Below are positions 1 through 64,000 of a stretch of 64,000 nt of DNA, piece after piece. Location of the stretch: NCBI RefSeq assembly GCF_020567705.1, contig NZ_JAJDJU010000003.1:62001-126000 (forward strand), read 5' to 3'. The notes beneath the pieces were generated by a model. It saw nothing but the letters and a program-made list of their open reading frames with translations. It made no database searches and was not told the origin of the DNA. Origin of the DNA: Acidocella sp. KAb 2-4 (GTDB taxonomy: Bacteria > Pseudomonadota > Alphaproteobacteria > Acetobacterales > Acetobacteraceae). The translations under genes were made by a program, and so were the position numbers. Each line of letters opens with the position of its first letter. Positions within the stretch are counted from its first letter, which is position 1.

Positions 1-374
1 TAAGGCGGGTCGAGGAACACCAGATCATGCGGTTCGCCGGGCGGGGCGGCCAGCACATCGCCCGCCACCACGCGGGCCACGCTCCCGGCCTTACAAGCGG
101 CGATGTTGGCGCGCAGCGCCTTGAGCGCGGCCGGTGCCTGCTCGAAGAACACCACCCGCGCGGCGCCGCGCGAGAGCGCCTCCAGCCCATAGGCGCCGGT
201 GCCTGCGAAGACGTCCAGCACCGTCGACCCGCGCAGATCGCACCAGGGGGCGTGGGCCAGAATGTCGAACACCGCCTGGCGGGCGCGGGCATTGGTGGGG
301 CGGGTCTCCACCCCCTCGGGCGCGGCGAGTTTGCGGCCTTTGAACGCCCCGGCGATGATGCGCGGCGCGCTCAC
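1..374 (-). CDS. rsmD: 16S rRNA (guanine(966)-N2)-methyltransferase RsmD, 3' part outside window
   Basis: SAM-dependent methyltransferase that modifies G966 of 16S rRNA during 30S assembly. The visible 124 codons begin at a GTG and read VSAPRIIAGAFKGRKLAAP, then the family pattern TRPTNARARQAVFDIL, the SAM-binding stretch LDVFAGTGAYGLEALSRGA, and end exactly at the catalytic DPPY motif at the window edge. The C-terminal third is missing only because the window stops. The GTG start overlaps the TGA of the pseudouridine synthase by 4 bp, so the two rRNA-modification genes are probably translationally coupled. The family assignment is firm. Confidence 0.93.
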   Translation of the reverse strand, partial: MSAPRIIAGAFKGRKLAAPEGVETRPTNARARQAVFDILAHAPWCDLRGSTVLDVFAGTGAYGLEALSRGAARVVFFEQAPAALKALRANIAACKAGSVARVVAGDVLAAPPGEPHDLVFLDPP

Positions 375-1114
375 TTCTCCAGGCCCGGCACCTGTTCGCG
401 CAGCACCTTGCCGTTCACCTCCTCGGCGCAGCCGCGCGGCAGCGTGCCGAGCTGGAACGGCCCGTAGGCGACCCGGATCAGCCGCGTGACCGGCAGTTCC
501 AGCGCCTGCATCACGCGGCGGATCTCGCGGTTCTTGCCCTCGCGCAGGCTCATCGAGAGCCAGGTGTTGGAGCGCTGCACGGAGTCGATATGCGCCTCGA
601 TCGGCCCGTATTTCACGCCCTCCACCACCATGCCATCGGCCAGGCGCTTCAGCTTGTCGGGAGCGACGCCGCCATGCACGCGCACGCGGTAGCGGCGCAG
701 CCAGCCCATCGCGGGCAATTCCAGCTTGCGGGCGAGCGCACCGTCATTGGTGAGCAGCAGCAGCCCCTCGGAGGTGAGATCCAGCCGCCCCACCGAGATC
801 ACGCGCGGCATGCCGGGCGGCAGATTGTCGAACACGGTCGGGCGGCCTTCCGGGTCCTTATGCGTGGTCACCAGGCCGTCGGGCTTGTGGTAGCGCCATA
901 GCCGCGTGCGTTCCGGCGCGTCCACGGGCTTGCCGTCCACCAGCACCATGTCGCCGGGTTTCACGAAGGTCGCGGGCTGCGTCACCGGCTCGTTATTCAG
1001 CCGCACGCGCCCGGCGGCGATCATCGCCTCGGCATCGCGGCGGCTGGCCACCCCGGCGCGGGAGAGGAATTTGGCGATGCGCTCGCCGCGGGCGGTGTCC
1101 TCCGCCTCAGTCAT
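371..1114 (-). CDS. rluB: 23S rRNA pseudouridine synthase, RluB/RsuA family
   Basis: Pseudouridine synthase of 247 aa. An N-terminal S4 RNA-binding domain (ERIAKFLSRAGVASRRDAEAMI) is followed by the RsuA/RluB catalytic domain with the motif VGRLDLTSEGLLLLTNDG, whose Asp is the catalytic nucleophile in the family, and GKNREIRRVM near the end. The ATG at 1114 was chosen because upstream in-frame codons fall inside the neighbouring amidotransferase gene and the S4 domain begins shortly after it. It overlaps the amidotransferase 3' end by 8 bp and rsmD by 4 bp. RluB (U2605 of 23S rRNA) is the likeliest subtype; RsuA or RluE/F cannot be excluded from sequence alone. Confidence 0.9.
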   Translation of the reverse strand: MTEAEDTARGERIAKFLSRAGVASRRDAEAMIAAGRVRLNNEPVTQPATFVKPGDMVLVDGKPVDAPERTRLWRYHKPDGLVTTHKDPEGRPTVFDNLPPGMPRVISVGRLDLTSEGLLLLTNDGALARKLELPAMGWLRRYRVRVHGGVAPDKLKRLADGMVVEGVKYGPIEAHIDSVQRSNTWLSMSLREGKNREIRRVMQALELPVTRLIRVAYGPFQLGTLPRGCAEEVNGKVLREQVPGLEK

Positions 1115-1817
1115 GGCACGCCGCCAGGAAGGCTTGATACAGCGCGGTATCGCCCGGATCGACGAAATATTCCGGGTGCCATTGCACGCCAATGCAGAAT
1201 TTGCGCGCGGGATCTTCGATGCCCTCGATCACCCCATCCGGCGCCACGGCGTTGACCACGCTGCGCCCTGGCGCGCGCACGGCCTGATGGTGCGAGGTGT
1301 TCACCTGCATCGTGGCGCCCACGATCTCATAAAGCCGCGTGCCGGGGGTGATTTGCACCGTGTGGCCCGGCTCGTAATGGCTGGTCTTCTGCTCATGCTC
1401 CAGCGCATCCGCGATGGCGTCGGGGATATGCTGGAACAGCGTGCCGCCCAGCGCCACGGCCAGCAATTGCTGCCCGCCGCAAATGCCCAGCACGGGCATG
1501 TCGCGCCGCAGCGCCCCTTGCAGAAAGGCCATCTCGGCGGTGGTGCGGTCCGCCTTCAGCTCCACGGTCTGGTGGCGCTCGGTCTCGCCATACAGGGCCG
1601 GGTCCACGTCGAACGCGCCGCCGGTGACGATCAACCCGTCCAGCCGGTCGAGATACGCATCGGCCAGCGCCGCGTCGTGCGGCAGGGCCACGGCCAGCCC
1701 ACCGAGGCTGTTCACCGCCTCGGTGTAATTTTGCCGCAGCGCGTACCACGGATATTTCGACCAGCCGCCAGCGGGTTCGGCATCCAGGGTCAGACCAATC
1801 AAAGGGCGTTTTTTCAT
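1107..1817 (-). CDS. Class I glutamine amidotransferase, gamma-glutamyl-GABA hydrolase (PuuD-like) family
   Basis: Peptidase C26 family protein of 236 aa. The nucleophile elbow GICGGQQ places Cys near residue 113, and GVQWHPEYF supplies the His and Glu of the triad near residues 214 and 216. The family hydrolyses gamma-glutamyl bonds, for example gamma-glutamyl-GABA in the putrescine (Puu) route. The ATG at 1817 is preferred over a GTG three codons upstream. It lies in a housekeeping string, yet could act with the two glutamine-synthetase-like ligases at 32.3-35.2 kb, which make gamma-glutamylamides in this family. That link is inference. Confidence 0.85.
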   Translation of the reverse strand: MKKRPLIGLTLDAEPAGGWSKYPWYALRQNYTEAVNSLGGLAVALPHDAALADAYLDRLDGLIVTGGAFDVDPALYGETERHQTVELKADRTTAEMAFLQGALRRDMPVLGICGGQQLLAVALGGTLFQHIPDAIADALEHEQKTSHYEPGHTVQITPGTRLYEIVGATMQVNTSHHQAVRAPGRSVVNAVAPDGVIEGIEDPARKFCIGVQWHPEYFVDPGDTALYQAFLAACHD

Positions 1818-1865
1818 GCCTTGCACCTAGACCCGCGCCGCCATGGAAGGCAAATCTGCGCGGCG

Positions 1866-2315
1866 ATGAAAACCCCGATGGAGATAGCCCTCAGCGAAGC
1901 CCGCCGCGCCGCCGAAGCCGGTGAGGTGCCGGTAGGCGCGGTGCTGACCGACGCCGCCGGTGTGGTGCTGGCCGTGGCGGGCAACCGCACCGAGGCCGGG
2001 CAGGATCCCGCCGCCCATGCCGAGATGCTGGTGCTCACTGCCGCCCGCGCCGCGCGGGGCGGCAAATATCTGGCCGATTGCACGTTGACGGTGACGCTGG
2101 AGCCCTGCGCCATGTGCGCCGGGGCGATCGCGGCGTTCCGCGTCGGCCGGGTGGTGTTTGGCGCTTACGACCCGAAATCGGGCGGGGTGGAGCATGGGCC
2201 GCGCGTGTTTTCGCACGCCACCACGCACCATAAGCCGGAGGTGATCGGCGGCGTGCGCGAGGCTGATTGCGCCGCCCTGCTGAGCGATTTCTTCGCCGGA
2301 TTCCGCGATGCCTGA
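1866..2315 (+). CDS. tadA: tRNA-specific adenosine(34) deaminase TadA
   Basis: Zinc-dependent deaminase of 149 aa that converts A34 to inosine in tRNA-Arg(ACG), an essential wobble modification. The zinc site is intact: HAE (His51, catalytic Glu53) and PCAMC (Cys81, Cys84). VPVGAVL near residue 21 and the C-terminal [10 protein letters not shown] region are typical of bacterial TadA. A much longer open frame runs upstream, but the conserved protein starts at this ATG, 48 bp from the divergent amidotransferase start. The last 8 bp overlap rnhB, so the two are probably co-translated. Confidence 0.95.
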
Positions 2316-2904
2316 TCTCGCGCATGAGCGCCGCCTGGGCGGGTTGGTGGCCGGGGTGGACGAGGTGGGGCGCGGCCCGCTGGCCGGGCCGGTGGTGGCG
2401 GCGGCGGTGATCCTGCCCGCCGACTTGCCCGACGAGCTGGCCCGGCTGATCGATGATTCCAAGAAGCTCTCCGCCGCGCGGCGGGCGCGGGCGCTGGCGG
2501 CGCTGCGCGAGAGCGGTGCGGTAATGGCGCTGGGCGCGGCCTCGGTGCGGGAGATTTTTGCGCTGAACATTCTGCATGCCTCGATGCTGGCCATGCGCCG
2601 CGCCATCGCCCGGCTGCCGGTGGCGCCGAGCCATGTGCTGGTGGACGGCAACCGCGACCCGCGCTGCGGCCTGCCCTGCACGACGCTGGTGGGGGGCGAC
2701 GCGCTTTCGCTCTCCATCGCGGCGGCGTCGATTTTGGCCAAGCAAACCCGTGACGGGCTGATGCAGCGCCTCGCCACGCGCTACCCGGATTATGGCTGGG
2801 AGAAGAATGCGGGCTATGCCGCCCAGATCCACCGCGAGGCAATCATCGCCCGCGGCGCCACGCCGCATCACCGGATGGGTTTCGGCCCGTTATTGGGTGG
2901 GTAG
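2308..2904 (+). CDS. rnhB: Ribonuclease HII
   Basis: RNase HII of 198 aa, which nicks RNA-DNA hybrids and removes misincorporated ribonucleotides. Motif [22 protein letters not shown] carries the first two acidic catalytic residues (Asp18, Glu19). [10 protein letters not shown] and [15 protein letters not shown] give the other conserved blocks, followed by [10 protein letters not shown] and HRMGF at the C terminus. Length and motif order match the family. It overlaps tadA by 8 bp. The next gene is convergent and starts its stop codon only 4 bp away, without a clear terminator between them. Confidence 0.96.
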
Positions 2905-2907
2905 GTA

Positions 2908-3252
2908 TTATTGCCCCAACTGGTCGCAGGCGGGCAGCAGCGCGAGATCGGCCTGCACCTGGTCTAGCTTGCTCTGCGGCAGCCTGCCGCCGGAGAACGA
3001 GGCGATCTGCATCAGGCTCATATCCTCAAACAGCGGGTAGCTGCGGCTGGCCATCAGCCCCGGCACGTCGCGGCTCAGCACCGCCTTGCCGCGCGGGTCG
3101 GCGGCGATGCGCGACACCGGGGTGTCGAGCGAGAAACGCACGGCCATGGGCTGGGCCGCCGCCATGCGTGGGGGCTGCTCCGCACAGCCTGGGAGAAAGG
3201 CAATGCCTGTCAGCAGCGCGCTCAGCACGATATCCCGTGGCATTGTGATCAT
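2908..3252 (-). CDS. Small putative lipoprotein of unknown function
   Basis: A 114-aa protein without a recognised domain. The N terminus is a signal peptide: a short charged start, a hydrophobic run (IVLSALLTGIAFLPG) and a lipobox-like LPGC whose Cys would be lipidated. The mature part contains SLDTPVSRIAADPRGKAVLSRDVPGL and a C terminus rich in Leu and Gln. The ATG at 3252 is preferred over an earlier in-frame ATG because GAGGAGG lies 9 nt upstream. It is convergent with rnhB and a monocistronic unit. Function cannot be assigned; export and lipidation are inferred from the signal only. Confidence 0.7.
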   Translation of the reverse strand: MITMPRDIVLSALLTGIAFLPGCAEQPPRMAAAQPMAVRFSLDTPVSRIAADPRGKAVLSRDVPGLMASRSYPLFEDMSLMQIASFSGGRLPQSKLDQVQADLALLPACDQLGQ

Positions 3253-3388
3253 CGCTGTCGTCCTCCTCACGCGGGGTCTTACCCCATCCTCAGGGTAAGC
3301 TTAGCGTGGCGGTCCGGCGATGGAAATTAAATTAACCCAATACTGGTTTCATGGGGTTCGGCTGAAAGGGTGAGTTGTGACCCCGTCA

Positions 3389-4906
3389 TTATGGGGGAGT
3401 GGTCCCATAAACTTCGACCTGCTCCAGGTGTAGAAAGTCCCGCTTTAGCAGTTTTACCCTCACGAAACGGCCGCGGATTGGCTGCGCGGGCTTGAAAATC
3501 AGAGGCTTACCGTCGGCCCCGCCAAATGGCGCATCGGACTCGTAGCGAAAGGCCTCGAAATATTCATCCTCCATTTCAGAAATTTCTATAGCAAGACTGT
3601 TCGCCCGATGTGAGACGACCTGATTGTCGATACGGTTGAATATCCAGATTTCCGAAATTTCTAATGATTTTGAGAGGTCTACCTGCCACCAGGGATGATT
3701 TTCGACATCTGTGTGGAAGGAATATTTTCCGTCAATCGTGCCGTCTACTGCACCGGCCGCATCTGTTTCTGGCGTTTTTCCAACCGACCACGCGCAAACA
3801 GAACTTTGCGTCGCGGGCTTGCCCAAGGCGATATTTTTCGCACGCGGGCGCGGCGGAAGAACATACAAATCGTAGCCGTGAAGCTTCCCAATTTTTTCGT
3901 GGTGCTGCGCCACGCTAACACATTGCCCCCGGCTGATGCTCCAGGCTGCATCGGGGTGCCGCCGCAGGTACGATTCATGGCTGGCTATGTCGATGTCACT
4001 GTATTGCTCGCGGGCTTTGTGTGAGATGTGGCGCACGCAATCATCCGAGATGGCTTCTGTGACGGGATTTAGCGATTGCGTGAACTTAAGATAATCGGCT
4101 TCTGCCGAGGCCAGGAGTATAGGAAATAGATGATAACGGTATCGAGGATCACCTAGCGGTGTGAGGTCGATCCCGCCGAGGCCGTGCGCGCGATTGGGTA
4201 GACAAAACGGATGCAGGAAGCCCAGCAGCGGATAGTGAATTTCAGCCGCTTCGGAGAGCCAGGCGGCCAGCCAGGAAAATGTACTTACGGTAATGCAGAG
4301 ATGCTTTGCGTGCAGCAACCGGTTGAAATCGGCCAGGGGGCCGCCACTGGGAATGAACCGCGCCTCAGGAAACGCCGCTTGGATGGCTCGGATATAGGCG
4401 CAATCCTGAATCTGCCCGAGAAAGACGGGGCGGCGGCCGGTGGTTTTGACCAGCATCTGGTAAAAATTTACGGGGACCAAGGGATACCAGTAGACACCGC
4501 CAGTGAGGATTTCACCGGCGCGTATATTGATTACGATATCGTCGTCGCTGAACGGTTCGATGTCGAGAGGTTGTTTTTTGAAAAGCAGATCGCGATAAAA
4601 TTCCGGTTCTGCGTACAAATCATGCCGTTGAAAATAGCCCCGAAATACGATGTTCTTTTTGCCGGAGGCGATAATGTTATCTGCTGTTTTTGCGGGGGCT
4701 GTCAGGTCCGTGTCATGGATAATTAGGCTGTTTTCCTGATCGGCGAGCATGTGTTCATGCCGGTCGGAATCGAAAGCCAAACCGATCTCGGGCAGGTGAC
4801 AGTTATAGGTGACTGCTTCCGGGATATAGAGCGCGACGGCTAGAGCGGCCATGTACTCCAACAGCCGATTGCCCATGTTACCCATGGGGGTGATCGAAAA
4901 ATACAT
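3389..4906 (-). CDS. Glycosyltransferase-like protein with C-terminal F5/8 type C (discoidin) domain
   Basis: A 505-aa two-domain protein. Residues ~1-300 start with SITPMGNMGNRLLEYMAALAVA and contain IVINIRAGEI, which recalls the N-terminal GNxxxQY-like block and the H-x-R-x-G/D motif of GT11/NodZ-type fucosyltransferases. Residues ~360-505 form a discoidin/F5-8C carbohydrate-binding fold: NIALGKPATQSSV, DGTIDGKYSFHTD, WWQVDL, VRVKLL. The ATG at 4906 has GGAG 5 nt upstream. Base composition is visibly more AT-rich than its neighbours, suggesting acquisition. There is no signal peptide, and no polysaccharide genes lie beside it. The enzymatic call is tentative; the discoidin call is firmer. 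Confidence 0.65.
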   Translation of the reverse strand: MYFSITPMGNMGNRLLEYMAALAVALYIPEAVTYNCHLPEIGLAFDSDRHEHMLADQENSLIIHDTDLTAPAKTADNIIASGKKNIVFRGYFQRHDLYAEPEFYRDLLFKKQPLDIEPFSDDDIVINIRAGEILTGGVYWYPLVPVNFYQMLVKTTGRRPVFLGQIQDCAYIRAIQAAFPEARFIPSGGPLADFNRLLHAKHLCITVSTFSWLAAWLSEAAEIHYPLLGFLHPFCLPNRAHGLGGIDLTPLGDPRYRYHLFPILLASAEADYLKFTQSLNPVTEAISDDCVRHISHKAREQYSDIDIASHESYLRRHPDAAWSISRGQCVSVAQHHEKIGKLHGYDLYVLPPRPRAKNIALGKPATQSSVCAWSVGKTPETDAAGAVDGTIDGKYSFHTDVENHPWWQVDLSKSLEISEIWIFNRIDNQVVSHRANSLAIEISEMEDEYFEAFRYESDAPFGGADGKPLIFKPAQPIRGRFVRVKLLKRDFLHLEQVEVYGTTPP

Positions 4907-4942
4907 TTTTTCTCCGTTCGTTTCCATGAGGCGTAAGATTGC

Positions 4943-5389
4943 CTACCCCGCCTTCACCCAGCCCGTGTCTTCTTGTTTCCAATAGGTCAGGTTGTGGCCC
5001 CCCGCCTTGGCGGCGCGCCAGCGTTCGCGCGCGGCGGTGACGGCGGCGCCGTCATTGCCGTCGAACAGGTCGAACACGCGCTTGAAGCCCTCGGCCTCGG
5101 CGCCGGCGCCGTTGATGCGGAACAGGAAGGCCGCGTGCGCCGGGTTGTCCTCGCCGCGCAGGGTGAGGAAGATCGGCTGCCACTCGGGGTGCGGCGTTTT
5201 ATCGGTGCCATGGGGGAGCCAGTCGGGGGTGTGGCAGGTCCATAGCCGTTCATCCAGCGCCTTCAGCAGCGCGTCGTCCGGGCAGACCACCAGCGCCTTC
5301 TCGCCCGCCTGCAACGTACGCCCGAGCAGGGCGGGCAGGGCGGTGAACACGTCCGACCGCGTGAGGTGGTAGAACCCGATTTCGGCCAT
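4943..5389 (-). CDS. holC: DNA polymerase III chi subunit
   Basis: A 148-aa HolC homologue, part of the clamp-loader accessory proteins that connect the replisome to SSB. The start MAEIGFYHLTRS, VCPDDALLKALDERLWT and the C-terminal DGNDGAAVTAARERWRAAKAGGHNLTYWKQ correspond to the family. The ATG overlaps the TGA of the Mrp-family gene by one base (TGATG-type coupling), so holC is co-transcribed behind it. Alphaproteobacterial chi proteins are poorly conserved, but length and end motifs fit well. Confidence 0.9.
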   Translation of the reverse strand: MAEIGFYHLTRSDVFTALPALLGRTLQAGEKALVVCPDDALLKALDERLWTCHTPDWLPHGTDKTPHPEWQPIFLTLRGEDNPAHAAFLFRINGAGAEAEGFKRVFDLFDGNDGAAVTAARERWRAAKAGGHNLTYWKQEDTGWVKAG

Positions 5390-6390
5390 CAGCCGGCCAG
5401 CGCCTGCGCCACTTGCGCGGCGAGGTCGCGGAATGCTTCGGCGACTTGGCTCTGCGGCTGGCTGGCCACCACCGGGGCACCGGCATCGCCCGCTTCGCGG
5501 ATGGCCAGTTGCAGCGGGATCTCGCCGAGGAACGGCACGCCCAGGCGCTCAGCCTCGGCCCGCGCGCCGCCATGGCCGAAGATATCCGAGCGGTGGCCGC
5601 AATTCGGGCAGCAGAAATACGACATGTTTTCGACAACGCCGAGCACCGGCACGCCAACCTGCGCAAACATCTGCACGCCGCGGCGCGCGTCCAGCAGCGC
5701 AATGTCCTGCGGGGTGGAGACGATCACCGCGCCGGCGGGCTTGGCCTTCTGCGCCAGGGTGAGCTGGGCGTCGCCGGTGCCGGGCGGCATGTCCACCACC
5801 AGCACGTCGAGCTCGCCCCAATCGGCCTGGCCGAGCATCTGGTTGAGCGCGCCCATCACCATCGGTCCGCGCCAGATCAGCGCCTTATCCTCGGGCACCA
5901 GGAAGCCGATGGACATGACCCGCACGCCCCAGGCCTCCAGCGGGATCATCCGGCCCTCCCGCACCTCGGGCTTGCGCGTCAGCCCGAGCATCTTGGGCAG
6001 CGAGGGGCCGTAGATATCGGCATCCAGCAGCCCGGTCTTCAGCCCGCTCTGCGCCAGCGCCACCGCGAGGTTCACGGCCACGGTGGATTTGCCGACGCCG
6101 CCCTTGCCCGAGGCCACGGCGACGACATGCTTCACCCCCGGCAGCACGGTTTCGGCGGTGGGCGGGGCGGGGGGCGCGGCATGGGCGGTGAGCACCACGG
6201 CGGCCGATTTTACGCCGGGCAGGGCGCGCAGGGCGGCCTCCACCTCGCGGCGCAGCGGCTCCAGCCCGGCGGCTTCCTCGCGCGTGGCGGTCAGGCTCAC
6301 CTGCACCAGCCCGTCGCGCACATGCACCCCGTCCAAGCGGCGGGTGAGATTGAATGGCGCCAGCGCGGCGCGGATATCATCTTCGGTCAT
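5389..6390 (-). CDS. mrp: Mrp/ApbC family iron-sulfur carrier P-loop ATPase
   Basis: A 333-aa ATPase believed to bind and hand over Fe-S clusters to apoproteins. Residues ~1-95 form the MIP18/DUF59 domain; the deviant Walker A GKGGVGKSTVAVNLA follows at ~105, then DADIYGPSLPKMLG, DVLVVDMPPGTGDAQLTLAQK and the cluster-binding CxxC in NMSYFCCPNCGHRSDIFG. The start at 6390 (MTEDDIRAAL) matches the usual family N terminus; an ATG four codons upstream is also possible. The gene diverges from the HtrA protease with about 64 bp between the starts. Confidence 0.92.
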   Translation of the reverse strand: MTEDDIRAALAPFNLTRRLDGVHVRDGLVQVSLTATREEAAGLEPLRREVEAALRALPGVKSAAVVLTAHAAPPAPPTAETVLPGVKHVVAVASGKGGVGKSTVAVNLAVALAQSGLKTGLLDADIYGPSLPKMLGLTRKPEVREGRMIPLEAWGVRVMSIGFLVPEDKALIWRGPMVMGALNQMLGQADWGELDVLVVDMPPGTGDAQLTLAQKAKPAGAVIVSTPQDIALLDARRGVQMFAQVGVPVLGVVENMSYFCCPNCGHRSDIFGHGGARAEAERLGVPFLGEIPLQLAIREAGDAGAPVVASQPQSQVAEAFRDLAAQVAQALAG

Positions 6391-6454
6391 GCGCCAAGAC
6401 ATATCCCGCCAATCCCCTCTTGCGAAGATCGGTCCCCGCCCGCAAACTCGCCTC

Positions 6455-7849
6455 ATGCCGTTTTCCGCCCGCCCGCTCTGCGCGCTGTTTCTCCTGGCCG
6501 GGGGCGTTGCCCGCGCGGCTGATATGCCGCCGCCTTTGGCCGATCTCGCGGCCAAGGTGATGCCCGCGGTGGTCAGCATCGCCGCCATGGCGCCGGCGGG
6601 CGATAATAGTGGTGATAATGGGGGCGACAACGGCGGCGATGGCGGTGATAGCGGCCCGCAGACCACCGCGGACACGCCGGACAACACCGCCGGCACCGTG
6701 GTGCCGCCGCCAAAAACGATCGAATCTCTAGGCTCCGGCTTCGTGTTTGACCCGGCGGGGTACATCCTCACCAATGAGCATGTGGTGAACGGCGCCGACA
6801 CGGTCATCGTTACCTTCCCCGATGGCACCGTCTACACCGCCGCCATCGCGGGGCGGGACAAACCGGCCGATCTCGCGGTGCTGAAAGTCGATGCCGGGCA
6901 CAAGCTGCCTTATGTGACGTTTGGCGACTCCGGCAAATTGCGTGTCGGGGATTGGGTGCTTGCCGTGGGCAACCCGTTCGGCCTGCCTGGCTCCAACTCG
7001 GCCGGCATCGTGAGCGCCCTGCACCGTGACATTGGCGACACCGATTTCGACGACCTGATCCAGACCGATGCCGCCATCAACAAGGGCAATTCCGGCGGGC
7101 CGATGTTCAATATGGCGGGGCAGGTGGTGGGGGTGAATTCCGCAATCTACGCCCCCAACGGCACCTCGGACGGCGTGGGCTTCGCCATTCCCTCCGCCAT
7201 GGCCGAGCCGGTGGCCGAGGCGCTGGCGCATGACGGCGCGATGACCCGCGGCTGGCTCGGCGTCGCCAGTGAGGATGTCACCCCCCAGGTGCAGGCGGCG
7301 CTGCATCTGCCGGGCCCAGGCGGCGCGCTGGTCGGTGAGGTTTCGCCCGGCAGCCCGGCTGATGGCACGCTGCGCGTGGGTGATGTGATCACCAAGCTGG
7401 CCGGGGTGAGCGTGGATAATCCGCGCGCCTTGCAGATCCGCACCGCCGAGATCCCGGCTGGGCAGCGCGTGGCGGTCAGCTATTGGCGCGATGGCGCGCC
7501 GGCTCAGGCGCAGATCATCATCAGGGTGCCGCCGCCGGCGCTGGATGAGAGCATTACCCCCGCCGCCCCTGGCCCGGTGGCTCTGCCCGGCCTGGGGCTG
7601 AGTGTTGCGGTCACACCGGCGGATAACGGGGTGAGCGTGCTCTCGGCCAGCGGCCCGGCGGCCAAGGCCGGCATCGTGCCGGGCGATGTGATCGAGCAGC
7701 TCAATGGCGAAACCGTGGCCGCGGCGGATGAGCTGCAAGCCAAGCTGAAGGCGTTGGGCGGCAATCCGCCGGTGTTCCTGATCAGCGGTAACGCGGCGGA
7801 TGGCACCAACCCGGGCCCGCGCTGGGTGCCGGTGATGCCGGGGGGATAA
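6455..7849 (+). CDS. Periplasmic serine protease, HtrA/DegP family
   Basis: A 464-aa S1C protease/chaperone. A signal peptide (LCALFLLAGGVARA) is followed by a first beta strand (VMPAVVSIAAM), then an unusual Gly-Asp-Asn-rich loop (residues 49-67) at the position of the DegP LA loop. The catalytic triad is intact: His109 in TNEHVV, Asp139 in ADLAVLKVD, Ser213 in GNSGGP. Two PDZ domains follow (about 250-340 and 370-460). The length is that of DegP/DegQ-type enzymes. It has its own promoter region opposite mrp. The role in envelope protein quality control is family knowledge. Confidence 0.93.
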   Translation: MPFSARPLCALFLLAGGVARAADMPPPLADLAAKVMPAVVSIAAMAPAGDNSGDNGGDNGGDGGDSGPQTTADTPDNTAGTVVPPPKTIESLGSGFVFDPAGYILTNEHVVNGADTVIVTFPDGTVYTAAIAGRDKPADLAVLKVDAGHKLPYVTFGDSGKLRVGDWVLAVGNPFGLPGSNSAGIVSALHRDIGDTDFDDLIQTDAAINKGNSGGPMFNMAGQVVGVNSAIYAPNGTSDGVGFAIPSAMAEPVAEALAHDGAMTRGWLGVASEDVTPQVQAALHLPGPGGALVGEVSPGSPADGTLRVGDVITKLAGVSVDNPRALQIRTAEIPAGQRVAVSYWRDGAPAQAQIIIRVPPPALDESITPAAPGPVALPGLGLSVAVTPADNGVSVLSASGPAAKAGIVPGDVIEQLNGETVAAADELQAKLKALGGNPPVFLISGNAADGTNPGPRWVPVMPGG

Positions 7850-7855
7850 ACCCCG

Positions 7856-8146
7856 CTATTGCGGCAGCCAGACGAAATGCGAGATCGCCTCGGCCAGCGC
7901 GATGTCCTTGGTGGTCACACCCCCCGAATCATGGGTGGTCAGGGTGATGCTCACCTTGTTGTAGCTGTTTGACCAATCCGGGTGATGATCGGCCTTTTCC
8001 GCCAGCAGCGCCACATGCGTGATGAAGGAAAACGCTTCGGCGAAATTCTTGAAGGTGAAATTCTGGTGGATGGATTTGCCGTCGGCGGCAAGATGCCATT
8101 TGCCGGGCAGGGTGGCGAGGGCGGCTTTGTCGAGCAGCTTGGACAT
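7856..8146 (-). CDS. Pterin-4a-carbinolamine dehydratase
   Basis: A 96-aa protein of the PCD/DCoH family, which recycles the tetrahydropterin cofactor of aromatic amino acid hydroxylases by dehydrating 4a-hydroxytetrahydrobiopterin. The diagnostic signature [22 protein letters not shown] is split over residues ~55-77, with the paired His and downstream Asp. The ATG at 8146 has AGGAG 7 nt upstream; the earlier in-frame ATG lacks one. It is convergent with the HtrA gene, the stops lying 6 bp apart. No phenylalanine hydroxylase is visible in the window, so its partner is elsewhere or its role differs. Confidence 0.92.
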
Positions 8147-8196
8147 GGCGTTTCTCCTCTGCATGGGAAATAAGCCGCCCCGCCTGCTTTACAATG

Positions 8197-9132
8197 TCAG
8201 CCCATGCTCCAGGCCAGGATCGCCTTCTGCGCGTGCAGCCGGTTCTCGGCCTCGTCGAACACCACCGAGGCCGGGCCGTCGATCACCTCGGCGGCCACTT
8301 CCTCGCCGCGATGCGCGGGCAGGCAATGCTGGAAGATCGCACCCGGCGCGGCCATGGCCATCAGCGCCGGCGTCACCTGATAGGGGGCGAAGGCGGCGGC
8401 GCGGGCGGCGGCTTCGTCCTCGCTGTCGGCCATTGAGAGCCAGGTGTCGGTGACGATGCAGGCCGCATCCTCCACCGCCGGTTCCGGGTCGATGCTGATC
8501 TCGATATCCGCGCCCTCGGCCTTGGCCCATTCCAGCACCTCGGCGCGTGGCCAATACCCGGCCGGGCAGGCCAGATGCAGGGTGAAGTTGAAGCGCGCCG
8601 CGGCCTCGATGAACGAGGCGGCGACATTATTGCCATCGCCCACCCAGGCGATCTTTTGCCCCGCCACCGGGCCGCGATGCTCCTCGAAGGTGAGGATGTC
8701 GGCCATGATCTGGCAGGGATGGGAGAGGTCGGTAAGGCCATTGATCACCGGCACGCCGGCGTGCCGGGCCAACTCGTGCAGCTTGGCGGCGGAATCGGTG
8801 CGCAGCATGATGCCATGCACGAAGCGCGAGAGCACGTTGGCGGTGTCAGCGATGGTCTCGCCGCGGCCGATTTGCATGTCGCGCGAGGAGAGCACGATGG
8901 CGTCGCCACCCAGCTCGCGCGCCGCGACCTCGAAGGAGACGCGCGTGCGGGTGGAGGGTTTCTCGAAGATCATCGCCAATGTCTTGCCAGCCAACGGCTT
9001 CTTGCCGCTGCCGCGGTTGCGCTTGAACGCCGCCGCCGAGTCGAGCAGGGCGCGCAGCTCGGCGCTGGAGAAATGCCGCAGGTCGAGGAAATGCCGGGGC
9101 GCGCCGCCCTTGAGGTCGATCGCCGCGCTCAT
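8197..9132 (-). CDS. argF: Ornithine carbamoyltransferase
   Basis: A 311-aa cytosolic enzyme that makes citrulline from ornithine and carbamoyl phosphate in arginine biosynthesis. STRTRVSF (from residue 60) is the carbamoyl-phosphate loop; [13 protein letters not shown] and the C-terminal [10 protein letters not shown] are the ornithine-binding motifs that separate OTCase from aspartate carbamoyltransferase. The ATG at 9132 overlaps the TGA of argD by 4 bp, so the two arginine genes form a coupled pair transcribed argD-argF. Motifs, length and context agree. Confidence 0.96.
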
Positions 9133-10322
9133 TTCGCCGCTGCTCCCGCCTGGGCCGCCAGCTGCGCGGCGACCTCGCCGAGCAGGGCCAGCGCCTCCTC
9201 GCATTCGGCCTGGCCGATGATCAGGGGCGGCGCCAGGCGCAGCACGTTGTCGCCCGCCGCCACGGTGAGCAGGCCGTGGGTCAGGGCGGCGGCCTGCACC
9301 TCGCCATTGGGCGGCGTGCATTTCAGCCCGAGCAGCAGGCCCATGCCGCGCACCTCGGTGAACACGGCGGGATGCGCCACCACCAGCGCCTCCAGCCCGG
9401 CGCGCAGGAAGGCGGCTGTGGCGGTAAGCTGGTCGAGGAAGCCATCGGCCAGGATCACATCGAGCACCGCGTTGCCCGCCGCGCAGGCCAGCGGCCCGCC
9501 GCCATAGGTGGTGCCGTGGCTGCCCGGCACCAGCGCCTTGGCCACGCGCTCGGTGCCCAGCACCGCCGCCATGGGGAAGCCGCCGCCAATGCCCTTGGCC
9601 GAAGACAGCACATCCGGCGTCACGCCATGCCATTCATGCGCGAACAGCTTGCCGGTGCGGCCCATGCCGGTCTGCACCTCGTCGAAGCCGAGCAGCAGGC
9701 CGTGCTCGTCGCACAGATCGCGCAGGGCTTGCAGGAAGCCGGGGTTGACGGCGCGGATGCCGCCCTCGCCCTGGATCGGCTCCACCAGAATCCCCGCCGT
9801 TTGCGGGGTGATGGCGGCGCGCACGGCGGCGATGTCGTTGAGCGGGACATGGTCGAAGCCCGGCACGGGCTCGCCGAATCCGGCTAAATATTTCGGGTTG
9901 CCGGTGGCCGAGATCATCGCCAGGGTGCGGCCGTGGAAGGCGCCCTCGAAGCAGATCACGCGGGTGCGCTCGGGGTGGCCCTCATCGGCCTGCGTCTTGC
10001 GCATGGCCTTCACCAGCCCCTCATTCGCCTCGGCGCCGGAATTGCAGAAGAACACGCTGTCGGCGAAGCTTGCGGCGACATAGCGCGCGGCAAGCCGCTC
10101 GGCCTGCTTCACGCGGTAGAGGTTGGAGACATGGATCACCTTGGCCGCCTGCTCGGCGATTGCGCGCACCAGATGCGGATGCCCGTGCCCGAGCGAGGAG
10201 GTGGCGATGCCCGCGCCGAAATCCAGGTATCGGCGCCTGGTCTCGTCGAACAGATAGGCCCCTTGGCCGTGTTCGAAGCAGATGTCGGCCCGATTGTAAT
10301 TCGGCATTAGCGCGGAAATCAT
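9129..10322 (-). CDS. argD: Acetylornithine/succinyldiaminopimelate aminotransferase
   Basis: PLP-dependent class III aminotransferase of 397 aa, upstream partner of argF. It converts N-acetylglutamate semialdehyde to N-acetylornithine. [34 protein letters not shown], the cofactor pocket [16 protein letters not shown] and the lysine loop [12 protein letters not shown] are all present. The start may be at 10322 or at the ATG four codons later (10310); neither has a strong Shine-Dalgarno. The gene diverges from the GT87 gene with little space between them, so the promoters must be compact. Confidence 0.95.
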
Positions 10323-10365
10323 GGATGTGCTTTCAAGGCGTCGGAAAGCCCGGAATAAAGCGCAT

Positions 10366-11499
10366 ATGGCCGAAAAAAGTCAATTCCAGCACCGTGTTAA
10401 ACTCAGCCTTCTGGTGGGGCTGTGCGCCTTGCCGTCGGTGTTCGAGGCGGTGGCCGTGATCTGGGGCGTGCGCCACGGCCTGCAGGGCAAGGCGCTGCGC
10501 GATGGGCTCGATTTCTGGGCCGGGGGGTTTCTGCTCCGCCACGGGCAGTTGCCGGTGTTGTTCGACCATACCGCCTACCAAGCGTTTCTGGAGGGGCTGT
10601 ACGGCAAGCTGCCTTATCATCTGTGGAGCTACCCGCCGACCTATGGGCTGCTCGCCAGCGTGTTCGCCGGGTTGCCGCCATGGCCGGCGGTGTTGAGCTT
10701 TGATGCCGCCAGCCTGGCGCTGCTCGCCCTGGTGTTGCGCCTCGCCGGGCAGAGCTGGTGGTTTGTGGCGGCCATGCTGCTGGCCCCGGCGACGCTGGAA
10801 AGCGTGCTGGAGCATCAGAACGCCGAGTTGATGACGGCGCTGATCGGTGGCGGGCTGCTGCTGGGCGCGCGTCCGCGCCTGGGCGGGGCGCTCATTGGGC
10901 TGGCTACAGTCAAGCCGCAGCTTGGGCTGGTGCTGCCGCTTTATCTGCTGCGCCGGGCGCCCATCGGATTCATGTATGCGGCGCTGGCGGCGGCGGGGCT
11001 GGCGGCGGCCTCGCTCTGGGCGTTTGGGCCGGCGGCCTGGGCGGGGTTTATGCATTATACCAGCCCGGTGATGAGCAATGTGCTGCTCACCGGCCAGCCG
11101 CCGGAATTTGCGGGCGGGCTGGTGAGCGTGTTCGCGGTGGTGAAGCCTTATCTGGGCCTGGGCGGAGCCATGGCGGCGCAGGGGCTGGTGAGTGTGGCGG
11201 CGGTGCTGGCGGGGCTGAAGACGCGCTCGGTCCCGGCGCTGCTGATCCTCTCGGCGTTGGCCAGCCCGTATCTGCATGTATACGACCTGCTGATCACCAC
11301 GCTGGCCACGGCGCTGCTGGTGCGGGAGCGGTTGCGCAGCGGCTTTGCGCCCGGCGAGCCGGTGCTGTTCTTCCTCGCCTGGTTCGCCCCCGGCCTGCTG
11401 CCTTGGGCGCCGCAATACGCGCATCTGGTGCCGGTCGCGCTGCTGCTGCTCTTGGCAAGCGCCTGGCGCCGTGGTGCTGTGCCCGCATGCGACTCCTGA
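10366..11499 (+). CDS. Glycosyltransferase family 87 membrane protein (DUF2029)
   Basis: An integral membrane protein of 377 aa with about ten hydrophobic segments. The N-terminal DFWAGGFLLRHGQLPVLFDHTAYQAF and the following LWSYPPTYGLLASVFAGLPPWPA match the extracytoplasmic acidic loop and aromatic motif of GT87 polyprenyl-phosphate-mannose-dependent transferases. Other blocks include LEHQNAELMTALIGGGLLLGARPRLGGALIGLATVKPQLGLVLPLYL. An in-frame ATG exists at 10321, but it would overlap the argD start codon; 10366 is preferred. Its 3' end overlaps aroE by 13 bp. Sugar donor and acceptor are unknown. Confidence 0.8.
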   Translation: MAEKSQFQHRVKLSLLVGLCALPSVFEAVAVIWGVRHGLQGKALRDGLDFWAGGFLLRHGQLPVLFDHTAYQAFLEGLYGKLPYHLWSYPPTYGLLASVFAGLPPWPAVLSFDAASLALLALVLRLAGQSWWFVAAMLLAPATLESVLEHQNAELMTALIGGGLLLGARPRLGGALIGLATVKPQLGLVLPLYLLRRAPIGFMYAALAAAGLAAASLWAFGPAAWAGFMHYTSPVMSNVLLTGQPPEFAGGLVSVFAVVKPYLGLGGAMAAQGLVSVAAVLAGLKTRSVPALLILSALASPYLHVYDLLITTLATALLVRERLRSGFAPGEPVLFFLAWFAPGLLPWAPQYAHLVPVALLLLLASAWRRGAVPACDS

Positions 11500-12311
11500 C
11501 CGGCTCCGCCCGGTTGGCCGGTGTCATCGGCTGGCCGGTTTCCCATTCCCGCTCCCCGCGCATCCACGGCACCTGGCTTGAGCGCCACGGCATAGACGGC
11601 GCCTATGTGCCGCTGCCGGTGGCGCCCGAGCATTTCCCCGCCGTGGTGCGCGCCCTGGCCCAGGCCGGGTTCGCGGGGGCGAATGTCACCATTCCGCATA
11701 AGGAGGCCGCGTTTGCGGTGTGCGATCATGTGGACGAGACGGCGCGCCGCGCCGGGGCGGTGAACACGCTGGTGTTCACGCCGCAAGGCATCGAGGGGCG
11801 CAATACCGATGGTTACGGCTTTGTCGCCAATCTGCGCGCGCATGGGGTGGATCCGGCGGCTGGACCGGCGCTGATTCTGGGCGCGGGCGGGGCGGCACGG
11901 GCGATTGCCGCTGCCTTGCAGGAGGCGGGAGCCGAGGTGACGCTGTGCAACCGCACGCAAGACCGCGCCGAAGCCCTGGCCGCCGCCCTGCCGCCGGCGC
12001 GGGTGCTGCCCTGGGCCAGCCGCGCGGCCGCGCTGGCCGATTACGCGCTGCTGGTGAACACCACCGCGCTCGGCATGGTGCATAACCCGCCCCTGGAGAT
12101 GGATCTCGGCCGTGCCAGCGCGGGGATGGCGGTGGCGGATATCGTTTACGCCCCGCTGGAGACAGCGTTGCTGAAGCACGCCGCGGCGTGTGGGCTGCGC
12201 CCGGTGGAGGGGCTGGGGATGTTGCTGCATCAGGCGGTGCCGGGCTTCGCCGCTTGGTTTGGCGTGACGCCGCAAGTGGATGCGGAACTTTACCAGATTG
12301 TCGCCGCATGA
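11487..12311 (+). CDS. aroE: Shikimate dehydrogenase (NADP+)
   Basis: A 274-aa enzyme reducing 3-dehydroshikimate to shikimate in chorismate synthesis. The substrate pocket VSHSRSPRIHG (from residue 18), catalytic Lys72 in TIPHKEAAF, Asp108 in GRNTDGYGF and the NADP-binding GAGGAARAI (from residue 132) are all visible, with GMLLHQAVPGFAAWFG near the end. It starts inside the last codons of the GT87 gene, and its stop overlaps the coaE start by 4 bp, forming the aroE-coaE-dnaQ string. Confidence 0.96.
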   Translation: MRLLTGSARLAGVIGWPVSHSRSPRIHGTWLERHGIDGAYVPLPVAPEHFPAVVRALAQAGFAGANVTIPHKEAAFAVCDHVDETARRAGAVNTLVFTPQGIEGRNTDGYGFVANLRAHGVDPAAGPALILGAGGAARAIAAALQEAGAEVTLCNRTQDRAEALAAALPPARVLPWASRAAALADYALLVNTTALGMVHNPPLEMDLGRASAGMAVADIVYAPLETALLKHAAACGLRPVEGLGMLLHQAVPGFAAWFGVTPQVDAELYQIVAA

Positions 12312-12892
12312 AGGTGCTGGGCCTCACCGGCGGCATCGGCATGGGCAAGTCCACCGTGGCCGGGATGTTCGCGGCGCGCGGTATTTCCGCCTTCAATGCC
12401 GATGAGGCGGTGCATGAATTGCAAGCCCCGCATGGCGCGGCGATCCCGGCGCTGGCCGCCGCCTTCCCCGGCGTGGTGGCGGATGGCGTGCTGGACCGCG
12501 CCGCCTTGCGCGCCCAGGTGCTGGCCGATGACGCGGCGATGAAGCGGCTGGAGGCGATCATGCACCCGCTGGTGCGGGCAATGGAGGGGGCGTTCATCGC
12601 CAAGGCCGAGCGTGCGGGGCGCCGCGCCGTGCTGCTCGACATTCCGCTGCTGTTCGAGGTTGGCGGCGAGGGGCGGGTGGACAAGATCATCACCGTCTCC
12701 TGCCCGCGGGAGACGCAGCTCGCGCGGGTGCTCAACCGCGGCGTGCCGCGCGCGCAGATCGAGGCGATCATCGCCCGCCAGATGCCCGATGCCGAAAAGC
12801 GGCGCCGCGCGGATTTCGTGGTGGAGACGAGCGGCACGCTGGAGGCCACGCAGGCGCAGGTGGCGCGCATCATCGAGGAGCTGAAACTGTGA
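12308..12892 (+). CDS. coaE: Dephospho-CoA kinase
   Basis: A 194-aa P-loop kinase for the last step of coenzyme A synthesis (phosphorylation of the ribose 3'-OH). The Walker A GGIGMGKST lies at residues 8-16, followed by FNADEAVHEL, the LEAIMHPLVR motif and DIPLLFEVGGEGRVDKIITVSC. It overlaps aroE and dnaQ by 4 bp each and is certainly co-translated with them. Length and motifs match the family throughout. Confidence 0.96.
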   Translation: MKVLGLTGGIGMGKSTVAGMFAARGISAFNADEAVHELQAPHGAAIPALAAAFPGVVADGVLDRAALRAQVLADDAAMKRLEAIMHPLVRAMEGAFIAKAERAGRRAVLLDIPLLFEVGGEGRVDKIITVSCPRETQLARVLNRGVPRAQIEAIIARQMPDAEKRRRADFVVETSGTLEATQAQVARIIEELKL

Positions 12893-13563
12893 GCCGGTCT
12901 GTTTTGTTCGACACGGAAACCACCGGCTTCGAGCCGCTCACCGGCGACCGCGTGATCGAGATCGCCGCCATCGAGCTGTTCAACGATTTGCCGACCGGCG
13001 CGCAATTCTACGCGCTGCTCGACCCTGAGCGGGACATCCCCTCTGACAGCACGCGCGTGCACGGCATCACCAACGCGCATGTCGAGGGTAAGCCGAAATT
13101 CGTTGACGTGGCCGATGAGATGCTGAAATTCTTCGGCGACTCACCGCTCGTCGCGCATAACGCGCCGTTTGATTTCGGCTTCATCTCGGCCGAGTTGGAG
13201 CGCGTCGGCCGCAAGCCGCTCGACAAAGCGCGCATGGTCGATACGCTGGTGCTGGCCAAGCAGCGCTTCCCCGGCATGCCCAACAGCCTGGACGCGCTGT
13301 GCCGGCGCTTCGATATCGATCTCTCCGCCCGCACCACGCATAACGCGCTGCTCGACTGCAAGCTGCTGGCCGATGTGTATGTGGAACTCACCGGCGGGCG
13401 GCAGCGCGGGCTGGTACTGGAGGCCGAGGAGAGCCTCGCCTTCGCGCAATACAGCGCCCCCGCCACGCGCACGCCGCGGCTGATCCAGCCAGCGCCGGAG
13501 CAGCTGGCGGCGCATGACAAATTCATCGACAAATTGAAAGAGCCGGTCTGGCGGCGCGAATAA
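12889..13563 (+). CDS. dnaQ: DNA polymerase III epsilon subunit (3'-5' proofreading exonuclease)
   Basis: A 224-aa DEDDh exonuclease. ExoI LFDTETTGFEP (Asp8, Glu10), ExoII HNAPFDFGFI and ExoIII TTHNALLDCKLLADVY supply the catalytic acids and His. The C-terminal QLAAHDKFIDKLKEPVWRR is the segment that binds the alpha subunit in this family. It starts with GTG overlapping the coaE stop by 4 bp. The hairpin just downstream is oriented for the converging gene; it may work on this strand too, but it lacks a T-run in this direction. Confidence 0.95.
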   Translation: MSRSVLFDTETTGFEPLTGDRVIEIAAIELFNDLPTGAQFYALLDPERDIPSDSTRVHGITNAHVEGKPKFVDVADEMLKFFGDSPLVAHNAPFDFGFISAELERVGRKPLDKARMVDTLVLAKQRFPGMPNSLDALCRRFDIDLSARTTHNALLDCKLLADVYVELTGGRQRGLVLEAEESLAFAQYSAPATRTPRLIQPAPEQLAAHDKFIDKLKEPVWRRE

Positions 13564-13570
13564 TGCCAAG

Positions 13571-13598
13571 AAAAAAGGCCGCCCGTTGCGGGGCGGCC
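13571..13598 (-). terminator. Rho-independent terminator of the host-attachment family gene
   Basis: A perfect 8-bp stem, GGCCGCCC at 13577-13584 and GGGCGGCC at 13591-13598, with a 6-nt loop. On the minus strand it is followed by six T (A run at 13571-13576), so it terminates the leftward gene whose stop is at 13618. Confidence 0.85.
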
Positions 13599-13617
13599 TG
13601 ATGTTGGCGCGGCGGCG

Positions 13618-14013
13618 TTAGATCACTTTCTGCCGGTGCACCGGGCGCACCCATTGGCGGATATGCGGCCACAACTCGCCATCGGCGGTCTTGGCGAGGT
13701 CCTTGTCCACCGAGCCGACCACTTTGGCAGCGGCCTGCTTGTTCAGATGCTCGCGGATCACGCTCAGCGTATGCGCGGGGGCGACCAGCACCAGCTCGTC
13801 ATAGCTGGAGACATGCTGGTTGAGCTGCTCCGCCACCCAGGCGGCGAATTTGTTCTTGTCCTGCGCATGGGTATGGCTGGCGGCGCCGGGATGGCCATCC
13901 TCAGGCACGACCCGGCTCGATGAATGCAGCGTGTTGTCCTCCTCCGTTGGCCGCACGAAACGGGCATGCTCCCCATTGGCGAGGGCGAACAGAACCTTGA
14001 GGTGAATGGACAT
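13618..14013 (-). CDS. Host attachment family protein (PF10116-like)
   Basis: A 131-aa cytosolic protein resembling the 'protein required for attachment to host cells' family, which has an eRF1/nucleotide-binding-like fold and no proven biochemistry. FALANGEHARFV near the start, the His-rich central stretch, and the C-terminal LVLVAPAHTLSVIREHL followed by VDKDLAKTADGELWPHI are typical. The ATG at 14013 was chosen over an upstream one because AAGGAAG lies about 9 nt before it. It is monocistronic, converges with dnaQ and ends at the terminator at 13571-13598. Confidence 0.8.
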   Translation of the reverse strand: MSIHLKVLFALANGEHARFVRPTEEDNTLHSSSRVVPEDGHPGAASHTHAQDKNKFAAWVAEQLNQHVSSYDELVLVAPAHTLSVIREHLNKQAAAKVVGSVDKDLAKTADGELWPHIRQWVRPVHRQKVI

Positions 14014-14077
14014 GTAGACAGGCTTCCTTTGCGTCTTGGTGAATTCGCGGAAACTTTGCGCTTGGCTGCGGCGGCGC

Positions 14078-15019
14078 TCATTGATCCTTATCAAAACGCT
14101 GCAGCGCCGAAGCTATGCCATCCAGCGCCAGAAAGCCCATGGCGTTGCGCGTCTCTACGGTGGCCGAGCCGATATGCGGCATCAGCACGGCGTTTTCGAG
14201 CGTCAGGTAATCGGGATGCAGGGCGGGTTCGTTGTTGAACACATCTAGCCCCGCGGCGGCGACATGGCCGCTGCGCAGCGCGGCGATGAGCGCATCGTCA
14301 TCGACGATGCTGCCGCGCCCGGTATTCACCACGATCGCGCCGGGTCGGAGCATGGCGATGCGCGCGGCGTTCAGCCAGCCTTTCGTGCCGGCGCCGCCGG
14401 GGGCGTTGAGCGACAGGAAATCGATGCCGCCGAGGAAGTCCGCATCGCTTTCATGGTAGATCGCGCCCTCTTCCAGCACGGCGGGCAGGCGGGTGCGGTT
14501 GTGGTAATGGATTTCCATGTTCAGCCCGTGCGCCATGCGTGCCAGCGCGCGGCCGATGCGCCCCATGCCGAAAATGCCGAGACGCTTGGCATGCACATCG
14601 CGCCCGAGCAGGAAGGTGGGGGTTAGGCCCGGCCATTGGCCGGCGCGCAGCAGGCGCTCGCCCTCACCCGCGCGGCGGGCCGCCATCAGCATCAGCATCA
14701 GCGCCAGCTCGGCCGTGGCGTCGGTGAGCACGTCGGGCGTGTTGGCGATGGCGATGCCCCGTGCGGCGGCGGCATCCAGGTCGATATGCTCGACGCCGAC
14801 GCTGTAGGTGGCGATCACCTTCACCGCGGCAGGCAGGGCGTTGATCAGCGCGGCGTCAAAGCGGTCCGAGGCGTTGCAGAGGATGGCGGTTACGCCGTCA
14901 AGGTTGCTCAGCAGCCTGGCGGGATCGAACGGCCCGGTATGGCGTAGTTCGCGGGTTTGGTATTCCGCGCGGGCACGGGCGAGGACGGCGTCGGGGATGA
15001 TGCGGGTGATGAGCAGCAT
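14078..15019 (-). CDS. D-2-hydroxyacid dehydrogenase (glyoxylate/hydroxypyruvate reductase type)
   Basis: A 313-aa NAD(P)-dependent dehydrogenase. The Rossmann motif is GIFGMGRIGRALARMA; catalytic Arg, Glu and His occur in LSLNAPGG, AGLDVFNNEP and MPHIGSAT. VNTGRGSIVDDDALIAAL is the family block. The closest role is reduction of glyoxylate or hydroxypyruvate, but substrate cannot be fixed from sequence. The ATG at 15019 has a GGGAGGGTGGG run immediately upstream. It sits behind the ornithine decarboxylase gene, separated by a strong GC hairpin. Confidence 0.88.
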   Translation of the reverse strand: MLLITRIIPDAVLARARAEYQTRELRHTGPFDPARLLSNLDGVTAILCNASDRFDAALINALPAAVKVIATYSVGVEHIDLDAAAARGIAIANTPDVLTDATAELALMLMLMAARRAGEGERLLRAGQWPGLTPTFLLGRDVHAKRLGIFGMGRIGRALARMAHGLNMEIHYHNRTRLPAVLEEGAIYHESDADFLGGIDFLSLNAPGGAGTKGWLNAARIAMLRPGAIVVNTGRGSIVDDDALIAALRSGHVAAAGLDVFNNEPALHPDYLTLENAVLMPHIGSATVETRNAMGFLALDGIASALQRFDKDQ

Positions 15020-15044
15020 GCGCCCACCCTCCCGCAAAATGCGC

Positions 15045-15064
15045 GGGCCGGGAAGCCCCGGCCC
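15045..15064 (-). terminator. GC hairpin between the decarboxylase and dehydrogenase genes
   Basis: GGGCCGGG at 15045-15052 pairs with CCCGGCCC at 15057-15064 across a 4-nt loop. On the minus strand it is followed after a short GC stretch by only four T, so it is a weak terminator or attenuator downstream of the ornithine decarboxylase. Confidence 0.5.
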
Positions 15065-15070
15065 GGCGGA

Positions 15071-16318
15071 TCATAGATCTTCCGGCTCGTAGCCCGCGGT
15101 TTGCAGCATGGCGCCATCGGAGACCTCGGCTAAAGCCGCGCGGTCGAACCCGTTGAAGCCGGTGCGCAGGCAGGTGCCGTAGGCGCCGAGCTGGCCGATC
15201 TCGATCCAGTCGCCCTCGGCCACGTCACCGGGGAGGATGAACGGGCCGCGCATCACATCGAGTGAATCGCAGCTCGGGCCAAAGAAGCCGAACATCTCAT
15301 CCGGCGCGCCCAGGCGCGGGGTGTGGCGCAGCAGGCGGACGGGAAAGCGGAAGCCGAGCGCCCCGGCATCGCCCAGCGCGCCGTAGACGCCATCGTTGAT
15401 GTAGAGCATGCCGCCCTTGCGCAGCTGCACCTGCACCACCACCGAGGCGCCGCCCGCCACCAGCGCGCGCCCCGGCTCGGCCCAGAGCTTCACGCCGGGC
15501 AGGTTGAGCCGGGCGAAAGCGGCGTCGATCTCGGCCATGAAGGCGCCGAGCGGGGGCGGGGCGATATCGGGATAGGCGGTGGGGAAGCCGCCGCCGACAT
15601 CGATGACATCCACGCGCACGCCGGCGGCGCGGATGACCTCGCCAGCCAGGGCCATAGCCTCGCCCCAGGCTTGCGGGTTGGTGCATTGCGAGCCGACATG
15701 GAAGGCCACGCCGAGCCGGCCGGCATGGGGGCGCGCCGCGCGCAGCAACGCCGCCGCCGTCTCAACATCGGCGCCGAATTTCTTGGAGAGATTGATCGCG
15801 GCGCCGGTCTCCGGCAGCGCCAGGCGCACGAACAGCCCCGGGCGCGCGGCCACGGCGGCGGCCTCGTCGCGGCCGGTTTCTTCCAGGATCTTTTGCAGCT
15901 CGTCGGCGGAGTCGAGCACGAAATCGCGCACGCCGTTGATGATCCAGGCCTCCCGGATGGCGCGGCGGGATTTTACCGGATGCATGAAGTGGATGTCAGC
16001 GCCAGGGAAAAGACGGCGCACCAGCGTCACCTCGGAGATCGAGGCGCAGTCGAAATGCCGGATCCCGCCCTCCCACAAGGCGCGCAGCACGGCGGGCTCG
16101 GGGTTGCATTTCACCGCATACAGCGCATCGCCATTGAAGGCGGCGGTAAAGGCGCGCGCATGGGTGCTGATCACCGCCGGGCGAATGCAGTGCAGCGGCT
16201 CCTCCGGCCGCAGGGTTTGCACCATGCCGGCGACATCGGGCAGGGGCTGCGCGTCCGGGCGCAGCGAGATGTGACGGTGCAGCGGCCCGACAGGCGGGCG
16301 GTTTTGAAGCAGGCTCAT
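15071..16318 (-). CDS. Ornithine (or lysine) decarboxylase, PLP fold type III
   Basis: A 415-aa alanine-racemase-fold decarboxylase. ALYAVKCNPEP carries the PLP lysine (Lys70); FDCASISEV, HPVKSRR, FHVGSQC, DVGGGFPTAYPD and AEPGRALV follow in family order; FGPSCDSLDVM contains the conserved Cys and Asp of the substrate pocket. The product would be putrescine. The CASxxE and GPSCDS patterns point to an ornithine or dual ornithine/lysine enzyme rather than diaminopimelate decarboxylase. A 391-bp intergenic region lies upstream. Putrescine made here would be a natural substrate for gamma-glutamyl ligases at 32-35 kb, though that is inference. Confidence 0.87.
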   Translation of the reverse strand: MSLLQNRPPVGPLHRHISLRPDAQPLPDVAGMVQTLRPEEPLHCIRPAVISTHARAFTAAFNGDALYAVKCNPEPAVLRALWEGGIRHFDCASISEVTLVRRLFPGADIHFMHPVKSRRAIREAWIINGVRDFVLDSADELQKILEETGRDEAAAVAARPGLFVRLALPETGAAINLSKKFGADVETAAALLRAARPHAGRLGVAFHVGSQCTNPQAWGEAMALAGEVIRAAGVRVDVIDVGGGFPTAYPDIAPPPLGAFMAEIDAAFARLNLPGVKLWAEPGRALVAGGASVVVQVQLRKGGMLYINDGVYGALGDAGALGFRFPVRLLRHTPRLGAPDEMFGFFGPSCDSLDVMRGPFILPGDVAEGDWIEIGQLGAYGTCLRTGFNGFDRAALAEVSDGAMLQTAGYEPEDL

Positions 16319-16709
16319 AACGGATCATCCTCGCAAATCGTCAGCGGACGGCAATGGCCCGGGCGATTATTCGCAAACAACAGGGAAGATAACGGCGCGC
16401 GCTGAAACTAGCGGCGGCGCGGCGCGCTCAGGCGGGGATGCGCGGACTTCGCATCGTTATGAACCGCTGCATGAACTTCGTCAGCAACATCGGCGTCTCC
16501 CAATCGATCGTGGCCCAAGCGGACCCATTCAACCAAACCAGGATGCGTCTCGTCGTTGCTGTACCCGGTGCAACCGGGTTCGCGGCACGTGCGATGCATC
16601 TATGCTGCCCCTATACGAGGGGAGCCAAGAATTCGCTTAAGGCAAGTAACGAGGGTTTTGTTATGCTATCTCCGCATAACTCTCCCGATGGAGGGGCGGC
16701 TGGCGGTGA
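16319..16709. other. 391-bp intergenic region upstream of the ornithine decarboxylase
   Basis: This stretch separates the decarboxylase start from the stop of the CtrA-like regulator; both are leftward. It must hold the decarboxylase promoter. The only clear element is a 7-bp perfect hairpin (ACCCGGT at 16563-16569, ACCGGGT at 16573-16579). Short open frames here have no recognisable homology and no ribosome site. A 5' leader acting on the polyamine gene is possible but nothing diagnostic is seen. Confidence 0.5.
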
Positions 16710-17459
16710 TTATGCGATGGCGCGGGCCTGCGGCTCCATTGCCGCGGAGACATTGCGTGCGTGGCCATCGGCCGGGGCGGCTTCGGGGCGGTGATCCACT
16801 ACCATGTAGCCGCGGCCCCAATTCGTCTCGATAAAATCGTCTACGCCCAGCGCCTGCAGCTTCTTACGGATTTTGCAGATGAAGACGTCGATGATTTTCG
16901 GGTTCGGCTCGTCCAGCCCGCCGTAAAGATGGTCGAGGATCGCCTCCTTGCTCAGCACCACTCCTTTGCGCAGCGCCAGGATCTCCGCGATCTGGTACTC
17001 CTTCTTGGTCAGCGTCACCGGGCGGCCTTTGGCGTAGATCTTCTTGGCGTTCATGTTGATCTCGACCGAGCCGATGCGCAGCGCGTTCTCCTGGAAGCCG
17101 CGCGAGCGGCGGATCAGGTTCTGTACCTTCATGAACACTTCTTCATGGGAGAGCGCGTCGACGATCAAATCGTCAGCCCCGGCCTGCAAGACGCGCAGGC
17201 GGGCCGCCTCGTTCAACGTGCGGGCCACGGCCACGACCGGCGCGCGCACCCGCGCCATGCGCAGTTTGCGGATGATTTCGAGGTCGCCCAGACGTTCCTC
17301 GGACAGGCGCAGCAGGATTGCATCGTAATCGTAGAACTTCACCAGATCGAGCGCCTCCTCGGCGTCGTTGGTTTCATCGACAATGGCCAGGCGCGAGCGC
17401 AGAAAAGCGGTTAGGAGGTCTTTTTTATTCGATGCTGTCTCAAAAGATAGGATTTTCAT
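16710..17459 (-). CDS. CtrA-like OmpR-family regulator with degenerate receiver domain
   Basis: A 249-aa winged-helix regulator. The DNA-binding half (residues ~125-225) closely follows CtrA: VTLTKKEYQIAEILALRKGVVLSKE, HLYGGLDEPNPKIIDVFICKIRKKL and TNWGRGYMV. In the receiver half the phosphoacceptor Asp51 of CtrA (YDYDIILLDL) is Arg51 here (YDYDAILLRL), the conserved switch Lys is lost (VDALS for MTKPF) and the N-terminal acidic pair is absent. It can therefore not be phosphorylated in the usual way. The ATG at 17459 has GGAGG 5 nt upstream; earlier in-frame codons lie in the AT-rich promoter region. Divergent from sdaA. Confidence 0.85.
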   Translation of the reverse strand: MKILSFETASNKKDLLTAFLRSRLAIVDETNDAEEALDLVKFYDYDAILLRLSEERLGDLEIIRKLRMARVRAPVVAVARTLNEAARLRVLQAGADDLIVDALSHEEVFMKVQNLIRRSRGFQENALRIGSVEINMNAKKIYAKGRPVTLTKKEYQIAEILALRKGVVLSKEAILDHLYGGLDEPNPKIIDVFICKIRKKLQALGVDDFIETNWGRGYMVVDHRPEAAPADGHARNVSAAMEPQARAIA

Positions 17460-17766
17460 ATCAGCCTCCGCTCGTTTGAGCAACAAATACAACCACAGCA
17501 AGAAATGGTCAATAAATTTATTTAACCTTCTTGTTAAGCGTGTAAAAATTAAGATTTTATAAACCAAATCTTACGCGAGCCGGTTGTGGGGGCCTGGCGG
17601 GGTGTCGATCTACCGCGCCTTATGCTTTGGATTACGTGGCTAAAGGCGCAATCAGCCACAAATTGTGAGGTTCTCTGTGGAATTATAGTAATGGTGTGCG
17701 CTTCGGTTCTGTCTTATGCTCGCGCGTATAATCGCCGCGCGGAAAATGACGGCGAAAGGAGTGTTA
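17460..17766. promoter_or_regulatory. AT-rich divergent promoter region with TTAAC-N6-GTTAA dyad
   Basis: This 307-bp gap between the CtrA-like regulator and sdaA is far more AT-rich than its surroundings. It contains the perfect inverted repeat TTAAC-N6-GTTAA at 17522-17537, about 63 bp upstream of the regulator start. The half-site recalls the CtrA box TTAA-N7-TTAA, but spacing and symmetry differ. Autoregulation is inference. An AAGGAGTG ribosome site precedes the sdaA ATG. Confidence 0.5.
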
Positions 17767-19149
17767 ATGCAGCCCGCCTCCGCCTCGTCCATTTCGCTGC
17801 TTGATCTGTTCCGGATCGGCCTCGGCCCGTCTTCCTCGCACACGGTCGGCCCGATGCGCGCGGCCAATGCGTTCCTCCAGGCCCTGAGTGGGCAGGAGGC
17901 GGAGGTCGCGCGGCTGACCGCCACCGCCTATGGCTCACTGGCCTGGACCGGCAAGGGCCATGCCACGGACCGGGCGATGTTGCTCGGTCTTGCCGGATGC
18001 CGGCCTGATGCGATCGGCCCGGACGACGCGGCACGGCTGGCCGCCGATATCGTGGCGACACACAGGCTACGCCTGCCGGGCGGGCGTGAGATTGAATTCG
18101 ATCCGGCGCGGGATGTGATCTTCGACCGCGAAGCCCAATTCACGCGCCACACCAACGCCATGCGCTTCGCCGCCTATGATCAGGCGGGGCGCGAACTCAT
18201 CGCGCAAATCTGGTTTTCGATCGGCGGCGGCTTCGTGGTGCGCGAGGGCGAGGCGGATGAGTCGCCCACGGAGCAGGCGCTGCCTTATCAATATGGTAAT
18301 GCGGCGGACATGTTGAGTGCTGCGGCGCGGGCGGGGCTGAGCATTGCCGAGTTGGCCCTGGCGAATGAGAGCGCGCGCCGCCCGAGCGCGGAGGTAGTGG
18401 CCTATATCGACAATATCGCCGCCACCATGTTCGCCTGCATCGAGCGCGGCCTGGCCCATGAGGGCGAACTGGCGGGCGGGCTCAAGGTCAAGCGCCGCGC
18501 GCACCGCATCTTCGCCGGGTTGCAGCAGCGCGCCCAAGGGAATGAATTCATCCCGCACACGCATCTCGATTACGTGTCGGCCTTCGCCATGGCGGTAAAT
18601 GAGGAGAATGCGGCGGGTGGGCGCGTGGTGACCGCGCCGACCAATGGCGCGGCCGGGGTGATCCCCGCCGTGCTGCGCTATTACCGCGATTTCTGCGAGA
18701 CCGCGACCAGCGGGGGGATTCAGACCTTCTTCCTGACCGCTGCCGCCATTGGCGGGCTGATCAAGCATAATGCCTCGATTTCCGGCGCCGAGGTGGGGTG
18801 CCAGGGCGAGGTGGGGTCGGCTTCGGCCATGGCCGCGGCCGGGCTGTGCGCGGCGCTGGGCGGCAGCAATGCGCAGATCGAGAACGCCGCCGAGATCGCC
18901 ATGGAGCATCATCTCGGCATGACCTGCGACCCGATTGGCGGGCTGGTGCAGGTGCCCTGCATCGAGCGTAACGCGTTTGGCGCGATCAAGGCGATCGCGG
19001 CGGCCTCGCTCGCCTTGCAGGGCGATGGCACGCATATCGTGTCGCTGGACGCGGTGATCGAGACGATGCGCCAGACCGGGCTGGATATGCAGAGCAAATA
19101 CAAGGAAACCAGCCTTGGCGGCCTTGCGGCGAATGTGGCGATCTGTTGA
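17767..19149 (+). CDS. sdaA: L-serine ammonia-lyase (iron-sulfur type)
   Basis: A 460-aa [4Fe-4S] serine dehydratase that deaminates L-serine to pyruvate. The N-terminal beta domain carries [16 protein letters not shown]; the alpha domain has [39 protein letters not shown] and [18 protein letters not shown], which include the cluster Cys residues. It is a single-chain enzyme of normal length. AAGGAGTG lies 5 nt before the ATG at 17767. The dimethylglycine dehydrogenase-like gene downstream may contribute to the same serine/glycine/one-carbon metabolism, after an 86-bp gap holding a GC-rich hairpin. Confidence 0.95.
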
Positions 19150-19235
19150 CTTTGTGGCTTTGTGTGGGTTTCGATTGACGCCGCGCCCGGCGCGGCGCAG
19201 GAATCCTGTCGTATCTGGTTCAGGGGAGTAGGGGG

Positions 19236-21674
19236 ATGAATTTTCCAACGCAGGCGCGCGCGGTCATCATTGGCGGCGGGATCATCGGCTGTTCCACTGC
19301 CTATCATTTGGCCAAGCTGGGCTGGGAGGTGGTGCTGCTGGAGCGCCACAAGCTCACCTCGGGCAGCACATGGCACGCCGCCGGGCTGGTGGGGCAGTTG
19401 CGCACCAGCGCCAATATCACCCAGTTGCTGGGCGAATCGGTGAAGCTCTACCGCACGCTGGAGGCGGAGACCGGCCTCGCCACCGGCTGGAAGATGAATG
19501 GCGGGTTACGGCTGGCGTGTAACGAGGAGCGTTGGATCGAGGTGAAGCGCCAGGCGACCACGGCGCGCAGCTTTGGGCTGGAGATGCATCTGCTCACACC
19601 GTCGGAGGCGCAGAAGCTGTGGCCGCTGATGGACGTGCATGACGTGATCGGCGCCGCGTTTCTGCCCACCGATGGCCAGGCCAATCCAAGTGACATCACC
19701 CAATCCCTGGCGCGGGGCGCGCGCATGGCCGGGGCGAAGATTTTTGAAAATGTCGAGGTTACTGGCTTCGAAATCGAGAAGGGCCGGGTGGTAGCGGTGC
19801 TCACCGATCGCGGGCGCGTTGCCTGCGAGGTGGCGGTGAATTGCGCCGGGCAATGGGCGCGCGAACTGGGCAGGCTGGCGGGCGTGAACGTGCCGCTGGT
19901 CTCAGTGGAGCACCAATACATGGTGACCGAGCGGATCGAGGGCGTGCCGCCGGATCTGCCGACCCTGCGCGACCCCGACCGGCTGACCTATTACAAAGAG
20001 GAAGTTGGCGGGCTGGTGATGGGCGGCTATGAACCGAACCCGATTCCCTGGGCGCAAAAGGGCTTCCCCAGGAATTTCGAATTTCAGCTGCTCGACTCCA
20101 ATTTCGACCATTTCACGCCGATCATGGAATTGGCGATGGGCCGCGTGCCGGCCTTGCAGAGTGCCGGGGTCAAGCAGCTTATCAACGGGCCGGAGAGTTT
20201 CACGCCGGATGGCAATTTCATCCTGGGCGAGGCGCCGGAGCTGGGCGGGTTTTTTGTCGGGGCGGGGTTCAACGCGTTCGGCATCGCCTCGGGCGGGGGC
20301 GCGGGCAAGGTGCTGGCGGAGTGGATCGCGGGCGGCGAGCCGCCTTATGATCTGTGGCCGGTGGATATCCGCCGCTTCGGGCGCAACCATCAGGATGTGG
20401 AATGGGTGCGCGCGCGCACGCTGCAAGCCTATGCGCGGCATTACACCATCGCCTACCCGGCCGAGGAATTCACCACCGGGCGGAAGCTGCGTCGCTCGCC
20501 GCTTTATGCCACGCTCCAGGCCCAGGGGGCGGTGTTTGGCGAGAAGCTCGGCTGGGAGCGGCCGAACTGGTTCGCCGCCCCCGGCGAGGCGGCCGAGGAC
20601 CGCTACACCTATAAGCGCCCCAACTGGTTCACCGCCGTGGCGCGCGAGCATCAGGCGGTGCGCGAGCGTGTGGGGGTGTTCGACCAGACCTCCTTCGCCA
20701 AATTCATGGTGGTGGGACGCGATGCCGAGGCGGCGCTCTCCTGGATCTGCGCCAATGACGTGGCGAAGAAGCCAGGCAGCCTGACCTATACGCAGATGCT
20801 CAACAGCCGTGGCGGCATCGAGGCGGATCTCACCGTGGCGCGGCTCTCGGAGACGGAATTCTACATCGTCACCGGCACTGGCTTCGCCACGCATGACGCG
20901 GATTGGATCCGCCGCAACATCCCGGCGGGGCTGGACGCGCATCTGCTGGATGTGACCTCAGCCAACGCGACGCTGAGCCTGATGGGGCCGCTTGCGCGGC
21001 ATGTGCTGGAGAAGCTGACCAGCGACGATGTTTCCAATGCCGCGTTCCCGTTCGGGCAGTGCCGCCGCCTGTGCGTGGCCGGGGCGCCGGTGCTGGCGCT
21101 GCGCGTGACCTATGTCGGCGAGTTGGGCTGGGAACTGCACATCCCCACCGAATTCGCCGCCACGGTGTATGAGGCGCTGATGGCCGCCGGGGCGGAATTC
21201 GGCATCGCCAATGCCGGGTACCGGGCCATCGAGACGCTGCGGTTGGAGAAGGGCTATCGCGCCTGGGGGGCGGATATTGGCCCTGATTACACACCGCTGG
21301 AAGCTGGGCTGGGCTGGGCGGTGAAGCTGCGCAAGCCGACGCCCTTCCTGGGCCGCGCGGCGCTGGAGGCGCAGAAGCGCGACGGCGTGAAGAAGCTGCT
21401 CGCCACCTTCACGGTGGATGAGCCGGAGATCATCCTGCTCGGCCGCGAGACCATCTACCGCAATGGCGCGCGCGTGGGCTGGCTCGCCTCGGGCGGGTTT
21501 GGCCACACGCTGGGTAAGCCGATCGGGCTCGGCTATGTGCGCAACCCGGCGGGGCTGGACGAGGATTTCGTGCTCTCGGGCGGCTATGAGCTGGAGGTGG
21601 CGGGCGAGCGGGTGCATGCCAATGTGCACCTGGCGCCGCTGCACGACGCCAGGATGGAACGCATCAAGGCCTGA
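19236..21674 (+). CDS. FAD-dependent dimethylglycine/sarcosine dehydrogenase-like protein with GcvT domain
   Basis: An 812-aa fusion enzyme. Residues 1-~390 are a DAO-type FAD domain beginning ARAVIIGGGIIGCSTAYHLAKLGWEVVLLERHKLTSGSTWHAAGL (broken here by family blocks), where the His after TSGSTW is the FAD-linking position in dimethylglycine dehydrogenase. Residues ~430-800 are the folate-binding aminomethyltransferase (GcvT) domain: GVFDQTSFAKFMVVG, LNSRGGIEADLTVARL, YVGELGWELHIP, RLEKGYRAWGADI. The family demethylates N-methylglycines and passes formaldehyde to tetrahydrofolate. Strong ribosome site (AGGGGAG then GGGGG) before the ATG. Exact substrate unknown. Confidence 0.87.
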   Translation: MNFPTQARAVIIGGGIIGCSTAYHLAKLGWEVVLLERHKLTSGSTWHAAGLVGQLRTSANITQLLGESVKLYRTLEAETGLATGWKMNGGLRLACNEERWIEVKRQATTARSFGLEMHLLTPSEAQKLWPLMDVHDVIGAAFLPTDGQANPSDITQSLARGARMAGAKIFENVEVTGFEIEKGRVVAVLTDRGRVACEVAVNCAGQWARELGRLAGVNVPLVSVEHQYMVTERIEGVPPDLPTLRDPDRLTYYKEEVGGLVMGGYEPNPIPWAQKGFPRNFEFQLLDSNFDHFTPIMELAMGRVPALQSAGVKQLINGPESFTPDGNFILGEAPELGGFFVGAGFNAFGIASGGGAGKVLAEWIAGGEPPYDLWPVDIRRFGRNHQDVEWVRARTLQAYARHYTIAYPAEEFTTGRKLRRSPLYATLQAQGAVFGEKLGWERPNWFAAPGEAAEDRYTYKRPNWFTAVAREHQAVRERVGVFDQTSFAKFMVVGRDAEAALSWICANDVAKKPGSLTYTQMLNSRGGIEADLTVARLSETEFYIVTGTGFATHDADWIRRNIPAGLDAHLLDVTSANATLSLMGPLARHVLEKLTSDDVSNAAFPFGQCRRLCVAGAPVLALRVTYVGELGWELHIPTEFAATVYEALMAAGAEFGIANAGYRAIETLRLEKGYRAWGADIGPDYTPLEAGLGWAVKLRKPTPFLGRAALEAQKRDGVKKLLATFTVDEPEIILLGRETIYRNGARVGWLASGGFGHTLGKPIGLGYVRNPAGLDEDFVLSGGYELEVAGERVHANVHLAPLHDARMERIKA

Positions 21675-21684
21675 GCCGCGGCGC

Positions 21685-22926
21685 TCAGCTCAGCGATTTC
21701 AACTCCACCGCGCTGTCAGCCAGCAGCGCGGGGGCGGGCGACAGCTTGTTGGTGACGAAGCGCTTGGCCTGGTTGAATTCCGCGATGGCGTTGACGCAAT
21801 CGGCGGCGATCACGCGGCCCTCCTTGAGGTAGAAGGCAACGAAGCCTTCGGGCGTGCGCGGGGCGCGCAGCACCACTTGGTCGTGTCCCTGAGACAGCCC
21901 GACCGATTGCAGCTTGAGATTATACTGGTCCGACCAGAACCACGGCACGGCGTTATAGGCCGAGGGGGCGCCGTTGAGCACCGAGGCGGCGACGCGCGCG
22001 TGCTCGGTGGCGTTGGGCACTGATTCCAGCCGCGCGCGCTGGCCGGTGAAGGGCAGGGGGAAATTGGCGCAATCGCCAATGGCCAGGATGTCCGGGTCGG
22101 AGCTCTGGCAGAATTCGTCCACCACCACGCCGTTATTCACTTCCAGCCCGGCGGCCTGGGCCAGTTCCACATTCGGCACCAGCCCCGCGGCCACCAGCAC
22201 GAGATCGGCCGGAAGCGCCGCCCCGCCCGCGCAGCGCACGGCGCCGACATGGCTCGCATCCCCGGCGGCGGGCAGGAAGGCCTCGACCCCGGTATTGAGG
22301 TGGAATTTAACCCCATGCGCGGCATGGGCTTTTTCGTAGAAGGCGGAGAGTTCCGGCCCGGCGACGCGCGCCAGCACGCGCGGGGCGAATTCCACGACAT
22401 CGACGCTGAGCCCGGTCTTGATCGCCACGGCCGCGACTTCCAGCCCGATATAGCCGGCGCCGACGATCACCAGCCGCTTGCCGGCGGTGAAGGCCGGGCG
22501 CAGCGCATCGACATCGGCGATGCTGCGGATGGTGTAGAGCCCGGCCAGATCGCCGCCCGGAATGGGCAGCAGGCGGGCCCGCCCGCCAGTGGCCAGCACC
22601 AGCTTGCCGTAGCCCAGCGTGGCGCCGTCTTGCAGGGTCAGCCGGTGGGCGGCGCGGTCGATCGCGGTGACGGTGGTTGAGGGGTGCCAGGCGATCCCGG
22701 CTTTTTCGTACGCGGCGGGGGCGCGCAGCAGCAGCGAGTCGACCGTGACCTCGCCCGAGAGAAACGCCTTGGACAGAGGCGGGCGGTGATAAGGCAACAC
22801 GTTCTCGCTGCTCAGCAGCGCGATGGAACCCGTAAACCCGCCCTGGCGGAGGCGGAACGCGCACTCGCCGCCGGCATGGCTGCCGCCAACGATGACCACA
22901 TCCGCGCGTCCAGAATTTTCAGACAT
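21685..22926 (-). CDS. NAD(P)H-dependent ferredoxin/rubredoxin reductase, FAD type
   Basis: A 413-aa flavoprotein of the putidaredoxin-reductase class. FAD motif VVIVGGSHAGGECAFRLRQGGF, the substrate-side block LPYHRPPLSKAFLSGE, NAD motif LVIVGAGYIGLEVAAVAIKTGLSVDVVE and the C-terminal FAD contact ILAIGDCANFP. These enzymes pass electrons to [2Fe-2S] ferredoxins serving P450s or dioxygenases. The ATG at 22926 is chosen over an earlier TTG; GAGGG lies 6 nt upstream. The likely partners here are the ferredoxin at 27.4 kb and the P450 at 31.1 kb, although it is not adjacent to either. Confidence 0.87.
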   Translation of the reverse strand: MSENSGRADVVIVGGSHAGGECAFRLRQGGFTGSIALLSSENVLPYHRPPLSKAFLSGEVTVDSLLLRAPAAYEKAGIAWHPSTTVTAIDRAAHRLTLQDGATLGYGKLVLATGGRARLLPIPGGDLAGLYTIRSIADVDALRPAFTAGKRLVIVGAGYIGLEVAAVAIKTGLSVDVVEFAPRVLARVAGPELSAFYEKAHAAHGVKFHLNTGVEAFLPAAGDASHVGAVRCAGGAALPADLVLVAAGLVPNVELAQAAGLEVNNGVVVDEFCQSSDPDILAIGDCANFPLPFTGQRARLESVPNATEHARVAASVLNGAPSAYNAVPWFWSDQYNLKLQSVGLSQGHDQVVLRAPRTPEGFVAFYLKEGRVIAADCVNAIAEFNQAKRFVTNKLSPAPALLADSAVELKSLS

Positions 22927-22987
22927 AACCAACCCTCAAGCCAATTTCGTTGGCATTGGCTGTAACCGAACTGAGGGGGGGCGGCAA

Positions 22988-23019
22988 GCGCGGCCGGGCA
23001 CGCCAAGACCCGGCCGCGC
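22988..23019 (-). terminator. Long GC hairpin after the acyl-CoA synthetase gene
   Basis: Perfect 11-bp arms, GCGCGGCCGGG at 22988-22998 and CCCGGCCGCGC at 23009-23019, with a 10-nt loop. There is no T-run on either side, so it may only stabilise the transcript end of the leftward gene or block read-through. Confidence 0.45.
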
Positions 23020-23027
23020 GGCGAGGT

Positions 23028-24656
23028 TTATTGCGGCTGCGCCAGCTTGCGCAGCAGGTGTTTCTGGATCTTGCCGGTGGAGGTTTTCGGCAGCTCGCCA
23101 AACACATATTTCTTCGGGATCTTGAAGCCGGCGAGATGCTCGCGGCAGAAGGCGGTGAGTTCGGCCTCGCTCGCCTCCATGCCGTCCTTCAGTGTGATCA
23201 CCGCCATCGGCACCTCGCCCCATTTCTCGTCGGGCGCGGCGACCACGGCGGCCTCGCGCACTGCGGGGTGGCGGTAGAGCACATCCTCCACTTCCAGCGA
23301 GGAAATATTCTCGCCGCCGGAGATGATGATGTCCTTCGAGCGGTCCTTGATCTCGACATAGCCATCGGGGTGCAGCACGCCGAGATCGCCGGTGAGGAAC
23401 CAGCCGTCGCGAAACGCCTCAGCCGTGGCCTTGGGGTTTTTCAGATAGCCCTTCATCACCACATTGCCGCGGAAGGCCAGCTCGCCCAGCGTCGTGCCAT
23501 CCATCGGCACCGGCTTGCCGGTGGGGTCGAGGATGGTGAGATCCTCCTGCGTGGCGTTGGGCACGCCTTGGCGGGACATCAGCTTGGCGCGCGTGGTCAC
23601 GTCCAGCGCCGGCCAGCTCGGCTGGATCTCGCAATTGGCCGACGGGCCGTAGACCTCGGTCAGCCCGTATACGTGATGCACGCGGAAGCCCAGCCGCTCG
23701 GTGCCCTCGATGATCGCGCTCGGCGGCGCCGCTCCGGCGGTGGCGACGAGCACGCGATGCGGCAGCGGTTTGCGCTGCGCGGCGGGGGCGTTGATGAGCA
23801 TGCCGAGCACGATCGGCGCGCCGCACATATGTGTCACGTCATGCCGGGCGATGTGGTCGAAGATCGCCCCGGCCTCGACCTTGCGCAGGCAGACATGGGT
23901 GCCGCCAACGGCGGTGACGGCCCAGGTGAGCGTCCAGCCCGAGCAATGGAACATCGGCAGCGTCCACAGATATTTGGCGCTGCGGGTGAGGCCCATGGTG
24001 AGCGCGATGCCGACCGCGCCGAGATAGGCGCCGCGATGCGAATACACCACGCCCTTGGGGTTGCCGGTGGTGCCGGAGGTGTAGTTCACCGCGATGGATT
24101 TCCACTCATCATCGGGCAGCGCCCAATCGGCGGGGGCGTGCGGGGCGATCCAGTCCTCGTATTCCGGCGCGCCCATGGTCAGCCCGGCGGGCGCGGCCTC
24201 GTCGGCGATTTCCACCACCGGGATGGCGTGCCCGATCTCGGCCAAGGCGGCCTGGGCCTTGGGCGCCCATTCGCGGTCGACCAGGAACAGCTTGGCCTCG
24301 GCGTGTTCCAGGATGAAGGCGATGGCCGAGGGGTCGAGCAGCGTGTTGATCATGCACAGCACCGCGCCGGCCAGGGGCGCGGCGTAATGCGCCTCCAGCG
24401 GCACCGGGCCATTGGGCGAGAGCACGGCCACGCACTCGCCGGGCTTGACCCCGGCGGCGGCGATGGCGCTGGCGAATTTGCGGACTCGCCCGGCGAATTC
24501 CGCGTAGGTGTAGCGGCGGTCGTGATGCGTGACGGCGAGCTTTTCGGGGAACACCAGCTCCGCCCGGCGCAGGAAGCTGAGCGGCGAGAGCGGTACGTAA
24601 TTCGCCGGGTTTTTGTCGAGATCGGTTTCGAAGATTGCGGTCATGGCGTCGTTCAT
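23028..24656 (-). CDS. Acyl-CoA synthetase (AMP-forming)
   Basis: A 542-aa adenylate-forming ligase that activates a carboxylic acid as acyl-AMP and then acyl-CoA. The AMP-binding P-loop is YTSGTTGNPKGVVYSH; YGLTEVYGP, GELAFRGNVVMKGYLKNP, WFLTGDLGVLHPDGYVEIKDRSKDIIISGGENIS and the final GKIQKHLLRKLA (with the catalytic Lys) complete the set. It resembles the medium-chain/FadD-like group. The ATG at 24656 begins the conserved N terminus; an ATG four codons later is possible. Next to an acyl-CoA dehydrogenase and a TetR regulator, it probably begins a fatty or aryl acid beta-oxidation route. Chain length is unknown. Confidence 0.88.
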   Translation of the reverse strand: MNDAMTAIFETDLDKNPANYVPLSPLSFLRRAELVFPEKLAVTHHDRRYTYAEFAGRVRKFASAIAAAGVKPGECVAVLSPNGPVPLEAHYAAPLAGAVLCMINTLLDPSAIAFILEHAEAKLFLVDREWAPKAQAALAEIGHAIPVVEIADEAAPAGLTMGAPEYEDWIAPHAPADWALPDDEWKSIAVNYTSGTTGNPKGVVYSHRGAYLGAVGIALTMGLTRSAKYLWTLPMFHCSGWTLTWAVTAVGGTHVCLRKVEAGAIFDHIARHDVTHMCGAPIVLGMLINAPAAQRKPLPHRVLVATAGAAPPSAIIEGTERLGFRVHHVYGLTEVYGPSANCEIQPSWPALDVTTRAKLMSRQGVPNATQEDLTILDPTGKPVPMDGTTLGELAFRGNVVMKGYLKNPKATAEAFRDGWFLTGDLGVLHPDGYVEIKDRSKDIIISGGENISSLEVEDVLYRHPAVREAAVVAAPDEKWGEVPMAVITLKDGMEASEAELTAFCREHLAGFKIPKKYVFGELPKTSTGKIQKHLLRKLAQPQ

Positions 24657-24762
24657 CTTGGGGTCCCTCATCCCTGGCTGCGCGGCCTTGGCGATATTCT
24701 GTTGTGGTTGGCCGCCGGGTTGGCGCAGCTCAGCGCCATTTCTCGGCGGTGGCAAGCCTGTG

Positions 24763-26520
24763 TTAAAACAGCTCGACGGGGAGCTGCATCAGCGGCGCGG
24801 CACCATCGCCAATGCTGGCCTCCAGCGCCGTGGTCTGCGGCAACAGCCGCCCGGCGAAGACCCGCGCCAGCGCCAGCTTGGCGGTGTGCAGCGGCGTCTC
24901 GCCGCCGCTCTTGGCGGTGGCGGCCATGCGCGCCCACATCCAGCCAAAGCAGACCAGCGCGAACATGCGCAGATAATCGCAGGCGGCGGCGCCGGTTTCG
25001 GCGGCGTCGGCGGTGCGGCCTTGCAGCCACGTGGTGGTGGCGCGCAGCCGTGTCAGGGCCTGCTCCACGGGCTCCACGATGTCGTCGAGGCCGCCCGCTT
25101 TCCGGCTCTGCGCCAGATCGGCGGCGACCATGTCGAAGAACTCATGCACCAGCTTGCCGTCTTCGAGGCCGAGCTTGCGCCCGACCAGATCATGCGCCTG
25201 CACGCCGTTGGTGCCTTCGTAGATCTGGGTGATGCGGGCATCGCGCACGAATTGCTCCATGCCCCATTCATGCACATAGCCGTGCCCGCCGAACACTTGC
25301 TGCGCGATCACCGTGGCCTCGAAGCCGAAATCGGTGAAGGCGGCCTTGATCACCGGGGTGAGCAGCGAGACCAGCGCGTCGGCCTTGGCGCGGGTCGCGG
25401 CGTCGGGGTGGTGCTCGGAGATGTCCATGCGCATCGCGGTCCACACCGCCAGGGCGCGCCCTGCCTCGACGAAGCCGCGCACGGAGAGTAGCATGCGCCG
25501 CACATCGGCATGGCCGATGATCGGGGCGGGGGCGCTCGCCGCGCCGGGGGCGCGGCCTTGCAGGCGCTCCTTGGCGTAGGCGGCGGCCTTCAGATAGGCG
25601 GCGTGGGCGATGCCCAGCCCCTGCAGGCCGACGAATAAGCGCTCGGCGTTCATCATGGTGAACATCGCGTTCAGGCCGCGGCCCGGCTCGCCCACCAGCC
25701 AGCCCGTGGCGCCGTCATAATTCATCACGCAGGTCGGCTGCGCGTGGATGCCCATCTTGTGCTCCAGCGCGCCGACCGAGAAGCTGTTGCGCGCGCCCAG
25801 GCCGCCATCGGCGTTGAGCAGGAATTTCGGCACCAGGAACAGCGAGATGCCCTTCACCCCGGCGGGGGCATCCGGCAGGCGGGCCAGCACCAGATGGATG
25901 ACATTGCCGCCGAAATCATGGTCGCCGGAGGAGATGAAGATTTTCGTGCCGGTGACGGCGTAGCTGCCATCGCCATTCGGCACCGCCTTGGAGCGCAGCA
26001 GGCCGAGATCGGTGCCCGCGTTGGACTCGGTGAGCGCCATGGCGCCGGTCCATTCGCCGGAGATCATCTTCGGCAGCCAGGTTTGCTTCAGGTCATCCGA
26101 GGCATGCGCGGCGATGGCCTCGACGGCGCCGCGGGTGAGGCCGGGGAACAGGCCGAAGGAGAGATTGGCGCCGGAGAGCATCTCATCGACCAGGAATTGC
26201 AGCGTGCGCGGCAGGCCCTGGCCGCCATATGCGGGCGCGGCGGAAAGGCCGCACCAGCCGCCCTCGGCAAAGGCGGCATAGGCCGCGGGGAAGCCCGGCG
26301 GGGTGGTGACTTCGCCATTTTCCAGCTTGGCGCCGGTGGCGTCGCCAGGCAGGTTGAGCGGCGCCAGCACCGCGGCGCAGAAGCGCCCAGCTTCCTCCAG
26401 CAGGGTGAGGGCGAGGTCGGTGTCGAAGCCTTGCTCGGCGAAGAGCGGGGTGAGTTCGCTGATATCGAGCGCCTGGGTGAGGAGAAAACGCAGATCGTCA
26501 ATCGGCGGGGTGTAGCTCAT
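24763..26520 (-). CDS. Acyl-CoA dehydrogenase, long form (DmdC-like)
   Basis: A 585-aa flavoenzyme longer than classic 380-aa acyl-CoA dehydrogenases, with a C-terminal extension as in the DmdC/FadE5-like group. N-terminal YTPPIDDLRFLL, then YGGQGLPRTLQFLVDEMLSGANLSFGLFPGLT, the FAD/substrate block MALTESNAGTDLGLLRSKAVP, ITQIYEGTNGVQAHDLVGRKL with the catalytic Glu region, and a helical C-terminal domain. It catalyses alpha,beta-desaturation of an acyl-CoA. The start is 138 bp from the divergent TetR gene, which probably regulates it. Chain specificity cannot be read. Confidence 0.88.
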   Translation of the reverse strand: MSYTPPIDDLRFLLTQALDISELTPLFAEQGFDTDLALTLLEEAGRFCAAVLAPLNLPGDATGAKLENGEVTTPPGFPAAYAAFAEGGWCGLSAAPAYGGQGLPRTLQFLVDEMLSGANLSFGLFPGLTRGAVEAIAAHASDDLKQTWLPKMISGEWTGAMALTESNAGTDLGLLRSKAVPNGDGSYAVTGTKIFISSGDHDFGGNVIHLVLARLPDAPAGVKGISLFLVPKFLLNADGGLGARNSFSVGALEHKMGIHAQPTCVMNYDGATGWLVGEPGRGLNAMFTMMNAERLFVGLQGLGIAHAAYLKAAAYAKERLQGRAPGAASAPAPIIGHADVRRMLLSVRGFVEAGRALAVWTAMRMDISEHHPDAATRAKADALVSLLTPVIKAAFTDFGFEATVIAQQVFGGHGYVHEWGMEQFVRDARITQIYEGTNGVQAHDLVGRKLGLEDGKLVHEFFDMVAADLAQSRKAGGLDDIVEPVEQALTRLRATTTWLQGRTADAAETGAAACDYLRMFALVCFGWMWARMAATAKSGGETPLHTAKLALARVFAGRLLPQTTALEASIGDGAAPLMQLPVELF

Positions 26521-26600
26521 GGCGGAGACCTCCTTGCTGAATTTCCTGACTGGATTTTCGGCGCCGCGCTTCTTCCGGCCGCGGCCGGAAGGGGCTATGT

Positions 26601-26618
26601 ATCAAACGATCGTTACAG
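26601..26618. promoter_or_regulatory. Palindrome AACGATCGTT in the tetR / acyl-CoA dehydrogenase intergenic region
   Basis: A perfect 10-bp palindrome at 26605-26614 lies between the divergent acyl-CoA dehydrogenase and TetR genes. Its size, symmetry and position fit a TetR-family operator that could control both genes. Binding is inferred. Confidence 0.5.
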
Positions 26619-26658
26619 TCAAGCGGGAGCGCGCTTGGCGGCGAGGAGGGGGTGAATT

Positions 26659-27288
26659 ATGAACGGAAAGATGACCGCCAAGCCCGCGCCGCGCCGGCGC
26701 CCAAAAGCCGCCCCCAAGCCCGCCGCCCCCGCCGCGCCGGTGAGCCCGCGCGCGCAGGACATCTATAACGCCGCCGCCGCGCTATTTGCCGAGCGGGGTT
26801 ATCACGGCACCTCGGTGCGCGATATCGGTGAGCGGGTGGGGCTGCTGGGCGGTTCGCTGTATCATCACATCAAATCCAAAGAGGCGCTGTTCGTGGCGAT
26901 CCATAACACCGCCCTGCGCCGCGCCGCGGACAAGATCGAGGCCGCCATTGCCGGGCTGGAATCGCCCTGGGCGCGGCTGGAGGCGGCCAGCGTCACCCTG
27001 GCGGAGTTGCAGCTTGATCCGGCCTCCGTGACGATGCCGCTGATGAACGAGTTTTTTCAGTTGCCGCCGGAACTGCGCGCCCAGCTCATCGCCACGCGCG
27101 ACGATTTTGAGGCGCTGTTCGACCGGCTGGTGCAGGCGCTGGACCTGCCCGCGGAGATCGACCCGAAGATCTACCGCATCTGCCTGCTCACTCAGCTCAA
27201 CAGCCTGTGCCATTGGTACCGGCCGGGCAAATATACGCCGGCCGAGATCGGGCATGAGGTGATGAAGATCTTCCGCCCTCGCGCATGA
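26659..27288 (+). CDS. TetR/AcrR family transcriptional regulator
   Basis: A 209-aa repressor-type protein. A Pro/Ala/Lys-rich N-terminal tail (residues 1-33) precedes the TetR helix-turn-helix (residues ~35-80: AQDIYNAAAALFAERGYHGTSVRDIGERVGLLGGSLYHHIKSKEALF). The C-terminal ligand domain is of the type found in regulators of fatty and branched acyl-CoA catabolism. GAGGAGGGGG precedes the ATG. Divergent from the acyl-CoA dehydrogenase and near a palindromic operator candidate, it most likely senses an acyl-CoA. Ligand unknown. Confidence 0.88.
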   Translation: MNGKMTAKPAPRRRPKAAPKPAAPAAPVSPRAQDIYNAAAALFAERGYHGTSVRDIGERVGLLGGSLYHHIKSKEALFVAIHNTALRRAADKIEAAIAGLESPWARLEAASVTLAELQLDPASVTMPLMNEFFQLPPELRAQLIATRDDFEALFDRLVQALDLPAEIDPKIYRICLLTQLNSLCHWYRPGKYTPAEIGHEVMKIFRPRA

Positions 27289-27290
27289 GC

Positions 27291-27325
27291 GGCGTTTTTT
27301 GCAGCATCCGTTGCATTTTTGCAGC
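27291..27325 (+). promoter_or_regulatory. Upstream activator motifs of the ferredoxin sigma-54 promoter
   Basis: The 10-mer TTTTTGCAGC is repeated exactly at 27296-27305 and 27316-27325, 20 bp apart (about two helical turns). The second copy is part of TGCATTTTTGC (27312-27322), which matches sites upstream of the permease promoter at 36996-37006 and 37017-37027. It ends 44 bp before the -24 element at 27366. Likely binding sites of the sigma-54 activator encoded next door. Confidence 0.6.
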
Positions 27326-27365
27326 GGCGGGGGCGCGCAAGCCGCGCCGCGCGCGGGTTTCGCGC

Positions 27366-27381
27366 TGGCATGGCGTTTGCT
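27366..27381 (+). promoter_or_regulatory. Sigma-54 promoter of the ferredoxin gene
   Basis: TGGCAT (27366-27371), a 5-bp spacer, TTGCT (27377-27381) fits the -24/-12 consensus TGGCAY-N5-TTGCW with exact spacing. Transcription would start near 27393, giving a leader of about 35 nt before the TTG start codon. Confidence 0.75.
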
Positions 27382-27427
27382 AATTTTTCAGGACAAATTC
27401 ATATCCATAACCAATGAGGACGATCCT

Positions 27428-27739
27428 TTGCCCGAGATTATTGTTACCGACCGCGCCGGCACCGTGCACAACCTGAAGGCCGCGCCTGGCCAGACTCTGA
27501 TGGAAGCCATCCGTGATAACGGCATTTACGACATCAAGGCCCTATGCGGGGGCAGCTGCTCCTGCGCCACCTGCCATGTGTATGTGGACAGCGCCGCGCC
27601 GCTGGCGCCGATGAGCGATGATGAGAACGACCTGCTGGATGGCACCGATCACCGCCAGGCGAATTCGCGCCTCTCGTGCCAGATCAAGCTCGATGGCCTG
27701 GGCAGCGATTTGCGCGCCGTGATTGCGCCCGAGGATTAA
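27428..27739 (+). CDS. [2Fe-2S] ferredoxin, adrenodoxin/putidaredoxin type
   Basis: A 103-aa electron carrier. Cluster Cys residues are Cys40, Cys46, Cys49 and Cys84 in the C-x5-C-x2-C...C spacing of the vertebrate-type ferredoxins that serve P450s (LCGGSCSCATCHVYV). No ATG fits; the frame begins at TTG 27428 with GAGGA 7 nt upstream, giving MPEIIVTDRAG, the usual family start. Its own sigma-54 promoter lies at 27366-27381. It is convergent with the sigma-54 activator gene (4-bp overlap of the ends). The P450 at 31.1 kb is the obvious acceptor. Confidence 0.9.
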   Translation: MPEIIVTDRAGTVHNLKAAPGQTLMEAIRDNGIYDIKALCGGSCSCATCHVYVDSAAPLAPMSDDENDLLDGTDHRQANSRLSCQIKLDGLGSDLRAVIAPED

Positions 27740-29139
27740 TCCTCGGCGCCGCGGCGCAGCTTGCGGATCAGCGTCGCGCTGTCGATGCCCAGATGCCGCG
27801 CCGCTTCGCGTTTTGAGACATGGCGGGTGATCGCGTCGCGGATCACCCGCTCCTCGAACATGGCCGTCATCTCTTTCAGATGCCCGGTTGCGGCCTCTGG
27901 CGTGAGGCCGGGGGGCGTCGGTGCGTCGGTGCTGAGCAGCGCCGCGGCGAGATGCGCGGGCGTCGCGATTTCATCGGCGACGATGTCCAGATAATCGATC
28001 AGGCTGGAGAGTTCGCGCACATTGCCGGGGAACTCCGCCGCCAGCAGCGCCGTGCGGCAGGCCGCCGAGAGCTTCAGCCGTGGCCGCCGCCCGGTATTCA
28101 CCCGCGCAAGGATGGCGTCGAGTAGCGCCTCCTTGTCCGACCGTTCGCGCAGCGGCGGGATCGCCACCGGGAAGGTGGCGATGCGGTAAAACAGATCGCC
28201 CCGGAACGTGCCTTGCGCGATCATGCCGCGCAGGTCGCGGTTGGTGGCGGTGATGACCGTGGTCTCGATGCGCTTGCTGAGCGCCGAGCCGACCGGCTGG
28301 ATCGTGCTGTCCTCAAGGAATTTCAGCAATTTCGCCTGGGAGGAGAGGGGGATCTCGCCGACCTCGTCGAGGAACAGCGTGCCGCCCTTGGCGCTCTCGA
28401 TATAGCCGCGCTTGCCTGCCTGCAGCGCGCCGGTGAAGGCGCCGCGCTCATAGCCAAACATTTCTGACTCGAACAGGGTTTCCGGAATCGAGCTGCAATT
28501 CACATGCACGAAAGGGGCATCGCGCCCGGCGGCGAGATTGTGGATGTGCCGGGCGATGGCGGTTTTGCCGACGCCGGATTCGCCGAGCAGCAGGATGCGC
28601 ACCCGCCGGCGATAGGCGCGCGCGGCGCGCTCCACCTGCTCCTCCAGCGCGGCGGGGAACAGCAGCTCCGGTCCCTCGGCTCCGCGCCCGGTTTTGCCCG
28701 TGCCGCGCGGGGCGGCGTCCGGCGCCTCGGGCGGGCGCACGATGTAGACGACATAGCCGGTGGCGGTATCGTTGGCGGCGAGGATTTTGCGCAGCACGGG
28801 CAGGCTGCGCCCGTCGGCCTGCGCGGTCAGCGTCGCCCGGCCGTCGCTGCGCCCGCCAGCGGCGAAGCTCTCCTGCAACTCCCACCCGGCGCGGCGCAGA
28901 AACCGCGCGAAGGGCAGGCGCTCGCTCTCGGCGGAGGTGATGCGGGCGAGGCGCTCCATCGCGCCGTTGAGCAGCACCACGTTCTCGTCGGCATCAACGA
29001 CGATCAACGGGTCGGGCAGCAGCCCGGCCACGGCGCGGAAGGCAGGGGTCTCCAGCAGCGCCGTGATCGCCCCCTCCGAGACCGCCTCCTGCCCGCGGAT
29101 GCCGAGGCGGAAGGGGCTGATTTCATTCTGTTTGGTCAT
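27736..29139 (-). CDS. Sigma-54-dependent activator with N-terminal PAS domain
   Basis: A 467-aa bacterial enhancer-binding protein. Residues ~32-135 form a PAS sensor (FRAVAGLLPDPLIVVDADENVVLLNGAMERL); the AAA+ domain has Walker A GESGVGKT (186-193), the sigma-54 contact loop GAFTGA (233-238), Walker B LFLDE (255-259) and FRGDLFYRI; a Fis-type HTH ends the protein (residues ~437-463). There is no receiver or V4R domain, so it senses a ligand or a partner directly. Its start overlaps the stop of the upstream PAS gene (TGATG). It is the best candidate to drive the sigma-54 promoters at 27366 and 36938. Confidence 0.93.
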   Translation of the reverse strand: MTKQNEISPFRLGIRGQEAVSEGAITALLETPAFRAVAGLLPDPLIVVDADENVVLLNGAMERLARITSAESERLPFARFLRRAGWELQESFAAGGRSDGRATLTAQADGRSLPVLRKILAANDTATGYVVYIVRPPEAPDAAPRGTGKTGRGAEGPELLFPAALEEQVERAARAYRRRVRILLLGESGVGKTAIARHIHNLAAGRDAPFVHVNCSSIPETLFESEMFGYERGAFTGALQAGKRGYIESAKGGTLFLDEVGEIPLSSQAKLLKFLEDSTIQPVGSALSKRIETTVITATNRDLRGMIAQGTFRGDLFYRIATFPVAIPPLRERSDKEALLDAILARVNTGRRPRLKLSAACRTALLAAEFPGNVRELSSLIDYLDIVADEIATPAHLAAALLSTDAPTPPGLTPEAATGHLKEMTAMFEERVIRDAITRHVSKREAARHLGIDSATLIRKLRRGAED

Positions 29140-30272
29140 CAGCCCCCGTTGGCGCCGGGTTGCAGCAGCAGCAGCGTTACCGCGCCATGGGCGGGGTCGT
29201 GCGCCGGATGCGCGGTGGCCAGGAATTCGCGCCGCACCCCGCCCGCCGAAGGCAGCACCCAGCTGCGCCGCTTCCGGCTCGTGGTGGCATGGGCGAGGAT
29301 GCGCCGCAGCGCCGCCGCGCCCGGCCCGGAGGCGGGGAACAGCGCGTCGCACGCCGCGTTGTGCCAGAGCACCTGGCCCTGCGGGCCGAGCAGCAGGGCG
29401 GGGTCGGGGAAGGTGTCAAACAGCGCGCCCAGCCCTGGCTGGCCGAGATGCGCGCCATTGGCATGCCGGCAATTGCCCCAGATGCGGTAGAGGTAATTCT
29501 CGCGGATCTCGGCGCGGACATCGTTTTCGAGGTTGACCGTGGTGCCGTCATAGCGCCGGTCGGAGGAGATCGCGGCGTCGATCCGGTAGTCGGAATCGAT
29601 GATCTGGCCGACGAAGGCTTCGTTTTCGGGCGTGCGCGGCCAGTAGAGCCGCACGTCGAAGGCGCGGAATTCCGCGCTGCTGGGAAGCTGGTACAGAGCC
29701 TGCATGGCCGGGTTGGCGATGCGCCAGAGCGAGCGGTTGGCGAAGATCTGGTCCACCACCTCGGCGCGCGGGCGGTTGATGTCCACCGGCTCCAGGAACT
29801 CGATGCACCAATGCGCCTCCGAGGCGTCGGCGATGACGCGGCTGAACAATTTGTTGTCGGCCTGCAAATCGTCATAGGTCTGGCCGACATGGCCAAGAGG
29901 GATCTTGGTCAGCCGGAAATGCGGCGCTCCGGCATGGGCGAGCTTGCGGCAGCGGGCGAGGGTGCGCAGTTCGCGCCCGCCGCGCCCAAGCAGGGTGAGT
30001 TCGAGCGTGGTCACGAAGCCCTCGGGGAGGAAGCGGCCCAGCAGCTCGCGCAGCGCCTCGGCCGAGGCTGGGGTGTAGCAGGCTTCCACCGTCAGCCCCG
30101 CCGCCGCCTCGGGCGTCATCCCGAGCGCCTCGGCCTGGGTCGCGCTCACCCAGCCGATCTGGCCCGCCGTGTCGATGATATCGATCAGCAGATCTTCTGC
30201 CACCTCATCCCCGCCCGGCAGGTCCACCAGTTTCTCCTCGTGACGCTTCCTCAACACAGCACCTCGCGGCAT
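29139..30272 (-). CDS. Orphan PAS-domain protein coupled to the sigma-54 activator
   Basis: A 377-aa protein with no kinase, HTH or other output domain. Three PAS-like segments can be read: residues ~20-125 (IDIIDTAGQIGWVSATQAEALGMTPEAA), ~135-270 (HWCIEFLEPVDINRPRAEVVDQIF ... VVDQIFANRSLWRIANPAMQALY) and ~285-370 (LFDTFPDPALLLGPQGQVLWHNAACDALFP). No signal peptide or membrane segment is present, so it is cytosolic. The stop overlaps the activator start by one base, implying coordinated synthesis; it may sense a ligand and modulate the activator. The mode of action is inference. Confidence 0.75.
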   Translation of the reverse strand: MPRGAVLRKRHEEKLVDLPGGDEVAEDLLIDIIDTAGQIGWVSATQAEALGMTPEAAAGLTVEACYTPASAEALRELLGRFLPEGFVTTLELTLLGRGGRELRTLARCRKLAHAGAPHFRLTKIPLGHVGQTYDDLQADNKLFSRVIADASEAHWCIEFLEPVDINRPRAEVVDQIFANRSLWRIANPAMQALYQLPSSAEFRAFDVRLYWPRTPENEAFVGQIIDSDYRIDAAISSDRRYDGTTVNLENDVRAEIRENYLYRIWGNCRHANGAHLGQPGLGALFDTFPDPALLLGPQGQVLWHNAACDALFPASGPGAAALRRILAHATTSRKRRSWVLPSAGGVRREFLATAHPAHDPAHGAVTLLLLQPGANGG

Positions 30273-30289
30273 TGGCTCAGTATACGCGG

Positions 30290-30315
30290 CAAAATGCCGG
30301 GTGGCGACCCGGCAT
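30290..30315 (-). terminator. Hairpin with short T-run after the amidotransferase gene
   Basis: Perfect 9-bp arms ATGCCGGGT (30294-30302) and ACCCGGCAT (30307-30315) with a GGCG loop; on the minus strand TTTT follows. It lies between the amidotransferase stop and the PAS gene start, so the PAS/activator pair may get only partial read-through and needs some promoter of its own. Confidence 0.65.
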
Positions 30316-30326
30316 CGCGCCAGGCA

Positions 30327-31058
30327 TCAGGCGGGGGTGAATGTCTCCAGGCTGTGCCGGAGGAAATTCTCCACCATGCGCTGACAATCGGGAATGAAAC
30401 TGTAGCGCCGGGATTGTTCCGGGTCGATCTCGGCCCAGCAGGTGGCCATGCGGTCGCAGGTCGTCTCGGGGTGGAATTGCACGGAGACCCAGTTGCCGCC
30501 GTAATCCAGCGCCGCGCAGGGCAGGCCGGGGCGCGAGGCGAGGATAGAGGCGCCTGGAGGGGCGAGGTCTACATGGTCGAAATTGCCGAAGAAGAAGGGC
30601 GAAGCTTCGGTGAACCCGTTGAACAGCCAATGTGCGCGCCCGGCTTCGGTGCGGGTGACGGGCAGGCTGCCCACCACCGGCCCCTCGGGGCGCTTGCCGA
30701 CATGCCCGCCGAGTACCACGGCCATTTGCTGGTGCCCGCCGCAAATGCCCATCAGCGGCTTGCCGGTCGGGCGCCAGGCGGCGAGCCATTTCTGGATCTC
30801 GCGCTGCCAGGGGTAGTCGTCATGCACCGAGGCGAAGCTGCCGCCGAGTACCGCCACGTCGTAATCGAGCGAGATGTCCTCGCCCTCATGCGCCGAGACG
30901 CCGACATATTCGAAGGCCTCAGCGAGCCCGGCAGAGTCGAGCAGCGCCTTGAAGCCGATGGTCTCATCATCGCCGCCCAGCACGCGCACCCATTTGGATT
31001 TATCATAAGAGCCCGGGTGCGCGAACTGCGCGATATAGGCGAGGCGGGGTTTGCGCAT
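30327..31058 (-). CDS. Class I glutamine amidotransferase-like protein of the P450/amine cluster
   Basis: A 243-aa stand-alone GATase1 domain, GMP-synthase-like. The nucleophile Cys106 lies in MGICGGHQQMA, with His196 and Glu198 in VQFHPETT, so the triad is intact. Related proteins (AtdA2/TdnT type) sit beside glutamine-synthetase-like ligases in aniline catabolism and act on gamma-glutamyl amides. The start overlaps the P450 stop by one base, so the two are coupled. A role in hydrolysing a gamma-glutamylated intermediate is inference; the fold and catalytic residues are direct. Confidence 0.85.
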   Translation of the reverse strand: MRKPRLAYIAQFAHPGSYDKSKWVRVLGGDDETIGFKALLDSAGLAEAFEYVGVSAHEGEDISLDYDVAVLGGSFASVHDDYPWQREIQKWLAAWRPTGKPLMGICGGHQQMAVVLGGHVGKRPEGPVVGSLPVTRTEAGRAHWLFNGFTEASPFFFGNFDHVDLAPPGASILASRPGLPCAALDYGGNWVSVQFHPETTCDRMATCWAEIDPEQSRRYSFIPDCQRMVENFLRHSLETFTPA

Positions 31059-32263
31059 CAGGCGACCCCCGCGCGGCGGTCGAACTTGATGGGCAGTGAG
31101 AGCGGCCCGGTATTGCCGCTATCGGGCAGCCACACCGCATCGCCATCGTTGCGCAGATTGGTGACGCGCGCTGGCCACACGCGCAGCACCACCGCCATGT
31201 CGGAGCGGGCGACGGCGTGGCCGAGGCAGTGATGCGCGCCCATGCCAAAGCCGAAATGCAGCGGCCGGCGCGCGGCGATGTCGAAGCCCGGATTCTCGAC
31301 GACGCGCGGGTCGGAACCAGCGGATTCCGAGAAGAGATGCACGGTGGTGCCGGCCTTGATGGGCAGCCCCTGGAATTCGAAATCCTCCACCGCCTCGCGC
31401 GTCACCCAGGTTACGGTCGGGCGTACGCGCATCACCTCTTCCACCGCCTGGGCGGAAAGATCGGGGGTCTTGGCCAGCAGCTCCCACTGGTCCGGATGGT
31501 CGATGAAGGTCTGGATGGCGAGGCCGAGCTGGTTGCGGGTGGTGTCGATGCCGCCGAAGATCGCGAGCACGATGATGTCGAGCAACTCGGAATCGCTCAA
31601 CGCGCCGTCATTGTCGGAGGCTTGCACGAGCTGGGTGAGGAAATCCTCGCCTGGATTGGTGCGGCGCTCGCGGATGATCTCGCGGGAATAATCGAACATC
31701 GCGGTGGTCGCCGCGTCCACGATCTTCTGGTCGCGCTTGTAGTTCACGCCCAGCGCCATGCCCATCTGCGTTGCCCAGTCGGCGATCATCCGCCAATCCT
31801 CGGCACGGGTGCCGAGCAGCATGCAGATCACGCGGGTGGCGTAGGGCTCGGAGAAATCGCCCATGAATTCGCAACGGCCTTCGTTGATGTAGCCATCGAG
31901 CAGCTCATTGGCCAGCGCGTCGAAGCGCGGTGTCAGGTTCTTCAGCAGCTTGGGCGTGAAGGCGGCCATGATCAGCTTGCGCAGGCGCATGTGATCCGCG
32001 CCTTCCTTGTTGAGCAGGATATTGTCCCACCAGGTCTTGAAGGCGCCGTTATTCACATCGTTGTGCGCGGGCCAGGCGTAGCTGCCCTGGCGCAGATGCG
32101 GGTCCTTGATCAGGGCGTTGACCTCGTTATAGCGCAGGATCGCCAGACCATAGGGCGTGCGCGCATACCAGTTGCGTTCGCGCGCGTCGCGCACCGCCTG
32201 CGAGCGGATCGAGAAGCTGGGATCGGCGACGTTGAGGAAATCGGCATCCAATGTGGCACTCAT
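31058..32263 (-). CDS. Cytochrome P450
   Basis: A 401-aa soluble bacterial P450. The heme loop FGFGMGAHHCLGH gives the axial ligand Cys346; ExxR is Glu276-Arg279 (EEVMRV); the I-helix oxygen motif is GGIDTT (residues 237-242). No membrane anchor is present. It is a class I type needing a ferredoxin and reductase, for which the ferredoxin at 27.4 kb and reductase at 21.7 kb are available. It is coupled to the downstream amidotransferase. The P450/GS-like pairing occurs in mycobacterial secondary-amine (morpholine, piperidine) degradation. Substrate unknown; an amine or its gamma-glutamyl derivative is proposed. Confidence 0.93.
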   Translation of the reverse strand: MSATLDADFLNVADPSFSIRSQAVRDARERNWYARTPYGLAILRYNEVNALIKDPHLRQGSYAWPAHNDVNNGAFKTWWDNILLNKEGADHMRLRKLIMAAFTPKLLKNLTPRFDALANELLDGYINEGRCEFMGDFSEPYATRVICMLLGTRAEDWRMIADWATQMGMALGVNYKRDQKIVDAATTAMFDYSREIIRERRTNPGEDFLTQLVQASDNDGALSDSELLDIIVLAIFGGIDTTRNQLGLAIQTFIDHPDQWELLAKTPDLSAQAVEEVMRVRPTVTWVTREAVEDFEFQGLPIKAGTTVHLFSESAGSDPRVVENPGFDIAARRPLHFGFGMGAHHCLGHAVARSDMAVVLRVWPARVTNLRNDGDAVWLPDSGNTGPLSLPIKFDRRAGVA

Positions 32264-32289
32264 GGCAAACCTCTTAGGCAGGAGCGGGG

Positions 32290-32317
32290 AAAAACCGGAG
32301 CGGCGGGGCCGCTCCGG
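32290..32317 (-). terminator. Strong hairpin and T-run between glutamine-synthetase-like gene and P450
   Basis: CCGGAGCGGC (32295-32304) and GCCGCTCCGG (32308-32317) form a perfect 10-bp stem with a 3-nt loop; on the minus strand five T follow. It should stop most transcripts after the first glutamine-synthetase-like gene, lowering or separating expression of the P450 downstream. Confidence 0.75.
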
Positions 32318-32327
32318 AACGTGGGAT

Positions 32328-33818
32328 TTAGGGGATCGCTTCCAGGTAACGGTTGAAGTCCCATTCGGTGACGGTGGAGATGAAGCGCTCCCATTCGTCG
32401 CGCTTGAGCTCCATGAAGACGCGCGACATGTCGCCGGGCAGCGCGCTCATGATCACCTCGTCGGCCTCCAGCGCCGAGAGCGCGGCGCCGAGATCGGTCG
32501 GCAGGCGCTTCACCTGCTTGCCGGCTTCCATCGCCTCATAGATGTTGCGCTGCTCCGGCTGGCCGGGGTCGCGCTTATTGGTCAGGCCGTCATCGAAGGC
32601 CTTCAACAGCGCGCCGCCCATCAGATACGGGTTCACCAGGCTGTCCACCGCGCGGTATTCCACGCGCCCCGGGGCGGAGACGCGGATGCCGACGGTGCGG
32701 TTCTGCATGCCCCAATCGGCGTAAACCGGCGCCCAGTAGCCGAGGTCGGACATGCGGCGATAGGAGTTGACGGTGGAGGAGCCGAGCGCGGTGAGCGCGG
32801 GCAGATGCTCGATCATGCCGCCGATGCAGTGCAGGCCGGTTTGCGTCGGCATCCATTCGCCAGTCGGGCGCAGGAACTCGTTGGTGCCGCCCTTGCGATA
32901 GCTGAACATCTCGTCCATGCCCGGCAATGCGCCGTCGTGTTCCAGCCGGTTCAGCTTGTTCTCGCCGGCCGACCACAGCGAGACATTATGATGGCAGCCA
33001 TTGGCCGACACGCCCATGAACGGCTTGGTCATGAAGGTGGCGATCAGGTTGAACTCACGCGCCACCTGCGCGCAAATCTGGCGGTAGGTGACGAGACGGT
33101 CGGCGTTGCGCAGCACGTCGTCGTACATGATGTTGAGCTCGAGCTGGCCGGGCGCGTCTTCATGGTCGCCCTGAATCATGTCCAGCCCCATGGCGCGGGC
33201 GTAGTCATGCACGCGCATGATTACCGGCGAGAGCTGCTCGAACTGGTCGATGTGATAGGCGTAGGGCTTGGTGACGCCGCCATTCGCCTTGCCGTTTTCA
33301 TCGCGCTTCAGCCACATCATCTCCGGCTCGCAGCCCACGCGCAGCTCCATGCCGTGCTTGGCCTTGAAGGCCTCATGGATGCGCCGCAGATTGCCGCGGC
33401 AATCGGAGGTCAGGAAGGCGCCGGCATCGACATCCTCCTCGCGGTGGCGGAACAGCGTGCAGAACACGCGGCCCACGCGCTTGTTCCAGGGCAGCTGTAC
33501 GAAGGTCTCGGGGTCGGGCAGCGCCACCAGCTCGGCGGCGTTGGAGGGATAGCCGATATAATTGCCGCGGCGGTCGGCGCAGACATCGGCCACCGCGCCG
33601 TACCAGAGCTGCACGCCCTTGTTGGCGATGCTCTCCCAGTGCGGGGCGGGCACGGCCTTGCCCATCACGCGCCCGGTGGCGGAGATGAACTGGTAATACA
33701 CATGGTCGATGCCAAGTTCCTTGATTTTGGCGGCAACCTGGCGCACGCGCTCGGCGCGCAGCGGGTCGGCGATAAAGGCCTCAAGATCGGAGCGATGGGT
33801 CTGGGTAACGGCATCCAT
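32328..33818 (-). CDS. Glutamine synthetase-like gamma-glutamylamide ligase (copy 1)
   Basis: A 496-aa GS-I-fold ligase. ATP/metal motifs are present: GCEPEMMW, GDHEDAPGQLELN, NGCHHNVSLW, NSYRRMSDLGYWAP and GRVEYRAVDSLVNPYLMGGALL. The N-terminal part resembles the beta-grasp of GS but the whole is closer to the GlnT/PuuA-type proteins that glutamylate amines other than ammonia. It follows a second GS-like gene by 21 bp; AAGGAAC precedes its ATG. With the permease, P450 and amidotransferase it likely activates an imported amine as a gamma-glutamylamide. Substrate cannot be derived from sequence. Confidence 0.85.
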   Translation of the reverse strand: MDAVTQTHRSDLEAFIADPLRAERVRQVAAKIKELGIDHVYYQFISATGRVMGKAVPAPHWESIANKGVQLWYGAVADVCADRRGNYIGYPSNAAELVALPDPETFVQLPWNKRVGRVFCTLFRHREEDVDAGAFLTSDCRGNLRRIHEAFKAKHGMELRVGCEPEMMWLKRDENGKANGGVTKPYAYHIDQFEQLSPVIMRVHDYARAMGLDMIQGDHEDAPGQLELNIMYDDVLRNADRLVTYRQICAQVAREFNLIATFMTKPFMGVSANGCHHNVSLWSAGENKLNRLEHDGALPGMDEMFSYRKGGTNEFLRPTGEWMPTQTGLHCIGGMIEHLPALTALGSSTVNSYRRMSDLGYWAPVYADWGMQNRTVGIRVSAPGRVEYRAVDSLVNPYLMGGALLKAFDDGLTNKRDPGQPEQRNIYEAMEAGKQVKRLPTDLGAALSALEADEVIMSALPGDMSRVFMELKRDEWERFISTVTEWDFNRYLEAIP

Positions 33819-33839
33819 TTGGAAGTTCCTTTGTGTTTC

Positions 33840-35168
33840 TTAAGCGGATTCGAAATAACGGGATTTTTCGGCCACACTCACGGCCTTACGCAGCGCCTCG
33901 GCCTCGAACAGCCGGGACTCCACGAAGCGGTCCACGAAGGTCGCGCCGAACAGTGTCTTCGCGGTTTCGCTCGCGGCCAGAGCCTGCGCCGCGCTGTAGA
34001 GATCGCGCGGCAACGGGGTGAGGCCGGGCAGGGCGGATTCATTGCCGGTGGCCGGCACCGGGGCGGGCGGCTCGATGCGGTTTTCAATGCCCCACAACCC
34101 GGCGCCGAGGAAAAAGCTGAGCGCGAGCCAGGGATTGACGTCAGCCGCCGGAATGCGGAACTCCAGGCGCGGATTGGCCAGCGGTTCCGTGACCGCGCGG
34201 ATGGCGGTGGTGTAGCCGCCCAGGCTCCAAGTGGCGGTGCGCGGCGCCCAGTTGCCGGGCGTCATGCGCCGGTAGGCGTTGACCGTATGCGCGGGTAGCG
34301 CCAGCGCCTCTGGCAGCAGCTTCAGCACGCCGCCGACGAAATGCCGCCCGGCCTCGCTGAGCTGGCCTGGCCCGGCCGCGAAGATGTTGTGGCCCTGCGA
34401 ATCCAGCATCGAAAACTGGATATGGCCCGAGAGGCCCGGCGCCGCCGCGTCCGACTGCGCCATGAAGCAGGCTGACATGTTGCGCTGACGGAAGAACGCC
34501 TTGGTCGCGGCCTTGAAGAACATCGCGTCATCGGCCGCGCGCAGCGGGTCGGTATGGCGCAGCGTGGCTTCCAGGCAGCCTTTGCCCAGCTCCATGCCGA
34601 GCCCGGCGGTGGTCACGTCCGCCTCGGCGAGCGTTTCCTCAAGCGCTTGAATGAGTGGCGCGTTGATAGCGCCGGAGAGGGTGTCCCAGCAGCGGTTATC
34701 CACCGCGAACGGGGTCAGGTCCTGATAGCCCTTCTGGCGCAGCGTGTCGGCGTTTTCCTGAAACACCAGCCACTCGAACTCGAAGGCGGCCTGTGCGGTA
34801 AACCCGGCCTTGGCGGCTTTCTCGATCTGGCGGATCAGCACGTTGCGGGTGCTGGTGGCGGCCGAGGGGCCGCTGAAATCGCTCACCACCCAGGCGGCGT
34901 CGCGCTCGAACGGGTAGGGGCGGTAGGAGGTTTCGTCGACCGCCACCTCCTCGCTCTGGTAGGGGGCGGCGCCGAACACGTTGTCGGCGGCGTCCCATTT
35001 ATGCAGCACGTTGCAGAAACTACCGCCCCGGCGCACGCTGGTTTCAAAGGTCTCCCGCGAGATCCGCCGTTCGCGCAGGCCGCCGTCGATGTCTGGCAAC
35101 ACGACGTGAAAGACCTTTGCCGCGCGGGGATCCAGGGCGGGTTTCCCCGCCATGGCCTCGTTCGTCAT
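33840..35168 (-). CDS. Glutamine synthetase-like gamma-glutamylamide ligase (copy 2)
   Basis: A 442-aa GS-fold protein, clearly divergent from copy 1. Metal and ATP blocks include FEFEWLVFQENA, GMELGKGCLEATLRHTDPLRAADDAMFFKAATKAF, LSGHIQFSMLDSQGHN, NAYRRMTPGNWAPRTATW and RLEFRIPAADVNPWLALSFFLGAGLWGIE. The start at 35168 lies ahead of the conserved domain; 35153 is an alternative. The gene is 59 bp downstream of the permease, with a small hairpin between them. Two adjacent, unlike GS-type genes may form a heteromer or act on successive amines. This is inference. Confidence 0.82.
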   Translation of the reverse strand: MTNEAMAGKPALDPRAAKVFHVVLPDIDGGLRERRISRETFETSVRRGGSFCNVLHKWDAADNVFGAAPYQSEEVAVDETSYRPYPFERDAAWVVSDFSGPSAATSTRNVLIRQIEKAAKAGFTAQAAFEFEWLVFQENADTLRQKGYQDLTPFAVDNRCWDTLSGAINAPLIQALEETLAEADVTTAGLGMELGKGCLEATLRHTDPLRAADDAMFFKAATKAFFRQRNMSACFMAQSDAAAPGLSGHIQFSMLDSQGHNIFAAGPGQLSEAGRHFVGGVLKLLPEALALPAHTVNAYRRMTPGNWAPRTATWSLGGYTTAIRAVTEPLANPRLEFRIPAADVNPWLALSFFLGAGLWGIENRIEPPAPVPATGNESALPGLTPLPRDLYSAAQALAASETAKTLFGATFVDRFVESRLFEAEALRKAVSVAEKSRYFESA

Positions 35169-35207
35169 TCGCTTATCCAGTTCTGTGAGTTTGGAAAGTT
35201 TTAGAAA

Positions 35208-35223
35208 GCGCCTGAAAAGGCGC
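35208..35223 (-). terminator. Small hairpin between permease and ligase genes
   Basis: GCGCCT (35208-35213), GAAA loop, AGGCGC (35218-35223). On the minus strand it is followed by TTTC, so it is at most a partial attenuator, or an RNA processing/stability element within the operon. Confidence 0.4.
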
Positions 35224-35227
35224 GGAA

Positions 35228-36721
35228 CTAGTCCGCGCGCAGGTGCAGTTTGGCAGCGTCGCCGTAAGGGGCGGTGCCGCGCAGATAGGGGCGGCCGAGC
35301 ACCATGTAGAGCAGGCCGGCGCCGCCGATGATGGCAACGGTGAGCGGCATGGACCAGTTGAGGTACCACGCCTCTGACGGCGTGCGCGGCCAAGCCATGT
35401 TGATGATGGCGGCAACGCCATAGCCCAGGGCCAGGATGTTCACGAGCCAGGCCCAGCCATTGAGGCGGAACTTGCCAGAGGGCTGCCAGCCGCGGGCGCG
35501 GGCGACGAGCGCGGCCACCACCACCATTTGGAAGGCCAGATAGATGCCGATGACCGCGAAGTTGAGCACCGTGGCCAGCGCGTTTTGCAGGAAGTAGCCA
35601 ATCGCCACGATCGCCGCGGGGGCGAGGCCAGCGATGAGCAGCGAGCCTTCCGGCACGTGCGCGTTCTCGGCCATGCGCGAGAGGAAGCGGCTGCCGATGA
35701 TCATCTCGTCACGCGCATAGGAGTAGAGCAGGCGGCTCACCGCGGCCTGCAGGCTGAGCGCGCAGGAGATGAACGAGACCATGACGATGACGATCACCGC
35801 CTTGGCGCCGAGCGGACCAAAGGCGCTGGTCAGCACGGTGCCGATCGGGTCGGCTTCCTTGCCCGAGATCACGTCGGCCATGTTGGGGATCGACATGATC
35901 AGCGCGAGGCAGACGAAGATCGAGGCGCCGACGCCGACATAGATCGTCATGCGCATCGCCTTGGGGATCTCCACGCCCGGGTTCGGGGTTTCTTCGGCCA
36001 CGTCGCCGCAGGCCTCGAAGCCGTAGCAGCAGAACAGACCCACCAGCGCCGAGGCAAGGAACGCCGGCCAATAGGAACCCGTGCCCTGGATGTTGAAGGT
36101 GTTGAACACCACCGAGAGGGGCTGCGCGCGATGCAGGGTGAGCAGGTCGACACCGACGACAATGGCGCCCACGAGCTCGCAGATGAAGCCGAACATGGCC
36201 ACCTGCGCCAGCAGCTTGGTGCCGCGCATGTTGATGGCGGTGGTCAGCGCCACCAGCACCAGCGCCGCGATGGTGGTGAATGCCGGTGTGGCGTTGACGC
36301 CGAACAGCGTGGCGAGGAACGGCCCCGCCCCCAATGCCACGGCGGCGATGGTGGTGAACAGCGCCCAGCCGTAAATCCACCCGGCCATCCAGGCCCAGCG
36401 GCGCCCCACGAGGCGGCGCGCCCAGGGGTACAGCCCGCCCGAAATCGGAAACTGCGAGACAACCTCACCAAAGATCAGCGCGACCAGGAATTGGCCAAGC
36501 CCGGCGATAACGTAAGACCAGATCATCGGCGGCCCGCCGGCCTGCAGCCCGAAGGCGAAAACCGAATACACGCCCACCACCGGCGACAGATAGGTGAACC
36601 CCAAAGCGAAGTTCTGCCACACCGACATGGTGCGGTCGAAGTTCGAGGTATACCCAAGCGCCGCCAGCTGCGCATCGTCAGATGCGACGTGGATCGCATC
36701 TATGTGCTTATGTGGCTCCAT
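35228..36721 (-). CDS. APC-family amino acid/amine permease
   Basis: A 497-aa inner-membrane transporter with about 12 hydrophobic segments. The start FDRTMSVWQNFALGFTYLSPVVGVYSVFAFGLQAGGPPMIWSYVIAG (in family blocks) and EVVSQFPISGGLYPWARRLVGRRWAWMAGWIYGW are the TM1-TM3 signatures of the APC superfamily; CYGFEACGDVAEETPNPGVEIPKAMR is the TM6-7 region seen in GABA/choline-type permeases. The ATG at 36721 has AAGGGGG 6 nt upstream. It is first in the operon, behind the sigma-54 promoter at 36923-36938 and a structured leader. It probably imports the amine handled by the downstream ligases. Confidence 0.9.
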   Translation of the reverse strand: MEPHKHIDAIHVASDDAQLAALGYTSNFDRTMSVWQNFALGFTYLSPVVGVYSVFAFGLQAGGPPMIWSYVIAGLGQFLVALIFGEVVSQFPISGGLYPWARRLVGRRWAWMAGWIYGWALFTTIAAVALGAGPFLATLFGVNATPAFTTIAALVLVALTTAINMRGTKLLAQVAMFGFICELVGAIVVGVDLLTLHRAQPLSVVFNTFNIQGTGSYWPAFLASALVGLFCCYGFEACGDVAEETPNPGVEIPKAMRMTIYVGVGASIFVCLALIMSIPNMADVISGKEADPIGTVLTSAFGPLGAKAVIVIVMVSFISCALSLQAAVSRLLYSYARDEMIIGSRFLSRMAENAHVPEGSLLIAGLAPAAIVAIGYFLQNALATVLNFAVIGIYLAFQMVVVAALVARARGWQPSGKFRLNGWAWLVNILALGYGVAAIINMAWPRTPSEAWYLNWSMPLTVAIIGGAGLLYMVLGRPYLRGTAPYGDAAKLHLRAD

Positions 36722-36810
36722 ACTTAACCCCCTTGAACGTTTGTGACACTGACAACACACGGCATTACGCCATGCGCCTAGCGTGCCTCCGCCAAGCCAG
36801 CATTTTTGCC

Positions 36811-36908
36811 GCTGGTCCCGGCGAAGTCTTCCCTCCTGGCTTGCGGCTTCATCGTGCGGGAGCGGGAGCAACCTCCCGCCATACCGCGCCGACTTCGCTA
36901 CGCACCAG
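36811..36908 (-). ncRNA. Structured 5' leader of the permease operon, unclassified
   Basis: The predicted transcript starts near 36912 and at once enters nested inverted repeats. CTGGT (36904-36908) can pair with ACCAG (36812-36816), GCGAAGTC (36891-36898) with GACTTCGC (36821-36828), and a 7-bp hairpin, GCGGGAG/CTCCCGC, lies at 36862-36879. The strand also reads AAGCCAGGAG (36833-36842), matching the first ten bases of the B12-box pattern, but the rest of that box and the other cobalamin core elements are missing. It is either a leader of unknown class or a simple attenuator. Confidence 0.5.
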
Positions 36909-36922
36909 ACGCAGGACTGACT

Positions 36923-36938
36923 TGCAATGCCCGTGCCA
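36923..36938 (-). promoter_or_regulatory. Sigma-54 promoter of the permease-ligase operon
   Basis: On the minus strand TGGCAC (36938-36933), a 5-bp spacer and TTGCA (36927-36923) match the -24/-12 consensus exactly. Transcription would begin near 36912, leaving a leader of about 190 nt before the permease ATG at 36721. Confidence 0.85.
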
Positions 36939-36995
36939 CTTTGTTTGGCTATTATTTTTCAATGGCTTGAGGAAGATTCTGCAACGCAATAGCGA

Positions 36996-37027
36996 TGCAT
37001 ATTTGCCGATTTGTGATGCGTTTTTGC
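36996..37027. promoter_or_regulatory. Paired activator sites upstream of the sigma-54 promoter
   Basis: TGCATATTTGC (36996-37006) and TGCGTTTTTGC (37017-37027) are spaced 21 bp start to start, about two turns, and lie 58-89 bp upstream of the -24 element. The ferredoxin promoter has the matching TGCATTTTTGC. A weaker match (AGCATTTTTGC, 36799-36809) is in the leader. Confidence 0.6.
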
Positions 37028-37055
37028 TTGTTTTTGTTAGAAGCGATATAGCAAC

Positions 37056-37090
37056 AAAAACGCCGCTCCCGGTTGCGCCGGAGGCGGCGT
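37056..37090 (-). terminator. Rho-independent terminator of katG
   Basis: The arms ACGCCGC (37060-37066) and GCGGCGT (37084-37090), extended by inner CCGG/CCGG pairing, form a long GC stem; on the minus strand TTTTTGTT follows. It lies directly after the katG stop codon. Confidence 0.85.
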
Positions 37091-37108
37091 CTTCGCTTGC
37101 GGGTTGGA

Positions 37109-39361
<2,253 letters not shown>

Positions 39362-39380
39362 TTACGGGAAGCAAAAACAC

Positions 39381-39427
39381 ATCGATTTTTATGGAAAATT
39401 ATAATCGAATCAATCGATTTTTATGGA
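39381..39427. promoter_or_regulatory. Direct repeats in the katG upstream region
   Basis: The 15-mer ATCGATTTTTATGGA occurs exactly at 39381-39395 and 39413-39427, 32 bp apart (three turns), in an AT-rich stretch about 100-150 bp upstream of katG and downstream of the dmpD stop. It looks like a paired operator for a peroxide or iron regulator; which one is unknown. Confidence 0.5.
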
Positions 39428-39507
39428 GACGGAGCGAGGCTCAACGCCTTAGGCAGAAAGCGGCGCGGGGCTGAGCTCCGCCGTGAAGACCTCAGCCCCG
39501 GACCAGA

Positions 39508-40317
39508 TTACAGGAATTCGCTGACGAGTTGGTTGAAACGGTCAGTGTGCTCGATCTGCGTCCAATGCCCGCAGCGGCCGAACATGTGCAACTCGGCCTT
39601 GGGCAGCAGATTGAACAGCCGCAGGCTCGCCTCTGGCGGGATCACCTGGTCCTCGCGGCCATGGATGACCAGCGCCTCGTGCGGCAGCTTGGCGATCTCC
39701 TCCTCGGCGGAGGCAAGGCCATCGACCCCAGCCTGTCGCGGCGCCGGGAACATGGCGGAGAAACTCTCTTGGAAGCCCGGCCGGATGGAGGCCTGGTAGC
39801 GCAGCTGCGCCAGCTCGTCATTCACCAGCGCGCGGTCATAGGCGAAGATGTCGAGCAGAGAGCGCATGGTCTCGATCGAGGGCTGGTAGCCCCAAACCGC
39901 GTCCAGCCCCGCCGTGATGGGGAAGCTGACGCCAACACTGCCCATCAGCACCAGGCGGCGCACGCGCGCCGGGTGGCGGATGGCGAAAGCCAGGGCCAGC
40001 CCGCCGCCGAAGGAGTTGCCGACGAGATCAACCTGGTCCAGCCCGAGCGCATCGAGGAAATCGGCGAGGTGCTGCAACCACAGCGCCTTGCCATACACCG
40101 CGCCGGCCGGACGCTCGGTGAAGCCGAAGCCCACCATGTCCGGCGCGATGACGCGGCGTTGCGCGGCCAGCGGCCCGATATTCAGGCGCCAATTGGCCCA
40201 GGCGGAGACGCCTGGGCCGGAACCGTGGATCAGCACCGCCGGGAAACCCTCACCCTGGTCGTGGTAATTGGTGAGGATGCCGCCCGCGTTGACGCTTTTC
40301 CCGAGTTCGGGGTTCAT
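39508..40317 (-). CDS. dmpD: 2-hydroxymuconic semialdehyde hydrolase (meta-cleavage product hydrolase)
   Basis: A 269-aa alpha/beta hydrolase that cleaves the ring-fission product of catechol or methylcatechols to 2-hydroxypenta-2,4-dienoate and a carboxylate. Catalytic Ser102 in VGNSFGGG, Asp223 in HGREDQVIP and His251 in CGHWTQIEH form the triad; the oxyanion block is LIHGSGPGVSAWANW. It is the last gene of the leftward meta operon and overlaps the tautomerase by 4 bp. The close match in length and motifs to DmpD/XylF supports the call. Confidence 0.93.
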   Translation of the reverse strand: MNPELGKSVNAGGILTNYHDQGEGFPAVLIHGSGPGVSAWANWRLNIGPLAAQRRVIAPDMVGFGFTERPAGAVYGKALWLQHLADFLDALGLDQVDLVGNSFGGGLALAFAIRHPARVRRLVLMGSVGVSFPITAGLDAVWGYQPSIETMRSLLDIFAYDRALVNDELAQLRYQASIRPGFQESFSAMFPAPRQAGVDGLASAEEEIAKLPHEALVIHGREDQVIPPEASLRLFNLLPKAELHMFGRCGHWTQIEHTDRFNQLVSEFL

Positions 40318-40505
40318 GACTTTGGCAAGCCCTTAACCTCGCCACCAGCGGCGAAGTGCCAGGCCGGCACTTCGTTGATGATGACGCGGATGGACTCGCG
40401 CGGTGCGTTGATGCTCTCGACGATCGCCTCGGTGACGGCCTTGACCATCTTCACCTTCAGCTCGACAGAGCGGCCCTCAATCATGGTGACGTTGACGATC
40501 GGCAT
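40314..40505 (-). CDS. dmpI: 4-oxalocrotonate tautomerase
   Basis: A 63-aa subunit of the hexameric tautomerase that interconverts 2-hydroxymuconate and 2-oxo-3-hexenedioate. After Met removal, the catalytic Pro1 starts the sequence PIVNVTMIEGRSVELKVKMVKAVTEAIVESI; Arg residues near positions 10 and 39 fit the active site. Read as 40314-40505 because only this ATG yields Pro at position 1. It lies 2 bp from dmpH and overlaps dmpD by 4 bp, inside the meta-cleavage operon. Confidence 0.94.
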   Translation of the reverse strand: MPIVNVTMIEGRSVELKVKMVKAVTEAIVESINAPRESIRVIINEVPAWHFAAGGEVKGLPKS

Positions 40506-40507
40506 GA

Positions 40508-41281
40508 TCAGGCCCCCACGGTAAACGACACCGTGCCCAGATTCTGGAACGCGGTGCGGATGTGCTCGCCAACGCTGAGCGAATGCGCGGCGGTGGCGCC
40601 ACCAGCAAGTACGATATCGCCCGGCATCAGGCTCTCGCCGGCGCGGCCGATCTGGCGGGCGGCCGAGACCAGCGAGCGGATCGGGTTGCCCAGGATGGCG
40701 GCGGTGCTGCCAACCTGCACGGCGCGGCCGTTCACTTCCATGACGATGCCGAGATTGGACACGTCCGTGTCCGGCTTCGCCCACGCGCCCACATAGAAGC
40801 CCGAGGAGGAGGAGTTGTCGGCGATCACGTCGGGCAGCGAGAACTTGAAGTTCTTGTAGCGGCTGTCGATGATCTCCAGCGCCGGGGCGACGGCTTCCAC
40901 CGCCGCCAGCGCCTCGGCCGCCGACACATCGCCCGCCAGCGGCTTGCCGATGATGTAGGCAATCTCCGGCTCGACGCGCGGGTGCACATAGCGCTGGTGG
41001 GAGAGCACGCCGCCCTCCTCCAGGCGCATGGCGTCGGTCAGGCGGCCCCAGATCACCTCGGACACGCCCACCTGCTGCATCTTGGCGCGCGAGGTGAGGC
41101 CCATCTTGTAGCCTGCCCGGCGCTCGCCGCGCGCCCAGCGGCGCTGCACGTTAAGCAGCTGGATCGCATACGCGTCCTCGATCGTCAGATCTGGGTGCGT
41201 CTCGATTAGCTGGGTTGCCTCGGTGGCGTTGCGGGCGGCATCGTCCAGCATAGCCGCCAGGACGGAAAGGTTCGCGCTCAT
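40508..41281 (-). CDS. dmpH: 4-oxalocrotonate decarboxylase
   Basis: A 257-aa member of the hydratase/decarboxylase (FAH-related) family. It decarboxylates 2-oxo-3-hexenedioate to 2-hydroxypenta-2,4-dienoate in the dehydrogenase branch of the pathway. [42 protein letters not shown] and [13 protein letters not shown] match DmpH/XylI, while the related hydratase in the same operon has [11 protein letters not shown]. Metal ligands are the two Glu of VEPE and the Glu in PALEI. Overlaps the aldolase gene by 4 bp. Confidence 0.92.
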
Positions 41282-42312
41282 GCGGCTTCTCCACGCTGTT
41301 TAAGGATGTCGAGGGCGACGTCGATGATCATATCCTCTTGCCCGCCGACCATGCGGCGGCGGCCCAGCTCGGCCAGGATATCACGGGTATCGACGCCGTA
41401 GGTCTTGGAGGCGTTCTCGGCGTGGCGCAGGAAGGACGAGTACACGCCCGCATAGCCGAGGCTGAGCGACTCGCGGTCCACGCGCACCGGGCGGTCCTGC
41501 AGCGGGCGGACGAGGTCGTCAGCCGCGTCCATCAGCATGAACAGATCACAGCCGCTCTCGATGCCGTAGCGGTCGAGCACCGCGATCAGCGCCTCCAGCG
41601 GGGCGTTGCCCGCACCCGCGCCCATGCCCGCCAGCGAGGCGTCCACGCGCACCGCGCCGGCCTTGATGCCAGCCACGGCGTTGGCCACGCCCAGCGTCAG
41701 GTTGTGGTGGGTATGCACGCCGATCTCGGTCTCCGGCTTCAGCGCCGCGCGCACCGCGCTCACGCGCTCGGCATATTGCTCGGGCAGCAGGGCGCCGGCG
41801 GAATCGGTCACATAGACGCACTCGGCGCCGTAGGACTCCATCAGCTTGGCCTGCTCCACCAGCTTCTCGACTGGCGCCATGTGCGCCATCATCAGGAAGC
41901 CGACCGTGTCCATGCCCAGGCCGCGGGCCGCCTCGATATGCTGCTTCGAGACATCCGCCTCGGTGCAGTGCGTGGCGATGCGCACCGAGCGCGCGCCCGC
42001 CTCATAGGCGATCTTCAGGTCGTGCACGGTGCCGATGCCCGGCAGCAGCAGGATGGTCGGGATGGCGTGCGTGCACACGCTGGCCACGGCGGCGATCCAC
42101 TCGGCGTCGTCATGCGCGCCGAAGCCGTAGTTGAAGGTAGAGCCGGTCAGACCGTCGCCATGCGTGATCTCGATGGCGTCGACCTTCGCGGCGTCCAGCG
42201 CGCGGGCGATCGCCGTCACCGTATCCAGCGAATATTGGTGGCGGATCGAGTGCATGCCGTCACGCAGCGTGACGTCCTGCACATACAGCTTGTTCTTGTT
42301 CGGACGTGCCAT
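41278..42312 (-). CDS. dmpG: 4-hydroxy-2-oxovalerate aldolase
   Basis: A 344-aa DRE-TIM metallolyase that splits 4-hydroxy-2-oxovalerate into pyruvate and acetaldehyde. The start [22 protein letters not shown] gives the DREG-like metal motif (TLRDGMH); [34 protein letters not shown] and [18 protein letters not shown] follow. In this family it forms a channelled complex with the acylating aldehyde dehydrogenase, encoded directly upstream with a 1-bp gap. The operon order fits. Confidence 0.95.
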
Positions 42313-42313
42313 G

Positions 42314-43255
42314 TTATGCAGCCTCCTTGAGCAGTTCGCGCGCCGCCCAGTGATCGGCGGTGATCAGCGCGGCCGAGGTCATGATGTCGAGATTGCCGGC
42401 ATAGGCGGGCAGGTAATGGGCCGCGCCCTCGACCTCGAGCAGGATCGTGGTCTTCAGACCGGTGCAGAAGCCGATGCCGGGAATGCGCACCGGCGCGTTG
42501 TCGCCGATATTCTCGAACTGCACCTTCTGCTTCAGGCGGTAGCCGGGCACGTAGGCCTGCACGGTCTTCTCCATCTCCAGCACCGAGGCTTCGATCGCCT
42601 CGCGCGAGCCGCCCTGCGACAGCACGAACACGGTGTCGCGCATGATCAGTGGCGGTTCGGCCGGGTTGAGGATGATGATCGCCTTGCCGCGCTCAGCGCC
42701 GCCGAGCTTCTCGATCGCGTGCGAGGTGGTCTCGGTGAACTCGTCGATATTGGCGCGCGTGCCAGGGCCGGCGGATTTCGAGGAGATCGAGGCGACGATC
42801 TCGCCATAGACCACCCGCTCCACCGCGCGCTTCACGGCGTAAACCATCGGAATTGTGGCCTGGCCGCCGCAGGTGACCATGTTCACGTTCGGCTCGCTGA
42901 TGTTAGCGTCGCCGTTGATCGCGGGGATGGTGAACGGGCCGATGGCGGCGGGGGTGAGGTCGATCACCTTCTTGCCGTCAGCCTGCAGGATCGCGTTGTT
43001 CTTGATATGGGCGCCGGCCGAGGTCGCGTCGAACACCACCTTGATGTCGGCATAGTTCGGCAGCTTGCGCAGCCCCTCGATGCCCTCATGCGTCACCGGC
43101 ACGCCCAGGCGCGCGGCGCGCGCCAAGCCATCCGAGTTCGGGTCGATGCCGACCATCGCGCCCATCTCCAAATTCTTGGAGTTGCGCATGATCTTGATCA
43201 TCAGGTCGGTGCCAATATTGCCCGAGCCAATGATCGCAGCTTTGATCTTTGCCAT
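42314..43255 (-). CDS. dmpF: Acetaldehyde dehydrogenase (acylating)
   Basis: A 313-aa enzyme converting acetaldehyde and CoA to acetyl-CoA with NAD+. The NAD motif [18 protein letters not shown], the substrate block [14 protein letters not shown], the catalytic Cys in [18 protein letters not shown] and the C-terminal [17 protein letters not shown] match DmpF/MhpF. It lies between dmpE (3 bp) and dmpG (1 bp), and probably forms the aldolase-dehydrogenase complex that keeps acetaldehyde from escaping. Confidence 0.95.
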
Positions 43256-43258
43256 GAT

Positions 43259-44056
43259 TTACTCCTTTGCAAAGGCCGCGCGCACCGCGCCCAGGCCTTC
43301 GATACGAATGTCGAACACATCACCGGGCTGCACCGAGACCATCGGGCCCAGCGCGCCGGAGAGGATGGTGTCGCCCGCCAGTAGGGGACGGCCCAGACGG
43401 GCCATCACCTTGGCCAGCCACAGCGCCGCGTTGAGCGGCGAGCCCAGGCAGGCCGCGCCAGCGCCGACCGACACCGGCTCGCCCGCTTTTTCCATCACCA
43501 TGCCGCACATGCGCGGGTCGAAATCGGTCAGCCGCACCGGGCGCGAGCCCAGCACATAGAGGCCGGACGAGGCGTTGTCGGCGATGGTGTCGGTGATGCG
43601 GATATCCCAGTTCGCGACGCGCGAACCGACGATCTCGACCGCCGGCACGGCGTATTCGACGGCGCGGAACAGATCCGCCGCCGTCAACTCCGGCTCGGCC
43701 AGGTCGCGCCCGAGCACGAAGGCGATCTCCGCCTCTACTTTCGGCTGCAGCACGTCGGAGAGCGCCACTTCTTCGGCGTCGCCGCGCGCCATGTCGGCGA
43801 ATAGCATGCCGTAATCCGGCTGGCCAACGCCGAGCTGGCGCTGCACGGCCAGCGAGGTCAGGCCGATCTTGCGTCCGACCAAGCGCCGCCCGGCATCGAG
43901 CGCGCGCTGCGTGTTGATCGCCTGCACCGCGTAGGCGGCCTCGACATCGCCTTCCGCCAGCAGTGTGCGGATCGGGGTGGAGGGCGTGCCGCTGCGCGCT
44001 GCCTCATGCAGCGCGTCGGCGGCTTTTTGGATGGCTTCGGGTGTACTCTGGGTCAT
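43259..44056 (-). CDS. dmpE: 2-hydroxypenta-2,4-dienoate hydratase
   Basis: A 265-aa hydratase that adds water to 2-hydroxypentadienoate to give 4-hydroxy-2-oxovalerate. [47 protein letters not shown] and [11 protein letters not shown] identify the MhpD/DmpE branch rather than the decarboxylase. It opens the dmpEFGHID block, since an iclR gene in the opposite direction separates it from the dmpQB-glcG-dmpC block. A promoter for this block must therefore lie in the 188 bp before the iclR start. Confidence 0.92.
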
Positions 44057-44225
44057 ACGGGTACCTTACGGCTTGTTGCGGCAGTGGCGGCGAATCCGTG
44101 AGCCACTGGGCAAAAGCGCTGCTCGGGTTGAAGATGCGGGTTTCCTGGGGCGTCTTCTTGGTAGCGGTTTGCCCAAGCCTGTTTACGCCCCCAGCGGCGG
44201 AATTTGCAATTTACGATGTCATTGG

Positions 44226-44245
44226 TTTTCCATATGGTGAGAAAA
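44226..44245. promoter_or_regulatory. Inverted repeat over the iclR start region
   Basis: TTTTC (44226-44230) and GAAAA (44241-44245) flank a central CCATATGG-containing core (44230-44237), ending at the iclR start codon and in the iclR/dmpE intergenic region. It could be an operator for autoregulation. The arms are short, so the call is weak. Confidence 0.35.
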
Positions 44246-44979
44246 TGGAGGCGAGTGAAGGACAGGGCGCCAGCGCCGTCGAGAAGGGCATCGAATTGTT
44301 TCTGGCGGTGCTCGATGCGGGCGGCAGCGCGCCATTGTCCGAGATCGCGCGCCGGGCGGGCGTGCCGGTCTCCACGGCGCATCGTCTGGTGGCGGCATAT
44401 GTGCGGGCCGGGCTTTTGGCGCGCGCGGGGCGCGGGCGTTACGCGGCGGGCGCCAGGCTGGCAAGGGGGGAAGAGCGCGCGGCCGTGATCGAGGCCAGCC
44501 GTCCGGTGCTGCGCAGACTGGCTCTGGATCATGGCGTGATCGCGCATCTGGGCGTATTCGAGGACGACATGGTCACCTATCTGGTGAAGGAACGCGGGGC
44601 CGGGCCAGATATCTGGACGCGGGAAACCAATCAGCTTGAAGGCTACAGCTCGGCCATCGGCAAGGTGCTGCTCGCCTATTTGAGCGAGGCCGCGCAGAGC
44701 GCCTATCTCGCCAATGGGCCGTTTGTGCCTTTTACTCGCAAGACGATCACCGATCCGGCGGTGCTCGCCGCTGAGCTGCAAATGGTCCGCGAACGGGGTT
44801 ATGCGGTGGACGAGGCCGAGGTCGACGACAATCTTTTTTGCCTGGCGGTGCCAGTGCGGCGGCAGGGCGGGGTGGAGTATGCCATTTCGGTCTCCTCCCG
44901 CTCTGCGGAGTTGATGAGACTGGCGCTGCTGCCGCATCTGCAGAATTGCGCGGCGCGGATCAGCGCCAGTCTTCGGTAA
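44245..44979 (+). CDS. IclR family transcriptional regulator inside the meta-cleavage cluster
   Basis: A 244-aa regulator. The N-terminal winged helix-turn-helix (residues ~8-65) reads ASAVEKGIELFLAVLDAGGSAPLSEIARRAGVPVSTAHRLVAAYV; the C-terminal effector domain has YSSAIGKVLLAYLSEAAQ and ERGYAVDEAEVDDNLFCLAVPVRRQGGVEYAISVS. The ATG at 44245 precedes the conserved HTH; longer frames upstream are not conserved. It is encoded opposite to dmpE and dmpC on both sides. IclR proteins commonly sense aromatic acids, so a role in dmpEFGHID or dmpC control is likely but unproven. Confidence 0.88.
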   Translation: MEASEGQGASAVEKGIELFLAVLDAGGSAPLSEIARRAGVPVSTAHRLVAAYVRAGLLARAGRGRYAAGARLARGEERAAVIEASRPVLRRLALDHGVIAHLGVFEDDMVTYLVKERGAGPDIWTRETNQLEGYSSAIGKVLLAYLSEAAQSAYLANGPFVPFTRKTITDPAVLAAELQMVRERGYAVDEAEVDDNLFCLAVPVRRQGGVEYAISVSSRSAELMRLALLPHLQNCAARISASLR

Positions 44980-44989
44980 GGTCTGGCGC

Positions 44990-46498
44990 TTAGAGTTTCA
45001 CGCAGACATTGGTCATTTCGGTGTAGAACTCCAGCGAGTGCACGCCGCCCTCACGCCCGATGCCCGAGGCCTTGGCGCCGCCGAAGGCGGTGCGCAGGTC
45101 GCGCAGGAACCAGGAATTCACCCAGCAAATGCCGACCTCCAGCTTGGAGGCGACGCGGTGGGCGCGCGAGACATTCTCCGTCCATACCGCCGCGGCCAAG
45201 CCATACGGGGTGTTGTTGGCGAGGTGGATGACCTCCTCCTCGGTGTCGAACGGGCGGATATGGCAGCACGGGCCAAAGATCTCCTCGGTCACCACCGGGT
45301 GATCGTCCGCGAGGCCGGTCCAGATGGTCGGCTGCACCCAGGAACCGCCGGCCAGATCGGCGGGCATGTCGGGCACGCCGCCGCCGGTGACGACCGTGGC
45401 GCCGCCCTCGACGGCCTTGGCGTAGTAGGAGAGCACCTTCTTGCGGTGGGTCTCATGGATGAGCGGGCCCATGCCGGTGGCGGGGTCCTCGGGGCGGCCG
45501 AGCTTCATGGCCTCGGCGCCGGCCTTCAGGCGGGCGACGAATTCATCGAAAATCGGGCGCTGCACGTACACACGCTCTGTACCCAGGCAGACCTGGCCGC
45601 AATTGGCGAAGGCCGAACGCATGGTGCCCTCGATCGCCTTCTCCATATCGCAATCAGCGAACACGATGCCGGGGTTCTTGCCGCCCAGCTCCAGCGAGAC
45701 GGGACGGATGCCATGCGAGGCGGCAAGCATGATCTGCTCACCCGACTTGGTGGAGCCGGTGAAGGTCACGCCGTTGACGCCCGGGTGCTGGGTGAGGAAC
45801 TGGCCGGCCGAGTTGCCGCCGAAGCCGTGGACGACGTTATACACGCCCTTGGGCACGCCAACCTTGTTCATCACCTCGCCGAGCAGCGTGGCGGTGAGCG
45901 GGGTGGATTCGGAGGGCTTGACCACCACGGTATTGCCGAGCGCCAGCGCCGGGCCGACCTTCCAGGTCATCAGCAGCAGCGGCAGGTTCCAGGGCGAGAT
46001 CACGGCGATCACGCCGCGCGGGCGGCGCAGCGCGTAGTTCAGCGCGCCCTTGCCGTCTGGGGTGGCCATCGGGAAGGTCTCGGTGGAGACGGTCTTCACC
46101 ACGTCCGTGAACATGGTGAAGTTGGCGGCGCCGCGCGGAATGTCGATATGCGAGGCGAGCGACATCGGCTTGCCGGTGTCCAGGCACTCGGCCTCCAGGA
46201 AGTCGTCGAAGCGGTTGTTGATCTCGGCGGCGACGGCGGCGAGCATGTTGGTGCGCTCGACCACGGTGAGCTTGCCCCACGGGCCGTCCAGCGCGGCGCG
46301 CGCGGCCTTCACCGCGGCATCCACCTCGGCCTGGCCGGCCTCGGGAACGGCGCCGATGCGCGAGCCGTCGATCGGGCAAATATTGTCGTAGCTCTTGCCG
46401 CTCGTGCCCTGGGTGAACTCGCCGTTGATGAAATGCGCGGCGTCGCGGCGGGCGGGGCTCTCAGCCAGCGAGCGGCGCGGATGTGATGGAGCGTTCAT
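44990..46498 (-). CDS. dmpC: 2-hydroxymuconic semialdehyde dehydrogenase
   Basis: A 502-aa ALDH-superfamily enzyme oxidising 2-hydroxymuconic semialdehyde to 2-hydroxymuconate (the oxalocrotonate branch). ISPWNLPLLLMTWKVGPALALGNTVVVKPSESTP, the Glu in LELGGKNPGIVF and the catalytic Cys in FANCGQVCLGTERVYVQ are intact, with ELEFYTEMTNVCVKL at the end. The ATG at 46498 has GAGGA 7 nt upstream. It converges with iclR, 10 bp between stops, and follows the GlcG-like gene by 124 bp, so it can share the transcript from the dmpQ promoter. Confidence 0.92.
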   Translation of the reverse strand: MNAPSHPRRSLAESPARRDAAHFINGEFTQGTSGKSYDNICPIDGSRIGAVPEAGQAEVDAAVKAARAALDGPWGKLTVVERTNMLAAVAAEINNRFDDFLEAECLDTGKPMSLASHIDIPRGAANFTMFTDVVKTVSTETFPMATPDGKGALNYALRRPRGVIAVISPWNLPLLLMTWKVGPALALGNTVVVKPSESTPLTATLLGEVMNKVGVPKGVYNVVHGFGGNSAGQFLTQHPGVNGVTFTGSTKSGEQIMLAASHGIRPVSLELGGKNPGIVFADCDMEKAIEGTMRSAFANCGQVCLGTERVYVQRPIFDEFVARLKAGAEAMKLGRPEDPATGMGPLIHETHRKKVLSYYAKAVEGGATVVTGGGVPDMPADLAGGSWVQPTIWTGLADDHPVVTEEIFGPCCHIRPFDTEEEVIHLANNTPYGLAAAVWTENVSRAHRVASKLEVGICWVNSWFLRDLRTAFGGAKASGIGREGGVHSLEFYTEMTNVCVKL

Positions 46499-46622
46499 GT
46501 TGCTATCCTCGAGTGAGTGGCAAAAAAGAAAAAACCATGCCCCAGCGCGTAACGCCGGAAGCGGAGCCGAAGCCGGATGGTTGTGGCGTTGGACGCGGCC
46601 GCAACGCCAGCGGCGGAAAACT

Positions 46623-47051
46623 TTAAGGCGCGAGGCCGAGCGCGGCGAGACCGGCGGCGGCGCAAGCGCGGTCGTCATCCTCAGAGCCGCCGGACACGCC
46701 GATGCCGCCGATCACGGTGCCGTTCTGCCTGACAGGCATGCCGCCGCCAAACAGCACGACATTGGGGCGGGAGGCGATGCCGTCCAGCAGCACCTGGCTG
46801 TGGCTCAGGCCGGAAGCGAGTTGATCTGTGCTGGCGCCGAAGATCGCGGCGGTCCAGGCTTTATCGCGGGCGATGTCGATCGACGCCACGAAGGCGCCGT
46901 CGCCGCGCAGGCAGGCCAGGAGATGCCCGCCGGCATCGACCACCGCGGCCACCACGGGCACGTTGCGCGCCTTCGCGGTGTCCTGCGCCGCGAGGACGGC
47001 CTTCAGCGCCGCCTCGGCGGTAATGGTGGGGATGCTGCGGGAAATGCTCAT
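46623..47051 (-). CDS. GlcG/HbpS family protein (DUF336) of the meta-cleavage operon
   Basis: A 142-aa cytosolic protein of the GlcG/HbpS-like family, some members of which bind heme, while many have no assigned function. PTITAEAALKAVLAAQDTAKARNVPVVAAVVDAGGHLLACLRGDGA and the C-terminal VIGGIGVSGGSEDDDRACAAAGLAALG are its conserved blocks. A homologue is often present in phenol and catechol operons, and here it sits between dmpB and dmpC, 21 bp behind the dioxygenase. It is probably expressed with them. A role in iron or dioxygenase maintenance is only a guess. Confidence 0.82.
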   Translation of the reverse strand: MSISRSIPTITAEAALKAVLAAQDTAKARNVPVVAAVVDAGGHLLACLRGDGAFVASIDIARDKAWTAAIFGASTDQLASGLSHSQVLLDGIASRPNVVLFGGGMPVRQNGTVIGGIGVSGGSEDDDRACAAAGLAALGLAP

Positions 47052-47072
47052 GACCTGCCTGCTGGTTGGGGG

Positions 47073-47993
47073 TTAGGTGACGACGGAGAGGAACGCCGCG
47101 TTCAGCTGGCGCTCATAATAGAATATACCTTTGCCGATCTGGGTTTCGTCCCAGGTGCGGGTCGGGCTGTCGGGGTAATAGGTATAACCGCCGGCGAACA
47201 CTTCGCAACGGTTGCCGGATGGATCGAAGAAATAGATCGTCTGGCCGCGGGTGATGCCGTGGCGCGTCGGCCCGATATCCACCGAGATGTCGTAGCGAGT
47301 GATGATATCGCCGGCATGGCCAACATCCGCCCAGCTTTCCAGCTCGAAGGAGACGTGGTGCAGCTTACCCGGCTCCGGGTGCTTCACGAAGGCGATGTCA
47401 TGCGCCTTCATGCCGCAGCTCATCCAGATGGCCAGCAGGCCGTCCGGCATGTCCACGCGCTCGGCGCACTTGAAGTCGAGAACCTTCTCGAAGAAGTCGA
47501 GCGTCTTCTCGATGTCCGGGCCGTAAAGCAGGCAGTGGTCCATGCGGCGCGCGCCCATGCCGTGCGGCTCCACGGTCCACACATCCGGGTTGTGGATCAT
47601 CGGCTTCGGGTCCGACAGATCGGCATGCGCGTACAGCTCGATGCGGTGGCCAGAGGAGAGGGTCCAGCCGATGCGGCGGCCGAGGCCCGGCTGCTCGCCA
47701 GCCGCGACATGGTCCACCGGGTAGCCATAGGCGATCACGCGCTTCTCAAAGGAGTCGAGATCGGCCTCGGAGGCAACCTTGAAGGCGAAAGCGTCGATGC
47801 CGGCATGATCCGCCTTGCGCAGCACCAAGCTGTGATGGTCGAACTCATCGCCGCATTTCAGGTAGACGCGGCCATCGGTGCCGGTGGTCACGTGATGCAT
47901 GCCGATGCGCTTGATGTAGTGATCGAGCGACTTCTCCATGTCCAGCACGCGCACCTGCGCAAACCCTGGACGTAAAACTCCGGTCATAGCCAT
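47073..47993 (-). CDS. dmpB: Catechol 2,3-dioxygenase, copy 1 (extradiol)
   Basis: A 306-aa two-domain vicinal-oxygen-chelate enzyme that opens catechol to 2-hydroxymuconic semialdehyde. The Fe(II) ligands are His153 (MDHCLLYG), His213 (KLHHVSFELES) and Glu264 (SGNRCEVFAGG), as in XylE. YFFDPSGNR and WDETQIGKGIFYYERQLNAAFL close the C-terminal half. The start at 47993 is supported by the paralogue at 62.3 kb, which begins with the same MAxTG-LRPGF. It follows the XylT-like ferredoxin by 2 bp and belongs to the leftward operon. Confidence 0.95.
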   Translation of the reverse strand: MAMTGVLRPGFAQVRVLDMEKSLDHYIKRIGMHHVTTGTDGRVYLKCGDEFDHHSLVLRKADHAGIDAFAFKVASEADLDSFEKRVIAYGYPVDHVAAGEQPGLGRRIGWTLSSGHRIELYAHADLSDPKPMIHNPDVWTVEPHGMGARRMDHCLLYGPDIEKTLDFFEKVLDFKCAERVDMPDGLLAIWMSCGMKAHDIAFVKHPEPGKLHHVSFELESWADVGHAGDIITRYDISVDIGPTRHGITRGQTIYFFDPSGNRCEVFAGGYTYYPDSPTRTWDETQIGKGIFYYERQLNAAFLSVVT

Positions 47994-47995
47994 TG

Positions 47996-48355
47996 TTATG
48001 CTGTCTCCTGACTTTCTGTTGCGGCCGTTTTTGCCTTTTTGACGAAATGCGGCGGCTCGATCCGCAGTTCGATGTCGGACAGAGGGTAGATGGCGCAGGA
48101 GAGAACCAGTCCCGCGGCTTCATCCGCCTCTGAAATATGGGCGCGGCTCATGGGGTCCGCCTTGAATTCGCCAGCGGTGACGCGCACCCGGCACACCCCG
48201 CAGCCGCCACGCCGGCACCCCACCGGCAGCCGGTAGGGCAGATTTTTCAACCGGCCGAATCCCTGGGCACGCTCCATCGCCACGAGCGCGCGCTCGCCCT
48301 CATAGCACGTCGCCTCGCCAGCGCCCTCGACGGTAATCTTGTGGCTTGCCGCCAT
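47996..48355 (-). CDS. dmpQ: [2Fe-2S] ferredoxin that reactivates catechol 2,3-dioxygenase (XylT/DmpQ type)
   Basis: A 119-aa plant-type ferredoxin with cluster ligands Cys47, Cys52, Cys55 (GCRRGGCGVC) and Cys87 (VLSC). In the TOL pathway XylT re-reduces the dioxygenase iron after inactivation by substituted catechols. It is the first gene of the leftward operon, ending 2 bp before dmpB, so electrons for this repair are made in step. Its C-terminal tail (KKAKTAATESQETA) is a low-complexity extension. The assignment is firm on domain and context. Confidence 0.9.
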   Translation of the reverse strand: MAASHKITVEGAGEATCYEGERALVAMERAQGFGRLKNLPYRLPVGCRRGGCGVCRVRVTAGEFKADPMSRAHISEADEAAGLVLSCAIYPLSDIELRIEPPHFVKKAKTAATESQETA

Positions 48356-48483
48356 CAGCGCGCGCCTTTGGCTGGCTGGGGCTGGCGCGATTGCATCAGC
48401 GAATGAACGTTTCCGCGCATTGTTTTTCCTGTGACCGAGGTCGCTGGCGGCGCTTTTTACCGCACCGCACCGATATTGAGGCG

Positions 48484-48540
48484 CTTATCGGCGTAGTTTG
48501 TCCAGGTGTCAATAATAATTTCGAGATTTTTGGGAACTTC
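48484..48540 (-). promoter_or_regulatory. Meta-operon promoter with GntR-type operator, copy 1
   Basis: On the minus strand the 26-bp element (48540-48515, core AAAATCTCGAAATTAT) is followed by TTGACA (48512-48507), a 17-bp spacer and GATAAG (48489-48484). A 22/26-identical, oppositely oriented copy lies at 49475-49500. It would drive dmpQ and the genes after it. The -10 is imperfect. Confidence 0.7.
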
Positions 48541-48634
48541 GTGAAAACTGTAAAATTGCTGCACATGCGAAGAGTGTTGATTTTTTATGTTGCTTGCATT
48601 TAGATTTGTAAAAATCGTATTTTCCGAGGAAATG

Positions 48635-49399
48635 ATGGCGGGGCTGGCGCTGGCCGGGGCCGCAACCAAGAATATGCCTGGAGTGACCAGATTTATGGAT
48701 ACCAATGTGACGTCGGCCCCGGTCGCAGCCCCTAAAGTGGGGACCGCGCGCAGCTTGGTGGAAGCCGCGCACGAAACCATCCGCCACGAGATTCTGATCG
48801 GCGCGCTGGCGCCGGAGACCAAGCTGCGCTTCGAAATGCTGCGCAAGCGCTACGGCTTTGGCGCCAGCACGCTGCGCGAGGCGCTAACCCGGTTGGTGGG
48901 CGAGGCGCTGGTCACCTCCGAGGAACAGAAGGGCTTCAGGGTGGCGCCGGTCTCGATTGAGGATCTGGCCGATCTCACGCGCACGCGGGTTTTTCTTGAG
49001 AAAGAGGCGCTGCGCGAATCGATCCGCTGCGGCGACGATGCCTGGGAAGGGCGCGTGGTGGCGGCGTATCACCGCCTGTCCAAGACCGAGGCGCGGCTGC
49101 TGACCTCGCCGGAGATCCCGCAAGACGAGTTCGAGCTGCGCAACCGCGAATTCCACCAGGCGCTCATCAGTGCCTGTCCGTCACGCTGGTTGAATCATCT
49201 TTACGGGGTGCTGTTCCAGCAATCCGAGCGGTACCGGCGCATCTCGCTGGTCAACCGCAAGGTGTCGCGCGACGTGCACGCCGAGCACAAGGCGATCTTT
49301 GAAGCGGCGCTGGCGCGTGACGCCGACCTCGCCTGCAGGGTGGCTGGAGAGCATATCGAGCGGACGCTGTCTGTCATGTCGAAGGTGCTGGCGAGCTGA
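48635..49399 (+). CDS. GntR family (FCD domain) regulator of the phenol/catechol genes
   Basis: A 254-aa regulator. An N-terminal winged HTH (residues ~35-105) includes LVEAAHETIRHEILIGALAPETKLRFEMLRKRYGFGASTLREALTRLVGEALVTSEEQKGF, in FadR-like order; the C-terminal FCD ligand domain (residues ~110-240) has DLTRTRVFLEKEALRESI, FHQALISACPSRWLNHLYGVLFQQS and HAEHKAIFEAALARDADLACRVAGEHIERT. The start is uncertain: 48635 has GAGG 5 nt upstream, 48695 would leave a typical short tail. The gene lies between two operons whose promoters share an operator-like element, so it most likely controls both. Confidence 0.85.
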   Translation: MAGLALAGAATKNMPGVTRFMDTNVTSAPVAAPKVGTARSLVEAAHETIRHEILIGALAPETKLRFEMLRKRYGFGASTLREALTRLVGEALVTSEEQKGFRVAPVSIEDLADLTRTRVFLEKEALRESIRCGDDAWEGRVVAAYHRLSKTEARLLTSPEIPQDEFELRNREFHQALISACPSRWLNHLYGVLFQQSERYRRISLVNRKVSRDVHAEHKAIFEAALARDADLACRVAGEHIERTLSVMSKVLAS

Positions 49400-49474
49400 T
49401 GCTGATGGTGACGCGCGTGCATTGCAGCGGCGCAAAATAATCCTATCGGCTTGATCGGCGAATGTGGGTATATG

Positions 49475-49531
49475 GAAGTTTTTGAAAATCTCGAAATTAT
49501 AATTGACGTACGAGAAAAACACCCGTAGAGA
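49475..49531 (+). promoter_or_regulatory. Phenol hydroxylase promoter with GntR-type operator, copy 2
   Basis: The 26-bp element at 49475-49500 (core AAAATCTCGAAATTAT) ends 2 bp before TTGACG (49503-49508); a 17-bp spacer leads to TAGAGA (49526-49531). The same arrangement, inverted, precedes the leftward meta operon. A site just upstream of -35 suits an activator. Confidence 0.7.
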
Positions 49532-49594
49532 CGAAACTGTGCGAGAGGCGCGATAAAGAAGAGCGCACCGCACGATGAGGAGGAGGTCTTAAGG

Positions 49595-49885
49595 ATGGCA
49601 AGCCGGAACCCGTCAGGGGGGCGAGAGCCGGAAGGTTCTGCGGAAAGCAATTCTTCTTTCGTCCGTGTGCTGGGGACGCGCTCTGGCCGATTTGTGGAGT
49701 TTGAGTTCAGCCTGGGAGACGAGGATCTCTCGGTCGAACTGATCCTGCCGCTACAGGCTTTTAAGGAATTTTGCGAGGCACGCCACGCGACCATCCTGCC
49801 GCCGGCGGACGCCGTCGCGGCCGAGCTGGACCGGATGGCTTGGCGTGCCGGGCAGCCCGGGCTGTTGCGCCGCCCGGAGCGCTAA
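49595..49885 (+). CDS. dmpK: Phenol hydroxylase assembly protein DmpK (P0)
   Basis: A 96-aa accessory protein required in Pseudomonas CF600 for phenol hydroxylase assembly but not part of the active complex. FVRVLGTRSGRFVEFEFSLGDEDLSVELILPLQAFKEFCEAR matches the family; the C-terminal AVAAELDRMAWRAGQPGLLRRP is also typical. The N-terminal 20 residues are low complexity. AGGAGG lies 10 nt upstream. First gene of the rightward operon, downstream of the GntR-type promoter. Confidence 0.88.
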   Translation: MASRNPSGGREPEGSAESNSSFVRVLGTRSGRFVEFEFSLGDEDLSVELILPLQAFKEFCEARHATILPPADAVAAELDRMAWRAGQPGLLRRPER

Positions 49886-49952
49886 AATTTTCACCGACTG
49901 AAGCAATGACAACAAGCCGGGGCGCCGCGGGTGCTCCACGGAGAGGATACGT

Positions 49953-50945
49953 ATGACCGTACAGATTAAGACCATCGACCTTGAGCCGAAACGCAACACG
50001 TTTGCGCATGTCGCCCGCCGCCTCGGCGCGGACAAGCCTGCCTCGCGCTATCAGGAGGCCACGCTCGATGTGCAAGCCACCGAGAATTTCCATTACAAGC
50101 CGCTCTGGGAGCCGGAATACTGGCACTACGACACCCGCAAGACCGCGGTGGTGATGGCGGATTGGTACAAGCCGCTGGATCCACGGCAGTTTTATTATTC
50201 CACCTACAACATTGCCCGCGCCAACATGAACCAGGCGGCCGAGAAGAATTTCGCGTTCGTGGATGAGCGCGGGCTGCTGACCAAGGCCTCCGCGCAGGCG
50301 CAGGCGGCCATCCGCCGCGGGCTGCTGCCGGTGCGCCATCTGCATTGGGGCAGCAACATGAACATGGCTGAGATGACCCAGCGTGGCTATGGCACGGCCG
50401 TCACCGCGCCGTGCATCTTCTCGGCGGGCGATCACCTCGGCATGGCGCAGTATGTCAGCCGCATCGGCTTGCTGCTCGACGGCCAGACCGGCGCGACGCT
50501 GGATGAGGCCAAGCAGACCTGGCTGAACGATGCCGCCTGGCAGGAGATCCGCCGCCTGATCGAGGATACCTTCGTCGAGCGCGACTGGTTCCATCTGTTC
50601 GTGGCGCAAGCGCTGGGCGTGAACGGTGTGCTCCTGCCATTCATGTACAAGAAGGCTGAAGCGGCCTGGACCGACGCGGCGATGCCGATCGCGCTGCTGA
50701 CCGAGTTCATGAATGACTGGCACGCCGAGGAAGCGCGGTGGAGCGATTCCGTGATCAAGACGGTCGCCGCTGAATCCGACGCCAACAAGGCGCTGGTTTC
50801 TGAGTGGGCCAAGACCTGGATTGCGCGCGCGACCGCGGCGGCCAAGCCGCTCTCCGCCGCGCTGCTGAATGATGACGGCGCCGCCGCCGCCGCCGCCGGG
50901 GCCGAGGCCCTGAAGAAGGCCGCCAGCCTCGGCCTCGCGGTTTAA
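49953..50945 (+). CDS. dmpL: Phenol hydroxylase P1 oxygenase component (beta subunit)
   Basis: A 330-aa ferritin-like subunit of the soluble diiron monooxygenase hydroxylase (DmpLNO). The start TVQIKTIDLEPKRNTFAHVARRLGADKPASRYQEATLDVQ and WEPEYWHYDTRKT, DPRQFYYSTYNIARANMNQAAEKNF match P1. The diiron site itself is in DmpN; this chain is structural. It belongs to the dmpKLMNOP operon, 67 bp behind dmpK and 15 bp before dmpM. Confidence 0.95.
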   Translation: MTVQIKTIDLEPKRNTFAHVARRLGADKPASRYQEATLDVQATENFHYKPLWEPEYWHYDTRKTAVVMADWYKPLDPRQFYYSTYNIARANMNQAAEKNFAFVDERGLLTKASAQAQAAIRRGLLPVRHLHWGSNMNMAEMTQRGYGTAVTAPCIFSAGDHLGMAQYVSRIGLLLDGQTGATLDEAKQTWLNDAAWQEIRRLIEDTFVERDWFHLFVAQALGVNGVLLPFMYKKAEAAWTDAAMPIALLTEFMNDWHAEEARWSDSVIKTVAAESDANKALVSEWAKTWIARATAAAKPLSAALLNDDGAAAAAAGAEALKKAASLGLAV

Positions 50946-50960
50946 GGAAAGGAAACGGAA

Positions 50961-51233
50961 ATGGCTCAAGTCGCCTCCATCACCCTCATGCAAAATGACG
51001 ACGCCCGCCCCATCATCGATGCGATCATGGCGGACAATCCGGGCGTGCGTGTGCTGAACATGCCGGGCGCCGTCAAGCTCGATTGCGACGGCAAGATCAC
51101 GGTCAACCGCGCTTCCGTCGAAGAGCGCCTCGGGCGCCCGTGGGATCCGCAGGAGATCCAGCTCGTGCTGGTCTCCATGGCCGGTAACCTCGACGAGGAT
51201 GATGATCATTTCACGCTGAGCTGGCGCCACTGA
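50961..51233 (+). CDS. dmpM: Phenol hydroxylase P2 regulatory protein
   Basis: A 90-aa cofactor-free effector protein that binds the hydroxylase and is needed for turnover. It begins AQVASITLMQNDDARPIIDAIMADNPGVRVLNMPGAVKLDCDGK and ends DDDHFTLSWRH, typical of the MmoB/DmpM family. AAGGAAACGGAA precedes the ATG, and the gene lies between dmpL and dmpN in the operon. Size and motif pattern are as in CF600. Confidence 0.95.
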   Translation: MAQVASITLMQNDDARPIIDAIMADNPGVRVLNMPGAVKLDCDGKITVNRASVEERLGRPWDPQEIQLVLVSMAGNLDEDDDHFTLSWRH

Positions 51234-51258
51234 GAATTAAACGTAGAGGAAACAAAAC

Positions 51259-52776
51259 ATGAGCGGTACCAAGAAGCTTGCTTTACGGCAGCGTTATGAA
51301 TACCTGACGCGCGGGCTGGACTGGGAAACAACCTACCAGCCGATGGACAAGGTGTTCCCCTACGACTCCTTCGAAGGGATCAAGATCAAGGATTGGTCGG
51401 CCTGGGAAGATCCGTTCCGCCTGACCATGGATTCCTACTGGAAGTTCCAGGCCGAGAAGGAGCGCAAGCTCTACGCCGTGCTGGACAGCTTCGCGCAGAA
51501 TAATGGCCAGACCACGATCTCGGATGGCCGTTATGCAAACGTTCTGAAGCTGTTCCTCACCGGCATCTCGCCTGAGGAGTATCAGGCGCATCGCGGCTTC
51601 GCCTTCACGGGCCGCCATCTGCGCGGTGCGGGTGCGCGCGTCGCGGCGCAGATGCAGTCGCTCGACGAGCTGCGCCACCTGCAGACTCAGGTGCATACGA
51701 TCAGCCACTACAACAAGTATTTCGATGGCATCGCCGAGTGGCCGCTGATGCATGACCGCGTGTGGTACCTCTCGGTGCCGAAATCGTTCTTCGACGACGC
51801 GCGCTCAGCCGGGCCGTTCGAGTTTATGATCGCGATCGGCTTCGCGTTTGAATACTTGCTGACCAACTTGTTGTTCGTGCCCTTCATGTCCGGCGCCGCC
51901 TATAACGGTGACATGTCGACCGTGACCTTCGGCTTCTCCGCGCAGTCGGACGAGAGCCGCCACATGACGCTGGGCATTGAGATTATCAAGTTCCTGCTTG
52001 AGCAGCACCCGGACAACCTGCCGATCGTGCAGAAATGGGTAGACAAGTGGTTCTGGCGCGGCCATCGCCTGCTGGGCATCGTGGCCATGATGATGGACTA
52101 CATGCTGCCCAAGAAGGTGATGAGCTGGAAGGAAGCCTGGGACATCTACTTCGTCGAAGCCGGTGGCGCGCTGTTCCAGGATCTCGGCCGTTATGGTCTG
52201 AAGATGCCAAAATATGCTGATATCGCCACGGCGGAAGCCGAGCATATCTCGCACCAGAATTGGGCGGTCTTCTACCAGTACACCCATGCCGCGGCGTTCC
52301 ACACCTGGATGCCGGATAATGAGCATCTGGATTGGCTGTCCGAGAAATATCCCAACACGTTCGATAAATATTATCGTCCGCGCTGGGAGATGTGGGCGAA
52401 GATGGAGAAGGAAGGCAAGCGCTTCTACAACCCGGCGCTGCCGCAGCTTTGCCAGACCTGCCAGATCCCCATGGCGTATACCGAGCCCGGCGATCCGACC
52501 ACGATCTGCTTCCGCTCCACGCAGTACAAGGGTGACACGTATCACTTCTGCTCGGATGGCTGTAAGGACATTTTCTGTGATGAGCCCGAGAAGTTTGTGC
52601 AGGCCTGGCTGCCTGTGCATCAGATCTTCCAGGGCAATTGCGGTGGCGCCACGGTGCCAGATGTTCTGAAGTGGTATCATATGAATGTCGGTGCCGATAA
52701 CATGGATTATGTCGGCTCGCCGGATGAGAAGCTGTGGAATGAATGGCACGCGGAAAAGCTCCGTCAGGCCGGTTAA
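51259..52776 (+). CDS. dmpN: Phenol hydroxylase P3 oxygenase component (alpha subunit, diiron)
   Basis: A 505-aa catalytic subunit that hydroxylates phenol to catechol. The carboxylate-bridged diiron site uses Glu and His in LDELRHLQTQVH and DESRHMTLGIE (E-x2-H pairs), with further Glu in the four-helix bundle. FQAEKERKLYAVLDSFAQ and the C-terminal zinc-like Cys cluster LCQTCQIPMAYTEPG / CSDGCKDIFCDEPEKF complete the P3 pattern. The gene follows dmpM by 25 bp. Confidence 0.96.
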   Translation: MSGTKKLALRQRYEYLTRGLDWETTYQPMDKVFPYDSFEGIKIKDWSAWEDPFRLTMDSYWKFQAEKERKLYAVLDSFAQNNGQTTISDGRYANVLKLFLTGISPEEYQAHRGFAFTGRHLRGAGARVAAQMQSLDELRHLQTQVHTISHYNKYFDGIAEWPLMHDRVWYLSVPKSFFDDARSAGPFEFMIAIGFAFEYLLTNLLFVPFMSGAAYNGDMSTVTFGFSAQSDESRHMTLGIEIIKFLLEQHPDNLPIVQKWVDKWFWRGHRLLGIVAMMMDYMLPKKVMSWKEAWDIYFVEAGGALFQDLGRYGLKMPKYADIATAEAEHISHQNWAVFYQYTHAAAFHTWMPDNEHLDWLSEKYPNTFDKYYRPRWEMWAKMEKEGKRFYNPALPQLCQTCQIPMAYTEPGDPTTICFRSTQYKGDTYHFCSDGCKDIFCDEPEKFVQAWLPVHQIFQGNCGGATVPDVLKWYHMNVGADNMDYVGSPDEKLWNEWHAEKLRQAG

Positions 52777-52832
52777 AGAAATAAGAACACGCATGGCACC
52801 GCGCGTGCCATGCGTCTCCCGAGGAGGAATGA

Positions 52833-53195
52833 ATGTCCATTATTGCGCTTGCGCCTGATTACGAATCCAAGGTCGAGCCCCGCGACCCGCTGAAGAATTT
52901 CCATGGCAATATGCTGGTCTATGTGCACTGGGAGGAGCATCTCTCCTTCTGCTCGGCCATCGCCTTTCCGCTGCCGCCAGTCATGCCGTTCGGCGCGCTG
53001 GTTAGCGAGGTGATCGCCCCGCATTACGCCGCGCACCCTGACGCCAGCAAGATCGACTGGTCGAAGGCGGAATGGATGATCGACGGCGAGAAGAAGACTC
53101 CTGACTTCGATGCTTCGCTTGAAGCAAACGGCATGCACCACAAGTCGCTGGTGCGGTTCTGGACACCCGGATTGTCCGGCGTGGCCTTTTCCTAA
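52833..53195 (+). CDS. dmpO: Phenol hydroxylase P4 oxygenase component (gamma subunit)
   Basis: A 120-aa small subunit of the hydroxylase core. It starts SIIALAPDYESKVEPRDPLKNFHGNMLVYVHWEEHLSFCSAIAFPLPP, the typical P4 opening, and contains LVSEVIAPHYAAHPD. GAGGAGG lies about 5 nt upstream of the ATG. Position between dmpN (56 bp) and dmpP (18 bp) follows the canonical order. Confidence 0.94.
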   Translation: MSIIALAPDYESKVEPRDPLKNFHGNMLVYVHWEEHLSFCSAIAFPLPPVMPFGALVSEVIAPHYAAHPDASKIDWSKAEWMIDGEKKTPDFDASLEANGMHHKSLVRFWTPGLSGVAFS

Positions 53196-53213
53196 CAGAG
53201 ACGGAATTCGCTT

Positions 53214-54275
53214 ATGAGCTACCAGCTGACCGTTGAACCGGTGGGCGAGACCATCGAGGTCGAGGAGGGGCAGACCATCCTCGACGCTTGCTTGCGCCAG
53301 GGCATTTATCTCCCTTATGCCTGTGGCCATGGTCTTTGCGGCACCTGCAAGGTCGAAGTCGTCGATGGCGAAGTCGATCACGCCGATGCCTCCAGCTTTG
53401 CGCTGATGGATTTTGAGCGCAACGAGGGCAAGACACTGGCTTGTTCAGCGCGGCTTAAAAGCGATGCCACGATCGAGGCGGATATCGATGAGGACCCGGA
53501 TCAGCGCCGGATTCCGATTCAGGATTTCGCCGTGACGGTCGAAAAGCTCGACAACCTGACGCATGATGTGAAAGGGGTGCGCCTGCGCCTGGAAGGCAAG
53601 AGCATCGACTTCCAGGCTGGGCAGTATGTCAACGTTACGCTCCCGGGCGTTGATGGCACGCGCGCCTTCTCCATCGCCAACCCGCCTTCGGAAAATGGCG
53701 TTGTCGATCTGCAGATCCGGCTGCTGCCGGGCGGCAAGGGCACAACCTACATCCATCAGGTGATGAAGGAAGGTGATAAGCTGAATATTTCTGGCCCCTA
53801 TGGCCGTTTCTTCGTGCGCAAATCACGTGGCGGGCCGTTGCTGTTCCTCGCGGGCGGTACTGGCGTGTCGAGCCCGCGCTCGATGATCATCGACCTTCTG
53901 GCCGAGAATTATGCGGAGCCGATCACGCTGATCCACGGTGTCCGCGCCAGGGCTGATCTCTACGGTAATGATGAGTTCGAGGCGCTGTCCAAAAAGCATC
54001 CGAACTTCCGTTACGTTCCCGCCTTATCCTCGGAGCCCGAGGATTCTGAGTGGAGTGGCGCGCGCGGCTTCGTGCATGATGTCGCCGTGCAGCTTTACGA
54101 TGGATTGTTTGAAGGTCTGACCGCGTATCTTTGCGGTCCGCCGGTAATGATCGAGGCCTGCGTGAACACGCTCATGCGTGGTCGGCTGTTTGAAAAGCAC
54201 ATCTTGACGGAGCGCTTCCTCACCGCCAATGATGAAAAGAAATCAACGAGGAGTCCTTTGTTCAAAACGCTATAA
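53214..54275 (+). CDS. dmpP: Phenol hydroxylase P5 reductase (FAD, [2Fe-2S])
   Basis: A 353-aa reductase carrying electrons from NADH through FAD and a plant-type cluster to the hydroxylase. Cluster ligands Cys37, Cys42, Cys45 and Cys77 (ACGHGLCGTCKVEV, LACSA). The FAD domain has RAFSIAN and GQYVNVTLPG, the NAD domain LLFLAGGTGVSSPRSMIIDLL and AYLCGPPVMIEACVNTLM. The last gene of the dmpKLMNOP operon; an inverted repeat at 54300-54317 follows. Confidence 0.95.
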   Translation: MSYQLTVEPVGETIEVEEGQTILDACLRQGIYLPYACGHGLCGTCKVEVVDGEVDHADASSFALMDFERNEGKTLACSARLKSDATIEADIDEDPDQRRIPIQDFAVTVEKLDNLTHDVKGVRLRLEGKSIDFQAGQYVNVTLPGVDGTRAFSIANPPSENGVVDLQIRLLPGGKGTTYIHQVMKEGDKLNISGPYGRFFVRKSRGGPLLFLAGGTGVSSPRSMIIDLLAENYAEPITLIHGVRARADLYGNDEFEALSKKHPNFRYVPALSSEPEDSEWSGARGFVHDVAVQLYDGLFEGLTAYLCGPPVMIEACVNTLMRGRLFEKHILTERFLTANDEKKSTRSPLFKTL

Positions 54276-54299
54276 ACAAGCTGAATACTTGGGTTTTCA

Positions 54300-54317
54300 C
54301 GGAGACTGAAGTCTCCG
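54300..54317. repeat. Perfect 18-bp inverted repeat after dmpP
   Basis: CGGAGACT at 54300-54307 and AGTCTCCG at 54310-54317 pair around two bases. It has no T-run, so it is not a classic terminator; it could attenuate or stabilise transcripts between the hydroxylase operon and the porin-like gene. Confidence 0.5.
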
Positions 54318-54467
54318 AGGAGCTTTTGTCGTTCCACTTGTGATCAGAAAACAGCTGCTTCCTGCTCAGCTGACCGCCAAACATAAAGTGGCGGTGTAAC
54401 AAAACGGGACATTCGACAACTGCCCGAGATACTCTGGGAGAGCGGGCAAAAAACAGGGAGATACAAA

Positions 54468-55412
54468 ATGTCTATCAAACTTAAGCTCCTGACGAGCACC
54501 ATGGCGCTGGCCGTGACCGGGTCGATGTTGGCTGCCAGCTACGCCAAGGCCGAAGAGCTGTGGGATCCGTATCTGCGTGGCGTGTTCGAGGGTGTTCCGG
54601 CTGGCGCGCTGCCGCCGCCCGGCGTTTATGGCGAGTTGGACAATTACTGGGCTAGCTACAGCAAATATGATGCCGCTGGCAACAAGATCCCCGGCACGCA
54701 TCTGAATGCGCTGGTCGAAGTTCCCATCGTGCTGTGGGTGCCCGGCATCAAGATCCTGGGCGGTGATTACGCCGCGGCGATCGGCCAGCCCTTCGATTAC
54801 ACGAGCTTCCAGCCGCTTCAGCACAACCTCGGTGGTGGCGGTGGCAATCTCGGCATCTACAACACCGTGCTGGTGCCGGGCATGTTGTCCTGGTCGCTGC
54901 CGAACAATTTGTTCGTGAAGGCTGGCCTGACCATCCTGCTGGATGACGCCACCAACACGATGGCTGATCTGGTGCAGGGCAAGCTCACCAATGGCGGCGC
55001 GCCGTCGGGCAATGGCTACACCACCATGCAGCCGGATTTGGGCTTCAGCTGGCTGTCTGATGGCTGGAATGTGAGCGCTGGTCTGCATATGGCCTTCCCG
55101 ATCGATTCCACCCGCGCGCCCGGTTACAATTATCGCTCGGCGCCGGAATTCTCGGCTGACTATACAATCACCAAGACCATCGGTGCATGGACGATGGGTG
55201 TGGGCGGTGAGCAGGAGAACCAGATCTCCAAGGATACGTTCAACGGCAAGCACGTTCCGGGCTCCATCACCCGCAACTACGGCATTGGCCCGATCGTGGG
55301 TTACCAGTTCCCCGGCGGTGTCGGTGTGACCGCGCTGTGGAACCACAGCTTCGCGACCACCAGCGAAGTGGCTGGCGACTTCTTCGATGTTCGCCTGACC
55401 ACCCGCTTCTAA
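54468..55412 (+). CDS. Outer-membrane channel of the phenol MetA-pathway family (SphA-like)
   Basis: A 314-aa outer-membrane beta-barrel. A signal peptide (LLTSTMALAVTGSMLAASYAKA) precedes the mature part; the last residues are FDVRLTTRF with the terminal Phe used by the barrel-assembly machinery. The family (PF13557) is often encoded with aromatic catabolism and probably takes up aromatics. A 192-bp gap separates it from dmpP and it ends at a strong terminator, so it may have its own promoter. Substrate is not known. Confidence 0.82.
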   Translation: MSIKLKLLTSTMALAVTGSMLAASYAKAEELWDPYLRGVFEGVPAGALPPPGVYGELDNYWASYSKYDAAGNKIPGTHLNALVEVPIVLWVPGIKILGGDYAAAIGQPFDYTSFQPLQHNLGGGGGNLGIYNTVLVPGMLSWSLPNNLFVKAGLTILLDDATNTMADLVQGKLTNGGAPSGNGYTTMQPDLGFSWLSDGWNVSAGLHMAFPIDSTRAPGYNYRSAPEFSADYTITKTIGAWTMGVGGEQENQISKDTFNGKHVPGSITRNYGIGPIVGYQFPGGVGVTALWNHSFATTSEVAGDFFDVRLTTRF

Positions 55413-55435
55413 GGCAGAGCGGAAAGTAACCATGG

Positions 55436-55468
55436 ACGGCCCGGTGCGAACCGGGCCGTTTTTGTTTT
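55436..55468 (+). terminator. Rho-independent terminator of the outer-membrane channel gene
   Basis: ACGGCCCGGT (55436-55445), a GCGA loop and ACCGGGCCGT (55450-55459) form a perfect 10-bp stem followed by a run of T (with one G). It ends the rightward phenol hydroxylase/channel block and separates it from the leftward transporter. Confidence 0.9.
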
Positions 55469-55471
55469 TGC

Positions 55472-56347
55472 CTAACGCAGCGTGATCGCCAGCGCGATCG
55501 GCAGGAAGATCAGCGAGGCAAGATTGCCGATCAGCACCATGGAGGCCACCTTGTCCGGCTCCTGGTTGTAGCGCTCGGCGAAAATATAGTTGAGCACCGC
55601 GGGCGGCAGCGAGCCGAAGATGATCAGCAGCGCGCGCTGCTGCGGCGGCAGCGGCAGCACCAGCAGCACCGCCCAGGCCAGCGCCATGCCCAAAACCGGC
55701 CGCAGCACCGCGCCCAGCACCCCGTAGCCGATCGAGCGGATTTGCGAATCCGCCAGCCGCGCGCCGAGCGCGAACAGCATGAGCGGGATCGAGATATCGC
55801 CCAGCATTTTCACCGAGATCAGCAGCGGTGGCCAGAGCGACTGCCCCGAAAGAGCGACGGCGAGGCCCGCGATCGAGGCCAGGATGGAGGGGGAGCGCCA
55901 TATGCCCGCGAGCCGCGTTTCATGGTCGAGCAGCCAGGTGCCGAACGAGAACTGGGTGATGTTGGAGACCAGAAACGTCATGATCGCTGGCGCCAGGGCT
56001 TGCGGGCCGAACGCCAGCACCGCCACGGGCAGGCCGAGATTGCCGCAATTATTGAACATTAGCGGCGGCACCAGGGTTTTCGGGTCGATCCGCAGCGCGC
56101 GCGCGATCCCCCATCCCGCGATGCCGCTGCCCATGACGATGACCAGCGCCCCTAACGCCAAGGCGAGGAATTGCAGGATATGGAAATCCTTCCCGGCCAT
56201 GGCGCTGAACACCAGGGCAGGGGTGAATACATCCATGTTCAGCCGGTTGGTGGTGCTGAGGTCGGGCTTGAGGCGGCGGCCGACGAGATAGCCCAGCGCG
56301 CTGATCGTGAAGAGTGGGAAAAGGACCGAAACGATATGACCAAGCAT
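55472..56347 (-). CDS. AEC (auxin efflux carrier) family transporter
   Basis: A 291-aa inner-membrane protein with about ten hydrophobic segments. FPLFTISALGYLVGRRLKPD at the start, VMGSGIAGWGIARAL, MFNNCGNLGLPVAVLAFG (the conserved N-rich motif) and ILFGSLPPAVLNYIFAERY-like C-terminal sequence place it in the AEC/BART family, which exports or imports carboxylates and other small anions. The start is 18 bp from the aldolase stop, so the two leftward genes likely share a transcript. Substrate unknown; an aromatic or ring-fission acid is plausible. Confidence 0.85.
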   Translation of the reverse strand: MLGHIVSVLFPLFTISALGYLVGRRLKPDLSTTNRLNMDVFTPALVFSAMAGKDFHILQFLALALGALVIVMGSGIAGWGIARALRIDPKTLVPPLMFNNCGNLGLPVAVLAFGPQALAPAIMTFLVSNITQFSFGTWLLDHETRLAGIWRSPSILASIAGLAVALSGQSLWPPLLISVKMLGDISIPLMLFALGARLADSQIRSIGYGVLGAVLRPVLGMALAWAVLLVLPLPPQQRALLIIFGSLPPAVLNYIFAERYNQEPDKVASMVLIGNLASLIFLPIALAITLR

Positions 56348-56365
56348 TGCGCGCGGCGACCGGCC

Positions 56366-57172
56366 TTAATAGACGGTGCCGGTGGGCACGTCTGGGCCAG
56401 CGCCGGGCTTGAAGCGCCGGGCCAGACGCTCGGTGCCGCGCGCGAGCAGCGTGGCGTCCACACCCACGGCGACGAAGCCGCACCCCGCCTCGATATAGCT
56501 CTGTGCCAGCGTCTCGTCGGAGGTAAGAATCCCCGCCGCCTTGCCCGCCTTGCGGATGCGCACGATGGCGTCCTGGATCTTCGCCTGCACCTCCGGGTGG
56601 TCTGGCGCGCCGAGATAGCCGAGCGAGGCGGAGAGATCAGCCGGGCCGATGAAGATGCCGTCCACCCCCGGCACGGCCAGGATCGCGTCGAGATTCTCCA
56701 AGGCTGTGGCAGACTCCACCTGCAATAGCAGGCAGATGCTGGCATCGGCATGCGCAAGATAATCGCCAATGCGGCCCCAGCGCGCGGCGCGGGCGATGGA
56801 ACTGCCGACGCCGCGCACCCCGGCAGGCGGGTAGCGCACGGCGCTCACCATCGCCGCGGCCTGTTCAGCGGTCTCGATCATCGGGATCAGCAGGCTGCGC
56901 ACGCCGATATCGAGCAACTGCTTGATGCGGTGCGGGTGCCCCGCGGGCGGGCGGACCACGGCCTCGGTGCCGTAGGGGGCGATGCTCTGCAACTGCCCCA
57001 GCACGCTGCGCAGGTCGTTGGGGGCGTGTTCGCCGTCGATCAATACCCAATCGAAGCCCGTCCCGGCGCAAATCTCGGCGCAATACGGGTCGGCCAGGGT
57101 CAGCCACAGGCCGATCAGCGTCTCCCCGGCAGCCAAGCGGGACTTGAAAAAATTCTCAGAGAGGTCGGGCAT
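56366..57172 (-). CDS. HpcH/HpaI family aldolase
   Basis: A 268-aa TIM-barrel class II aldolase related to 2-keto-3-deoxy-sugar acid and 4-hydroxy-2-oxoheptanedioate aldolases. [65 protein letters not shown] and [16 protein letters not shown] contain the divalent-metal and substrate residues. In aromatic pathways it cleaves hydroxy-oxo acids to pyruvate and an aldehyde. It is divergent from benA, so it could be regulated with that operon. The precise substrate is unresolved. Confidence 0.87.
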
Positions 57173-57266
57173 TTTTCGGCCATCCAGGCGGAATGTGGAG
57201 CGGTTTCATAGCGTGTTTTCCGGGATGCGACAAACCGGCCGAGCGGCTGGAAGGTGATGTAGTTGT

Positions 57267-57296
57267 CATATCTATAAGGTATGGAAATATATATAC
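57267..57296. promoter_or_regulatory. LysR-type dyads upstream of benA
   Basis: CATA-N9-TATG at 57267-57283 has the T-N11-A form of LysR boxes, and GTAT-N10-ATAC overlaps it at 57279-57296. They lie about 105-135 bp before benA in the intergenic region shared with the aldolase gene. BenM-type control by the LysR gene at 61.2 kb is inferred. Confidence 0.5.
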
Positions 57297-57400
57297 TCAG
57301 TCTTGGACTCGTCGGTGTCGAAAAACTATCCACAAGCCGGTTCCGGGGAGTAAGCTACGCCCGGCCTTCGCGCAACAAAAGCAACCAAGGAAACGCAGCT

Positions 57401-58756
57401 ATGCTGGATGATGTTTCTCCTTCACCTCTTGGCGTCGTGCTCGAGGACGACCCCGCCACCGGACATTACCGCTGCCGCCGTGACATGTTCACTGATCCTG
57501 AGTTGTTCGAGCTCGAGATGCAGTACATCTTCGAGGGCAACTGGGTGTTCCTGGCCCATGAGAGCCAGATCCCGAACAATAACGACTATTTCACCACCTA
57601 TATCGGCCGCCAGCCGATCATCATCGCCCGCAACCGCCAGGGCGAGCTGAATGCCTTCATCAACGCCTGCGCGCATCGCGGCGTGACCCTTTGTCGGCGC
57701 AAGCGTGGCAACCAGGGCACTTACACCTGCCCGTTCCATGGCTGGACGTTCAACAACTCCGGCAAGCTGCTGAAGGTGAAGGACCCCGAGAACGCTGGCT
57801 ATCCCGATAATTTCAACACCGATGGCTCGCACAACCTGACCAAGGTGGCGCGTTTCGAGAGCTATCGCGGCTTCCTGTTCGGCAGCGTGAACCCCGACGT
57901 GAAGCCGCTGGCCGAGCATCTGGGCGAGGCCGCGAAGATCATCGACATGATTGTCGACCAGTCGCCGGAAGGGCTGGAAGTGCTCGAAGGCGCCTCCACC
58001 TATGTTTATGACGGTAACTGGAAGTTGCAGGCCGAGAACGGCGCCGATGGCTATCACGTCACCGCGACGCACTGGAACTACGCTGCCACCACCGGCCGCC
58101 GTAAGGAGCTGGAGCGTGATGACGGCATCCGCGCGATGTCGGCTGGCGGCTGGGCCCGCACCGGCGGTGGTTCGTACTCTTTTGAGCATGGCCACATGCT
58201 GCTCTGGACCAACTGGGCCAACCCGGAAGACCGCCCCAACTGGTCGCGCCGCGAGGAATACGCCGCCAAGTTCGGTCAGGCGATGGCTGACTGGATGGTG
58301 CTGCGCTCGCGCAATTTGTGCCTCTACCCCAATGTTTACCTCATGGACCAGTTCAGCTCGCAGATCCGCATCCTGCGTCCGCTGGCGGTCGATAAGACCG
58401 AGGTGACAATCTACTGCATCGCGCCGAAGGGGGAGAGCCCCGAGGCCCGCGCCCACCGCATCCGCCAGTACGAGGATTTCTTCAACGCCTCGGGCATGGC
58501 GACCCCGGACGATCTGGAAGAGTTCCGCGCCTCGCAGGAAGGCTTCGGCGGCCGCGCGGCGGCGTGGAACGATCTCTCCCGCGGCGCCAAGCACTGGGTC
58601 AAGGGTCCGGACGAGACGGCCAACCTGATCGGGCTGAAGCCGCTGCTGAGCGGCGTACGCACCGAGGATGAGGGGCTGTATGTCGAGCAGCACCGCTACT
58701 GGCTGGATGTTATGAACACGGCGCTGGACGGCGAGTTCGAAGCCGACGCCGAGTAA
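57401..58756 (+). CDS. benA: Benzoate 1,2-dioxygenase large subunit
   Basis: A 451-aa Rieske non-heme oxygenase alpha subunit. Rieske ligands Cys90, His92, Cys110 and His113 (CAHRGVTLC ... TCPFHGW); mononuclear iron His219 and His224 with bridging Asp216 ([14 protein letters not shown]). The length and C-terminal pattern fit BenA, which turns benzoate into the cis-1,2-diol. Other substrates (toluate, anthranilate, halobenzoate) are possible. AAGGAAA lies 8 nt before the ATG. It heads benABCD. Confidence 0.9.
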
Positions 58757-58836
58757 CCCCTCTCACCTTCATCACCCACCGTGCGGCGCCGTGCATCGCG
58801 GCCCGCCGGGGGCAATAAACATGGGATAAGAAACAT

Positions 58837-59322
58837 ATGATCACGATCGAACAGGTGCAGGGGTTCCTGTACAAGGAAGCGCGTCTTCTCGATGACCGGG
58901 ACTGGGATGCCTGGCTGGAGCTGTACGCGCCGAATGTCGAGTTCTGGATGCCGTCGTGGAAAGAGGATGACTCGCTGGTCACCGATCCGCAGCGGCAGAT
59001 CTCGCTGATCTACTATCCGAACCGCGGCGGTCTGGAAGATCGTGTCTTCCGCATCCGCACCGAGCGCTCCTCCGCCTCGATGCCTGAGCCGCGCACCTCG
59101 CATAACGTCTCCAATGTCGAGATTCTGGAGCAGGCCGGCAACCAGGTGAAGCTGCGCTTCAACTGGTTCACGCTGAGCCATCGCTACAAGATGACCGACA
59201 CCTTCTTCGGCGCCTCGTTCTATACACTCGATATCTCTGGACCAGAGCCGCGGATTACGAATAAGAAAGTCGTGCTGAAGAACGACTATATTCATCAAGT
59301 CGTCGACATTTATCATATCTGA
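58837..59322 (+). CDS. benB: Benzoate 1,2-dioxygenase small subunit
   Basis: A 161-aa NTF2-like beta subunit that forms the alpha3beta3 oxygenase with BenA. ITIEQVQGFLYKEARLLDDRDWDAWLELYAPNVEFWMPSW and SLIYYPNRGGLEDRVFRIRTERSSASMPEPRTSHNVSNVEI are the family blocks. It is 80 bp downstream of benA and 19 bp before benC, in the canonical order. Its role is structural. Confidence 0.93.
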   Translation: MITIEQVQGFLYKEARLLDDRDWDAWLELYAPNVEFWMPSWKEDDSLVTDPQRQISLIYYPNRGGLEDRVFRIRTERSSASMPEPRTSHNVSNVEILEQAGNQVKLRFNWFTLSHRYKMTDTFFGASFYTLDISGPEPRITNKKVVLKNDYIHQVVDIYHI

Positions 59323-59341
59323 CCTGGGGAGGGAGGGTATC

Positions 59342-60361
59342 ATGGCATTCAGGGTCGCCCTGAACTTTGAGGATGGCGTAACACGCTTCATCAATTGTCC
59401 GGCTACCGACACGGTGGCCGACGCATCCTATCGCGCCGGGATCAACATCCCGATCGATTGCCGCGATGGCGCCTGCGGCACTTGCAAGGTCTTCTGTGAG
59501 TCCGGCAAGTACGATGGCGGATCGTATATCGAGGATGCGCTGACCGATGAAGAGGCGGCGAAGGGCTTTGCCCTGACCTGCCAGATGCGGCCGAAATCGG
59601 ATCTCGTGTTGCGCGTGCCGGTCCCTTCCTCCGCCTGCAAAACCGGGCCGGTGAAGCAGAAAGCGGTGATGGAGGTGGTCAACAAGCTGTCGCCGACCAC
59701 CATCTCCTTTACGCTCAAGCTCACCGAGCCCGTGAAATTTCTGCCGGGGCAGTATGTGAATATCGAGGTGCCGGGCACGGGCCAGTACCGCGCCTATTCC
59801 TTCAGCTCCGCCCCTGGCGCGGATATCGCCAGCTTCCTGATCCGCAACATTCCAGGCGGGTTGATGAGCACGTTCATCGCGAGCCAGGCCAAGCCGGGCG
59901 ACGAGGTGAATTTCATCGGTCCCTCGGGCAGCTTCTTCCTGCGCGAGATCGCCCGTCCGGTGCTGATGCTCGCGGGAGGCACGGGGCTGGCGCCGATGCT
60001 CTCGATGCTGGCCTATATGGAGGCGAACCCGCCCGCGCAGAAGGTGCATCTGGTTTATGGCGTGACCAACGACGAAGATCTGGTCGAAACCGCGGCGCTC
60101 GACGAATTCGCGGCCAAGATTCCGGGCTTCACCTGGGAGGCTTGCATCGCCAACCCCGCCAGCGCCTATCCGCGCAAGGGCTATGTGACGCAGCATTTGC
60201 TGCCTGAGCATATCAATGGCGGCGATGTGGACGTGTATCTGTGCGGCCCGCCGGCAATGGTGGAAGCCGTGCGCAAATACTTCACCGATACGGGCGTGAC
60301 GCCGGTGAGCTTCCATTACGAGAAGTTCAACCCCAGCTCCCCGTCGGACAAGGCGGCATGA
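59342..60361 (+). CDS. benC: Benzoate dioxygenase electron transfer component
   Basis: A 339-aa reductase with an N-terminal plant-type [2Fe-2S] domain (Cys40, Cys45, Cys48 in CRDGACGTCKVFC; Cys80), then FAD (GQYVNIEVPGTGQYRAYSFSSAP) and NAD (PVLMLAGGTGLAPMLSMLAYM) domains. It passes NADH electrons to the BenAB Rieske centre. The C terminus reads DVYLCGPPAMVEAVRKYF. It overlaps benD by 4 bp. Assignment follows from domain order and operon position. Confidence 0.94.
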   Translation: MAFRVALNFEDGVTRFINCPATDTVADASYRAGINIPIDCRDGACGTCKVFCESGKYDGGSYIEDALTDEEAAKGFALTCQMRPKSDLVLRVPVPSSACKTGPVKQKAVMEVVNKLSPTTISFTLKLTEPVKFLPGQYVNIEVPGTGQYRAYSFSSAPGADIASFLIRNIPGGLMSTFIASQAKPGDEVNFIGPSGSFFLREIARPVLMLAGGTGLAPMLSMLAYMEANPPAQKVHLVYGVTNDEDLVETAALDEFAAKIPGFTWEACIANPASAYPRKGYVTQHLLPEHINGGDVDVYLCGPPAMVEAVRKYFTDTGVTPVSFHYEKFNPSSPSDKAA

Positions 60362-61146
60362 GCACACCCGCTTTCTGGCCTGGCCGTTTCGCGGGCAAGG
60401 TCGCGGTCGTCACCGGCGCGGCCCAGGGCATTGGCCGCGATGTGGCCTTGCGTCTGGTGGCCGAGGGCGCGCGCGTGGTCATGGCCGACCGCTCGCCGAT
60501 CGTCGAGGAAGCACGCGAAGAAGCTGGCGAAAACGCGATGACCGTGCTCGCTGATCTCGAGGAATACGCCGGCGCGGCATCCGTGATGGATGCCGCCATG
60601 GCGGCCCATGGGCGCATCGACGTGCTGGTCAACAATGTTGGCGGCACCATCTGGTCCATGCCTTACGAGCATTACACGCCGGAGCAGATCAGCGCGGAAA
60701 TCCGCCGCTCGCTGTTTCCCACGCTGTGGGGCTGCCATGCCGTGCTGGGGCACATGCTGGTTGGGGGCGGCGGAGCGATTGTCAACGTCTCCTCCATCGC
60801 CACGCGCGGTCTGATGCGCGTGCCCTATGGCGCGGCCAAGGGCGGGGTGAACGCGATGACCGTGAATCTCGCCTGGGAATATGCCCAGCAGGGCATCCGC
60901 GTGAACGCGGTGGCCACGGGCGGCACCGAGGCACCACCCCGGCGCATTCCGCGCGGTGGCGAAGACCGCACCGAGCAGGAGAAAATCTGGTATCAGCAGC
61001 TCATCGACCAGACCGTGCAAAGCAGCTTCATGCATCGCTACGGCACGATCAGCGAGCAGGTGAACGCGATCCTGTTCCTCGCCTCCGATGAGGCCTCCTA
61101 CATCACCGGCGTGACGCTGCCCGTTGGCGGCGGCGACCGTGGCTGA
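60358..61146 (+). CDS. benD: cis-1,2-dihydroxycyclohexa-3,5-diene-1-carboxylate dehydrogenase
   Basis: A 262-aa short-chain dehydrogenase that oxidises and decarboxylates the benzoate cis-diol to catechol. The cofactor motif is AVVTGAAQGIGRDVALRLV; the catalytic Ser and the YGAAKGG Tyr-Lys pair lie in VNVSSIATRGLMRVPYGAAKGGVNAM. ASDEASYITGVTLPVGGGDRG ends the protein. The ATG overlaps the benC stop by 4 bp. Its product catechol can be cleaved by the dioxygenase encoded at 62.3 kb. Confidence 0.93.
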   Translation: MSTPAFWPGRFAGKVAVVTGAAQGIGRDVALRLVAEGARVVMADRSPIVEEAREEAGENAMTVLADLEEYAGAASVMDAAMAAHGRIDVLVNNVGGTIWSMPYEHYTPEQISAEIRRSLFPTLWGCHAVLGHMLVGGGGAIVNVSSIATRGLMRVPYGAAKGGVNAMTVNLAWEYAQQGIRVNAVATGGTEAPPRRIPRGGEDRTEQEKIWYQQLIDQTVQSSFMHRYGTISEQVNAILFLASDEASYITGVTLPVGGGDRG

Positions 61147-61153
61147 GACGCGC

Positions 61154-62074
61154 TCAATCCTCGAGCCCGGCGGGGGTGGGGAGCCCCCATTCCCGGTAGG
61201 TGTCGAGGATTGTCTGCGACATCAACGCGAGAAGTTCGGACATGTCGCCCGCGCGGCGGCTCATGATGATCGGCGAAGTGGCGGAAGGATCGTCGAGTTC
61301 GCGATAGACGATATCGTCGCGCTTCAGCCGCGCCACCGAAATCGGCACGATCGCGCAGCCCGTCTCCGCCGCCACCAGCCCGATGGCGGTCTGCAACTCG
61401 CGCGCCTCATGCACAATGTTCGGCTCCAGCCCGCGATCGTGGAACAGCGAGATGACCTGATCGGCATAGCTCGGGCGCGGCTCGCGCGGGTAGATCACCA
61501 GCGGCTCCTGCGCGAGATCGGCAAGGCTCACCGGCCCCTGCGCCGCCGCCAGCGGATGTTTCACCGGCAGCACCAGCACGAGTTGCTCGTTGCGCAGAAC
61601 ATCGCGCCGCACGGCGGGATCATCGAGGCGGATGCGCCCGAAGCCGACATCGATCCGCCCTTCCTTCAGCGCGGCGATCTGCTCATAACTCACCATTTCC
61701 ACCAGGCTCAGTTCCACCTCGGGCGCGGCGGCGCGGAAACGGCGGATCAGATTGGGCAGCGCGGCATACATGGTGGAGGCGGCGAAGCCGATGACAAAGC
61801 GCGGACGCCCGGTTTCCTTAAGGCGCTTCATCATCGTCCGCACGGCGTCCACGCGTTCAAGAATCTGGATGGCCTGTTCGAGAAACAGCCTGCCAGCCTC
61901 GGTGGTTTTCAACGGGCGGCTCTCACGCTCGAACAATTGCAGGCCGAGCTCATCCTCAAGCTGCTGAATCTGCCGACTCAGCGGCGGCTGCGCGATATGC
62001 AGCCGCTCGGCCGCGCGGGTGAAATTACGCTCATGCGCGACGGCGACAAAATAGCGGAGATGACGCAGTTCCAT
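61154..62074 (-). CDS. LysR-family regulator of the benzoate/catechol genes
   Basis: A 306-aa LysR-type regulator. The HTH reads MELRHLRYFVAVAHERNFTRAAERLHIAQPPLSRQIQQLEDELGLQLFER in family blocks, with a PLKTTEAGRLFLEQA linker. The effector domain begins RFVIGFAASTMYAALPNLIRRFRAAAPEVEL, typical of BenM/CatM relatives. The ATG at 62074 has GGAGG 6 nt upstream. It converges with benD (7 bp between the ends) and is divergent from the second dioxygenase, so benABCD and C23O-2 are natural targets. Likely ligands are benzoate or muconate-like acids. Confidence 0.9.
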   Translation of the reverse strand: MELRHLRYFVAVAHERNFTRAAERLHIAQPPLSRQIQQLEDELGLQLFERESRPLKTTEAGRLFLEQAIQILERVDAVRTMMKRLKETGRPRFVIGFAASTMYAALPNLIRRFRAAAPEVELSLVEMVSYEQIAALKEGRIDVGFGRIRLDDPAVRRDVLRNEQLVLVLPVKHPLAAAQGPVSLADLAQEPLVIYPREPRPSYADQVISLFHDRGLEPNIVHEARELQTAIGLVAAETGCAIVPISVARLKRDDIVYRELDDPSATSPIIMSRRAGDMSELLALMSQTILDTYREWGLPTPAGLED

Positions 62075-62201
62075 CAGATACCTCCCGGCCACAGGCGGAT
62101 TTTTCCTGATCCGAAGCGGCATTTTTAGAGATATGCGCGGGATTCGTGGTCTGGCAAGCGTTGCAAATTTGGTCACACTAGGTGAGAATGCTTTTCATTA
62201 T

Positions 62202-62222
62202 GACGTTCCCTTCTGAAACGTC
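62202..62222. promoter_or_regulatory. GACGTT-N9-AACGTC dyad between lysR and the second dioxygenase
   Basis: Perfect 6-bp arms GACGTT (62202-62207) and AACGTC (62217-62222) around nine bases, with T-N11-A character, 28 bp before the dioxygenase ATG and 128 bp from the LysR start. It may be a LysR site or lie over the promoter. Confidence 0.5.
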
Positions 62223-62250
62223 CTGATTTTAACTGGGGAGTAAGTAAACA

Positions 62251-63171
62251 ATGGCTCATACAGGCATTTTGCGGCCTGGCTTCGTGCAGGTTCGTGTGCT
62301 CGACATGCCAGCCGCGCTAACCCACTATATCGACCGCATCGGCCTCGATAAGGTGACGGAAGGTGCGGATGGCCGCATCTATCTGAAATCCGCGTTCGAG
62401 TTTGACCACCACAGCGTCGTGCTGCGGAAAGCCGAGGCCGCGGGCATCGATGTCGTGGCCTTCAAGGTCCGTAGCGACGCTGATCTCGACGCGTTCGAGG
62501 CGAAGATCAAAGCGGCGGGCGTGGCGGTGGATCACGTTCCGGCGGGCGAGCAGCCGGGCATCGGCCGCCGCATTGGTTTTTCCGTTGCTTCGGGGCATCG
62601 CATCGAGCTCTACGCGCATGCCGATCAATCCGATCCGAAGCCGCAGGTCATCAACCCCGAGCTGTGGAACTACGAGCCGCACGGCATGGCACCGAAGCGC
62701 TTCGACCACGTCCTCCTCTACGGTCCGGAGATCGACGCGGTCGAGGAATTCTTCGTCAACGTGCTCGGCTTCCTGGTCGCCGAGCGTGTCGATACGCCCG
62801 ACGGCACCATCGGCATCTGGCTCACCGCCGGCATGAAGGCGCATGACATCGCCTTCGTGAAGCACCCGGAGCCCGGCAAGTTGCACCACATCTCCTTCCA
62901 GCTTGAAAATTGGAACGCGGTGGGGCATGCGGCGGACATCATCGCGCGCTACGAGATGTCGCTCGATATCGGGCCGACGCGCCATGGCATCACCCAGGGG
63001 CAGACGATCTATTTCTTCGATCCCTCGGGTAATCGTAACGAGGTGTTCACGGGTGGCTACGACTACTACCCCGACAACCCGATGCGCGTGTGGGATGAGC
63101 GCCAGATCGGTAAGGGCATCTTCTACTATGAGCGCGAACTGAACGAGCGCTTCCTCACCGTGGTGACCTGA
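62251..63171 (+). CDS. Catechol 2,3-dioxygenase, copy 2 (extradiol)
   Basis: A 306-aa extradiol dioxygenase, collinear with copy 1 at 47.1 kb over the full length without gaps and about two-thirds identical by eye. The Fe(II) ligands are conserved: His in FDHVLLYG, His in KLHHISFQLEN and Glu in SGNRNEVFTGG. GGGGAG precedes the ATG. It is monocistronic, next to lysR and benD, so it probably takes the catechol made from benzoate, while copy 1 serves the phenol route. It ends at a strong terminator. Confidence 0.95.
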   Translation: MAHTGILRPGFVQVRVLDMPAALTHYIDRIGLDKVTEGADGRIYLKSAFEFDHHSVVLRKAEAAGIDVVAFKVRSDADLDAFEAKIKAAGVAVDHVPAGEQPGIGRRIGFSVASGHRIELYAHADQSDPKPQVINPELWNYEPHGMAPKRFDHVLLYGPEIDAVEEFFVNVLGFLVAERVDTPDGTIGIWLTAGMKAHDIAFVKHPEPGKLHHISFQLENWNAVGHAADIIARYEMSLDIGPTRHGITQGQTIYFFDPSGNRNEVFTGGYDYYPDNPMRVWDERQIGKGIFYYERELNERFLTVVT

Positions 63172-63182
63172 GCCTCAACACC

Positions 63183-63218
63183 CCGGCGGCTGGTGTCCTC
63201 ACCAGCCGCCGGTTTTTT
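63183..63218 (+). terminator. Rho-independent terminator of the second dioxygenase gene
   Basis: Perfect 12-bp arms CCGGCGGCTGGT (63183-63194) and ACCAGCCGCCGG (63201-63212), a 6-nt loop and six T (63213-63218). The T-run overlaps the antiporter stop codon. Confidence 0.92.
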
Positions 63219-64000
63219 ATCGGCGCGGGATGAAGCGCAGCGCGCGCAGCAGCGGGGGCATCGTCAGCCCCTGGCCGACCACCGAGAACGTCACCACCGC
63301 GAAGGTGGCGGTGAGAATATCGTCACGAAAGGGCAGGGTGGGCGGTAACGAGAGCGCCAGCGCCAAACCCAGCGCCCCGCGCAGCCCGCCCCACCACAAA
63401 ATATGTTGCGTGCGCAGCGGCACCGCCCAGCGCGTGCCAGTGAAAATCCGGCAGAGCGGATACACGGTGAGCGCCCGGCTCGCCAAAACTAGCGCGATGA
63501 TGCCCAGCAGCGCCATTACCGCCGGCAGCGGAATGCGCATCGCCCCCACCGCCAGACCGATCAGCAGAAACACCAGCGAATTGGCGAGGTAGGCGATGAA
63601 CTCCCACAGCGCCAGCATGAACTCCCGCTCCTGCGCCGAGAGATGGCTATGCGCGCCGCTGCTCAGCAGCCCGAGATTGCCGATCACCAGACCTGCCGTG
63701 ACGGTGGCCAGCACCCCGGAGCAGCCCGCATGCTGGGCGGCCAAAAACGAGCCATAGGCCGCGACCGTGGTGAGGGCCGCCGTCGCCAGATGGTCGGTGA
63801 AGCGCCCCGCCAGCGCCAGCATCAGCGCCGCTACCCCCAGCCCGATGCCGACGCCCCCCGCCACCGTCCACCCCAGGTTCAGCGCCATCGCGGCCGGGCC
63901 AAGCGCCGGGCCAGCCCCCGGCTGCACCCAGGCCAGCACCAGGCTGAACAGCACTGCCGCGGCGCCGTCGTTGAACAGGCTTTCCGCCTCCACCAACAGG
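63217..64000 (-). CDS. Cation:proton antiporter, CPA1/NhaP type, 5' part outside window
   Basis: The C-terminal ~261 residues of an integral membrane sodium/proton (or potassium/proton) antiporter. The visible part begins at the conserved LVEAESLFNDGAAAVLFSLVLA, whose Asp is the transport residue of TM5, and continues with about six to seven hydrophobic segments, GLRGALGLALALSLPP (the CPA1 signature region) and FAVVTFSVVGQGLTMPPLLRAL. The start lies beyond base 64000. It converges with the dioxygenase; its stop lies in the terminator T-run. Confidence 0.85.
   Translation of the reverse strand, partial: LLVEAESLFNDGAAAVLFSLVLAWVQPGAGPALGPAAMALNLGWTVAGGVGIGLGVAALMLALAGRFTDHLATAALTTVAAYGSFLAAQHAGCSGVLATVTAGLVIGNLGLLSSGAHSHLSAQEREFMLALWEFIAYLANSLVFLLIGLAVGAMRIPLPAVMALLGIIALVLASRALTVYPLCRIFTGTRWAVPLRTQHILWWGGLRGALGLALALSLPPTLPFRDDILTATFAVVTFSVVGQGLTMPPLLRALRFIPRR

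Follow-up and report, generated by a model that had tools for sequence, protein, structure and literature searches.

Genes of the operon and the adjacent ferredoxin

The window, that is the whole stretch of 64,000 nucleotides from the acidophile Acidocella sp. KAb 2-4 which was analysed here, carries on its minus strand an operon that starts with an amino-acid/amine permease gene (35228-36721), assigned by its domain and preceded by a conserved Shine-Dalgarno sequence at a conserved start codon. Two genes for glutamine-synthetase-like ligases, candidate gamma-glutamyl amine ligases of the GoaS/GmaS/IpuC type, follow. The first of them in the direction of transcription, ligase 2 (33840-35168), was recognised by its domain and is 34% identical to IpuC, and the second, ligase 1 (32328-33818), belongs to PF00120 and has glutamate--methylamine ligase as its best solved relative. 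Next come a CYP151-like cytochrome P450 (31058-32263), identified by domain and identity searches, in which the heme-cysteine motif FGFGMGAHHCLG is kept, and a class-I glutamine amidotransferase-like protein (30327-31058), which due to its domain and its 57% identity to a homologue from Paracoccus sp. TOH is presumed to be a gamma-glutamylamide hydrolase. The genes for a PAS protein (29139-30272) and a sigma-54 activator (27736-29139) close the operon. The intergenic gaps are short, and one-base overlaps are found between the P450 and amidotransferase genes as well as between the PAS protein and activator genes.

A [2Fe-2S] ferredoxin (Pfam Fer2) with a TTG start is encoded on the plus strand (27428-27739), convergent with the activator gene. 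Its orthologues are 59-70% identical and adjoin the operon or lie near to it, and the protein is likely the electron donor of the P450. No ferredoxin reductase gene co-transcribed with the ferredoxin gene was found; the gene at 21685-22932 is the best candidate, but its product shares only 45% identity with the reductase encoded beside the ferredoxin in A. aromatica (L018).

The activator comprises a PAS domain, an AAA+ domain and a Fis-type HTH, according to Pfam domains and motifs. Its AAA+ domain matches PF00158 (E 1e-57) and contains the Walker A motif GESGVGKT, the Walker B motif GGTLFLDE and the GAFTGA loop, while the C-terminal HTH scores above the cut-off for HTH_50 and also matches HTH_8. 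The protein has the AAA+ motifs and the Fis-type HTH by which a sigma-54 enhancer-binding protein is defined. The earlier inspection of the DNA, here called the sequence-only reading, was thus right in placing a PAS-AAA+ activator with an intact GAFTGA motif between the two promoters described below. The genome encodes six full sigma-54 activators, one of which is this protein within the P450/ligase cluster. Since its gene lies inside the permease operon, the activator is probably made from that operon under its own control.

The second regulatory gene, which encodes the PAS protein, had escaped the sequence-only reading. Profile searches and the predicted fold indicate two PAS domains, both confident, with a helix between them, followed by a weaker, PAS-like C-terminal region that is not present in the other Acidocella proteins. 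This third region was considered as a copy of the activator's PAS domain, an idea that was dropped as no significant similarity was seen between the two. A fold search returned only generic tandem-PAS matches (PpsR, FixL, DosP), which give no hint of a ligand, and no kinase-like domain was found by the domain profile search. The PAS protein gene adjoins the activator gene wherever both were seen, and its product is likely a sensor or an anti-activator partner.

Putative sigma-54 promoters, upstream palindromes and a structured leader

Two sites that match the pattern TGGCAY-N5-TTGCW perfectly, with GG at -24, GC at -12 and the correct spacing, flank the cluster. The exact 5-bp spacers reported earlier for both were found as described. 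The ferredoxin promoter TGGCATGGCGTTTGCT (27366-27381, plus strand) has a predicted start at about 27392, and the permease-operon promoter TGGCACGGGCATTGCA (36923-36938, minus strand) one at about 36912. If one mismatch is allowed, neither this motif nor the upstream motif TGCRTWTTTGC occurs in the window above chance. The window by itself is therefore not decisive, and the one-mismatch counts were replaced by genome-wide tests and tests of conservation. The argument depends on the occurrence of exact matches, on where they lie and, most of all, on their conservation.

The 3.1-Mb genome, which contains a single copy of rpoN, was scanned by pattern matching. It yielded nine exact matches to the promoter pattern compared to one for a reversed control, and two of the nine bracket the P450/ligase gene cluster. 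The partner PAS protein is 71-74% identical in the relatives A. aquatica (L016), A. aromatica, A. aminolytica (L019) and the MAGs L017 and L020. The -24/-12 elements are kept at the permease promoter in L016, L018, L019 and L020, and at the ferredoxin promoter in L016, L017, L018 and L020. Together with the upstream palindromes described below, the promoters are kept at all five Acidocella permease loci and at all five available ferredoxin loci, while the surrounding intergenic DNA has otherwise largely diverged. The search of related genomes that had been proposed as a check, for the upstream motif and the promoter near orthologues, thus recovers the -24/-12 elements and TGCA-N4-TGCA in the Acidocella relatives. 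From these patterns we infer that both promoters depend on sigma-54.

Upstream of both promoters an 11-bp motif, TGCRTWTTTGC, had been noticed. It is indeed present, as TGCATTTTTGC at 27312, TGCATATTTGC at 36996 and TGCGTTTTTGC at 37017, although the 11-bp unit has to be redefined because it is part of a 12-bp palindrome, TGCA-N4-TGCA. At the ferredoxin promoter the putative activator palindrome TGCATTTTTGCA (27312-27323) is centred 48 bp upstream of -24. At the permease promoter a proximal copy TGCATATTTGCC (36996-37007) and a distal copy TGCGTTTTTGCT (37017-37028) are centred at -63 and -84 from -24, that is 21 bp apart. The two-turn pairing described earlier is therefore clear at the permease, whereas the second copy at the ferredoxin GGCGTTTTTTGCA (27291-27303), about two turns farther upstream, has one extra T and is degenerate; it is weak and was not scored as a site. 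In front of the permease the palindrome mostly comes as a pair, at a distance of about two helical turns, and in the permease promoters of four relatives the centres lie at -79 and at -56 or -57 from -24.

When every palindrome made of 4-base half-sites separated by 0-12 bases was counted without bias, TGCA-N4-TGCA came first of the 3,328 tested, with occurrences in 9 of 10 Acidocella promoters. When gammaproteobacterial and Paracoccus promoters were added it was present in 13 of 16, compared to 6-9 of 16 for the best palindrome in each of six random sets. Each promoter was also scored with a matrix from which its own species and close relatives had been left out. The best site then reached p = 0.001-0.034 per promoter in Acidocella and the gammaproteobacteria, and p = 0.03-0.23, which is weak or not significant, at three Paracoccus promoters. 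An extension of the palindrome to Paracoccus is for that reason not claimed. Both putatively co-regulated promoters have a conserved palindrome in common, at distances from -24 that fall within the range of about 45-130 bp expected of activator sites.

The palindrome alone (KGCAWWWWTGCM) is common, with 21 sites in the 3.1-Mb genome. Within 130 bp, a sigma-54 site accompanies only two of them, which both lie in the window and whose sigma-54 sites score 18.3 and 20.2 bits. At the eighteen sites outside the window that were examined, the best sigma-54 score over the same distance did not exceed 10.2 bits; most of these sites lie inside open frames, and a further, remaining site lies inside the rpoN gene. 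The combined pattern, a sigma-54 site with TGC-N6-GC at a distance of 30-60 bp, matches three times in the genome, at the two window promoters and at one place without the AT core. A wider regulon was considered and rejected, since the other perfect sigma-54 sites of the genome lack the palindrome and the 18 other palindrome sites examined lack a sigma-54 site. Those other perfect sites stand before rpoN and before unrelated genes, among them those for an iron-type alcohol dehydrogenase and a phenol/toluene-type monooxygenase, as named by reading the predicted proteins.

Between its promoter and the permease gene the operon has a leader of 190 nt, which contains a conserved structured RNA of two hairpins (36740-36831, minus strand). 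The two-hairpin RNA was seen in all of the Acidocella leaders examined, which with five sequences are few. Their fold z-scores range from -1.9 to -3.2, and four aligned leaders give 18 consensus pairs, in three of which both bases vary; in L019 the second hairpin is poorly preserved. A model of this RNA matched strongly only in front of the permease operon, and a search of Rfam gave no match.

Distribution of the operon and related regulator pairs

Among 38 Acidocella genomes the P450 and the activator are both found in the same five; two further bins contain the activator alone, on contigs that end inside the operon. Beyond the genus, four gammaproteobacterial MAGs (L021-L024) encode ligase, ligase, P450, PAS protein and activator in unchanged order. 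A TGCA-N4-TGCA site lies ahead of a sigma-54 site in L021, L022 and L024, and such promoters precede N,N-dimethylformamidase-like genes (L021) or the ligases (L024); a scan of L023 found no sigma-54 site. The Acidocella and the gammaproteobacterial activators share the HTH helix GIDxATLIRKxR, and both groups also have the palindrome. From the co-occurrence, the genetic linkage and this conserved recognition helix we infer that the local activator binds the palindromes. On a Ruegeria plasmid the same enzymes are encoded together with an AsnC-type regulator, with no PAS/activator pair in the stretch read and no sigma-54 site ahead of the enzyme genes.

More distant PAS/AAA+ pairs are found in Rhizobium, Sinorhizobium, Shinella, Methylobacterium, Ruegeria and Hoeflea plasmids. 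Where annotated, they adjoin genes for an ABC transporter and an aldehyde dehydrogenase, and sometimes gabT where the stretch reaches far enough. The distant activator homologues beside polyamine-transport genes lack GAFTGA. A scan ahead of the operons of such GAFTGA-less pairs found no sigma-54 site, and there were few hits elsewhere in those records. The Paracoccus pair and one Shinella pair, in contrast, have kept GAFTGA and have 20-bit sigma-54 sites. A phylogenetic tree joins Paracoccus to the GAFTGA-less proteins of Ruegeria and Hoeflea and sets it apart from the GAFTGA-less Rhizobium group, so that with strong support at least two changes of GAFTGA are needed. Activators without GAFTGA that work at sigma-70 promoters are known, for example NtrC of Caulobacter (PMC12421884). 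A far-reaching and in our estimate rather doubtful interpretation would be that the PAS and PAS-AAA+ pair forms an undescribed family of amine-catabolism regulators. Such a family would have shifted between sigma-54-dependent action at P450 operons and sigma-54-independent action at polyamine-transport/gabT operons, and would be joined in Acidocella by a new structured RNA leader, which would place two layers of control on one amine operon.

Proposed circuit, its alternatives and known systems

One sigma-54 circuit that links the ferredoxin with the P450/ligase operon was the central proposal of the sequence-only reading. The conserved promoters and palindromes, the co-occurrence of P450, ligases and activator, and the genome-wide uniqueness of the arrangement support it, and judged from these sequence comparisons the single circuit is very probably real. 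At both -24/-12 promoters the PAS-AAA+ protein (27736-29139) would bind TGCA-N4-TGCA at a distance of 45-90 bp upstream. In the presence of an inducer it would consume ATP and, through its GAFTGA loop, bring the sigma-54 RNA polymerase there into the open state. The permease promoter would drive the whole operon from the permease through both ligases, the P450, the amidotransferase and the PAS protein to the activator, which, being encoded in the operon that it fires, would raise its own level. The second promoter would supply the ferredoxin that feeds the P450, and the adjacent PAS protein would act as sensor or anti-activator partner. A small amine would be imported, attached to glutamate and hydroxylated by the P450, after which the gamma-glutamyl bond would be hydrolysed. 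This full model of activator, palindromes, two sigma-54 promoters and an amine pathway, built on the observed sites, conservation, linkage and protein families, appears to us well probable.

Most likely the operon would serve the inducible breakdown of a small, perhaps cyclic amine via gamma-glutamyl intermediates. Relationships to distant proteins suggest as best guess a cyclic secondary amine of the piperidine, pyrrolidine, morpholine or piperazine type. The operon might instead serve an aliphatic primary amine such as isopropylamine, which is possible but not what we favour. In the Ipu pathway isopropylamine is imported by a permease and ligated to glutamate by IpuC, the amide is hydroxylated by a P450 system, and the amino alcohol is then set free by an amidotransferase (PMC6776027). 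The pathway, which leads to alaninol in Pseudomonas KIE171 and Paenarthrobacter aurescens TC1, has the same gene set as the window, with permease, GS-like gamma-glutamyl ligase (IpuC), P450, ferredoxin and amidotransferase in the cluster of TC1. However, the window P450 is only 28% identical to the Ipu P450 of TC1, the window has two ligases, which are 27% and 34% identical to IpuC, and no PAS/AAA+ pair is annotated in the part of the actinobacterial TC1 locus that was read. Membership in Ipu needs an orthologous P450 and IpuC, and at 28% and 27-34% identity neither was found. The P450 is much more similar to homologues from Gordonia pGKT2 (56%), the piperazine-degrading Paracoccus sp. TOH (57%) and the Ruegeria plasmid (60%). 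Because the gene set equals that of Ipu and the P450 identities favour these homologues, the Acidocella operon can be read as one that works like Ipu, short of shown membership, with an enzyme of the cyclic-amine lineage.

Both sigma-54 promoters could also be real while one or both respond to another of the five further full activators in the genome, such as a nitrogen regulator of the NtrC type. Amine use is often under nitrogen control, which would fit; yet none of the other perfect sigma-54 promoters examined in the genome has the palindrome, operon and activator co-occur across genomes, and the gammaproteobacterial relatives with the same activator HTH helix have the palindrome too, and we therefore consider control by another activator unlikely. 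A view of the upstream repeats as chance or as generic elements, AT-rich or IHF-like, with two independently regulated promoters, could draw on the chance-level counts of TGCRTWTTTGC in the window and on the 21 palindromes in the genome, but is highly unlikely given that TGCA-N4-TGCA came first in the unbiased search, was recovered with related species held out and is fixed in position relative to -24 in the permease promoters.

A single circuit controlled by the local activator, which we favour, would offer a testable set of regulator, operator and promoters for a P450/gamma-glutamyl-ligase amine pathway whose homologues occur in both Alpha- and Gammaproteobacteria, a known degrader of piperazine among them. 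The related pairs without GAFTGA provide a natural comparison for AAA+ activators leaving sigma-54, and such a circuit might be used as an amine biosensor. In a limited library no literature on a sigma-54/PAS regulator of P450/ligase amine operons was found. The literature searched appears to describe neither the combination of the parts nor the PAS partner, the palindrome or the repeated loss of GAFTGA, while the parts themselves are of known kinds.

Several known systems share parts of this arrangement. The CYP151-type loci with PipA of M. smegmatis and MorA of Mycobacterium sp. HE5 encode, like the window, a P450 with redox partners. Membership in the CYP151 family calls for more than 40% identity to its members, and the window P450, a candidate member, is 56% identical to the P450 of Gordonia pGKT2, itself putatively CYP151C. 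The regulator PipR of the matching mycobacterial cyclic-amine locus is not known to be a sigma-54 activator, in contrast to the PAS/AAA+ pair in Acidocella. PipR is known here as the regulator of the mycobacterial locus from a title cited in PMC9477822, and the same paper describes PipA and MorA as cyclic-amine P450s and Gulosibacter relatives with an adjacent GS gene.

Another related system is that of Paracoccus sp. TOH, for which degradation of piperazine is reported by Cai et al. 2013, as cited in PMC5533781. On its plasmid p2 the enzyme genes, the PAS/activator pair and rpoN occur together with three strong sigma-54 sites; identities to the window proteins are 57% for the P450, 56% and 45% for the ligases, 57% for the amidotransferase, 33% for the PAS protein and 34-37% for the activator. 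TOH differs in that its P450 frame runs on into a flavoprotein reductase, with no adjacent ferredoxin seen, that rpoN lies beside the activator, and that the upstream palindrome is weak.

The aniline and 1-naphthylamine systems (AtdA1A2.., NpaA1A2..) also combine a gamma-glutamyl ligase, a glutamine-amidotransferase-like hydrolase and an oxygenase (PMC11335346), but they act on aromatic amines and contain a Rieske dioxygenase in place of the P450. Pairs of the NifL-NifA type resemble the window in that a PAS sensor gene adjoins and overlaps the gene of a sigma-54 activator, whereas the partner in the window consists of PAS only.

Leader RNA of the permease operon

The permease operon has a conserved two-hairpin RNA in its 5' leader (window 36740-36831, minus strand). 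It is also found in A. aquatica (L016, 3442-3529), A. aromatica (L018, 3497-3590), A. aminolytica (L019, 3498-3592) and one Acidocella-related MAG (L020, 3405-3500), and the comparison of these leaders revealed some compensatory changes. Strong matches to the model of this RNA are confined to DNA upstream of the permease operon, and a search for an Rfam match found none.

PAS partner proteins and GAFTGA-less regulator pairs

The PAS partner of Acidocella sp. KAb 2-4 (29139-30272, minus strand) carries a PAS-like C-terminal extension of about 100 residues (residues 273-377). This extension is absent from the other Acidocella orthologues, and the rhizobial homologues are similar in length to the window protein.

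The GAFTGA loop is gone from the more distant PAS and PAS-AAA+ pairs of the records L026, L027, L028 and L052-L057, whose operons are not preceded by a sigma-54 site. At least two independent losses are indicated by the tree. The neighbours of these pairs are polyamine-type ABC transporter and ALDH genes, in some cases also gabT.

Redox partners and neighbouring pathways

Within the window a ferredoxin reductase gene adjoins acyl-CoA ligase and acyl-CoA dehydrogenase genes (21685-26520, minus strand). This reductase is the best candidate partner of the ferredoxin in the KAb 2-4 genome; it is only 45% identical to the reductase which accompanies the ferredoxin in A. aromatica. On plasmid p2 of Paracoccus sp. 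TOH (L029, 13250-16162) the P450 and a flavoprotein reductase, annotated as separate genes, form a single open frame of 970 codons, and because of this continuity the P450 looks self-sufficient.

A catechol meta-cleavage cluster (39508-47993, minus strand; extradiol dioxygenase, aldehyde dehydrogenases, hydratase, HOA aldolase and hydrolase) adjoins the amine operon and is located upstream of KatG. Among the gamma MAGs, N,N-dimethylformamidase-like genes follow a sigma-54 site located downstream of the activator gene (L021, 5710-8433; L024, 12117-15674), and in L024 this site has a gamma-glutamyl-hydrolase-type (Peptidase C26) gene beside it. A. aromatica contains near the ferredoxin promoter a separate sigma-54 site (L018, 14069, plus strand) before Rieske-oxygenase-type genes, and these genes have an apparent XylR-type activator as a neighbour.

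Follow-up and report, generated by a model that had tools for sequence, protein, structure and literature searches.

In Acidocella sp. KAb 2-4, a gene for a GntR/FCD regulator lies between two divergently transcribed operons for phenol hydroxylation and meta-cleavage, and the sequence of the locus points to a real, conserved regulatory design of the AphS/BphS kind. The best overall explanation, to which we would give a probability of roughly 0.55, is that an operator-bound dimer acts at two sigma-70 promoters and that its repression is lifted by a ring-fission product. An AphS/BphS-type GntR/FCD dimer would bind one 14-bp operator at each of the divergently directed sigma-70 promoters and, when free of ligand, would repress both operons by occupying the zone of sigma region 4 and the alpha-CTD. 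The signal for release of the dimer would be a product of ring fission, such as 2-hydroxymuconate semialdehyde or a close derivative of it, and the phenol hydroxylase and meta-cleavage operons would be switched on together. This explanation is supported by the operator-like sites, the promoter elements, their fixed geometry and conservation, and a locus in which neither aphR nor sigma-54 elements were found; within it, binding by the GntR/FCD protein, the repressor sign, and the inducer are what we infer as most likely.

The window, meaning the whole 64,000-nucleotide stretch of DNA that was analyzed, carries the regulator gene at 48695..49399 (+), encoding 234 aa. Its start was placed at the ATG at 48695 by the aligned starts of orthologs, the longest open reading frame opening at 48587. 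The initial annotation had described a GntR/FCD gene between paired elements that face the two catabolic operons; Pfam matches confirmed the former (GntR, 9.8e-14; FCD, 1.5e-20), and gene content and strands confirmed the latter. Multicomponent phenol hydroxylase genes in the order K, L, M, N, O, P occupy 49595..54275 (+), with Pfam matches to Phenol_hyd_sub, Phenol_Hydrox (twice), Phenol_monoox, and a Fer2/FAD/NAD reductase, M (50961-51233) being assigned from gene order and orthologs. Divergent from these, the meta-cleavage operon (40508..48355, -) comprises genes for a ferredoxin, catechol 2,3-dioxygenase, an HbpS-like protein, and aldehyde dehydrogenase, a 294-aa open reading frame that has no Pfam match, and genes for a hydratase, acetaldehyde dehydrogenase, aldolase, and a second FAA-hydrolase-family enzyme. 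Elsewhere in the window, the region 57281-63171 contains benABC-like genes for benzoate dioxygenase, together with a LysR gene (61154-62176, -) and a second gene for catechol 2,3-dioxygenase (62251-63171).

With its GntR helix-turn-helix and FCD domains, its predicted operator, and its linkage to phenol hydroxylase and meta-cleavage genes, the regulator has several features of the AphS/BphS group. It is 44-47% identical to the AphS, BphS, and BphR1 proteins and 59-86% identical to members of its own alphaproteobacterial clade, the closest named match being that of Acidocella aromatica DSM 27026 (86%). Among 38 genomes from the genus of the window, 10, including the one that contains the window, encode the regulator at an identity of at least 80%, and orthologs at ~58-64% are found in Xanthobacter and in several alphaproteobacterial genomes besides. 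In the protein tree, its own 15-row clade received support of 96/89, and the 30-row set comprising this clade and AphS, BphS, and BphR1 received weak support (84/73). The regulator shares with the AphS, BphS, and BphR1 proteins a conserved recognition-helix region, GASTLREAL, and a conserved N-x3-H...H...H set, the latter being typical of a metal-binding FCD domain. With regard to autoregulation of gntR, a search for a conserved promoter facing this gene defined none.

The regulator gene is flanked by two inverted copies of a 26-bp element, copy 1 (GAAGTTCCCAAAAATCTCGAAATTAT) at 48515-48540 (-) and copy 2 (GAAGTTTTTGAAAATCTCGAAATTAT) at 49475-49500 (+). Recomputation reproduced the identity at 22 of 26 bases that had originally been noted, and the similarity of the two arms reaches 33 nt at 28/33. 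The TTGACR hexamer said to lie 2 bp past each copy, followed 17 bp on by a -10-like hexamer, was likewise found on both sides, as TTGACA (48512-48507, -) and GATAAG (48489-48484, -) past copy 1 and as TTGACG (49503-49508, +) and TAGAGA (49526-49531, +) past copy 2. The elements are rare: with up to three mismatches, AATCTCGAAATTATNATTGAC has two matches in the window and none in 100 shuffles, and the exact 16-mer core occurs at only two sites in the 3.1-Mb assembly, both of them here, with one further site when two mismatches are permitted. The 12-mer AATNTCGANATT has three further matches in the genome, and a wider regulon there was rejected because these remaining matches look like coding sequence.

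The predicted functional part of the 26-bp element is a 14-bp imperfect palindrome, AAATCTCGAAATTA, which constitutes operator 1 at 48516..48529 (-), facing the meta-cleavage operon, and operator 2 at 49486..49499 (+), facing the phenol hydroxylase operon. It agrees at 12 of 14 positions with AAATmTCGAkATTT, the AphS/BphS operator consensus from a comparative study (PMC6449761). The proposal of a 26-bp operator therefore holds for the inner 14 bp, which are conserved across species, but much less for the outer ~10 bp, interspecies conservation being limited to the inner 14 bp, TTGAC, and the -10. Most Acidocella sites score 12/14 against the consensus and a few 11/14, and a full 14/14 is reached at the operators of orthologs from Xanthobacter, L035, and G588. 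Operator 1 has counterparts in all nine of the other Acidocella-clade loci, and operator 2 has counterparts in A. aromatica (L039:6724) and G032 (L015:2350). Given the match to the AphS/BphS motif and the conserved footprint in 15 loci, it is very probable that the adjacent GntR/FCD protein uses both elements as operators, in agreement with the earlier view of them.

Several operators per regulated region have been described for the AphS/BphS group (PMC6449761), but each promoter has a single operator in 15/15 loci of the clade. Two operators are found where phenol hydroxylase genes adjoin the far side of gntR, as in the window, A. aromatica, and G032; Acidocella loci without phenol hydroxylase have the meta-side operator only; and Xanthobacter, in which hydroxylase and dioxygenase genes form a single divergent run, has one. 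Operator count tracks operon count. At the second catechol 2,3-dioxygenase loci of genomes G007 and G020, there are two operator-like sites 75 bp apart (L125:1286 and 1361; L126:2545 and 2620) with no TTGAC at the usual distance, and these pairs may represent an extension of the regulon.

The presence of sigma-70 promoters at both operons is well supported by the sequence comparisons. All 15 clade loci (Acidocella, Xanthobacter, and others) have the order operator, 3 bp, TTGAC, 17 bp, and -10-like hexamer, and in all 15 the operator-TTGAC unit is directed away from gntR. In this test, the operator was chosen by its 14-mer alone, with TTGAC left out of the selection, and the probability that TTGAC falls at any one offset by chance is ~0.0012. 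The downstream site of A. aromatica was missed by the 14-mer-only test because it lies <30 bp from the gene end, and was found in separate searches. Adding the second site that the window, A. aromatica, and G032 each have brings the 15 loci to 18 promoters; in their alignment, for which the promoters were located using a search string that contained TTGAC and in which three (G022, G002, and G011, all Acidocella) are nearly identical, TTGAC is invariant (18/18) and the second position of the -10 is A in 18/18. Mean information in this set is 1.72 bits for the operator, 1.73 for the -35 hexamer, and 1.03 for the -10 hexamer, with 0.34 for the spacer and 0.30 downstream, and since the spacer and downstream sequence have drifted near randomness, common descent alone does not account for the conserved blocks. 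It is the invariant TTGAC, the unconserved spacer, and the constant A of the -10 that argue for sigma-70 promoters. We accordingly read TTGACA and GATAAG as the putative -35 and -10-like elements of the meta-cleavage promoter, from the position of TTGAC 3 bp past the operator and the 17-bp spacer, and TTGACG and TAGAGA as those of the phenol hydroxylase promoter, from the clade alignment; the counterpart of TAGAGA is TAGAAA in A. aromatica and two Xanthobacter loci. Counted from an assumed start 7 bp beyond the -10, the operator has its center near -45.5 and lies just ahead of the -35 hexamer. In two deeper relatives, G230 (L067) and G079 (L064), TTGAC lies 2 bp and 5 bp past the operator, respectively, rather than 3, and G230 is the tree sister of an aphR-bearing alphaproteobacterial locus, which hints at more than one change of promoter class.

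The predicted regulator-operator pair is common to this clade and its betaproteobacterial relatives, and the promoter class differs. AphS represses the phenol genes of Comamonas testosteroni TA441, as established by genetic evidence (PMC6449761, PMC6763649), and in Betaproteobacteria it is accompanied by aphR, the gene for a sigma-54 activator, usually as an aphRS operon (PMC6449761). The AphS systems of C. testosteroni and other Betaproteobacteria resemble the window in protein family, in operator consensus, in a regulator gene adjoining its targets, and in the targets themselves, phenol hydroxylase and meta-cleavage genes. They differ in possessing aphR, a UAS, a -24/-12 promoter with TGGCAC 20 bp past the operator, and in many cases an additional site close to aphR, whereas the window's clade has the regulator alone and one operator per sigma-70 promoter. 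The Achromobacter, Ideonella, Burkholderia, and G714 loci each carry a gene of the XylR/DmpR type (aphR) between the hydroxylase genes and the GntR gene, and in the Achromobacter and Ideonella annotations it immediately precedes the latter; the distance from the operator to the TGGCAC downstream of it is exactly 20 bp in these loci, and in three of the four a good -12 match comes after TGGCAC. An aphR-type gene and a perfect -24/-12 are likewise present in the alphaproteobacterium G037. Within the stretches examined, no XylR/DmpR-type gene was found at any of the 15 clade loci, and the window locus lacks the co-occurrence with aphR that characterizes AphS proper; the same search gave strong matches at five aphR-bearing loci and weaker ones, to the sigma-54 ATPase part only, in L093 and the window. 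The aphR/phenol hydroxylase intergenic regions of Betaproteobacteria contain a second inverted element, CAGGGAAAnCCCTG, beside the AphS operator (L106:5981-6009, with equivalents in L101, L107, and, less clearly, L108).

With regard to the sign of regulation, we lean toward repression relieved by a ring-fission product rather than activation, the analogy being the release of BphS by HOPDA. BphS of Acidovorax sp. KKS102, a homologous GntR/FCD protein with the same motif class, is a repressor that is relieved by the meta-cleavage product HOPDA, although it differs in controlling biphenyl genes and in having multiple sites that overlap the transcription start (PMC11448139). Homologous GntR regulators can have either sign, as BphR1 of Pseudomonas furukawaii KF707 is reported to be an activator at an aromatic operon, in this case of biphenyl genes and with a LysR partner, BphR2 (PMC10282184). 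At the BphR1 ortholog locus of P. putida KF715, no site with ≤2 mismatches to the consensus was found. The sign could not be taken from the protein tree, and this approach was rejected because BphR1 of KF715 and BphS of Polaromonas are sister proteins whose names carry opposite reported signs in other strains. G014 was also rejected as a natural experiment in gntR loss, as it retains the meta genes, has a different upstream arrangement, and encodes a 48-50% paralog. Our literature search returned no data on expression, footprints, or ligands in the clade and nothing relevant on phenol regulation in Acidocella.

A serious but less probable alternative is that the GntR/FCD protein activates transcription directly, in the class II manner, contacting sigma region 4 or the alpha-CTD at -45.5 and recruiting RNA polymerase with a pathway metabolite, in the role of AphR. 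The spacing of exactly 3 bp between operator and TTGAC in 18 promoters is the geometry expected of such an activator, the -10 hexamers are poor, so that the promoters may need help, no other activator was found at the locus, and BphR1 of KF707 provides a precedent for activation (PMC10282184). However, the -35 is near consensus, which is unusual among class II promoters, and the spacing in G230 and G079 departs from 3 bp. The initial annotation had considered the protein probably an activator given its upstream site, but this argument is weak, since the operator in the beta loci is upstream at an equally fixed distance (20 bp to TGGCAC) and AphS of TA441 is genetically a repressor. It is rather unlikely that, in this clade, both operons depend on an AphS-type GntR protein as their only direct, class II-like activator at sigma-70 promoters; were it true, the operator would be as in the beta AphS loci, and the promoter class and sign would both differ, with no AphR.

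It is improbable that the operons are driven from a sigma-54 promoter by a XylR/DmpR-type protein acting in trans, with the GntR site merely modulating. DmpR/XylR sigma-54 control is known for the same kind of enzyme operon, and the window's genome encodes rpoN and one XylR_N/V4R/sigma-54 activator, but the regulator, the UAS, and the -24/-12 of such control are all absent from the window locus. Neither intergenic region contains a -24/-12 with <3 mismatches or a DmpR-like UAS, and TTGAC-N17-A is kept in 18/18 promoters; on the former ground sigma-54 control of the window promoters was rejected, and the initial suggestion of sigma-70-like rather than sigma-54 promoters is upheld. The sole XylR-type gene of the genome adjoins a different, second multicomponent monooxygenase operon (L053; C34:104000-122000), where it lies downstream and where, by contrast, a perfect -24/-12 is present (L053:3833-3848). 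One genome would thus use both designs. A perfect sigma-54 -24/-12, TGGCACGGGCATTGCA, also occurs in the window at 36938-36923 (-), just upstream of genes for an amino-acid permease, two glutamine-synthetase-like proteins, and a P450, possibly an amine-catabolism operon, with a gene for a PAS/sigma-54 activator at 27736-29352 (-). It is also improbable that TTGAC belongs to an extended recognition sequence of the GntR protein and is not a -35 hexamer, for although it always abuts the operator in the clade, it is missing beside the same operator in the beta aphRS loci and most other relatives, flanks the near-palindrome on one side only, and has a conserved -10 position after it at a constant 17 bp.

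The GntR design had initially been presented as novel, which does not hold for GntR control of phenol operons as such, since this was already known; what differs here is that the locus lacks both aphR and a sigma-54 promoter. As far as the literature searched shows, a lone regulator at sigma-70 promoters, each with a single operator at -45.5, is undescribed. The locus is a counterexample, from outside the Betaproteobacteria, to the published claim that bacteria with AphS always have an adjacent AphR, and it offers a comparative case in which one regulator-operator pair is combined with two promoter classes at two distances, each internally fixed. It would also supply a simple one-protein switch for the phenol pathway from acidophiles.
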